Part shown: positions 1 to 31,840 of the stretch, piece after piece | How the letters are laid out: each line of letters starts with the position of its first letter | Position numbering within the stretch: the first letter of the stretch is position 1 | Origin: a virus | Strand: one strand, 5' to 3' | Length of the DNA stretch: 31,840 nt | IMG/VR virus record: IMGVR_UViG_3300048110_000244 | Span: 1 to 31,840 of that record | The notes under the pieces: model-generated | What the model was told of the DNA's origin: nothing | Database searches by the model: none | What the model saw: only the letters and a program-made list of their open reading frames with translations | Made by a program: the position numbers and the translations under genes

Positions 1-250
1 ATCATATGTTGATGACTGGGTTCAAAATGCTCAGATTAACTTCTATGACGGCACACAAACCACAGCAGACCAAGACTTAATTAACGCGTCTAATGAGTGG
101 AATAGTAATTGTATACTGAATGGTACCGCTTATATTCATGTACGCTTAGAATACGATCCAGAAGTATATACTAATGGTATCCCTAGCATCACTACTACTA
201 TTCGTGGTAAGAAAGTATTAGATCCTAGAACTGACGTTACAGCATGGTCA
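1..250. repeat. Left copy of 250-bp terminal direct repeat
   Basis: Bases 1-250 are repeated at 31591-31840 with a single difference: G at 123 against A at 31713. Both copies lie in the tail-tip gene in the same reading frame, and joining them gives one uninterrupted gene, so the repeat marks closure of a circular or circularly permuted map with a 31,590-bp unit. The difference changes residue 166 from Gly (left copy) to Asp (right copy). An exact assembler overlap would have no mismatch, so a population variant or a read error is likely. Confidence 0.95.
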
Positions 251-3200
251 GAAAACCCAGCCTTATGTATCTATGACTACTTAAAAGATCCTAAATACGG
301 TCTTAATGATGACACAGTAAATGTAGCTCAGGTTATTGCATCGGCTAACGTATGTGATCAACTGGTCACTATTGATACTGGTGTAGACCAAACTAGATAC
401 GCATTAAGTGGGTTTATCAACTCAGGCGATACAATAAAAGCCAACCTTGAGAAAATGCTTTCATCTATGTTCGGTAAGCTAGTATGCTCAGGTGGTGAGC
501 TATTCGTAAATGCTGGTTATTACACTTCACCAGTGCTAGATATTAATGAATCATTATTAGTAGGCGCAGTATCACTACAGACTAAAACAAGTAGACGTAA
601 TGTCTATAATGCGGTTAAGGGTACATTCCTAAGTGAAGAAGAAAATTACATATTTGCTGATTACCCTAGCATTAAGTCTGACACCTACAGCGTAGAAGAT
701 GGTGAGCCATTATATTTAGACTTACCATTGCCATGTACTACTAATAACGTCAGAGCGCAACGTCTAGCTAAACTATCACTTAACAAGTCAAGACAGCAAC
801 GGTCTTTAAGTATCCCAGTTAACCTAGCTGGCTTAAAAGTTAGGGCTGGTGATGTTATACGCTTTACATCGGAGCGATTAGGCATATCTAATGCAGAATA
901 TGAGGTTATTGATTTTGAGTTTGAGTATTCAGATCAACTAATTGTAAATCTAGTATGCGTAGAGACAGGTTCTAGCTTATATGATTGGACAGTAGCAGAT
1001 AAGTTAGATTTTAGTGTGGGTAGTGACATTACCCTATACGACGGAACAGCCATAGCACCTACAGGCTTAACAGCTACAGCAGTTAGTAATATATTATCTG
1101 ATGGTACTGATTCCACTTATATTGATGTTGCATGGACTAACCCTAGTGATATCTACTTTGATTATGTTGTATTGAAGTATGGCGATCAAAGCATAGTAAC
1201 TAAGGATCAAACCTATCGCATTAATAACGTAGATGAGAATACTCAGTACACCATTACTATCAGTGCATATAATACGTTTGGCAGACAGTCTACAGGGCTA
1301 TCAACTAACGTAACTACAGTAAGAGATACGACAGCACCAGCTAACATCACAAGCATTACAGCTACAGGTGGGTTACAGACAATAGACTTATCATGGACTA
1401 ACCCTACTGATGATGATTTTGATTTAGTTAGAATTAAGGTAGCATCAACTAATTCAGAGCCAACTGGTTACTCATACGAGGTAAGAGCCGATAACTTTAT
1501 TGATGATGTTGGTGCATATTCTGCTACCAGATATTATTGGTTAGCACCAGTAGATCGCACTGGTAACGTAGGTAACTATGTAAGCGGTGGATCTGCTACA
1601 ACTGGCTCAATAACTATTAATGACGTTCCACAAGTAGCTGGTACATTCTACCTCACATTAGGCGATAATGATGCACCCACTAATACAGAATTTAACACAG
1701 CCGTAGGACGTGATCCTATTAATGGTGACTTTGTAATCGTAAACAAGGAATTCGCATTTAACTATGACGGAACTTCTTGGGATGCAGTAACAGAGTTTAT
1801 CGATGGTTCATTATTGGTTAGCGGTTCACTATCAGCCGATGATATTACTACAGGCACATTAAACGCTAATGATGTGACTATATCAAACCTTACCGTTTCT
1901 TATGACGATTTAGGTGATAAGCCTGACTTATCTGAATTTATTACAGCAGGTGAAGTTAACGACAATGTGACTGTAATTAATGGCGGTATAATTCAGACAG
2001 GATCAGCTATTACAGTTGGCGTAAACGATAACGTAGCAATATTATCAGGTGCAGACACTACCTATAGATTATGGGCAGGTGATGCATCATCAGCAGACGC
2101 ACCATTTAAAGTTAGCCAAACAGGTGTTCTTTACGCAACGGGCGCAGAAATAAGCGGTAATATCACAGCAGGTTCGATTGATGCGGAGAATATAACTTTC
2201 ACTGGCTCACTGATTGCTGATGGTCTATCAACCATTCCAAACGTTGAAGCAACAAACATGACCCAATCATTGCGTAATGCGATTGAGGAAATAATTGTTA
2301 CTAAGTTTGGATCGGATGCGTCAACAGGTTATTACGATGAAGCGACAGGCTCATTTGATGCACAAGATGATAATACTGAAATATGTCGTATAAATACATT
2401 TCAGCATAATGGCTCAAATATTGATATTGATGTTACATTTTCAAGGTCATGGCAAGCATCAAGTAATGACATTCCTAGTGTAACGGTTAACATTCAGCGT
2501 TCAGTCGCAGGGGCTAACAGTTGGACGACAATCAAGACGCAAACTATTACAGGTTCGGTTTTCTATGAGCCAGAATTGAATAATTACTTTGCTAATATTC
2601 AAGGCGTGGTATCAATCACAGACAACCCGACAACAGGAAACTATGATTACCGTTTCTTTGCAGGAACTATTTCAAACCTTTCACTTATTACCATTAGCGC
2701 AAGACTTGAAGCCAATGAACAAGGTGAACAAATTGGCACGATTGACCTTGCCAACTATGGCGCATTAGCACAAGACGAAACCATTACAGGCGATTGGACG
2801 TTTGATGGGAAAACTATATTCACAGAGAGAACAACTGATAGTGCCGGATCATCTGTTTCTGTAGGTAGCGATCCAAGACTTTCAGAATATTTGAGCAATG
2901 TTGCTACTGAATATCATAGTGGCGCAAGCGGTGAACCAGTAACAATTTACTTTAAATCTGGTGTTAATGCCCCAAGTGATTTTGGCTATATAACATTTGA
3001 CCCAAAACGTGACACTTCAGGTGAAAGAGCGGAACTTGTAATTGGTTGTGAAAATGACGGTAATTCAACAAGTGGTGTTGATAGGGTTAAAATAGCAAGC
3101 CCGCTAGTTATTGATAGTAAACTGTTTAGTTCAGACCATACAAAGATTGTCGAGTTCCACTTTAATGGCGATGAAAAGGGATACATCACAACAGGGGGAA

Positions 3201-5779
3201 ACTTACTGTTAGACGGAAGTATCACAGCATCAGGTTATAACGCATCCAACTGGAATACTGCACATGGTTGGGGTAATCACGCGGATGCTAACTATATAGT
3301 TGGCGGTGGCACATGGGAAGGTGGCACTGGAAGTTCTTACACAACATTATCTCAAAGTGTGTTTGATACAGGGAATACAAAATTTACTTTTTATGGTAAT
3401 GGCGGAAAAATGGACGTTATTACTGATGGTGAATTTTATGCTAACGAGGGTTCATACAAGGTTTACCATGCAGGTGATTTCACTAACAACGCATCGAATT
3501 GGGACACAGCATACACTTATAGCCAAGTAGGTCATTTACCTTTATCGGGTGGTTCTTTATCAGGTAATTTAACAGTCGGTTCTAACACAAATGCAAGCAC
3601 TATAATTGTCAACGACATTGATGGGGCTAGATACCGTTTAGCAACTGGTGGATATGATTTAAAATTTCAAAAGCATGATGCGAGTGTGGATAATTATGCA
3701 ACGGCTTTAGAATTAAGAGGTGTCACCGCTAATGACGGCACACCTAGTGTTTATGTCAATAACTATTTAGATGTTGCTAATGATATAAAGAAAGGCGGAT
3801 TCACTGTTATAGATAGCAGTAGAAACTTAACTAATGTTGGCACTATCAGCCTAGCAGGAACATCAAACAGACCTATGTTTGTAGGTCAAGCAGGGAGTAT
3901 AACAACCAAAGGTAGTTCAGGCGGTTGGTCACAAGGATTTCTTTACTATGGCTCATCAAATACTTACAGAGGTGGATTCGGTGCGCTTGGAACTGGTGAT
4001 GCACTGGATTATTTTTGGATAGGCTCAGATTATAACGATGGTTCTAATTTTAGGTTTTATCCTGATGGTACTTTTAACATCGGTGGAACAACCGTTATAG
4101 ATAACAATAAAGAAGCACGAATTTCATATTTAGAAGTAAATGGAACAAGACCGACTTTATCGCAAGCGCACATACAAAGCACATTGCAATATGCTTTAGA
4201 AATAGAACATAACATAGATTCCACAGTAAGCACTTATTACGACACCCTATCTCTTTTAAATGACACCAACCAAGCAGGTAATTTAACTCAAATAGGTTTT
4301 AGAACTAGGGATGCAGATGGACAGCATCATAGAGCAACAATAGTATCGCGTAGAGATGGAAGTGGCACAGCATCAGGCGATTTAATAGTTAGAACCAGAC
4401 CATCATCAGGTAATCCAACCGATTCCTTAACTGTTAAATCTAATGGTGATGTTCGTGTTGATAGAGGGAACTTACAGATTGGTAGTACAACAGTTATAGA
4501 CTCAAGCCGTAACCTTACTAACATAGGTACAGGCTCATTTAGTGGTTCTTATATTAATTTGGTTAACTCAGCAGGATATATAAGAGTAAATAACGGCACA
4601 GGCGCTATGCAGTTTGGCTCATGGGATGGCGTAAATCACAGGTTAGAAAGTGGCTCAGACAGACCAATGCTTATAACTGCTTATAATTCAGCAGGTGTAA
4701 AAATTGGTATATCGGGCGGAGCTACATTAACAGTGACAAATGGTGTAGCTAATGTTGCAGGTGATGTTCAATCACAAACAATGTCATTGCCTAGTAATAC
4801 TGGTGATGAGTCAGGATATTCATTTAGAGCGTCATATGAGTGTATATCTGGTGAGGGTTGGGCAACAACACATTACGCTTACAATAATAACGATGGCTTT
4901 TTGTTTTGTAATAGGATCTCTACAGGTGGACAGGCTAGACCAGTATTCCACATAGGCGGTAGAAATAACGCGAGTTATGCAGGGTACAGTGCAGAAGATA
5001 CTATAATCACTGTCACTAGATCGACAGGCACTAAAGCAACAGGCTCAACCTATGCAGGTAGGGCTTTATCAACTGGCTCGGAATGGTTTAATATAGTTAA
5101 AAGGTCCGACAGAACAGTATTGCGCGACCAACAAGGACTTGTAAGCGTAGACTCAGCATTAAGATTCGAATCAACATTGCAATCAGGCACTACGACAGTA
5201 ATGGACGCAAGCCGTCAATTCTATCCAACTAATATACAGTTGCCTAGTAGTAGCGGTTCGGTTGGAATGTCATTATATGATGGCGCATTGCATGTTCGCT
5301 CGTTTGCCGATAAGTACCATAAAATTTGGTATTATGATGGTATTGCTTTTGGTACTAACAGTGGTCATGGTCATTTTAGATTTTATGCTGAAACAAATAC
5401 TCAAAGAAATGCGTCATCAGGCGGTGCATATTTAAGGTTTGACATTGACTCAGTAACGGGTAATTGTACCGCAAGCGGTAATATTACGGCTTACTCAGAT
5501 ATTAAATTAAAAGAAAATATCGAGACAATAACTAGTCCACTTGATAAAGTAACAAAATTACGTGGCGTTACATACAATCGTAAAGACCAAGACGACAATA
5601 AACTTCATATGGGGGTTATTGCTCAGGAAGTTGAGAAGATAATACCAGAGGTTGTAGACTATCAAGCGGAAACAGATACTAAAACAGTATCCTACGGAAA
5701 CATGGTTGGTTTACTTATTGAAGCAATCAAAGAACTTAAATCCGAAATAGAGGAATTGAAAAATGCTAACAGCAACTAA
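1..5779 (+). CDS. Tail tip / host specificity protein J-like, fused to tail fibre with C-terminal S74 chaperone (C-terminal part)
   Basis: This is the distal 1,925 codons of a 2,050-residue protein whose start is at 31217. Numbered on the joined protein, the N-terminal third is J-like (hub and tip), followed by two fibronectin type III-like domains near residues 480-570 and 570-660. Fibre repeats follow, with the WNTAHGWGNH and VYHAGDF motifs common in phage fibres. The C-terminus is a peptidase S74 intramolecular chaperone: YSDIKLKENI carries the Ser1957/Lys1962 dyad, so self-cleavage before Ser1957 would release about 94 residues that end in a coiled coil. The protein should sit at the tail tip and bind the host receptor. 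Fusion of a J-type hub to a whole S74 fibre in one chain is longer than lambda J (about 1,130 residues). The fold assignments come from motifs and gene order. Confidence 0.93.
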   Translation, partial: SYVDDWVQNAQINFYDGTQTTADQDLINASNEWNSNCILNGTAYIHVRLEYDPEVYTNGIPSITTTIRGKKVLDPRTDVTAWSENPALCIYDYLKDPKYGLNDDTVNVAQVIASANVCDQLVTIDTGVDQTRYALSGFINSGDTIKANLEKMLSSMFGKLVCSGGELFVNAGYYTSPVLDINESLLVGAVSLQTKTSRRNVYNAVKGTFLSEEENYIFADYPSIKSDTYSVEDGEPLYLDLPLPCTTNNVRAQRLAKLSLNKSRQQRSLSIPVNLAGLKVRAGDVIRFTSERLGISNAEYEVIDFEFEYSDQLIVNLVCVETGSSLYDWTVADKLDFSVGSDITLYDGTAIAPTGLTATAVSNILSDGTDSTYIDVAWTNPSDIYFDYVVLKYGDQSIVTKDQTYRINNVDENTQYTITISAYNTFGRQSTGLSTNVTTVRDTTAPANITSITATGGLQTIDLSWTNPTDDDFDLVRIKVASTNSEPTGYSYEVRADNFIDDVGAYSATRYYWLAPVDRTGNVGNYVSGGSATTGSITINDVPQVAGTFYLTLGDNDAPTNTEFNTAVGRDPINGDFVIVNKEFAFNYDGTSWDAVTEFIDGSLLVSGSLSADDITTGTLNANDVTISNLTVSYDDLGDKPDLSEFITAGEVNDNVTVINGGIIQTGSAITVGVNDNVAILSGADTTYRLWAGDASSADAPFKVSQTGVLYATGAEISGNITAGSIDAENITFTGSLIADGLSTIPNVEATNMTQSLRNAIEEIIVTKFGSDASTGYYDEATGSFDAQDDNTEICRINTFQHNGSNIDIDVTFSRSWQASSNDIPSVTVNIQRSVAGANSWTTIKTQTITGSVFYEPELNNYFANIQGVVSITDNPTTGNYDYRFFAGTISNLSLITISARLEANEQGEQIGTIDLANYGALAQDETITGDWTFDGKTIFTERTTDSAGSSVSVGSDPRLSEYLSNVATEYHSGASGEPVTIYFKSGVNAPSDFGYITFDPKRDTSGERAELVIGCENDGNSTSGVDRVKIASPLVIDSKLFSSDHTKIVEFHFNGDEKGYITTGGNLLLDGSITASGYNASNWNTAHGWGNHADANYIVGGGTWEGGTGSSYTTLSQSVFDTGNTKFTFYGNGGKMDVITDGEFYANEGSYKVYHAGDFTNNASNWDTAYTYSQVGHLPLSGGSLSGNLTVGSNTNASTIIVNDIDGARYRLATGGYDLKFQKHDASVDNYATALELRGVTANDGTPSVYVNNYLDVANDIKKGGFTVIDSSRNLTNVGTISLAGTSNRPMFVGQAGSITTKGSSGGWSQGFLYYGSSNTYRGGFGALGTGDALDYFWIGSDYNDGSNFRFYPDGTFNIGGTTVIDNNKEARISYLEVNGTRPTLSQAHIQSTLQYALEIEHNIDSTVSTYYDTLSLLNDTNQAGNLTQIGFRTRDADGQHHRATIVSRRDGSGTASGDLIVRTRPSSGNPTDSLTVKSNGDVRVDRGNLQIGSTTVIDSSRNLTNIGTGSFSGSYINLVNSAGYIRVNNGTGAMQFGSWDGVNHRLESGSDRPMLITAYNSAGVKIGISGGATLTVTNGVANVAGDVQSQTMSLPSNTGDESGYSFRASYECISGEGWATTHYAYNNNDGFLFCNRISTGGQARPVFHIGGRNNASYAGYSAEDTIITVTRSTGTKATGSTYAGRALSTGSEWFNIVKRSDRTVLRDQQGLVSVDSALRFESTLQSGTTTVMDASRQFYPTNIQLPSSSGSVGMSLYDGALHVRSFADKYHKIWYYDGIAFGTNSGHGHFRFYAETNTQRNASSGGAYLRFDIDSVTGNCTASGNITAYSDIKLKENIETITSPLDKVTKLRGVTYNRKDQDDNKLHMGVIAQEVEKIIPEVVDYQAETDTKTVSYGNMVGLLIEAIKELKSEIEELKNANSN
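3803..5226 (+). repeat. Four degenerate copies of a TTVIDSSRNLTN fibre motif
   Basis: Related peptide motifs occur at 3803-3844 (TVIDSSRNLTNVGT), 4091-4120 (TVIDNNKEA), 4490-4531 (TVIDSSRNLTNIGT) and 5192-5226 (TTVMDASRQFYPTN). Spacing is irregular, about 290-700 bases. The DNA copies differ in sequence (agcagtagaaac against tcaagccgtaac) while the peptide is conserved, so the repeats are old or selected at protein level. They probably mark successive trimeric fibre segments. Confidence 0.7.
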
Positions 5780-6041
5780 AGCAGTACAACGAGTAGAAGT
5801 CTACGGTGATAAACGTGTGATGGTGGTCTATGAGATTACCATTGACGATCCAAATGATGACTTACTACCTGCTGTATCAAATCAGGTAATACACTTACAA
5901 AAAGAAACCACTACTCCAGATGTGGAAAATGAGGGTGAAACCATTACTACGGTAACGGATATATCAAACCATGATCCATTGGTTCAGACTATATGTAATG
6001 CAGTTTGGGCAGATGATGAAGAAGATGAAGCGGTAGAATAA
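5763..6041 (+). CDS. Small acidic protein of unknown function, tail-fibre operon
   Basis: A 92-residue protein whose ATG overlaps the last 17 bases of the fibre gene. A GAGG at about 5751 supports the start. The N-terminal half looks beta-rich (RVEVYGDKRVMVVYEITI) and the last ten residues are mostly Asp and Glu (WADDEEDEAVE). It has no signal peptide or membrane segment. The next gene starts on its stop codon (TAATG). Its position between the fibre and a likely virion protein suggests a fibre-associated or chaperone role, but I do not recognise the family. Confidence 0.8.
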   Translation: MLTATKAVQRVEVYGDKRVMVVYEITIDDPNDDLLPAVSNQVIHLQKETTTPDVENEGETITTVTDISNHDPLVQTICNAVWADDEEDEAVE

Positions 6042-6679
6042 TGCCAGTAATTCCTTTTGGTGTGACCAGTGGCGCAATAAATATGAACTCATTGCGCGAC
6101 TTTTTTGGCGATCCAACATATAACTCTAACACCTTATCAATGAGCCAATTGTATAAGGGTGGTGACTTAGTGCCTAATATTAGCCAGAACAGTTCAGTGC
6201 CTACATCTGGAACAATAAGTTTATCTAACTTGTACGGTTGCCACACTTCACTACAGTTTGATAAACAGCCAGTAGTGAAAAATATATATGAGTTTGGGAT
6301 ACAACCGACTGGAACGATGCAAGCGCAATGGGTTCAATCTATCCTCGTTGGCTCACAAGGTGATTTTGATGTTGGTTATGGTGCGTTAAAAAATTCAGGA
6401 TCAATGCAATACAGAGCAATAATAACTGGTGCTAATCAGTTAACTAGGATTGTTTTTCAAGGCAGTACTTATACGACTGGATCTAGCACTTATACGACAC
6501 CTTGGTTAACAGGTTATGGTACGACACAATTGGAGCGTGATTGGTATTCCTCTAATAGTTCGTTTAATATTACAGGGACTTTCAGAGTTGAAGTGAGAAA
6601 AACCCATAACGGTACAACTTATACTCAAAGTTCAAGTACAGCCAGTTGGCGATTACAGAAATTTAATTCAATAGAGTAA
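6041..6679 (+). CDS. Putative virion / tail-associated protein (SLSNLYG motif)
   Basis: A 212-residue protein opening with MPVIPFGVTSGAINMNSLRDFFG, then TLSMSQLYKGG and GTISLSNLYG. The repeated 'I-S-L/M-x-x-L/F-Y/F-G' motif at the N-terminus is seen in many phage structural proteins of unknown function coded near tail fibres. The C-terminal half is Ser/Thr/Gly-rich and probably beta-sandwich (YRAIITGANQLTRIVF, TGTFRVEVRKT). It starts on the stop codon of the upstream gene (TAATG), so translation is probably coupled. It may be a fibre-tip or adhesin accessory. The family match is from motif memory, so the function is tentative. Confidence 0.75.
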   Translation: MPVIPFGVTSGAINMNSLRDFFGDPTYNSNTLSMSQLYKGGDLVPNISQNSSVPTSGTISLSNLYGCHTSLQFDKQPVVKNIYEFGIQPTGTMQAQWVQSILVGSQGDFDVGYGALKNSGSMQYRAIITGANQLTRIVFQGSTYTTGSSTYTTPWLTGYGTTQLERDWYSSNSSFNITGTFRVEVRKTHNGTTYTQSSSTASWRLQKFNSIE

Positions 6680-6684
6680 ACAAA

Positions 6685-6837
6685 ATGAACGAAACACAAA
6701 TTAATGCAATGTTCCAATCACTACAGCAACAGAATCAGCAGTTATCTGGACAGTTAGCCGAAGCGCATGGTCAAATTGCTGTATTGCAGGAGCAGTTAAA
6801 AAGTCAAGATGAAAGTGATAAAGAAAGCCAAGACTGA
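6685..6837 (+). CDS. 50-aa Gln-rich coiled-coil protein
   Basis: A short frame of 50 codons starting at ATG 6685, five bases after the previous stop. The product begins MNETQINAMFQSLQQQNQQL and continues as a predicted helix with Leu/Ile at heptad spacing (LAEAHGQIAVLQEQLKSQ). It has 12 Gln in 50 residues and a polar acidic tail. The close packing between neighbours, with no competing frame, supports a real gene. It precedes the lysis block. The function is unknown; a small virion or lysis accessory is possible. Confidence 0.6.
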   Translation: MNETQINAMFQSLQQQNQQLSGQLAEAHGQIAVLQEQLKSQDESDKESQD

Positions 6838-6869
6838 TATAATTACACAAAAAGCATTCAGGTATTAAC

Positions 6870-7139
6870 ATGTCAGACCAGTTAGAAAAAAGAATAGATA
6901 GTTTCGAGAACAAGATGGATCGTAACTTTGAAAAGATCACAGAAGTTCTTACGGAACTAGCTAGACATGATGAGCGTGTAGATGACTTAGAGCGCAGAGT
7001 TGGTGCTAATGAAGATGATATATCAGACATTAGTAAACTGGTTAGAGATAACACAGGTGTAGCTAAATTCGCTGATAGGATTTTCTGGGTTTTTGTCACT
7101 GGCGCAGTAGGTCTACTATTCTTTTTTCTCAGAGGTTAG
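6870..7139 (+). CDS. Coiled-coil protein with C-terminal membrane anchor (XhlA/holin-like)
   Basis: An 89-residue protein: residues 1-62 form an amphipathic coiled coil (QLEKRIDSFENKMDRNFEKI, then LARHDERVDDLERRV) and residues 69-87 form one hydrophobic segment (IFWVFVTGAVGLLFFFL) ending in Arg-Gly. Coiled coil plus a single C-terminal TM resembles XhlA-type lysis accessory proteins, and the gene lies one base upstream of the lysozyme gene. A role in holin assembly or membrane disruption is inferred from architecture and context. An inner-membrane spanin component is an alternative, but no outer-membrane lipoprotein partner is seen. Confidence 0.8.
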   Translation: MSDQLEKRIDSFENKMDRNFEKITEVLTELARHDERVDDLERRVGANEDDISDISKLVRDNTGVAKFADRIFWVFVTGAVGLLFFFLRG

Positions 7140-7140
7140 C

Positions 7141-7548
7141 ATGAATATCAAAGAGCAGATACAGCGTGATGAGGGTTATCGTGGTAGCCCTTACAAATGC
7201 ACTGAGGGTTATTGGACTATCGGCTATGGTCGTAACCTAGAAACCAACCCAATGACTGTAGACGAGGCTGGTTATCTGCTTAACAACGATATCAAAGACG
7301 TAGTACACAAGTTAAAAGATATCGGCTTAGTGAATGACGTTGATGATCCACGTCAAGCTGTATGGGTTAACATGGCTTTTCAGATGGGCGTATCTGGTCT
7401 ATTAAGGTTTAAGCAGACGCTAAAATACTATAAAGATGGTGACTATGAGTCATGCGCTCATGAGATGCTTAATTCTAATTGGGCTAAACAGACACCTAAC
7501 CGAGCTAAGAGAATGTCATTACAAATGCTTACTGGTGAATGGCAATGA
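7141..7548 (+). CDS. Endolysin, T4-type lysozyme (GH24), Cys at the catalytic Asp position
   Basis: A 135-residue muramidase that cleaves the glycan strands of peptidoglycan. The start MNIKEQIQRDEGYRG aligns with T4 lysozyme: Glu11 is present, TIGYGR carries Thr26, and the residue at T4 Asp20 is Cys20 (YKCTEGYWTIGYG). Cys at this position occurs in other GH24 lysozymes and the T4 D20C change is known to keep activity, so the enzyme is probably active. It has no signal or SAR segment, so release should need the holin at 8255. The downstream gene starts inside its stop codon (ATGA). Confidence 0.95.
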   Translation: MNIKEQIQRDEGYRGSPYKCTEGYWTIGYGRNLETNPMTVDEAGYLLNNDIKDVVHKLKDIGLVNDVDDPRQAVWVNMAFQMGVSGLLRFKQTLKYYKDGDYESCAHEMLNSNWAKQTPNRAKRMSLQMLTGEWQ

Positions 7549-8270
7549 GTCTAAATAATCACTTAATTAAAATGCCTAATGGTTTACTAGGTGTAAGTGC
7601 TGGTATCTACCCTGATATTAAAGGTGTGCATTGTTTTGGTATTAACCCTGATATTGCTAACGGTTCAGTTCCAGAGTCTATCTGGTCAGTTGGTGGCGTA
7701 TACCCTTGGGATCAATTCGGTACTGGTGAGATACTTACCCTAGCATCGACCGCTAACGATACTGGTTATGTCACCATTGAGGGATTAGACGCTAATTATG
7801 ATCTACTTGTAGAAACGGTCACGTTAACTGGAATAACCCCAGTATTGACCTCTAATCAGTTCATGAGGGTTAATCGTGCGTACTATCTTAATGGTGATTA
7901 TAACGATGGTGATATATCAATCGAGATAGATTCTATACCAGTTGCCATGATTGACGCTGGAAAAGGTCACACCTTATCTACTAATTACACAGTGCCAGCA
8001 GGACATACCGCTTTCTTAGTAGCTGGTGATACATCGGTTAATAAGGGTCATGATGCTCAGGTAGAGTTTTATGTGCGTATGTTTGGTGGTTCTTTCATGA
8101 TCCAACACGTAGCAGAAGTATATGAGAACTCATACAGGTTTGATTTTCTTATACCGTTTAGAGTGCCTGAGAAATCCGACATAGATGTAAGAGTATCGAC
8201 AGTTGAGAATTCAGGTACACGAGTAACCGCAACTTATGACATGGTGTTAGATAAATGCTTGAATTACTAA
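7545..8270 (+). CDS. Virion structural-type protein, unknown role
   Basis: I chose ATG 7545 (241 residues) over the in-frame ATG two codons upstream because GGTGA at 7534 is then correctly spaced and the start overlaps the lysozyme stop as ATGA. The product contains GVHCFGINPDIANGS and ESIWSVGGVYPW, resembling a protein common in marine phages with the pattern 'FGxNPDI..G..E.IW..GG'. The rest is beta-rich with conserved small turns (NYTVPAGHTAFLVAGDTS). It is probably a virion surface or head/tail decoration protein. Its place between lysozyme and holin genes is unusual but holds together as one operon. Confidence 0.8.
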   Translation: MSLNNHLIKMPNGLLGVSAGIYPDIKGVHCFGINPDIANGSVPESIWSVGGVYPWDQFGTGEILTLASTANDTGYVTIEGLDANYDLLVETVTLTGITPVLTSNQFMRVNRAYYLNGDYNDGDISIEIDSIPVAMIDAGKGHTLSTNYTVPAGHTAFLVAGDTSVNKGHDAQVEFYVRMFGGSFMIQHVAEVYENSYRFDFLIPFRVPEKSDIDVRVSTVENSGTRVTATYDMVLDKCLNY

Positions 8271-8644
8271 TTAATCCTATTGCTAGTCTACTAGATAAAG
8301 TTATTCCTGATAAGGATCAACGTGATAAGTTAGCTCATGAAATAGCTACTATGTCACAGAAGCAGGGCTATGAGTTAGCTAAAGCACAGATAGCAGTAAA
8401 TCAGGTTGAAGCTGGTCATAGGTCTATATTTGTTGCTGGCTGGCGACCAGCGTTAGGTTGGGTGGGTGTTAGTGCTATTGCTTATAACTACGTCCTACTA
8501 CCACTTATTAACATCTATCTAATATCTAATAGCATGGATGTGTTAAGCCCAATGGATCTATCTGAACTCATGCCATTAATCTTGGGTATGTTGGGGCTAG
8601 GTGGGTACCGTACCTACGAGAAGAAAAAAGGAGTAGCTAAATGA
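8255..8644 (+). CDS. Holin, three-TM phage holin family
   Basis: A 129-residue protein. After a polar helical N-terminus (PDKDQRDKLAHEIATMSQKQ) come GHRSIFVAGWRPALGWVG and a hydrophobic stretch over residues 58-92, then a second over about 103-117 (ELMPLILGMLGLGG) and a basic tail (YRTYEKKKGVAK). 'R-P/x-F-V-A-G-W-R-P' followed by a membrane domain is the signature of the 3TM/GTA-type holins. It should open the inner membrane for the lysozyme. It overlaps the upstream gene by 16 bases, and the small peptide gene starts in its stop codon. Confidence 0.9.
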   Translation: MLELLINPIASLLDKVIPDKDQRDKLAHEIATMSQKQGYELAKAQIAVNQVEAGHRSIFVAGWRPALGWVGVSAIAYNYVLLPLINIYLISNSMDVLSPMDLSELMPLILGMLGLGGYRTYEKKKGVAK

Positions 8645-8715
8645 TAATGCCTAAACGTGGTCAACGTACACAGACTAACCGCAAGAAGAAAAAAACTAGA
8701 CCTAAAAAGAAATAG
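8641..8715 (+). CDS. 24-aa highly basic peptide
   Basis: ATG 8641 overlaps the holin stop (ATGA) and follows AAAAGGAG at about 8626-8633, so it should be translated with the holin. The product is MIMPKRGQRTQTNRKKKKTR followed by PKKK. Half of its 24 residues are Lys or Arg. It is the last frame before the terminator at 8757. Possible roles are a nucleic-acid-binding peptide, a lysis regulator, or a remnant. The correct ribosome-site spacing and coupling favour a real gene, but nothing else supports it. Confidence 0.5.
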   Translation: MIMPKRGQRTQTNRKKKKTRPKKK

Positions 8716-8730
8716 TGATACAATAATTAT

Positions 8731-8785
8731 AACATTCTCTCCCAATGTTGTTAGTGAGCCTACCGTAACTGGTGGGCTTTTTTTT
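8731..8785 (+). terminator. Rho-independent terminator closing the late operon
   Basis: A stem AGCCTACC/GGTGGGCT (8757-8764 with 8771-8778, one G-U pair, 6-nt loop) is followed by eight T (8778-8785). A smaller hairpin AACATT/AATGTT (8731-8736 with 8744-8749) sits just before it. It lies between the holin operon and the metallophosphoesterase gene, so it should end the long structural and lysis transcript. Confidence 0.9.
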
Positions 8786-8806
8786 GCTTAAAATTTAAGC
8801 TAGAAT
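8786..8806 (+). promoter_or_regulatory. 15-bp palindrome next to a -10-like box
   Basis: GCTTAAAATTTAAGC (8786-8800) is a perfect inverted repeat with a one-base centre, placed directly after the terminator T-run. TAGAAT (8801-8806) follows immediately and would serve as a -10 box for the gene at 8838; the matching -35 position is only a T-run. The palindrome could be an operator or extend the terminator. Promoter strength is doubtful. Confidence 0.4.
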
Positions 8807-8837
8807 AGTGACTCCTAACTTGCATACTGGAGTATCT

Positions 8838-9923
8838 ATGCAATCATGCCCACATTGTAACGGGGTTAAACTCAGAAATGTAAAAGTACGCAGGTCTAAG
8901 CAACAGTTTCAATGCCTATCATGCGCTAAGTATTTTTCAGTTCCATTAGAAGCAAGCGCACCCACCCCAGACGGGTATCTAGTCAAAGGTCAATCTAAGT
9001 TATACGATGCAGATGGTAAGGTTAAACTTACGTGGGAAAAGACCGACCGCAACAAAGAGCAACAATTTGAGGCAATGAAGCAAGCTATTACAGAACTTGC
9101 TAAATCAATTACGCCTATTGATGAGATACCAGAGCCAGTATACCAACCTAGTGACTACGCTAATATTATTCCTATAGGTGATCCGCACGTAGGGATGTAC
9201 TCAGCATTTAATGAAGTAGGTGAGCAATACACGCTAGAGAAAGCTAAGAACTTATTTACTAGAGCTATGACTAAGGCTATGGATAAATGCCAGCCATGCG
9301 ATAACTGTTATATCATTAACGTAGGTGACTTTTTCCATTCTGACCTATCATCTAATCGTACAGCTAGAAGTGGAAACGCACTAGACGTAGATGGTCGATG
9401 GAATGAGATAGTAAAGGTCGGAGTTCACATAGTTAAGACGTGGGTTATATTAGCCCTAAAAAAGCACAAAACTGTACATATTGTGAATGCTATAGGCAAT
9501 CATGACGATCATTCGAGCCAATGGCTTAACATTGCAATAGATGCGTTATTTAGTGCTAATAAGCGTGTTATTGTGCATGATAACGCTAGCCAATTCCAAT
9601 ACTTCACATTCGGTAAAAACCTATTCGGAGTGACTCATGGCGACACAGCAAAAATGGCAGACCTCGGTGGCATCATGGCTACGGATGTTCCTGATTTATG
9701 GGGCGGTTCTGTTCACCGTTATTTTTACACTGGGCATGTACACCATGATCAGGTTAAAGAGTTTCGTGGCTACAAAGCTGAGTCATTTCGTACCCTAGCT
9801 GGTAAAGACGCATGGCATCACGCAAGCGGTTACAGGTCAGATAGAGACATTAAAGTCATAGTTTTACACAAGGATCATGGTGAAGTAGAGAGATTTACTT
9901 TCAATATTTCACAATTTAATTAA
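8838..9923 (+). CDS. Calcineurin-like metallophosphoesterase with N-terminal zinc ribbon
   Basis: A 361-residue protein from ATG 8838. GGAG at 8829 favours this start over the in-frame GTG 8808. Residues 4-29 form a zinc ribbon (CPHC...CLSC). A 'GYLVKGxSxLYDxDGK' segment at 47-61 is shared by many phage phosphoesterases. The catalytic domain has the standard metal-binding blocks: GDPHVG (114-119), GDFFH (163-167), GNHDD (220-224), THGD (266-269) and GHVHH (299-303). It should hydrolyse phosphodiester or phosphomonoester bonds with two metal ions, perhaps on nucleic acid given the zinc ribbon. It is separated from the recombination genes by a promoter. The substrate is unknown; Mre11/SbcD-like nuclease activity is possible. 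Confidence 0.9.
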   Translation: MQSCPHCNGVKLRNVKVRRSKQQFQCLSCAKYFSVPLEASAPTPDGYLVKGQSKLYDADGKVKLTWEKTDRNKEQQFEAMKQAITELAKSITPIDEIPEPVYQPSDYANIIPIGDPHVGMYSAFNEVGEQYTLEKAKNLFTRAMTKAMDKCQPCDNCYIINVGDFFHSDLSSNRTARSGNALDVDGRWNEIVKVGVHIVKTWVILALKKHKTVHIVNAIGNHDDHSSQWLNIAIDALFSANKRVIVHDNASQFQYFTFGKNLFGVTHGDTAKMADLGGIMATDVPDLWGGSVHRYFYTGHVHHDQVKEFRGYKAESFRTLAGKDAWHHASGYRSDRDIKVIVLHKDHGEVERFTFNISQFN

Positions 9924-9931
9924 CTTTTTTG

Positions 9932-9960
9932 TTTACATTACTTATCCTTTTAGTTAATAT
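9932..9960 (+). promoter_or_regulatory. Sigma70-type promoter of the recombination operon
   Basis: TTTACA (9932-9937), a 17-base spacer and TAATAT (9955-9960) give a good sigma70 promoter 28 bases before the ERF start. TTAACTTTTTTGTT just upstream (9920-9933) recurs almost exactly at 16278-16291, and the leader GAGGAGAATGTCATGA (9978-9993) nearly matches the leader at 16343. The spacer lacks the TAWCG-N6-CGTTA operator found in the promoters at 14038 and 16302. Confidence 0.8.
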
Positions 9961-9988
9961 TCATATTGACAACTAAGAGGAGAATGTC

Positions 9989-10594
9989 ATGAAACAATCA
10001 GAAACAATTATAGAGCTATCTAAGGCGATGGCTAAAGCTCAGGATGAAATGGGTGGTGCAGTTAAAAACTCTAACAACCCATTTTTTAAGTCTAGCTATG
10101 CTGACCTTACCAGTGTAATCAAGGCAATCAAAGAGCCGTTTGCAAATAACGGTCTATCCTTTGTTCAATTCCCTATCAGCGCACCAGACCATATAGGTAT
10201 AACTACTAGACTTATGCACGAGTCTGGCGAGTGGCTAGAGAGTGAATGCTTTCTACCATTAACCAAAGCAGACCCCCAGTCCTGCGGTAGCATTTTGACG
10301 TACTGTCGTAGGTACGCTTTATCAGCCATGTGTGGAATTCCTGCAGTCGATGATGATGCAGAAATGGCTATGGTACGTGGTAAGTCTTATATTAGTGAGC
10401 GTCAATACGATGAGTTACTAGATCTAATTGAGCAGTCCAACACTGACCTAGACAAGTTCCGCAAAGCATTCGCTATTGAGTCATTAGGTGACATGGAGAC
10501 AGGTCACTTCACTAAAGCCAAATCAATGCTTAAGCGTAAAATTGAGCAAGCCAACGTAAAAGCAGAGACGGAGAAAGACAATGCAAGTGATTAA
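9989..10594 (+). CDS. erf: ERF-family single-strand annealing protein
   Basis: A 201-residue recombinase mediator. The ERF signature is clear: LSKAMAKAQDEMGGAVKNS near the N-terminus, NPFFKSSYADLTSV at about 29-42, ITTRLMHESGEWLES, DPQSCGSILTYCRRYALSAM and DDDAEMA. It anneals complementary strands and acts with the YqaJ exonuclease coded next, which it overlaps by 14 bases. AGAGGAG at 9976 sets the start. The basic/acidic C-terminus (KRKIEQANVKAETEKDNASD) may contact partners. It heads the operon behind its own promoter. Such pairs repair breaks and generate concatemers for packaging. Confidence 0.95.
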   Translation: MKQSETIIELSKAMAKAQDEMGGAVKNSNNPFFKSSYADLTSVIKAIKEPFANNGLSFVQFPISAPDHIGITTRLMHESGEWLESECFLPLTKADPQSCGSILTYCRRYALSAMCGIPAVDDDAEMAMVRGKSYISERQYDELLDLIEQSNTDLDKFRKAFAIESLGDMETGHFTKAKSMLKRKIEQANVKAETEKDNASD

Positions 10595-11180
10595 TGTCGA
10601 GCAGGGTTCTGAGGAGTGGCTTAAAGCACGTCTAGGAGTGCCTACAGCGTCATGCTATGCCAAACTAATAACAACACAAGGCAAGCGAAGCGCACAGGCA
10701 GAGAGTTACATTAACGAGCTTATAGGTCAGCGTATCACTGGTGAGATACCAGAGACATTTAAGAGTGAAGCTATGGAGCGTGGCAACGAGCTAGAGCCAC
10801 AAGCCAGAGCATACTATGAGCTGATGACTGATAACGATGTTGAGGAAGTAGGATTAATACTTAACGATATTGGTGCTGGATGTAGTCCTGATGGGCTAAT
10901 AGGCGAACATGGTGGCTTAGAGATAAAATGCCCTAAGTTATCTACGCATATCGGTTATTTGCGCAATGGTAAGCTACCTACAGCGTATATACAGCAAGTG
11001 CAGGGGTGTATGTATATTACTGGGCGTAAGTGGTGGGATTTTATGAGCTTTCACCCTGACACTGAGAGCTTAATAATACGCATTGAACGCAACGAGACTT
11101 TTATCAGTGCGCTAGATGCAATACTTAAAGAAACAATCAATACAATTAACTTAGAATCAGAAAACTGGAGAAAGAAATGA
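10581..11180 (+). CDS. YqaJ-family (lambda exonuclease-like) recombination nuclease
   Basis: A 199-residue protein with the YqaJ/PD-(D/E)xK core: GSEEWLKARLG (9-19), MERGNELEPQA with Glu70, CSPDG with Asp104, LEIKCP with Glu114 and Lys116, and QQVQ with Gln141. It should resect double-strand ends 5' to 3' to give single strands for the ERF protein coded upstream. It overlaps both neighbours by a few bases, fitting a co-translated exonuclease/annealase/SSB set. All expected catalytic residues are present. Confidence 0.93.
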   Translation: MQVINVEQGSEEWLKARLGVPTASCYAKLITTQGKRSAQAESYINELIGQRITGEIPETFKSEAMERGNELEPQARAYYELMTDNDVEEVGLILNDIGAGCSPDGLIGEHGGLEIKCPKLSTHIGYLRNGKLPTAYIQQVQGCMYITGRKWWDFMSFHPDTESLIIRIERNETFISALDAILKETINTINLESENWRKK

Positions 11181-11440
11181 GCCAATACGATAACACAAAC
11201 ACAGGCGCACTATTTATTAACGACCGTAGACAGAATGAGAACCAGCCTAATGCTAAAGGTTCTGTAGATATTGATGGTGTTGAATACTGGGTGAGTGCAT
11301 GGACTAAGACAAGTAAGAGCGGTCAAAAGTTTCAGTCATTAGCGTTTACTCGTAAAGAGCAACAACAAGCACCAGCACGACCAGCACCAACTACACCAGC
11401 TTTTAACCCTGATGTAATTGACGACGATCTACCATTTTAA
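11177..11440 (+). CDS. Small SSB-like protein with DDDLPF C-terminal tip
   Basis: An 87-residue protein. The N-terminal 60 residues look like a short OB-type beta domain (TGALFINDRR, GSVDIDGVEYWVSAWTKTSK, QKFQSLAFTRK), followed by a Pro/Ala/Gln linker and a terminal DVIDDDLPF. Acidic residues ending in DDxPF are the hallmark of bacterial SSB tails, which recruit host repair and replication proteins. It overlaps the exonuclease gene by 4 bases. About half the length of normal SSB, it may be a minimal phage SSB or a decoy for SSB partners. A terminator follows directly. Confidence 0.8.
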   Translation: MSQYDNTNTGALFINDRRQNENQPNAKGSVDIDGVEYWVSAWTKTSKSGQKFQSLAFTRKEQQQAPARPAPTTPAFNPDVIDDDLPF

Positions 11441-11443
11441 TCT

Positions 11444-11465
11444 AGGGGGCTATATGCCCCTTTTT
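11444..11465 (+). terminator. Intra-operon terminator/attenuator
   Basis: GGGGC/GCCCC (11446-11450 with 11456-11460, loop TATAT), extended by weaker A/G pairs into the T-run, is followed by TTTTT at 11461-11465. It lies between the mini-SSB and Cro-like genes with no clear promoter after it, so it probably lowers rather than abolishes downstream expression. Confidence 0.8.
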
Positions 11466-11478
11466 ACTGGAGTACATT

Positions 11479-11673
11479 ATGAACATTGGAAAATCATTAA
11501 GGCGATTACAGAGAGAGTTACGCATAAGTAACAGAGAACTAGCAGATCATTTAGACGTTAAAGAGCCACAAATAAGCAAGTGGCGTAACAGCGAGGACAT
11601 GAAAGCTAGTACAGTGGTATCTATCGCTAACTACATGGGAGTATCAGTCCTTGAACTTCTACAAGATCAATAG
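11479..11673 (+). CDS. Cro/C1-type (XRE) helix-turn-helix regulator
   Basis: A 64-residue protein that is almost entirely one HTH domain: LRRLQRELRISNRELADHLD, then VKEPQISKWRNSEDMKAS and VVSIANYMGVSVLELL. GGAG at 11469 fits the start. It should bind DNA as a dimer and is a candidate for the TAWCG-N6-CGTTA sites at 14045 and 16310, although this is inference. No divergent repressor gene partners it, unlike a lysogeny switch. Its last 23 bases overlap the NinB-like gene. Confidence 0.88.
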   Translation: MNIGKSLRRLQRELRISNRELADHLDVKEPQISKWRNSEDMKASTVVSIANYMGVSVLELLQDQ

Positions 11674-12124
11674 CAGAGATAAGGTTAAACAGGTATTAGA
11701 TTACCTAGCTAAAAACCTTATTGAGAACTGGGATTTTACCAACCCAGTACAGATAGAATATAAGCCTTATAGTAATAAGCTAACTAAAAGTCAACGCTCA
11801 CTAATGCACATCTGGTTTAGAGATATCGCATCTGAGTATAAAAGACGTGGTTTCACCTATGAGAATGAGCATGGTGAACAGGTTTACATGACTGAGAAGT
11901 GTGTAAAGCTAATGCTTAAACATAAGTTCTTAGGTGTTAGAGATATTCGACAGGGTAAGCTGGTTATTAAAGATCAGCTAGTTAGCACTGAGGATCTGAG
12001 TGTAGGTGAGGAAAGTCATTTTCTCGATGAGATCTATAGCTGGGCTTATGATCATGGGGTACAATTAAAGATACCTGAGCATAGTGATTACATGAAATAT
12101 AAGAGGTCACAAAATGGCTACTAA
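11651..12124 (+). CDS. ninB: NinB-like recombination protein, TTG start
   Basis: A 157-residue protein. The best start is TTG 11651, preceded by GGGAG at 11637-11641 and nested in the end of the Cro-like gene; no ATG or GTG near the N-terminus keeps the conserved NFYKINSRDKVKQVL opening. NLTKSQRSLMHIWFRDIASE-like helices (here KLTKSQRSLMHIWFRDIASE) resemble the NinB/lambda Orf family, whose members load annealing proteins at SSB-coated single strands. It is followed by NinG, as in lambdoid phages. The family assignment rests on layout and the N-terminal motif and is moderately sure. Confidence 0.7.
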   Translation: MNFYKINSRDKVKQVLDYLAKNLIENWDFTNPVQIEYKPYSNKLTKSQRSLMHIWFRDIASEYKRRGFTYENEHGEQVYMTEKCVKLMLKHKFLGVRDIRQGKLVIKDQLVSTEDLSVGEESHFLDEIYSWAYDHGVQLKIPEHSDYMKYKRSQNGY

Positions 12125-12533
12125 AACCAAAACCTTAGCAAAAGTGCTAGATGATACCGCTGTATTAATGCAGAAGTACGTAAGGCTAAAAGACTTTGTA
12201 TCTAACGGTGGTTATTGTAAGTGTATTACGTGTGGTAAAACTGGACACTGGAAAGAGTTTGACGGTGGACACTTTATTAGTCGCACGTATACGATCCACA
12301 AGATACTAGAGGAAAACATACACCCACAGTGTAAAGGGTGTAATAGGTTTGGTCACAAGTGCCATGATGATTACTCTATGTATATGATTGATACGTATGG
12401 TGAGGACTTTGTGCGTGAGCTGATTGATACTAAGCGAATAAGTATTAAAAGAGATAGGCAGGAGTTACTTGCTACTCAAAAAGACTTAAAGCAGAAGATT
12501 AAGGATCTTGAGAATGAAGTACCAACTTATTAG
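12114..12533 (+). CDS. ninG: NinG/Rap-like recombination endonuclease
   Basis: A 139-residue protein with the NinG zinc/HNH-like core: CKCITCGKTGHWKEFDGGHF, SRTYTIHKILEENIHPQC and KGCNRFGHKCHDDY. Four or more Cys and the GGHF...HPQC block match the Rap Holliday/D-loop junction nuclease family. The C-terminus is a charged coiled coil (RQELLATQKDLKQKIKDLENE). It should cut recombination intermediates made by the ERF/YqaJ set. It overlaps the previous gene by 11 bases and the next by 20. Confidence 0.9.
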   Translation: MATKTKTLAKVLDDTAVLMQKYVRLKDFVSNGGYCKCITCGKTGHWKEFDGGHFISRTYTIHKILEENIHPQCKGCNRFGHKCHDDYSMYMIDTYGEDFVRELIDTKRISIKRDRQELLATQKDLKQKIKDLENEVPTY

Positions 12534-12678
12534 ATGCACCTTAGAGCAAGGTGATTATCACGAGACTCTAGTCATGTCTTACAAGGACGCTAAGGAAGCT
12601 ATGCGAGACAAGATACAAGAGGAAAAAGATGAACTAGATCCATTGTCATGGTGGACTGTAGAACTGGAAGAAGAATGA
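12514..12678 (+). CDS. 54-aa acidic protein of unknown function
   Basis: Starts at ATG 12514 inside the end of ninG, with the purine-rich AAGGATCTTGAGA upstream, and ends at TGA 12678, which overlaps the dUTPase start. The product starts MKYQLIRCTLEQGDYHETLV and ends WWTVELEEE. A short beta-strand, a charged helix (SYKDAKEAMRDKIQEEKDEL) and a Trp pair are visible. It fills the only gap between two overlapping genes, which supports it being real. I do not recognise the family. Confidence 0.65.
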   Translation: MKYQLIRCTLEQGDYHETLVMSYKDAKEAMRDKIQEEKDELDPLSWWTVELEEE

Positions 12679-13097
12679 AGATTAAGAAAATACACAGCCA
12701 AGCCAAAACACCTACACGTGGATCATACGACAGCGCAGGAAATGACCTATACTCAGTACAACACGCTATCATTCCACCACACAGATCAGCCAAGTTAGGT
12801 ACTGGATTATGTATGGAAATGGAAAAAGGTACAGTAGGTTTAATCTGGGAACGCTCAAAACTAGCTAGTAAGTTTGGTCTACAAGTTATGGGTGGCGTAG
12901 TAGATTGTGACTATCGAGGTGAAGTCATGATATCACTATACAATAACTCAGACACACCTTACGAGGTTAAAGTAGGTGATCGTATGGCTCAGATTATATT
13001 TCAGCAATACATAGATTATGACTTTGAAGATGTGGAGCAACTAAACGACACACCTAGAGGAACTAACGGTATTAACTCAACTGAGAACAGACTATGA
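12675..13097 (+). CDS. dut: Trimeric dUTPase
   Basis: A 140-residue enzyme that hydrolyses dUTP to dUMP and pyrophosphate, keeping uracil out of phage DNA and supplying dUMP for thymidylate. ATG 12675 overlaps the upstream stop (ATGA) and has GGAAGAAG in place. The five motifs are recognisable: SAGNDLYS, WERSKLASKFG, GGVVDCDYRGE, GDRMAQIIF and RGTNGINSTE. Motifs II and V are divergent: Lys in place of Gly in RSGLA, and Ile in place of the usual uracil-stacking Phe. It may therefore have altered kinetics. Low uracil also matters if the phage modifies pyrimidines. Confidence 0.92.
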   Translation: MKIKKIHSQAKTPTRGSYDSAGNDLYSVQHAIIPPHRSAKLGTGLCMEMEKGTVGLIWERSKLASKFGLQVMGGVVDCDYRGEVMISLYNNSDTPYEVKVGDRMAQIIFQQYIDYDFEDVEQLNDTPRGTNGINSTENRL

Positions 13098-13357
13098 CAG
13101 ACTACCGCAGAGATGAACCAATTAAGCCTATCACTCACAAGTACCTTAAACCTATTAAGGGTAAGATAGTACCAGAAGATGATCACATGTTATTTGTTGA
13201 CGTGTACGATGTGCTAAAAGCATTCGATGTAGTATGTCCAGCCATGCAACACGCAATCAAGAAAATGCTATGTAGTGGACAGCGTGGAGTAAAAGACAGT
13301 ATCAGAGATAAGCGTGAAGCTATCGACAGTATCAATAGAAGTATTGAGCTAGAATAA
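13094..13357 (+). CDS. Conserved phage protein, unknown function (DVYDVLKAF...AIKKMLCSGQRG)
   Basis: An 87-residue protein overlapping dut by four bases (ATGA). The core FVDVYDVLKAFDVVCPAMQH, then AIKKMLCSGQRGVKD and DKREAIDSINRSIELE, recalls a small protein present in many phages near replication or recombination genes, whose role is not known to me. It looks alpha-helical and soluble with a basic centre. It ends the operon: the hairpin at 13362 follows five bases after its stop. Confidence 0.8.
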   Translation: MTDYRRDEPIKPITHKYLKPIKGKIVPEDDHMLFVDVYDVLKAFDVVCPAMQHAIKKMLCSGQRGVKDSIRDKREAIDSINRSIELE

Positions 13358-13455
13358 GAAAAGCCCACCTATCACAGTGGGCTATCATCTATTTCATCGT
13401 GAGCTACCAACCCAGTTAGCTAGTCCTTGCATGTAAACCGCCAACCGTTACGACA
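13354..13455 (-). ncRNA. Predicted minus-strand small RNA A (about 100 nt)
   Basis: A minus-strand promoter (TTGATA-N16-TATACT, 13488-13461) is followed about 100 bases later by a hairpin and minus-strand T-run (13383-13354). No sizeable frame lies between. The RNA would hold an internal 12-codon frame (13432-13394, MQGLANWVGSSR) with only a weak GGCGG upstream, so it is more likely noncoding. Ends are estimated from promoter and terminator positions. No expression evidence is available; the call rests on the promoter/terminator pairing repeated in unit B. Confidence 0.5.
13358..13383. terminator. Bidirectional hairpin; better terminator on the minus strand
   Basis: AGCCCAC (13362-13368) pairs with GTGGGCT (13377-13383) over an 8-nt loop. 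On the + strand the tail is ATCATCTATTT, a poor T-run, and it would end the dut operon weakly. On the minus strand the tail reads TTTTCTTATT, a better terminator, and would end the predicted small RNA started by the promoter at 13488-13461. Confidence 0.75.
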
Positions 13456-13460
13456 AAGCT

Positions 13461-13488
13461 AGTATACCTACCTACACCAATCTATCAA
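13461..13488 (-). promoter_or_regulatory. Minus-strand promoter A
   Basis: Read on the minus strand: TTGATA (13488-13483), 16-base spacer, TATACT (13466-13461). Each box has one mismatch to the sigma70 consensus. It fires leftward, against all protein genes in the window. The spacer end GTAGGTAGG resembles promoter B at 13670-13643, which has the same -10 box and spacing. Confidence 0.6.
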
Positions 13489-13499
13489 TAGCCAGACAT

Positions 13500-13523
13500 A
13501 AAAAAAGCCCAATTAAGGGCTTT
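13500..13523 (-). terminator. Minus-strand rho-independent terminator B
   Basis: AAAGCCC (13504-13510) pairs perfectly with GGGCTTT (13517-13523) over loop AATTAA. On the minus strand the hairpin is followed by seven T (13506-13500), a canonical terminator. On the + strand the tail is only TTTCTCT. The better minus-strand tail argues for leftward transcription here. Confidence 0.8.
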
Positions 13524-13535
13524 CTCTATTAACAC

Positions 13536-13564
13536 TTTACAATCACAGGACAGAGTTGTATAGT
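13536..13564 (+). promoter_or_regulatory. Plus-strand promoter facing small RNA B
   Basis: TTTACA (13536-13541), 17-base spacer, TATAGT (13559-13564). The -35 box equals those of the phage promoters at 9932 and 14038. Transcription would start near 13571, exactly where GTTAGC (13571-13576) begins a fold closed by GCTAAC (13631-13636). The RNA would be antisense to RNA B over about 65 nt. No + terminator is obvious before the gene at 14097. Confidence 0.55.
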
Positions 13565-13591
13565 TAGGTTGTTAGCTGGATTGCAGTCCAG

Positions 13592-13683
13592 TATAACTAT
13601 AGGGATAAGTCAGGACTAAAGTCATACTTTGCTAACCAGTTTAGTATACCGACATACCTAATTATTTCAAGTCTATAGTTATA
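13592..13683. repeat. 11-bp perfect inverted repeat TATAACTATAG / CTATAGTTATA
   Basis: The arms are 13592-13602 and 13673-13683, enclosing 70 bases that contain the minus-strand promoter B and the pair ACTAAA/TTTAGT (13615-13620 with 13640-13645). The long stem competes with GTTAGC/GCTAAC (13571-13576 with 13631-13636), so two exclusive folds are possible. Confidence 0.7.
13643..13670 (-). promoter_or_regulatory. Minus-strand promoter B
   Basis: On the minus strand TTGAAA (13670-13665), 16-base spacer, TATACT (13648-13643), one mismatch per box. It has the same -10 box and spacing as promoter A, with a similar GG directly before TATACT. It should drive the RNA ending at 13500. Confidence 0.6.
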
Positions 13684-14037
13684 TTACGCATTCCACTATC
13701 CTAGTCGAGCCTAGTTAAATCGTGGTGTCTCATTGTGCACCTGCTCACAAAAGCAAGAACAAACATACGACCTTTGAGGGCGGGATAAACAGCGTTTCGG
13801 ATAGCGTACTACTTAGGTAGTCATAGAGGGTGGTTTTACTAGCCATTGCCAGCGGATTGGTTAAATAGTTGCTGATTACTGTATGTTTGGGGAAAACTTA
13901 TAACACTATAAACGTGTATCACACCATAGAGGTTATCCAATAGCCCTCTAAATGACCACTATTGTCTAAAAAAAGTCACATCAAATCCCATTACCCGTAG
14001 CTATCGGGATTAATTAATAAAAAAGTTAAATAAATAC
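13684..14037. other. Protein-free region with nested inverted repeats
   Basis: No credible frame lies here. A 9-bp perfect inverted repeat, CAAACATAC (13760-13768) and GTATGTTTG (13881-13889), closes a 112-base segment with inner hairpins ACTAC/GTAGT (13808-13812 with 13817-13821) and CAGC/GCTG near 13849 and 13871. Further pairs are TAGAGG/CCTCTA (13927-13932 with 13945-13950) and AATCCC/GGGATT (13984-13989 with 14006-14011). No convincing promoter was found for the 13760-13889 fold on either strand. It could be a structured RNA, a leader of the 14097 operon, or a replication origin. Confidence 0.5.
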
Positions 14038-14066
14038 TTTACATTAACGAAATACCGTTATATGAT
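14038..14066 (+). promoter_or_regulatory. Promoter with TAACG-N6-CGTTA operator, small-gene operon
   Basis: TTTACA (14038-14043), 17-base spacer, TATGAT (14061-14066). The spacer holds a perfect inverted repeat TAACG (14045-14049) and CGTTA (14056-14060), placed so that a bound dimer would cover the promoter. A close relative, TATCGGAATATCGTTA, sits in the promoter at 16302 (13 of 16 positions equal). A phage HTH protein is the likely ligand. Confidence 0.8.
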
Positions 14067-14096
14067 GTAATCACACTAACAAAGGGGTTACAAAAA

Positions 14097-14300
14097 ATGA
14101 ATACACGTACTGAATTATTAAACGCTTTAAATAATGACTTAATGGCTTGTGGTGGTATGAGTCCAGATCAAATAATTGAGAAAGCTGATGCTATGTTCCA
14201 TGACTATTATTGTGTTGATATTGACCATGATAAGCAAACATCTGATCACTACAAAAGATTTGTAGGTGTAATAATGGTTGAAAATTTAATGTGCGCTTAG
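14097..14300 (+). CDS. 67-aa protein of unknown function, first gene of the small-gene operon
   Basis: ATG 14097 follows AAAGGGG at 14081-14087 and the promoter at 14038. The soluble product has a helical N-terminus (MNTRTELLNALNNDLMACGG), an acidic middle (CVDIDHDKQTSDHYKR) and a hydrophobic end (FVGVIMVENLMCA). I recognise no domain. A short hairpin overlaps its stop codon, suggesting that it is made in excess over the genes behind it. Early, strongly expressed, small: an anti-host role is possible but only inferred. Confidence 0.75.
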   Translation: MNTRTELLNALNNDLMACGGMSPDQIIEKADAMFHDYYCVDIDHDKQTSDHYKRFVGVIMVENLMCA

Positions 14301-14310
14301 TCGCACTTTT
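14291..14310 (+). terminator. Weak terminator across the stop codon of the 14097 gene
   Basis: GTGCG (14291-14295) pairs with CGCAC (14302-14306) over loop CTTAGT, followed by TTTT (14307-14310). Five pairs and four T make a partial terminator or an mRNA 3'-end stabiliser; the next ribosome site (GGGAG, 14311) follows at once. Confidence 0.5.
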
Positions 14311-14322
14311 GGGAGAATGAAA

Positions 14323-14610
14323 ATGATTATATTACAACGTAACAATATCGAGATACTAAAGCACGTTGACCTAGATGGTCGTCATGTATACACAGTGCGT
14401 GAGCTTAACGGTGATGATTGCTTTATAGATGAGTTCTACACGTTAGAAGATGCTATTGAGTTTATCGCAGTAATGCCTAACGGTTTTGACTTACGAGCTG
14501 AAAAGCTAAAGGCTAAAAGTGATAACCCTACATTCCTAGAGGTTGGATTAATTATGCTAGTAGGTTGTGGTATGGGTATGATGTTTATCAACTGGTTGGG
14601 CTTGTTATGA
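14323..14610 (+). CDS. Small protein with C-terminal transmembrane segment
   Basis: I chose ATG 14323 (95 residues) over ATG 14317 because GGGAG at 14311-14315 lies seven bases before it but only one before the other. Residues 1-72 are soluble and mixed alpha/beta (VDLDGRHVYTVRELNGDDCF, FYTLEDAIEFI); residues 73-95 form one membrane helix (VGLIMLVGCGMGMMFINWLGLL) at the very end. This is a tail-anchored topology with the bulk in the cytoplasm. The next gene starts in its stop codon. The function is unknown. Confidence 0.75.
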   Translation: MIILQRNNIEILKHVDLDGRHVYTVRELNGDDCFIDEFYTLEDAIEFIAVMPNGFDLRAEKLKAKSDNPTFLEVGLIMLVGCGMGMMFINWLGLL

Positions 14611-14816
14611 CAGCACAAGAAAGGTTACAGTTCATATTGTCAGATCGTGGTATGAACATAAGAACAATGTCTAGCTTATCAGAGCTACCTTATACGACAG
14701 TATACGATTACATCAAGAACGGTAACGAGCCTAGTTACAAGAATTTTAATAAGATAGTAGAAGCAACTGGTTACACCATACAAATTAACGACACTGGAGA
14801 GAGTGGTGAAAATTGA
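14607..14816 (+). CDS. Small HTH protein (69 aa)
   Basis: ATG 14607 overlaps the upstream stop (ATGA), so the longer frame from 14565 is not used. The product has an HTH core: MNIRTMSSLSELPYTTVYDY followed by IKNGNEPSYKNFNKIVEATGY. Its C-terminal pattern (FNKIVEATGYTIQI) matches the small HTH protein at 15534 (LNDIVEACGYKITI), so the two are probably paralogues. It should bind DNA; the target may be one of the operators at 14045 or 16310. There is no effector domain. Confidence 0.8.
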   Translation: MTAQERLQFILSDRGMNIRTMSSLSELPYTTVYDYIKNGNEPSYKNFNKIVEATGYTIQINDTGESGEN

Positions 14817-15051
14817 GATAAGCACAGAGGAGCTGGTAGCAAATGTAAGCGCACATGATGTACTTAACTACATGGACGAATACGAGCTATCCACATTAGT
14901 AAGAGATTACTTAAATAAGAATTTGCTTGAAGCAAGCCAAAAGCAAGGGGTACAAGGATTGGTTAATTTACTAATCAATCATGCTGATGAGATAAAAACT
15001 ACATGCCCACAAGATGACATTAACGCACTAATAAAAGCACTGGGAGAATAA
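14806..15051 (+). CDS. 81-aa helical protein of unknown function, GTG start
   Basis: The start is likely GTG 14806, six bases after GGAG (14796-14799) and inside the end of the HTH gene; GTG 14803 is also possible. The product is acidic and almost fully helical (ELVANVSAHDVLNYMDEYEL, LVRDYLNKNLLEASQKQ). The N-terminal 'HDVLNYMDEYELSTLVRDYL' style is seen in other small phage proteins of unknown role. It has no Cys cluster or membrane segment. Confidence 0.7.
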   Translation: MKIEISTEELVANVSAHDVLNYMDEYELSTLVRDYLNKNLLEASQKQGVQGLVNLLINHADEIKTTCPQDDINALIKALGE

Positions 15052-15052
15052 C

Positions 15053-15304
15053 ATGACAATTACTAGAAAACGCTGGACTGATGAAGAAGTATCTAAGCTG
15101 GTTTATATGAACGGTAAAGGGTACTCAAAAGACCTGATAGCACATGAGTTAGGTAGAACCAAAATAGCGGTAGCAGTTAAGCTATCAAACCTGAAAAAGA
15201 CAGCAGTTAATTACGATTCAGAAGAAATGCAGAGAGGTGATTTAATATTACCAGCAGTATGTATTACCTTAATGATCGTCTTAGCGGTGGTGAGCGCATT
15301 ATGA
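15053..15304 (+). CDS. Myb/SANT-like DNA-binding domain with C-terminal membrane helix
   Basis: An 83-residue protein. Residues 5-50 show a Myb/GcrA-like HTH: RKRWTDEEVSKLVYMNGKGY, DLIAHELGRT, AVAVKLSNL. Residues 63-83 are a hydrophobic helix ending the protein (LILPAVCITLMIVLAVVSAL). A DNA-binding domain joined to a C-terminal membrane anchor would tether DNA, or a host promoter, to the inner membrane. The TM-coding end overlaps the next start by four bases (ATGA), and the frame is clean. The dual architecture is read from sequence; the function is unknown. Confidence 0.75.
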   Translation: MTITRKRWTDEEVSKLVYMNGKGYSKDLIAHELGRTKIAVAVKLSNLKKTAVNYDSEEMQRGDLILPAVCITLMIVLAVVSAL

Positions 15305-15537
15305 TACATGAAACCATTACCCTAGAATGTGAAGCGTTTGGATATTTAGATTTAGACGTATCATACGAGGAAGTTACAGAAGATAATAGCTTTGATCATG
15401 AGTTCGGTACTGAGAAACGAGTAGACCAATACGCTGTAATCTATGAAGTCAAGTTCAACGGTCAACCTATCAGGTTAACTAAGGTTCAGCACAGAGAGCT
15501 AGAGGACTTTATAACTGAGAACTTGGTGACAGCATGA
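15301..15537 (+). CDS. 78-aa beta-rich phage protein, unknown function
   Basis: ATG 15301 overlaps the upstream stop and has GGTGAG at 15289-15294; the longer frame from 15259 would run deep into the neighbour. The product shows alternating strands (ITLECEAFGYLDLDVSYEEV, YAVIYEVKFNGQPIRLT) and a C-terminal helix (KVQHRELEDFITENLVTA). It is acidic and soluble. I recognise no family. The next gene starts in its stop (ATGA). Confidence 0.75.
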   Translation: MIHETITLECEAFGYLDLDVSYEEVTEDNSFDHEFGTEKRVDQYAVIYEVKFNGQPIRLTKVQHRELEDFITENLVTA

Positions 15538-15725
15538 ATACCAGATACGTATTTAATAAGGTAATAGGTCACATGCAAGTTAAGGAGCTATCCAAAATAA
15601 CTGGCTATCATGAGAACACGTTGCACCAGTGGAAAAGTGGCAAGTCAGAAACTAGCATCATGTGCCTGAATGACATTGTAGAAGCATGTGGCTATAAGAT
15701 AACGATTGAGAGAAAAAATGGATAA
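15534..15725 (+). CDS. Small HTH protein (63 aa), paralogue of the 14607 product
   Basis: It consists of one HTH domain: VIGHMQVKELSKITGYHENT, LHQWKSGKSETSIMCLNDIV, EACGYKITIERKNG. 'KELSKITGYHENTLHQWKSGKS' has the spacing of helices 2-3 of XRE regulators. The 'L/F-N-D/K-I-V-E-A-x-G-Y' end is shared with the product of 14607. Two related HTH proteins 0.9 kb apart suggest duplication and different operator preferences. It overlaps the upstream gene by four bases. Confidence 0.8.
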   Translation: MNTRYVFNKVIGHMQVKELSKITGYHENTLHQWKSGKSETSIMCLNDIVEACGYKITIERKNG

Positions 15726-16011
15726 TCATTATAAATTTAGAAAGGGCAGGATAAGCCTAGAGCGAGTAGTTAACGCTATGGATGGTATTAAGATGATAGA
15801 TTCGGTAAGGCGTGGCATTATAGAGTATTTTGTAGAGGGTAAGACAGTTAAGGAGACTAAGGTTAATTCATCCCTACTAATGCCATATCTTAGAGAGGTT
15901 AATACTAATATCACCATAGATAATCTATACGTGAGAAAGTTCTTATATACAGATGAATTTAGTCCAAGAGGAAAGCAAAATGACAGTAATAGATCACTTT
16001 TTACAAGTTAA
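15718..16011 (+). CDS. 97-aa basic protein, possible HTH
   Basis: ATG 15718 overlaps the previous stop by eight bases and has GAGAG upstream; TTG 15706 is less likely. The product is basic (NHYKFRKGRISLERVVNAMD). Its middle, RRGIIEYFVEGKTVKETKVN followed by SSLLMPYLREV, could be an HTH in which GKTVKETKVNSSLLMPYLREV provides helices 2-3. It may be another DNA-binding protein of this operon, but I am not sure. Its last 32 bases overlap the next gene. Confidence 0.7.
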   Translation: MDNHYKFRKGRISLERVVNAMDGIKMIDSVRRGIIEYFVEGKTVKETKVNSSLLMPYLREVNTNITIDNLYVRKFLYTDEFSPRGKQNDSNRSLFTS

Positions 16012-16132
16012 GCACAAAGAATTAAAAGAAGAACTCAAGCAAGCTAAGATCACAATGGAATTATGTTATGCCATGCTCATGGGATCGGTACTACTTAATG
16101 TGGTTTTAGTATGGAGATTGTTCAGTGGCTGA
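15980..16132 (+). CDS. 50-aa micro-membrane protein
   Basis: ATG 15980 follows AAGAGGAAAG, a strong ribosome site. The product has a charged N-terminal helix (HKELKEELKQAKITMEL) and a single membrane helix (CYAMLMGSVLLNVVLVWRLF), ending at FSG. It lies between two tightly overlapped genes. Small single-TM phage proteins of early operons often act on host membrane complexes, but no target can be read from the sequence. Confidence 0.65.
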   Translation: MTVIDHFLQVKHKELKEELKQAKITMELCYAMLMGSVLLNVVLVWRLFSG

Positions 16133-16274
16133 TAACTATTTACCTAAGTTTTTCACACCTAGCAGAACTAAACACAAGCGCAAGATTACACCAAAACAAG
16201 AAAAACAAGCAGAAGCTAGGCGTAAGATTGAATTATTAAGATATGAGCAAGAGTTGAAAAAGCTAGAAGAATAA
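16125..16274 (+). CDS. 49-aa basic helical protein, GTG start
   Basis: GTG 16125 follows GGAG at 16113-16116 by eight bases and sits in the end of the previous frame. The product begins MADNYLPKFFTPSRTKHKRK and continues as a charged helix (PKQEKQAEARRKIELLRYEQ, ELKKLEE). It is rich in Lys, Arg and Glu. It ends the operon four bases before the TTAACTTTTTT element upstream of the next promoter. The function is unknown; RNA or DNA contact is possible. Confidence 0.6.
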   Translation: MADNYLPKFFTPSRTKHKRKITPKQEKQAEARRKIELLRYEQELKKLEE

Positions 16275-16301
16275 TAATTTAACTTTTTTGTTAATTAATG
16301 C

Positions 16302-16330
16302 TTTACTTATATCGGAATATCGTTAATAAT
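16302..16330 (+). promoter_or_regulatory. Promoter with TATCG-N6-CGTTA operator, replication operon
   Basis: TTTACT (16302-16307) and TAATAAT (-10, 16324-16330) at 16-17-base spacing. TATCG (16310-16314) and CGTTA (16321-16325) form the same operator-like inverted repeat as in the promoter at 14038. An upstream TTAACTTTTTTGTT (16278-16291) matches that of the promoter at 9932. It should drive genes from 16356 through at least the TET/JBP-like gene. Confidence 0.75.
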
Positions 16331-16355
16331 GCATTCACTAACCGAGGAGAATGAC

Positions 16356-16667
16356 ATGATAGTAAATACAATTAGCACAGCAAACCAATTTATCGAACAA
16401 TTCAAAGATTGCGGTAGAGGTAATCAATTTAGCTACGATGGTTTTGTAGCATTGTTTGATTACCTTGATATGCTTTCAGATGATCAACCTATTGAACTTG
16501 ATGTTATTGGTATTTGTTGTGAGTTCAGCGAATATCATATAGATGTTTTACGTGACTATTACGACATGCTTGAGGGTTTAAATGATCAAGAAGTCGTAGA
16601 CAAATTAGAATATTACACAGTGGTTATACCAGTTGATAAAAGTACGTACATAATTGCTGATTTTTAA
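16356..16667 (+). CDS. Conserved phage protein, unknown function (NQFSYDGFVALFDYL)
   Basis: ATG 16356 (103 residues) is chosen over ATG 16329, which lies in the -10 region of the promoter; GAGGAG at 16343 is correctly placed. The product, with ANQFIEQFKDCGRGNQFSYD and DVIGICCEFSEYH, recalls a small protein found in many phages of proteobacteria near replication genes. It is acidic and soluble. The function is unknown. Its leader is a near copy of the ERF leader at 9978, so the two operons may share expression control. Confidence 0.85.
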   Translation: MIVNTISTANQFIEQFKDCGRGNQFSYDGFVALFDYLDMLSDDQPIELDVIGICCEFSEYHIDVLRDYYDMLEGLNDQEVVDKLEYYTVVIPVDKSTYIIADF

Positions 16668-16690
16668 CATATTGTTTTTGGGAGAGAATG

Positions 16691-16903
16691 ATGAAATTAA
16701 GATTTACAAATAAAGTTCCAGAATCATTGGAAGATTATGTGATTTTTACATACTTGTATAAGTGGGAGAATTCTGTTTTTAGCACTTCTACATTACTTAA
16801 ATATGATGAGCGCAATTTATATCGAAAAGAGCTTGAGTGGATTTACGGAAGTGACCTAGTTGATACTTTCCATAATGAAGTTCAAATGTGGGAGCTAGAT
16901 TAA
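16691..16903 (+). CDS. 70-aa protein of unknown function
   Basis: Two adjacent ATG codons (16688, 16691); the second is six bases after GGAG (16681-16684) and is preferred. The product is rich in aromatic residues (YVIFTYLYKWENSVF, ELEWIYGSDLVDTFHNEVQM) with mixed charge. It lies 23 bases after the previous stop and 17 before the helicase start, in the same operon. I recognise no family. Confidence 0.75.
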   Translation: MKLRFTNKVPESLEDYVIFTYLYKWENSVFSTSTLLKYDERNLYRKELEWIYGSDLVDTFHNEVQMWELD

Positions 16904-16920
16904 ATTCTGGGGAGAAAATC

Positions 16921-18387
16921 ATGGAACTTAGACCACATCAAGAGCGTGCTATAAGTATGCTAAGGCAATCACTAGCCAAAGGATATAAAAGACCAATATT
17001 AGGGGCGTGTTGCTCATTTGGTAAGACTATTACAGCATTGTATATACTTACGGAAGCCAGCAAAAAAGGCAAGAAGTGCATATTCTTTTGCGACAGGGTA
17101 AAGCTAGTACAGCAAGCTATCAACGCATTTAGAAGTAATGGGATTGAGGTAGGTGTGATAATGAGTGATCACGAGCTGAGAAACCCAGATGCCATGATAC
17201 AGATAGCTAGTATTCAATCAGTAGCTAGAATGCGTAGAAAACCTGAATTTGACCTTGCCATAGTTGACGAATGCCATACTCACTATAGGACGACACAGGA
17301 ATTGATGGATCGCTACAGTAATGTGCCGTTCATTGGTTTGTCAGCAACACCTTATAGCAAAGGTCTAGGCAAGGCTTATAATGATCTGGTCGTACCAGTT
17401 ACTACTAGGCAATTATTAGATCAGGGTTATCTATGCCCAGTTAAGTATTATGGCGGTGCTACAGCTAACGTATCAGGCTTAAAGACTAAGAGATTACCAA
17501 CAGGTGCTAAGGACTATGATCCAAAAGAGTTAGAACGTGCCATAGATGAGGAAAGCGAGTATCTCACTGGTGATATAATTCTAAACTACACTAAGTTAGC
17601 GTATAACAGACCAGCAATAGCATTTAGTCCTAGCGTAAAGCATAGTAAGTATCTGGTTGACCAGTTTAATAAAGCTGGTATCCCAGCAGTACACATAGAC
17701 GGGTACATGAAAGAGAATGAGAGACAGGATATCTACAAAGGTCATGAGAGAGGTGACTTTAAGATCCTTAGTTGTTCAATGCTACTAGGCACTGGGTACG
17801 ATGCACCCCATATCTCATGCTTGATTGACTGCTATCCAAGCCAAAGTAAAATACAATTCGTACAAAGAGCAGGGCGCATAATGCGCTTACATGAGAGTAA
17901 GACAGACGCAATATACTTAGACCATGCTGGTAATATTGCTAGGCATGGATTCCCAGAGGACATAGTGCCTGACTCATTAGATGATGGTGAGAAACCATAT
18001 AACGAGAACAATCAGATCAAGGAAAAGAAAGAGTCTAAGGCTAAAGATTGCCCTCAGTGTTTTGGTATTATGGTTGGTATACGTTGCGCATGTGGGTATG
18101 AGATACCTATAATGGAGCAGATAAAGACCACAGAAGAAGAATTAACCTTATTGAAGAAACCTAGTGATTACCAAGATAATCACAAGAAAGTATTCTTAGG
18201 TGGGTTAGAGTTATATGCACAGGAGAAAGGATTCAAAGCAGGATGGGTAGCACACAGCTATAAGAAGAAATTCGGTGAGTATCCACAGGTTACACCAGCC
18301 AAGGTGAAAGAGATCCACCCGACAGTAAAAGGATACATAAAGCACTTGGAAATAAGACAAGCAAAGGGTAGACAGTATGCTAGATAA
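16921..18387 (+). CDS. Superfamily 2 DNA helicase with C-terminal zinc finger
   Basis: A 488-residue protein from ATG 16921 (GGGGAG upstream; the frame extends to 16888 without a ribosome site). Motifs: Q-like LRPHQERA (3-10), Walker A GACCSFGKT (28-36), DECH (116-119), SATPYSKG (141-148) and motif VI QRAGRIMR (315-322). A four-Cys site, CPQC...CAC (377-391), follows, then a helical tail. It is a UvrW/Ssl2-like or replicative SF2 helicase acting on DNA. The primase-like gene begins inside its end, pointing to a replication function. In Walker A, Ser-Phe precede GKT instead of the usual Gly-x. Confidence 0.92.
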   Translation: MELRPHQERAISMLRQSLAKGYKRPILGACCSFGKTITALYILTEASKKGKKCIFFCDRVKLVQQAINAFRSNGIEVGVIMSDHELRNPDAMIQIASIQSVARMRRKPEFDLAIVDECHTHYRTTQELMDRYSNVPFIGLSATPYSKGLGKAYNDLVVPVTTRQLLDQGYLCPVKYYGGATANVSGLKTKRLPTGAKDYDPKELERAIDEESEYLTGDIILNYTKLAYNRPAIAFSPSVKHSKYLVDQFNKAGIPAVHIDGYMKENERQDIYKGHERGDFKILSCSMLLGTGYDAPHISCLIDCYPSQSKIQFVQRAGRIMRLHESKTDAIYLDHAGNIARHGFPEDIVPDSLDDGEKPYNENNQIKEKKESKAKDCPQCFGIMVGIRCACGYEIPIMEQIKTTEEELTLLKKPSDYQDNHKKVFLGGLELYAQEKGFKAGWVAHSYKKKFGEYPQVTPAKVKEIHPTVKGYIKHLEIRQAKGRQYAR

Positions 18388-18790
18388 CATATTGAATTCA
18401 TTAGATAAAGTCAGAAAAGTAAAGGGTAGGTCTTACACAGCGTTATGCCCAGTACACAAAGACACTAAGCCAAGCATGACTATTACAGAGACTAACAGGG
18501 GTGATGTGTTGATACATTGTTTCTCGTGCGGTGCGAAAGGCACAGATGTAGTTAGAGCATTAGGGCTACCAGTAAGTGAGCTATTCATTGACGAGCTAAA
18601 GGTAGATAAGAGTAGACCATATTACCCTAAAGAACAGATGAACAAAGATAAGCACGTCATAGAGATATACAACAACACACCAGAGGACGATCTGAGCTAC
18701 TTTGACAAGAAACTGTACATACAATGCAAGGCTAGATTCGACAACTTTAACCAAAAGATGCAGGATTGGATAGGTGATGATATACTATAA
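18377..18790 (+). CDS. Stand-alone primase-type zinc-finger (CHC2) protein
   Basis: A 137-residue protein with the DnaG zinc-binding fold: ALCPVHKDTKPSM and VLIHCFSCGAKGTDVVRALG give ligands Cys24, His27, Cys48 and Cys51. The RNA polymerase (Toprim) domain and a helicase domain are both absent; after residue 75 only a charged helical region remains. Such a protein could choose initiation sites for the host primase or for the SF2 helicase coded in the overlapping gene. It is short compared with phage primases (300 residues or more). No frameshift or remnant of the missing domain follows within the 26-base gap. Confidence 0.88.
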   Translation: MLDNILNSLDKVRKVKGRSYTALCPVHKDTKPSMTITETNRGDVLIHCFSCGAKGTDVVRALGLPVSELFIDELKVDKSRPYYPKEQMNKDKHVIEIYNNTPEDDLSYFDKKLYIQCKARFDNFNQKMQDWIGDDIL

Positions 18791-18816
18791 CAACCTAACA
18801 TGAGGGTTAACATGGT

Positions 18817-19419
18817 ATGAAGCAATATAAGCAAGTTACAAGGTCGGTAGACGATCTAATTCCTTACGTGAATAATTCACGCACACATAGCGATGAGCAG
18901 ATAGCGCAAGTCGCATCCAGCATTAAAGAGTTCGGTTTTACTAATCCAATACTAATAGATGACAATAATGGCATTATAGCTGGTCATGGTCGATTACTAG
19001 CTAGTCAAAAGTTAAAGCTAGAAGAAGTGCCTTGTATTGTACTGGACGGTTTAAGCGAAGCGCAACGTAAAGCCTACGTAATTGCAGATAACCAACTAGC
19101 GTTAAATTCGGATTGGGATTATAGTAAATTAAAGGTTGAAGTTGACCAACTTATAGAGCATGAATTTAACTTAGATTTATTAGGTCTGGATTTGTCATTT
19201 ATGGATGAAACCCCAGAGCTTGACAGTTTAGGCTTAACACCAGAAGATAAACTGGATAATTACCTTAATGGTGACACCAAGATAATCAGGTTAGCTTACA
19301 GTCAAGAAGAACTAGAATCAATTACCAGTATGCTAGACACCTTAATCGAAAGGTATGAGCATAATGACTACAGTGAATGTGTTTATATGCTAGTTAGCAA
19401 GGCGATGGCTAATGGTTAA
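18817..19419 (+). CDS. ParB-like protein (ParB/Srx N-terminal domain)
   Basis: A 200-residue protein. The ParB-like fold covers residues 8-75: IPYVNNSRTHSDEQIAQVAS, then GFTNPILIDDNNGIIAGHGRLLA with GHGR at 56-59 in the nucleotide-binding site, and VPCIVLDGLSEAQRKAYVIA. In many phages this module is fused or adjacent to a DNA methyltransferase; here none follows. The C-terminal half is helical and unassigned. It overlaps the TET/JBP-like gene by 8 bases. It may act as a DNA-binding, CTPase-type or nuclease factor linked to base modification or packaging. Confidence 0.9.
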   Translation: MKQYKQVTRSVDDLIPYVNNSRTHSDEQIAQVASSIKEFGFTNPILIDDNNGIIAGHGRLLASQKLKLEEVPCIVLDGLSEAQRKAYVIADNQLALNSDWDYSKLKVEVDQLIEHEFNLDLLGLDLSFMDETPELDSLGLTPEDKLDNYLNGDTKIIRLAYSQEELESITSMLDTLIERYEHNDYSECVYMLVSKAMANG

Positions 19420-20245
19420 AAAACTATACCCAGAAAAACACAAATTTGACTACAAGTTAAATAAAAATAAAACACCAACAAGCGCAGATTATGATCATGT
19501 TATTGATTATGATTGTGATATTTACGATGGTGATACGGTTGTTTGTAGTTACAGGAAACTAGACAAGGAAACAAAAACACTATTAAAGGCTTGTACTAAA
19601 AAAGCCAAATGCACAAAAAGCACTAGGACTAGGGGTGTAGCACAAAATAGCGCAGTATATGGCGCACTCCCAAGAGTCCCATGTCGTGAAGATTATTGTA
19701 GGTTCAGTGCTGACACAAAGAAACAGCCTGATGTGTTTTTTGGTTTGTGCAAGGTTGCCGAAAAACTATGGGGCATATACGAAAGCACTTACCCGAAAGT
19801 CGCTGAAAACTTTAGGTCATTTGCTGACAAGATAAACCCAGACTGGCGCAGAACTGGCACACCATTTACAACGGTAAACGTTAACAAAAACTTTGCCATA
19901 GGCTACCACCTAGACAATGCGAATTATGGTGATGTATACAGTAATGTATTGATAACTAAAAAGAACGCAAAAGGCGGTTATTTTGTTATGCCACAGTATA
20001 GGGTGGCACTAGCGCAAGAGGACGGAGCGTTAGTCATTGTTGATGGTGCAAGTATACCTCATGGGGTAACCGAAATTAAACCACTGTCAAAGGACTGGGA
20101 GCGCTCGAGCGTGGTATTTTATACACTCTCAAACTTACAGCATTGCCTAGACCAAAGTGGTGAGGTTTTAAGGTCAAAACAGGTCACTATGGAACGAGCA
20201 AGAAAGCGAGCGCAGAAACTAGACCCGAGGTTAAACAATGGCTAA
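19412..20245 (+). CDS. TET/JBP-type 2-oxoglutarate/Fe(II) DNA base dioxygenase
   Basis: A 277-residue protein. Residues 145-240 match the phage TET/JBP core: DWRRTGTPFTTVNVNKNFAI, then GYHLDNANYGDVYSNVLIT, KGGYFVMPQYRVAL, and GASIPHGVTE. The iron ligands are His166, Asp168 and His217; Arg231 (WERSSVVFYT) should bind 2-oxoglutarate. The family oxidises 5-methylpyrimidines in DNA (5mC to 5hmC, or T to 5hmU). A Cys-rich N-terminal part (Cys61, 67, 91, 96) may bind zinc. It overlaps both ParB-like and small-terminase genes by 8 bases, a neighbourhood reported for phage TET/JBP genes. No methyltransferase is coded, so thymine or host-made 5mC is the likely substrate. The fold is firm; the substrate is inferred. 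Confidence 0.88.
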   Translation: MVKKLYPEKHKFDYKLNKNKTPTSADYDHVIDYDCDIYDGDTVVCSYRKLDKETKTLLKACTKKAKCTKSTRTRGVAQNSAVYGALPRVPCREDYCRFSADTKKQPDVFFGLCKVAEKLWGIYESTYPKVAENFRSFADKINPDWRRTGTPFTTVNVNKNFAIGYHLDNANYGDVYSNVLITKKNAKGGYFVMPQYRVALAQEDGALVIVDGASIPHGVTEIKPLSKDWERSSVVFYTLSNLQHCLDQSGEVLRSKQVTMERARKRAQKLDPRLNNG

Positions 20246-20582
20246 GACAGGTAGACCTAGAATAGAACTCACACCAGAACAGAGGGCGCAAGTTGAGGCA
20301 CTTGCTAGTGTATTAACACAAGAGCAAATAGCTGATTACTTAGGTATATGCAGACGCACATTTAACAATATAATTGAGCGTGATGAAGAAGTTTATGCAC
20401 AATATAAAAAGGGAAAGGCTAAGGCTATTGCTAGTGTAGCTGGTAATCTAGTAAACAAGGCTAGAAACGGTGACACTACAGCATCAATATTTTATCTTAA
20501 AACTCAGGCTGGCTGGAGAGAGCAAGAGCCAGAAGATAGAGAGTTACCACCAATACAAGTGTATTTGAATGATACTAACTAA
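20238..20582 (+). CDS. terS: Terminase small subunit
   Basis: A 114-residue protein with an N-terminal HTH: LTPEQRAQVEALASVLTQEQ, then IADYLGICRRTFNNIIER, and a helical oligomerisation region (AKAIASVAGNLVNKARNGDT). The ASIFYLKTQAGWRE segment is typical of small terminase subunits, just before a short tail that contacts the large subunit. It recognises the packaging site, often within or next to its own gene. It overlaps the dioxygenase gene by 8 bases and the large subunit by 14, so base modification and packaging proteins are translated together. Confidence 0.9.
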   Translation: MAKTGRPRIELTPEQRAQVEALASVLTQEQIADYLGICRRTFNNIIERDEEVYAQYKKGKAKAIASVAGNLVNKARNGDTTASIFYLKTQAGWREQEPEDRELPPIQVYLNDTN

Positions 20583-21780
20583 ACCACAGACAGCAATATA
20601 CACATCTAATTCTAGGTTTATATCGGTGGTAGCTGGTAGACGGTTCGGTAAGACTTATTTATCTACCATTATATTGTTACGCATGGCGTTATCAGGTAAA
20701 GGTAAGAATTGCTGGTATGTAGCACCAACGTATAAGAGTGCTAAAGATATTGCATGGGATATGCTTATACAGACAGTGCCACAAGATTACATACAAAAGA
20801 AGAATGAAAGCACATTAACCATAAGACTTAAGAATGGTAGTGTTATAAGCCTTAAAGGCGCAGAGAAGCCTGATAACTTGCGTGGGCGTTCACTAGATTT
20901 AGCGGTGCTAGATGAATTTGCAGATATGAAGCCTGAGACATGGTATGAGGTAATACGACCTAGTTTATCTGATAGACAAGGTGATGCTGTATTCATTGGT
21001 ACACCTAAAGGACGTAACCACTTCTACGACCTATGGACTAAAGGCACAGATAAGCACGATAACTGGAAATCATTCCAATATACAACCCTAGACGGTGGTA
21101 ACGTACCAGCCAATGAGATAGAGTCAGCCAAGAGTGACCTAGACTCAAGGACGTTTGAACAAGAGTATCTAGCCAGCTTTGTTAACTATGCTGGTATCAT
21201 CTATTACAACTTTGATAGAGAGCAGACGGTACAACCTTACACTGGTACAGATAACCAATTACATATTGGCATGGATTTTAACTTAGATCCTATGAGTGCA
21301 TGTGTGGCAGTACGTAAAGGTAGGGTACTACATTTTATAGATGAGATTGTGATATACTCGTCAAATACAGATGAGATGGTATCAGAGATTAACGCTAGAT
21401 ACCCAGATAAGCAGATAACGATATACCCAGATCCAGCTAGTAGACAACGTAAGACTAGCGCAGGTGGTAGAACTGACTTATCAATATTACAGAACGCTGG
21501 TTATGCTGTTAACGTTAAGAATAGACACCCAGCAGTAAGAGACAGAATCAATGCGGTCAACTCACGCCTATTAAGTGGTGACGGTGAGCGTAGAATATTT
21601 ATAGATCCTAAATGCAAAGAAACCATTAAGGGTCTAGAGAGACAGATATATAAAGAGGGTACTAGCCAGCCTGATAAAAGCGGTTATGACCACATGAACG
21701 ATGCGTTAGGGTACTTAGTAGATTACCTATACCCTATCAAGAAAGATATTAAACAGACTCAGCCTCAAAGGTGGACGTAA
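20569..21780 (+). CDS. terL: Terminase large subunit
   Basis: A 403-residue DNA packaging motor. ATPase: Walker A GRRFGKT (23-29), Walker B LAVLDE (111-116) and coupling motif FIGTPKG (142-148). Nuclease: RNase H-type residues Asp236 (GMDFNLDP), Asp288 (YPDPA) and Asp378 in DHMNDALGY. It cuts the concatemer and pumps DNA into the head through the portal coded next (TAATG overlap). The length is on the short side for the family, but all motifs are present. The cos or pac mode cannot be decided from the sequence. Confidence 0.96.
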   Translation: MILTKPQTAIYTSNSRFISVVAGRRFGKTYLSTIILLRMALSGKGKNCWYVAPTYKSAKDIAWDMLIQTVPQDYIQKKNESTLTIRLKNGSVISLKGAEKPDNLRGRSLDLAVLDEFADMKPETWYEVIRPSLSDRQGDAVFIGTPKGRNHFYDLWTKGTDKHDNWKSFQYTTLDGGNVPANEIESAKSDLDSRTFEQEYLASFVNYAGIIYYNFDREQTVQPYTGTDNQLHIGMDFNLDPMSACVAVRKGRVLHFIDEIVIYSSNTDEMVSEINARYPDKQITIYPDPASRQRKTSAGGRTDLSILQNAGYAVNVKNRHPAVRDRINAVNSRLLSGDGERRIFIDPKCKETIKGLERQIYKEGTSQPDKSGYDHMNDALGYLVDYLYPIKKDIKQTQPQRWT

Positions 21781-23162
21781 TGAAAGTGACTGATACACAT
21801 CCCGAATATGACAATAATTCTGCTAAGTGGGAGTTCTATGTACGTTCTTACTTAGGTGGTGAAGAATACCAAGATGGTGAGTATCTGACTCGTTACGTTA
21901 ATGAGACTAAGGATGAGTATTCCAGACGTATCAGTCTTACACCATTAGACAACCATTGTCGTAACATCGTCCACATTTACAGCTCATTTTTATGGCGTGT
22001 TGCACCAGTGAGAGCATTTAACTCACTAGCGAATAACCCAGCACTAGATGACATTCTAAAGGATGCTGACTTAGATGGTCGCTCATTCAATAACTTTATG
22101 AAGCAAGCGCAGACATGGGCTAGTGTATATGGTCATGTGTGGATCATGGTAGATAAGCCCAAGTCAGTTGTAGGTACACGAGCTGAGGAATTATCATTAG
22201 GTATCAGACCATACTTAACGTTATTCACACCTGAGAACGTCATAGATTGGAGATACGAGCGCACCCCTACAGGACGCTATGAGTTAACCTATCTTAAGTT
22301 ACGTGAAAGCATTGACCGTAAGACAGACACCTTAACCGTAGTGCATTATCGAGTATGGACTAATGACACTATTGAACTATGGGAATCAGACGGCTCAGAT
22401 GATGACGGCACAATGATTGAGTCTATTGATAATGAGTTAGGCAAAATCCCAGCGGTATTCTGTCCAGCTAATCGTAGTAATATACGTGGTATAGGTACAA
22501 GTGACATAGCAGATATCTCTTATATGCAGAAAGCTATCTATGAGGAACTATCAGAGATTGAGCAGTTAATCCGTATTAGTAACCACCCTACATTGGTTAA
22601 GACACATGATACCGATGCTAGTGCTGGTGCTGGTGCTATTATCAATATGTCTGATGATATGGATGGTAATTTAAAGCCGTATCAACTACAGCCTGATGGT
22701 GGTAACTTAGACGCAGTACGAGCAAGTATTGAGGATAAGATACAGATGATTAATAAGATGTCTCACATGGGCGCAGTACGTGGTAGCGAAGCGGTCACCA
22801 TGTCAGGTGTGGCTATGCAAACTGAATTCCAGATGCTTAACGCTAAACTAGCTGAGAAAGCTGATGAATTAGAGTTAGTAGAAGAACAGGTATGGCGTTT
22901 AATCTGTACGTGGCAGGATGTGACACCAGACGTAGAGATATTCTATTCTGACTCGTTTGATATACGTGATTATCCACAAGAGCTAGTATTCTTACAGCAA
23001 GTTAAGGCTAGTGGTGTGCGTTCTACTACGTTAATGCAAGCAGTAGATAAACAGATAGCAGACCTAGTATTAGACGATGAAGATTTAGCTAAGGCGCATT
23101 TAGAGATTGAACAAGGCACTAGAACACTAGGCAACTTTAATAATGACATTCAATCAGTATAA
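21780..23162 (+). CDS. Portal protein (DUF4055-like)
   Basis: A 460-residue protein from ATG 21780, on the terminase stop (TAATG), with AAGGTGG upstream; GTG 21771 is a weaker choice. DGEYLTRYVNETKDEYSRRI, then SLTPLDNHCRNIVHIYSSF near the N-terminus, FTPENVIDWRYE and the long C-terminal helices match the portal family that contains DUF4055 proteins. It forms the ring at the head vertex through which DNA passes. Its C-terminus overlaps the MuF-like gene by 20 bases. Confidence 0.9.
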   Translation: MKVTDTHPEYDNNSAKWEFYVRSYLGGEEYQDGEYLTRYVNETKDEYSRRISLTPLDNHCRNIVHIYSSFLWRVAPVRAFNSLANNPALDDILKDADLDGRSFNNFMKQAQTWASVYGHVWIMVDKPKSVVGTRAEELSLGIRPYLTLFTPENVIDWRYERTPTGRYELTYLKLRESIDRKTDTLTVVHYRVWTNDTIELWESDGSDDDGTMIESIDNELGKIPAVFCPANRSNIRGIGTSDIADISYMQKAIYEELSEIEQLIRISNHPTLVKTHDTDASAGAGAIINMSDDMDGNLKPYQLQPDGGNLDAVRASIEDKIQMINKMSHMGAVRGSEAVTMSGVAMQTEFQMLNAKLAEKADELELVEEQVWRLICTWQDVTPDVEIFYSDSFDIRDYPQELVFLQQVKASGVRSTTLMQAVDKQIADLVLDDEDLAKAHLEIEQGTRTLGNFNNDIQSV

Positions 23163-24015
23163 CAAGTACCTAGAGGAGCGAGGTGACGATCACTCAAGAA
23201 GAATGATCTTAGCCTTGCAACGCTTAGAAGATGAGATAGCTGAATTAGCCAGTACAGCACCATTACAGGACGGTCAACTATTTGACCTAGAATGGGCTAT
23301 AAATGCTAGGAGTGATATCAGAGAGTCTATAGATAACACTATATTATCTGAGGCTCAGGGTATCATTGAGGAGTATCAGCAAATTCAGCTAGAGCTATCC
23401 ACAGCTATAAACTTTACTGGTGTACCAGCAGAGGTATTAGTAGGACTACAGACTTTAGCTTTTCAAGGTTTTGAGGAAATTGCTAGTAGTTACGGTCAAG
23501 AGTTATCAGACCAGATGTATCAGTACACTTTAGCTAATCGTACTCAGGCTGACATGACAAAGGCGTTACGTGGTAGGATTAATGGGGTATATCAGGAAGC
23601 CAATCAGGATGAGATTGATGAACTGGTAGAGATAGCTAACTTTGGTACTGATAAGGCAAAGAAAGAAGCTATAGATAAACTACATAGCGTGTATGGCAGT
23701 GATAAGCTAGGAAATAACCTTAGACGTTACGCCAGTACATACGTAAGAGATGCAACCCAACAGTTTAGCGCACAAGCTACGATAGCAATGGCTAATGAAG
23801 CAGGCGTGGAAAAGTTCGAGTATTATGGCAGTAAGAAAAAAAACTCACGCGATCACTGTGTTAAACATGCTGGCAAAGTATATACTCGTGAAGAAATTTA
23901 CGAGATATGGGATGGCGATTGGAAAGGTAAATCTGATGGCGATCCATTTATAGTCCGAGGTGGTTACAACTGTAGACACCAATGGCTACCGATAATAGAC
24001 GAAACTACTCAATAG
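23143..24015 (+). CDS. Minor head protein, MuF/SPP1 gp7-like
   Basis: A 290-residue protein. The C-terminal third carries the MuF signature: YYGSKKKNSRDHCVKHAGKV, then YTREEIYEIW, and GGYNCRHQWLPI. The N-terminal two thirds are helical (LQRLEDEIAELAS, QGIIEEYQQIQLELS). MuF-like proteins sit inside the head near the portal and may be ejected with the DNA. The place directly after the portal gene is usual. No toxin domain is fused to the end. Confidence 0.9.
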   Translation: MTFNQYNKYLEERGDDHSRRMILALQRLEDEIAELASTAPLQDGQLFDLEWAINARSDIRESIDNTILSEAQGIIEEYQQIQLELSTAINFTGVPAEVLVGLQTLAFQGFEEIASSYGQELSDQMYQYTLANRTQADMTKALRGRINGVYQEANQDEIDELVEIANFGTDKAKKEAIDKLHSVYGSDKLGNNLRRYASTYVRDATQQFSAQATIAMANEAGVEKFEYYGSKKKNSRDHCVKHAGKVYTREEIYEIWDGDWKGKSDGDPFIVRGGYNCRHQWLPIIDETTQ

Positions 24016-24026
24016 AGGTGCGTAAC

Positions 24027-24689
24027 ATGAGCGATGATATCATGGAAAATGAAGCAACAGAAACAAACGAAGAACAGCAACAAGGGAAAGTATTCACTCA
24101 GGAAGAAATGGATAAGATTGTATCTGACCGTTTAGCTCGTGAGCGAAGAAAGTACGAGAAGAAGTTAGAGGGTGTAGACCTCGATGAAGCACGACGATTA
24201 ATGCAAGAAAAAGAACAAGCAGAAATCGAGCGTGAGAAAGAGCGTGGCAACTTTGAAACCGTCCTTAAAAAGACAGTAGAGAAGAAAGATAATGAACTAT
24301 TAACTATGAAGCAGAAGTTAGAAAAGACTTTAGTTGATGGTGCTATCTTGAGTGAAGCCAGCAAGAATAATGCAGTATCACCAGACCAAGTAGCCAGCCT
24401 ATTAAAGAATAAGGTAAGACTTGCGGAAAGTGGTAATGTCGAAGTATTGGACGATGACGGCACACCGATGTATAATGACAAAGGTGATCTATTATCGGTC
24501 AACGAATTAGTAAGTAATTTTTTAACGGTTAACCCTCATTTTGTACGTGCTACCTCAGGTGGTGCTGGCAGTAAGGGTAATACTGGTGGCTCAACGCAGA
24601 AGCCTCAATCTGTGGCAGAAATGGTGGAGAACTGGAATAATGGCGGAAAAGAAGCCTATGCCCAGCTCAAAAAATCCACACGTAAATAA
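24027..24689 (+). CDS. Capsid scaffolding protein
   Basis: A 220-residue protein from ATG 24027 with GAGGTG at 24015-24020; the upstream in-frame part lies inside the MuF gene. Highly charged coiled coil from about residue 20 to 110 (FTQEEMDKIVSDRLARERRK, then EKKLEGVDLDEARRLMQEKE), then a flexible Gly/Ser stretch and a short helical C-terminus (SVAEMVENWNNGGKEAYAQL), which usually binds coat protein. 'TQEEMDxIVxxRLARER' is a frequent start of phage scaffolds. It directs head assembly and leaves before packaging. Confidence 0.92.
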   Translation: MSDDIMENEATETNEEQQQGKVFTQEEMDKIVSDRLARERRKYEKKLEGVDLDEARRLMQEKEQAEIEREKERGNFETVLKKTVEKKDNELLTMKQKLEKTLVDGAILSEASKNNAVSPDQVASLLKNKVRLAESGNVEVLDDDGTPMYNDKGDLLSVNELVSNFLTVNPHFVRATSGGAGSKGNTGGSTQKPQSVAEMVENWNNGGKEAYAQLKKSTRK

Positions 24690-24715
24690 TTTTTTAATAC
24701 AATTGAGGTGACACT

Positions 24716-25549
24716 ATGTCAGCAACTACAAGTTCAAGTTTAGACGATTTATTTGTCAATATTATTGCCCAAGCCCGTTTTACGGCAGAAGAACAGTCAT
24801 TAATGGCTGGTCTAGTTACTCGTTATGATATCGGCTCACAAGCTGGTACAACTATCCAAGTTCCTAAGTATCCAGCAATTGTAGCTGGTGACCTTACTGA
24901 GGGAACTGACATGGATAGCACTCAGGTTTCTACATCTAGCGTAGAGATTGCAGTAGGTGAAATCGGTGCGCAAGTATTGCTTACTGATATGGCTACTATG
25001 GGTGCTGGTAACCCAGCAGACGAGTTAGGTACTGTTTTAGGTAACGCTATTGCTACTAAGATGGATAAAGACCTTATCGCATTGTTAGACGGTTTCTCAG
25101 CGTCATTAGGTGCTACTACTCAGGAAATCACTGTAGCAGACGTATTCAAAGCCGTAGCTACCTTACGTGCTAACAAGGTTACTGGTGCATTATCAGCAGT
25201 TGTACACCCTTACCAAGCGTATCAGCTTAAAGCTAACTTAACTAATACATTCGCTAACCCGAATGGTGGTGAGTTACAGAATGAAGCAATGCGTAACGGT
25301 TACGTAGGTACTATCGCTGGTGTTGATATCTATGAGTCAGCTAACGTATCTATCGATGGCTCTGGTGACGCTAAAGGCGGTGTATTTGCTCGTGAAGCAT
25401 TATGCCTAGCTATGAAGCGTGACTTCCAAATCGAACCACAGCGTGACGCATCAAACCGAGCATGGGAGCTTAACGCTACTGCTGTCTACGGTGTTGGTGA
25501 ATTAGATGACTCTTACGGTGTAGAGTTATACTTTGACGCTGGACTTTAA
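24716..25549 (+). CDS. Major capsid protein
   Basis: A 277-residue coat protein in the expected place after the scaffold. Conserved phrases include VPKYPAIVAGDLTEGTDMDS, SSVEIAVGEIGAQVLLTDMA and AVVHPYQAYQLKANL, with a C-terminal VGELDDSYGVEL. The layout fits an HK97 fold without an N-terminal delta domain, since scaffold is separate. GAGGTG at 24705 provides a good ribosome site. A hairpin with a weak T-run follows, as is common after strongly expressed coat genes. Confidence 0.93.
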   Translation: MSATTSSSLDDLFVNIIAQARFTAEEQSLMAGLVTRYDIGSQAGTTIQVPKYPAIVAGDLTEGTDMDSTQVSTSSVEIAVGEIGAQVLLTDMATMGAGNPADELGTVLGNAIATKMDKDLIALLDGFSASLGATTQEITVADVFKAVATLRANKVTGALSAVVHPYQAYQLKANLTNTFANPNGGELQNEAMRNGYVGTIAGVDIYESANVSIDGSGDAKGGVFAREALCLAMKRDFQIEPQRDASNRAWELNATAVYGVGELDDSYGVELYFDAGL

Positions 25550-25561
25550 TTAGTCATTTGA

Positions 25562-25585
25562 GGGGTTACATAAGTAGCCCCTTAA
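25562..25585 (+). terminator. Attenuating hairpin after the capsid gene
   Basis: GGGGTTAC (25562-25569) pairs with GTAGCCCC (25574-25581), one G-U pair, loop ATAA; the tail TTAATACTTT is poor in T. It probably reduces transcription into the connector and tail genes, giving excess capsid mRNA. Confidence 0.75.
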
Positions 25586-25600
25586 TACTTTGGAGTCATA

Positions 25601-26014
25601 ATGGCTTATAGTACAGATACAGATTTAGTAGGCTATCAACCAGACATTTTAGAGCTAGGTATTGATAGTTTTACAGATGACCATGACAAGGCATACGATG
25701 ACATTAATCGTGAGTTACTTGCTAAGTTTTGGGCTAAAAAGAATACTACCGATGAGTTCGATGTGAGCTTATTGACGGCTACACAGTTCAAAGTAGCCAG
25801 TGCTTACCTAGTGTTATGGAAGTACGCTTTACCTAAGTTAACTAACTGGGTAGAGAATGATCGCTTTATCAGTATGATTGACTTCTACAAGTCTCGTTAC
25901 GGTGAAGAAATGGCAGACATATTATCGGCTGGCGTAGAGTATGACGCTGATGATGATGGTACTGTATCACCACTTGAGAAGCAATCTATCGGTGCTGGTC
26001 GCTTAGTACGATGA
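25601..26014 (+). CDS. Head-tail connector protein with EF-hand-like loop
   Basis: A 137-residue protein in the position of the head completion or adaptor protein. The N-terminus (DLVGYQPDILELGI) and helical middle (LTATQFKVASAYLVLWKYAL) fit gp6/DUF1320-type adaptors. Residues 115-126, DADDDGTVSPLE, satisfy the 12-residue EF-hand loop (Asp115, Asp117, Asp119, Gly120, Ser123, Glu126), so calcium may stabilise the connector. GGAG at 25592 sets the start. The connector class is inferred from order; the loop is read directly. Confidence 0.82.
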   Translation: MAYSTDTDLVGYQPDILELGIDSFTDDHDKAYDDINRELLAKFWAKKNTTDEFDVSLLTATQFKVASAYLVLWKYALPKLTNWVENDRFISMIDFYKSRYGEEMADILSAGVEYDADDDGTVSPLEKQSIGAGRLVR

Positions 26015-26415
26015 GAATATCAATAACCCAGAGTAATGTGAACTTAGGATCTTATCAGAAACAGATAAGTAAAGAGTTACGCATAGCATTAGTTAGAGCT
26101 GGGTTATTAGCTAAACAGATGATACTACAACGCACTAAGAGTGGTCAGGGTGTAGATGGTTCATTTAAGGCTTATTCAGATAGTTACAAGAAAGAAAGAC
26201 AAGAGAAAGGCTTACCCACTAAACCTGATTTATTCGTGACAGGTGCTATGTTAGGTGCAATGCAGAATAGAGTTAAAGCGGATTATGCTGAATTGTACTT
26301 TATAAGTGGTGAGCAGAATAAGAAAGCATTCTTTAACGACAAGATAAGACCATTCTTTGATCTGAATGATAAAGAAAAGCAACGAATCAGAAAGCTATTT
26401 AGGATCGTAAAATGA
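26011..26415 (+). CDS. Head-tail joining / virion morphogenesis protein
   Basis: A 134-residue basic protein. KQMILQRTKSGQGVDGSFKA, then YSDSYKKERQEKGLPTKPDL and FVTGAMLGAM are typical of the Mu gpG/HK97 gp10-like family, which completes the neck before tail joining. It overlaps both neighbours by four bases. The product is soluble and lacks Cys. The class is supported by motif and by place between connector and tail terminator. Confidence 0.82.
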   Translation: MRISITQSNVNLGSYQKQISKELRIALVRAGLLAKQMILQRTKSGQGVDGSFKAYSDSYKKERQEKGLPTKPDLFVTGAMLGAMQNRVKADYAELYFISGEQNKKAFFNDKIRPFFDLNDKEKQRIRKLFRIVK

Positions 26416-26843
26416 TTAGAGAATTAATAGCTAGTAACATAGTTAGCACGTTAAAGGCTATCACTGATAGTAACAGACCTAAAAAGGTTACGCGTGAGCC
26501 ATTTGACTTTGAGAGGCTATCTAACGCACAGTTTCCAGCGGTACTAATACAGACTGACTCAGAGAGCAGAACAGATAGCACTATTGCTGGTGATGATGCT
26601 AAGCGTGAGGGTGTTATTAACTATCGTTTAATCTGCTACGTAAAAGGCGCACAGATTGATAACGCTAGAAACAGAATTATAGAATTAATCGAAAACACAT
26701 TAGACGTAGACCGTACTCGTGGTGGTTATGCGATTGATACTCAAGTAACAGACATTGAAACTGATCAAGGGTCGCTCGATCCTATCGGTGGTGTTATAAT
26801 TAACGTAAGAACAATTTACACATATAATCGAGGAAACTCGTAA
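26412..26843 (+). CDS. Tail terminator protein
   Basis: A 143-residue protein with an alpha/beta fold seen in tail terminators (lambda gpU-like): helix MIRELIASNIVSTLKAIT, strand QFPAVLIQTD, strand INYRLICYVKG, helix ARNRIIELIENTLD, strands TQVTDIETDQ and GVIINVRTIYTYNR. It caps the polymerised tail tube and joins it to the head. It sits just before the major tail protein gene. No sequence motif is decisive, so the call leans on order and predicted fold. Confidence 0.75.
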   Translation: MIRELIASNIVSTLKAITDSNRPKKVTREPFDFERLSNAQFPAVLIQTDSESRTDSTIAGDDAKREGVINYRLICYVKGAQIDNARNRIIELIENTLDVDRTRGGYAIDTQVTDIETDQGSLDPIGGVIINVRTIYTYNRGNS

Positions 26844-26852
26844 GGATTTATC

Positions 26853-27254
26853 ATGGCTACTATCACTGGTTCTAGCGGTATCGTTAAAGCAGTTACATCT
26901 GGCGGTTCAGTCGCTAACGTGGGCGAAGTACGCTCATACTCATTAGCTGGCAGTGCTGACACTATTGAAGATACAGCAATGGGTGACAGTTCACGCACTT
27001 ATAAAGCTGGTTTAAAATCACATACAGCATCTATTGAGTGTTACTTTGACTCTACTGACTCAGCGCAAGAAGATTTAATTGCTGGTGCGGTTGTAGACTT
27101 TGAGATCCACCCAGAGGGTACTGGAACTGGTACACCAGTTTACTCAGCGTCAGGTGTTGTAGACTCAAGTGAATTTAACGCTACCTTTGACGGTATGGTT
27201 GAAGCTACTTTCAGCATCACAGTATCAGGTGATGTTACAATCGGTACTAATTAA
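26853..27254 (+). CDS. Major tail protein
   Basis: A 133-residue protein that should form the tail tube. Features are GIVKAVTSGGSVANVGEVRS, the DTIEDTAMGDSSRTYKAGLK motif and a C-terminal VEATFSITVSGDVTIGTN strand, typical of compact tail tube proteins. Gly/Ser/Thr-rich and beta-dominated. The preceding TAAGGAT (26842) gives the ribosome site. The chaperone gene starts on its stop codon (TAATG). Confidence 0.9.
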   Translation: MATITGSSGIVKAVTSGGSVANVGEVRSYSLAGSADTIEDTAMGDSSRTYKAGLKSHTASIECYFDSTDSAQEDLIAGAVVDFEIHPEGTGTGTPVYSASGVVDSSEFNATFDGMVEATFSITVSGDVTIGTN

Positions 27255-27604
27255 TGAGCCTAGCCAAACAGCTCAGAAAGCGCAGACAGGTTGATGCTCG
27301 TGTAATCAATGTCCATGAGTGGGCAGATGATGAGGGTCAGCCGTTTACGTTCTATTGTTACCCTATTACGTGTAATGACCTGAAAGTATTGGAAGCAAAG
27401 CATAAGAACTTTTTAGAGAACACCACAGTATCTGCTATGGTTGATCTGATTATTCTTAAAGCCCAGAGCGAGTCAGGCGAGAAACTCTTTAACGCTGGTG
27501 AAGATAGAGCAGAGCTAATGGGTGAGGAAATCACTATCATTAGTAATATCGCTGAGCAGATGTTTGCTACTATCGTATCAGTAGAGGACGCTGAAAAAAA
27601 CTAA
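27254..27604 (+). CDS. Tail assembly chaperone (gpG-like, zero frame)
   Basis: A 116-residue protein coating the tape measure during tail assembly. It starts on the stop of the major tail gene. Core: VINVHEWADDEGQPFTFYCY and LKVLEAKHKNFLENTTVSAM. The frame stops at TAA 27602, directly after A AAA AAC, a -1 slippery heptamer. A minority of ribosomes should shift and make the longer form described separately. Confidence 0.88.
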   Translation: MSLAKQLRKRRQVDARVINVHEWADDEGQPFTFYCYPITCNDLKVLEAKHKNFLENTTVSAMVDLIILKAQSESGEKLFNAGEDRAELMGEEITIISNIAEQMFATIVSVEDAEKN

Positions 27605-27798
27605 TCAACAGTCAGCGCATGATGAATCTATATGCACTGGCTGATCGCTTACACATGACCTTAGATGAGGTCGAGCAGATTAGTATGACAGAGTATCATG
27701 GCTGGCTTGCCTATTTTAAGTTATTAAAGGAGCAGTCAGAACATGACACCAATGCTACTAAGAATCAAAGCCCTAGACCAAACAAAAACAGCCTTTAA
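27254..27798 (+). CDS. Tail assembly chaperone frameshift product (gpGT-like)
   Basis: A -1 shift at A AAA AAC (27595-27601) continues in a frame open to TAA 27796-27798, giving 116 + 65 = 181 residues. The extension reads LINSQRMMNLYALADRLHMT and LDEVEQISMTEYHGWLAYFK; 'YALA-R-L..T..E..Q.....E...W.AYF' is the usual T-domain pattern, so the shift is biologically expected. The tape measure gene starts inside it at 27743. A pseudoknot was not examined in detail. Confidence 0.88.
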
Positions 27799-29614
27799 AT
27801 CTGTTAAAGCTGGTTTGGCTGGGGTTACTTCTTCCGTACTCAATATGAGAAATGCCCTAGTATTAGTTGCTGGTGCTACTGGTTTTGGGTATCTAGTCAA
27901 ACAATCACTTAACGCATCTGACCAATTAGCTAAGACAGCTAGTAAGATTGGTACTACTACTGATGCACTATCCAGACTACATCACGCTAGCAACCTATCA
28001 GGCGTATCTACTGACACTATGAACATGGCGTTACAGCGTTTTGTACGTAGAACAGCAGAAGCTAGTAAGGGTACTGGTGAAGCAGTTGGTGCATTACGTG
28101 AGTTAGGTATCAACGCTACAGACATTCAAAGACTACCACTAGATAAGCGTATGATGGTTCTATCTGATGCGTTTGCTAATGTATCTAGCCAGAGTGATAA
28201 GCTACGCCTAGCATTTAAGTTATTCGATAGTGAGGGTGCTGGTCTAATCAATATGCTTAATAATGGCTCAGGCGCATTAGGTGACATGTTTAGTGAAGCT
28301 GAGGACTTAGGCTTAGTATTACAACAAATGTCGGCTGACGGTGTTGAGAGAGCTAACGATAGTATCTATAAGCTAACATCTATTGCTCGTGGTTTATTCA
28401 GACAGTTCACAGCGAGTTTAGCCCCAGCTATTGAATACGTATCTAATACACTTAGAGCTATACTGGTTGATGCTGGTAAGACTGCTGGTGGATTTAAGTC
28501 ACTAGGTGATTATCTAGCTACTGGATTTATAGATTCACTAATCAAAGGGATCACATTCTTTGAGGATGCGGTTAACGGTATATCTAAGGGTGTTGGTAAT
28601 CTAGTTACCTTATATAAGACATTAACTTTTGGATACACAGACCAAGAGAAGCAAAACAAAGCACTACTAAATCAACGTGTAGAGATTGGCAAGCTATTAC
28701 TAGCTTATCAGCAGTATGAGAATACTGGTAAACAAAGTAGCACAAATGTAGTAAGGGCTTTCTCGGATGCAACTGATGCCTTAGCTGGCACTGGTATCGA
28801 GTTACCTAAGATTAATGATGCTGACTTTGTTAATAAGCTCAGACAAATACAAATATCCTTAATGGAAGTATCTGACGACGCTGGTTATAGTGCGCCATTC
28901 CAGATCAATCTACGTGGCATAGTTGATGCGTTACAGAATGCTAAGGGTGAAATAGGTGATTTTAATTTAGGTGATTTTGCACCCAGACAGGATGCCATAG
29001 AAAACATTAGCCAGTTTAAGCAGACTATTGATAGCGTGTTAGAGTCAATGCCTACACTAGAAGATAGCTTTAAGTCATTCACTAAAGGTGCTATGAACTC
29101 ATTTACTCAAGGGTTCACTGATGCGGTAACTGGTGCTAAAAGTTTTGGTGATGCTATGAAAGATATGGCTAAGAGTGTGATTGATAGCTTGATTAAGATG
29201 CTTGCTCAGTATTACATTACTCAGCCGTTATTTAATGCTATTTCTGGTTTTGCTGGTGGTTACGCATCAGGTAGTACTGGTAACTCAGCAATGAACTTCC
29301 AAGGCTTTGACGGAATGACGGGGACAGTCGCCTATGGTGGTTCTGTTAGTGCTGGTCAACCAGTTAAAGTAGGTGAGAATGGCGAGGAGTTATTCATCCC
29401 TAGAACCAATGGCGCAGTAGTATCTAATAGTGACTTAAATAGTGGATCAGGTGTAGTAATTAATCAGACTATCAACCTATCAACTGGTGTAGCTCAGACG
29501 GTTAAAGCTGAGGTCATGAACATGATGCCACAGATAGCAAAACAAACTAAATCAGCAGTAATGGACGCTCGTATACGTGGTGGTTCATTTAGTAAATCAT
29601 TAGTAGGTGCGTAA
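27743..29614 (+). CDS. Tail tape measure protein
   Basis: A 623-residue protein that sets tail length (roughly 0.15 nm per residue predicts a tail near 90 nm) and is ejected with the DNA. A hydrophobic stretch at about 36-52 (NALVLVAGATGFGYLV) may enter the host membrane. Then come TMP repeats (DALSRLHHASNLSGVSTDTM), a region common to lambda gpH-like proteins (LAPAIEYVSNTLRAILVDA) and a Gly/Ser-rich C-terminus with GENGEELFIPRTNGAVVSN, typical of lambda-type tape measures. AAAGGAG at 27726 supports the start. Confidence 0.93.
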   Translation: MTPMLLRIKALDQTKTAFKSVKAGLAGVTSSVLNMRNALVLVAGATGFGYLVKQSLNASDQLAKTASKIGTTTDALSRLHHASNLSGVSTDTMNMALQRFVRRTAEASKGTGEAVGALRELGINATDIQRLPLDKRMMVLSDAFANVSSQSDKLRLAFKLFDSEGAGLINMLNNGSGALGDMFSEAEDLGLVLQQMSADGVERANDSIYKLTSIARGLFRQFTASLAPAIEYVSNTLRAILVDAGKTAGGFKSLGDYLATGFIDSLIKGITFFEDAVNGISKGVGNLVTLYKTLTFGYTDQEKQNKALLNQRVEIGKLLLAYQQYENTGKQSSTNVVRAFSDATDALAGTGIELPKINDADFVNKLRQIQISLMEVSDDAGYSAPFQINLRGIVDALQNAKGEIGDFNLGDFAPRQDAIENISQFKQTIDSVLESMPTLEDSFKSFTKGAMNSFTQGFTDAVTGAKSFGDAMKDMAKSVIDSLIKMLAQYYITQPLFNAISGFAGGYASGSTGNSAMNFQGFDGMTGTVAYGGSVSAGQPVKVGENGEELFIPRTNGAVVSNSDLNSGSGVVINQTINLSTGVAQTVKAEVMNMMPQIAKQTKSAVMDARIRGGSFSKSLVGA

Positions 29615-30144
29615 TGGATTTTCCAGACATTGGTATACAAAATATAAACATGAGCCTTAGATCAGCAGTAAGCGCATCTAGTTCACCCTTTACATACAAT
29701 CAGCAGGTTTATGTTCATCAGGGCGTAGTATGGATGGCAGAGGTAACATTGCCACCATTAACTAGAAACGAAGCCAAAGCGGTTGAGGGCTTTCTTGCTG
29801 GTCTAAGGGGTGGTAGTGCTACATTCAAGCTGGGTAATCCGTTACATAACACTATCGGTGCTGGTAATATCACTGGTGCTATCGGTGATACAACGGTTAC
29901 AGCTAGTATTAGTGGTGCAGTGGTTGGTGATTATTTCGAGTTTAGTGATCACCTTTATATCATTACTTCTATAAGCGGTAGTAGCTATGGGGTTATGCCA
30001 CCATTACGCAATACAGCTAACTCATCTACGGTAGACTTCACATATCCTAAAGGCACATGGAGACTATCAACCAATGAAATTAATTTTAATATTGCAGTAG
30101 ATGGTATACACTCATTTACATTCCCGATTATCGAGGCTTTATAA
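29614..30144 (+). CDS. Distal/minor tail protein (hub component)
   Basis: A 176-residue protein that starts on the tape measure stop (TAATG). It is beta-rich: FTYNQQVYVHQGVVWMAEVT, PPLTRNEAKAVEGFLAGLRG, and GTWRLSTNEINFNIAVDGIH. The arrangement 'tape measure - this - DUF2163-like - tail tip' is common in phages with a lambda M/L/K-type tail tip. It should connect tube and tip. The exact family name is uncertain. Confidence 0.78.
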   Translation: MDFPDIGIQNINMSLRSAVSASSSPFTYNQQVYVHQGVVWMAEVTLPPLTRNEAKAVEGFLAGLRGGSATFKLGNPLHNTIGAGNITGAIGDTTVTASISGAVVGDYFEFSDHLYIITSISGSSYGVMPPLRNTANSSTVDFTYPKGTWRLSTNEINFNIAVDGIHSFTFPIIEAL

Positions 30145-30761
30145 TGAGAAACCTATCTAGCGAAATGACAGCGGTATCTACCGCAGAAGTAGTAAGACCT
30201 ATATTACTGGTGGAGTGTGACTTTGACAGTGGTGATGTCAACCTATGGAATGGTGTTGGTTCGCTTGATTACGGTGGTAAAAGCTACATTGGTGCTGGTA
30301 ACTTGCTTGCTATCAGCACTGTAGGTGAATCAGTTGATATGACTGCTGACGGTTTGTCAGTTAGTCTATCAGGTCTTAATAATTCATTACTAACACTAGC
30401 TAAAGACGAGGACTATCAAGGTCGTAAGCTCATAGCTAAGTTAGGCGCAATGGATGAGAACAATGACGTGGTAAGCAGTCCAGTAGTTATATTTACTGGG
30501 TTTATGGATACCATGACAATTAACGAAGCTGGTGACTCATCTAGTATTAACCTCACAGTAGAGAATAAGTTAATACAATTAGAGAGAGCCAGAGTCAGAC
30601 GGTTTACAGATAACGATCAGAAGATAGATTACCCTGATGATGAGGGCTTTAGTTTTGTGACTAAGATCCAAGATAAAGAGATTGTATGGGGTAGAAGTAG
30701 TGGTGCTAGTGGTTCTGGTGGTCGTGGTGTAGACATAATGGATGATCGGAGAATGAGATAA
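30144..30761 (+). CDS. Minor tail protein / hub (DUF2163-like)
   Basis: A 205-residue protein starting on the previous stop. Phrases DSGDVNLWNGVGSLDYGGKS, then YIGAGNLLAISTVGESVDMT and ADGLSVSLSGL are characteristic of the baseplate-hub proteins related to GTA and DUF2163. The basic C-terminus (GGRGVDIMDDRRMR) is flexible. It should form part of the tail tip ring under the J-like protein. The acetyltransferase gene starts on its stop (TAATG). Confidence 0.82.
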   Translation: MRNLSSEMTAVSTAEVVRPILLVECDFDSGDVNLWNGVGSLDYGGKSYIGAGNLLAISTVGESVDMTADGLSVSLSGLNNSLLTLAKDEDYQGRKLIAKLGAMDENNDVVSSPVVIFTGFMDTMTINEAGDSSSINLTVENKLIQLERARVRRFTDNDQKIDYPDDEGFSFVTKIQDKEIVWGRSSGASGSGGRGVDIMDDRRMR

Positions 30762-31207
30762 TGTATCAACTAGAAAACTTTACCAATATCAAGAAAGAAA
30801 TAAGACCTCTAATAGAAGCCCACTATAAAGAGATAGCCCTCAATAAAGAGAAGATAAAACTTAATCCTGACTGGAAAGAGTATGCACGTTTAGATCGTGC
30901 TGGTGCTTTACGATGTTTTACGGCTCGTAAGGATGGTCAGTTGATAGGTTACTTTGTGGTTATAGTTAACAAGTCACTACACTATCAAGATCACTTATTC
31001 GCTTACAATGATGTTATCTTTCTAGCTAAAGGTCATAGAAAAGGTCTTACTGGTGTAAAGCTAATTAAGTTTGCCAGTGAAGCTATGGAAGCTGAGGGTA
31101 TATCTTTAATGATGGTAAATACCAAGGTACATCAAAGTTTTGATAAAATCCTTGAGCGTTTAGGGTATAATCTTATAGAGAGAGTATATTCTAAATGTTT
31201 TAAGTAG
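30761..31207 (+). CDS. GNAT-family N-acetyltransferase in the tail operon
   Basis: A 148-residue protein with a GNAT fold: LRCFTARKDGQLIGYFVVIV (strands 2-4), VIFLAKGHRKGLTGVKLIKFASEAM with the acetyl-CoA loop R/Q-x-x-G-x-G/A near HRKGLTG, and ISLMMVNTKVHQSFDKILER followed by LGYNLIERVYSK. It should transfer an acetyl group to an amine. Similar genes between distal tail genes recur in siphoviruses, so a role in virion modification or a moonlighting morphogenetic role is likely. Co-translated with the tail hub (TAATG). Confidence 0.85.
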   Translation: MYQLENFTNIKKEIRPLIEAHYKEIALNKEKIKLNPDWKEYARLDRAGALRCFTARKDGQLIGYFVVIVNKSLHYQDHLFAYNDVIFLAKGHRKGLTGVKLIKFASEAMEAEGISLMMVNTKVHQSFDKILERLGYNLIERVYSKCFK

Positions 31208-31216
31208 AGGTTTATT

Positions 31217-31840
31217 ATGGCGGTAGCGGTTGTAGCTGGTTTAGCTAGTACGGCAGGGGCTTACGGAACAGCGGTAGCTTTAAGTGCTACATTTAGCCTA
31301 GCGTGGGCAGGAACAGCGTTTGCTATTGGTGCTGGTCTATCAATGATCAGCCAAGCCCTACAGCCAAACCTCAGAACTGGTCAAGATACAGGTTTAAGCA
31401 CATCAGTAGCTAACCCCATAGCAGAAAGACCTATAATCTATGGTCGCACTAGAACTGGTGGGACTATTGTCTATTTCACCACTAGCGGTGCAGATAATAA
31501 ATACTTACACTTAGTTATAGCCGTAGCTGGTCATGCTATTGATGGTTACGAGAAAGTTTACTTTGATGATGAAGTTATCTGGGAAGATGGATCATATGTT
31601 GATGACTGGGTTCAAAATGCTCAGATTAACTTCTATGACGGCACACAAACCACAGCAGACCAAGACTTAATTAACGCGTCTAATGAGTGGAATAGTAATT
31701 GTATACTGAATGATACCGCTTATATTCATGTACGCTTAGAATACGATCCAGAAGTATATACTAATGGTATCCCTAGCATCACTACTACTATTCGTGGTAA
31801 GAAAGTATTAGATCCTAGAACTGACGTTACAGCATGGTCA
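31217..31840 (+). CDS. Tail tip / host specificity protein J-like (N-terminal part)
   Basis: Residues 1-208 of the 2,050-residue protein that continues at window position 251 (position 1 on the repeated copy). ATG 31217 follows TAGAGGTTTATT. The N-terminus is a small-residue and hydrophobic helix (MAVAVVAGLASTAGAYGTAV, FSLAWAGTAFAIGAGLSM) like J-type hubs, followed by NPIAERPIIYGRTRTGGTIV, the typical start of the hub domain. No stop lies before the window end, and the frame is the same as in the left part. The truncation is an artefact of where the circle was opened. Confidence 0.93.
   Translation, partial: MAVAVVAGLASTAGAYGTAVALSATFSLAWAGTAFAIGAGLSMISQALQPNLRTGQDTGLSTSVANPIAERPIIYGRTRTGGTIVYFTTSGADNKYLHLVIAVAGHAIDGYEKVYFDDEVIWEDGSYVDDWVQNAQINFYDGTQTTADQDLINASNEWNSNCILNDTAYIHVRLEYDPEVYTNGIPSITTTIRGKKVLDPRTDVTAWS
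31591..31840. repeat. Right copy of 250-bp terminal direct repeat
   Basis: Identical to 1-250 except A at 31713 (G at 123). Residue 166 of the tail-tip protein is Asp here and Gly in the left copy. Either the map was closed over a true terminal redundancy of reads, or two variants were joined. Confidence 0.95.

Follow-up and report, generated by a model that had tools for sequence, protein, structure and literature searches.

The window analysed here, an IMG/VR virus record of 31,840 bases, represents a marine-type phage genome in which a short structured minus-strand RNA (hereafter unit B) appears to be the antisense partner of the 5' end of a long, pseudoknotted plus-strand RNA, and the same layout recurs in three sequence-unrelated clades of relatives. 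This antisense pair is well supported, with expression and pairing inferred from sequence alone. The best reading of these observations, to which we assign a probability of roughly 0.5, is a ColE1-like antisense control of a replication RNA by unit B, the role in replication being inferred.

All genes of this phage lie on the plus strand and encode phage structural and lysis proteins, recombination functions (Erf, RecE-like, SSB, NinB and NinG), dUTPase, a helicase, a CHC2 zinc finger protein, a ParB-like protein, terminase and portal; a search for tRNA and tmRNA genes found none. A gene for a Tet/JBP-type 2-oxoglutarate oxygenase adjoins the ParB-like gene just before the terminase gene (19412-20245 and 18817-19419), which suggests DNA base modification in this phage. 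The RNA genes occupy a noncoding gap of about 740 bp (13358-14096) that is flanked by a conserved gene for an 87-aa protein and by the early/replication cluster. The following features are located downstream of the RNA genes:

14038-14066, plus strand: separate promoter-like site TTTACA-N17-TATGAT ahead of the gene at 14097
16888-18387, plus strand: helicase gene of the ResIII/DEAD type, which accompanies the RNA module across the relatives
18377-18790, plus strand: CHC2 primase zinc-finger protein

The presence of the promoter-like site at 14038-14066 implies that the next operon may not depend on a promoter at 13536 (see below).

On the minus strand of the gap, the original prediction had placed two tandem small RNA genes, and the coordinates it gave for the promoters and terminators of both units held exactly:

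13461-13488, minus strand: unit A promoter TTGATA-N16-TATACT, identified by promoter scan
13354-13454, minus strand: unit A RNA of ~100 nt, a three-way junction (paired region 13394-13456) with the loop UACAUGCAAG, followed by the terminator
13362-13383, minus strand: unit A terminator stem
13643-13670, minus strand: unit B promoter TTGAAA-N16-TATACT, the best minus-strand promoter at the corresponding place in most relatives
13500-13637, minus strand: unit B RNA of ~138 nt, which runs antisense to the start of the plus RNA; its ends are inferred from promoter and terminator
13571-13636, minus strand: unit B three-way junction, with P1 GUUAGC/GCUAAC, P2 AGUAUGACU/AGUUAUACU and the P3 hairpin GGACUGCAAUCC
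13500-13523, minus strand: unit B terminator, a stem at 13504-13523 followed by seven T, T-rich on the plus strand as well

Both promoters are sigma70-like, each with a 10/12 match. Promoter matches by themselves show no excess over shuffled sequence (30 observed and 40.5 expected at 8000-20000). If a unit is required to combine a sigma70-like promoter of 10/12 or better with a GC-rich, T-tailed hairpin 50-160 nt further on, the whole window contains two units on the minus strand and none on the plus strand, the average in shuffles is 0.045 per strand, and none of 100 shuffles reaches two. The claim that these are the only candidates for leftward transcription is borne out in that they are the sole promoter-terminator combinations in 31.8 kb on either strand, and the RNA lengths initially given (~100 and 135-140 nt) agree with those derived from the boxes (~100 and ~138 nt). 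Both units fold as a three-way junction followed by a terminator, with z-scores relative to shuffled sequences of -2.6 for unit A and -4.2 for unit B, and compensatory changes in relatives preserve both folds. Loss of the boxes in close relatives, which would have refuted the prediction, is not observed, given that L003 (loci of relatives are denoted by L numbers) keeps both promoters and both terminators. The statement that the hairpin tails are T-rich only on the minus strand proved too strong: the hairpin at 13504-13523 is T-rich on the plus strand too, where its tail is TTTCTCTATT, and its counterparts in L044 and L111 carry a longer T run on that strand, so that this hairpin is best considered a bidirectional terminator. 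The reading as two tandem minus-strand small RNA genes is supported, with expression inferred in the absence of RNA-seq; by every available test short of RNA data, both genes are real as far as can be inferred from sequence alone. The importance of unit B is greater than originally stated and that of unit A is modest. What had been overlooked is a conserved plus-strand promoter, TTTACA-N17-TATAGT (13536-13564), located between the two minus-strand promoters, and the interpretation lacked the convergent, structured plus-strand RNA with which unit B forms a pair; this pair is the widely conserved system.

Unit A appears to be a real, rarer structured RNA of the same build as unit B. Its range is narrower than that of the unit B pair and comprises the window, L002, L003 (97% and 73% identical to the window over this region, respectively) and divergent forms in L004, L108 and L149 (L149 and L107 are loci of one contig). 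Besides both -10 boxes and both terminators, L003 retains the 16-nt promoter spacing of unit A, where a 6-nt deletion in the spacer is offset by a new -35 hexamer, TTGAAT. All 30 predicted pairs of unit A (100%) are kept between the window and L003, with four pairs changed on both sides and five changed to or from G-U on the minus strand. The divergent homologues contain TATACT, a hairpin with the AUGCAAGG loop, TAGATG and a terminator; they came from a looser pattern scan in which most other matches were due to chance, an initial scan with a wrong spacer length having yielded none. Unit A pairs with neither unit B nor the plus RNA beyond the level expected by chance, and gene starts were only ranked, without comparison to shuffles. 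The target of unit A, perhaps a second regulator, was not found.

The partner of unit B is defined by the following plus-strand features:

13536-13564, plus strand: convergent promoter TTTACA-N17-TATAGT, with a transcript expected from ~13571; found at the corresponding place in relatives of three clades
13571-13985, plus strand: long noncoding RNA (RNA II-like), ends inferred and 3' limit not established
13700-13976, plus strand: conserved multi-pseudoknot body, based on covariation and the G-U count
13724-13728/13737-13741, plus strand: body helix H1
13733-13736/13753-13756, plus strand: body pseudoknot PK1
13761-13768/13881-13888, plus strand: body helix H2
13790-13794/13870-13874, plus strand: body helix H3
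13799-13806/13931-13938, plus strand: body helix H4
~13777-13781/13943-13949, plus strand: body helix H5 (GAGGGC/GCCCUC in the window)

The folded 5' part of unit B and the first ~65 nt of the plus RNA are exact complements; at the sequence level, the two RNAs converge, and the short one shows full complementarity where the long one begins. A promoter scan of the 240 nt upstream of the plus-RNA body, or of its clade 3 counterpart, in 26 loci places the best sigma70-like promoter of each strand at corresponding positions in most of them, with the two promoters facing each other. The -10 boxes lie 71-78 nt apart in the window clade, as compared to 89-95 nt in the second clade (L059, L042, L032 and others) and 77-79 nt in the third clade (L037, L038, L058 and L067), and the sequences between the boxes show no resemblance from clade to clade. 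Promoter strength is modest in several of the 26 loci, individual sites often having p > 0.1, and in a few members (e.g., L070, L051, L072 and L031) the top minus-strand match lies elsewhere; the argument from convergent promoters accordingly rests on position and spacing, not on strength. For the window, both promoters, the unit B terminator and the complementarity are shown.

The stretch between the -10 boxes folds as a three-way junction, and in the minus-strand reading of this overlap G-U pairs exceed A-C mismatches by 14:1, 30:5 and 15:0 in clades 1-3, which indicates that the minus-strand fold is the selected one. Covariation in unit B of the window clade is 0.574 compared to 0.291 in shuffles (0/500), and that of the overlap in the second clade is 0.209 compared to 0.104; several members of the second clade also have a T run on the minus strand directly after the closing stem. 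Unit B is kept, with covariation, in further relatives from the window clade (L007, L028, L044, L108 and L111), the most divergent of which, L028, has weak promoters. Thus, the antisense RNA has a structure that is selected in its own orientation, and given that both the layout and the minus-strand fold recur across three clades, unit B is the window's version of a conserved antisense RNA.

Distant relatives retrieved via the helicase protein have DNA in common with the window in only two stretches, 13704-13796 and 13934-13976, and a profile built from these identifies 32 loci at about E 1e-39 or better. The aligned body comprises H1, PK1, H2, H3 and H4 together with a hairpin; pairing is present in 93.4% of its 662 cells, and the covariation is 0.570, compared to 0.170 +/- 0.015 in shuffles (0/500) and to at most 0.138 when the alignment is slid. 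H5 changes in step in L003, L111 and others; it was left out of the formal covariation count because automatic extraction of the 3' strand was wrong in several sequences, so that its 80% pairing figure is unreliable, and the few wrongly extracted cells are included in the G-U/A-C total. PK1 pairs the H1 loop with the sequence 3' of H1, H2 crosses both H4 and H5, and H3 crosses H4; thus, the plus RNA is a multi-pseudoknot. The 92 G-U pairs against 17 A-C mismatches on the plus strand identify this strand as the functional one for the body. RNAalifold does not separate the strands of the plus element (-43.4 vs -42.8), being strand-blind in this case because it ignores pseudoknots. The strand-specific conserved folds of the two RNAs are shown by these counts. 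A search of Rfam at the gathering threshold gives no match in the window, and relaxing the cut-off to E 10 for 13300-14150 reveals nothing credible and no RNAI match; the body is a previously undescribed structured RNA. The plus RNA is not G-rich (GC skew of -0.03 at 13001-14000). The conserved 3' edge of the plus RNA (13943-13975 in the window) consists of CUAUUGYCU and then an A-rich run, which in many relatives holds GGAG and leads into a start codon; this edge recalls an RNA-to-DNA switch site and is too short for such a claim.

In all 50 helicase loci with at least 2.5 kb of upstream sequence, DNA profiles match the element 0-2.8 kb before the helicase gene; these loci include near-duplicates, and there is no formal test of the minus-strand promoter in body types 4 and 5. 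The linkage to the helicase is shown. The first genes downstream of the plus RNA belong to 11 unrelated groups, suggesting that this RNA is not the leader of one particular gene; in many relatives, a start codon directly follows the element. Further body types are found behind the same kind of 5' domain in L101 (3770-4310), L049 (5250-5790) and L062 (5065-5560), and because L101 and L049 join the clade 3 antisense domain to another body, the antisense domain and the body appear to be modular. A DNA search of cultured phages and plasmids for the element produced no credible match, and the same holds for an nhmmer search of the cultured relatives HTVC111P and DSL-LC06, which share the terminase. 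A scan of 84,980 cellular genomes with the core pattern identified 25 places, among which only L118 is a true homolog. In this case, the plus RNA (L118:2829-3048) lies among phage-like small genes in a 7.8-kb contig binned with an Anaerolineales MAG, and the contig is likely to be a viral fragment.

The RNA-bearing records have no match to polymerase A, polymerase B or RepL and none to DnaB over the cut-off (a helicase is present, and the records may be incomplete). In L004, which contains the 87-aa gene and unit A (5515-5605), a family A DNA polymerase gene (5654-7492) replaces unit B and the plus RNA; this swap rests on one contig. In the cultured Vibrio phage 1.233.A, a RepL/HTH_36 protein directly precedes a distant homolog of the helicase (32% identical). 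Taken together, the polymerase in L004, the RepL-type gene in 1.233.A and the lack of such genes in the RNA-bearing records suggest that the RNA occupies the place of an initiation protein. A small upstream gene of similar appearance is present in HS5; the RepL model gave no match to it. In Pseudomonas phage PS-1 (L213:2888-3500), the region that separates cro from the helicase, at the position of lambda gene O, spans ~610 nt and has no annotated gene; this phage is a cultured candidate for an RNA-based origin.

Under the ColE1-like reading, host RNA polymerase would make the long plus RNA from the promoter at 13536-13564, and the part beyond the first ~65 nt would fold into the active pseudoknotted body that starts or licenses replication. 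The plus RNA would most likely stand in for a protein initiator of replication: close to the origin, it would serve as a primer or activator and act in concert with the phage helicase and the polymerases of the host. By pairing with the nascent plus RNA over its first ~65 nt, unit B would block the active fold of the body, and a rise of unit B with the number of genome copies would damp new initiation, a copy-dependent negative control; unit B would thus probably control when or how often the phage copies its DNA. Inhibition by pairing is inferred from the perfect complementarity and replication as the controlled step from context; priming is a guess. Several observations weigh against a replication role: copy control is of no evident use to a lytic phage; the start codon directly after the element in many relatives is compatible with an mRNA leader; the lack of G-richness in the plus RNA weakly disfavours a persistent RNA-DNA hybrid; there are no expression or replication data; the polymerase swap comes from a single contig; and the promoters are modest in several loci. 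A bolder reading, for which the odds seem to be slightly unfavourable, is that these RNAs constitute an undescribed replication module of tailed phages, in which an exchangeable pseudoknotted RNA would replace the initiator protein, a three-way-junction antisense RNA would set its activity, and the link to one helicase clade would be universal.

The main alternative, less likely but possible, is that the plus RNA forms a long structured leader to the early operon and exerts its effect on transcription or translation, e.g., as a processive antiterminator similar to the put RNA of HK022, a cis-acting phage RNA that suppresses termination (PMC9378689), with unit B as an antisense off-switch; replication would then be affected only via the early genes. 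The element does head the early/replication cluster, GGAG and ATG come right after its 3' end in many relatives, and indifference to the downstream gene fits a put-like antiterminator. However, the next gene in the window has its own promoter-like site (14038-14066), there are few plus-strand terminators downstream for an antiterminator to overcome, and the polymerase gene (L004) or RepL-type gene (1.233.A) at this site fits a part in replication better. It is unlikely that units A and B are mainly trans-acting small RNAs directed against host or phage messages, with an incidental overlap of unit B. This possibility draws support from unit A, a structured RNA with a promoter, a terminator, a conserved AUGCAAG loop and no partner in cis; also noted against it is that pairing of unit A with the plus RNA or unit B does not exceed chance. 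The convergent overlap of unit B is kept, with fixed promoter spacing, in three clades of unrelated sequence, and a chance overlap would not be expected to persist across them.

The possibility that the plus element functions at the DNA level, its structure being a DNA fold that serves, for instance, single-strand initiation or packaging, is remote. Origins and single-strand initiation sites can be structured, and a helicase and a primase zinc finger are encoded nearby; against this, the excess of G-U over A-C (92 vs 17) is expected for a plus-strand RNA, and the upstream promoter is kept. Finally, the view that the boxes are due to chance and the hairpins are ordinary bidirectional terminators of plus-strand operons is the most remote of these alternatives. 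Promoter counts alone do not exceed those in shuffles, and the hairpin at 13504-13523 is T-rich on the plus strand, more so in L044 and L111, but chance would hardly account for two promoter-terminator units against 0.045 per strand, the restoration of a -35 box after an indel, or compensatory changes on the minus-strand fold.

The similarity of the antisense pair to ColE1 consists in convergent overlapping promoters, two structured RNAs of which the short one is a perfect antisense match to the start of the long one, presumed control by RNA only, with no initiator protein found in the window system (in records that may be incomplete), and similar distances. In ColE1, transcription starts 555 bp (RNA II) and 445 bp (RNA I) upstream of the origin, and the two RNAs are perfectly complementary (PMC11012335); in the window, the corresponding starts lie ~405 and ~340 nt from where the conserved body ends. 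The window system differs in showing no sequence relation to ColE1 (no Rfam RNAI match up to E 10), in having a three-way junction as the antisense RNA instead of a row of stem-loops, in its multi-pseudoknotted plus RNA that is not G-rich and for which priming is only a guess, and in its location beside a phage helicase in tailed-phage genomes. RNA-based origins are described for the extrachromosomal mycobacterial prophages RedRock, Alma and LadyBird (PMC7157519). As proposed for the window, replication in these phages, which have no initiator gene for it, is believed to start from a transcribed region that does not code for protein (PMC7157519); however, these regions adjoin parABS in temperate actinobacteriophages, and the relevant sections of PMC7157519 mention neither an antisense partner nor a conserved fold. 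The put RNA of HK022 is likewise a structured RNA that heads early transcription independently of the gene behind it (PMC9378689), but no downstream terminator array is seen in the window. The put RNA is far shorter than the window plus RNA, and no antisense partner is known for it. Lambda OOP is, like unit B, a short, terminator-ended antisense RNA near replication genes; OOP targets a protein-coding message, and the inferred target of unit B is instead the 5' end of a noncoding pseudoknotted RNA.

Many environmental phages lack polymerase or initiator genes, and the way in which they begin DNA replication is unknown; this RNA pair, if the replication reading is true, may provide an answer. 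In that case, the ColE1 principle would extend into tailed phages beyond mycobacterial prophages, and the plus RNAs would represent a new family of large structured RNAs with several body types. The pair would then be a compact RNA switch for phage replication and might cause exclusion between related phages, such that those with the same antisense RNA would belong to the same incompatibility group.
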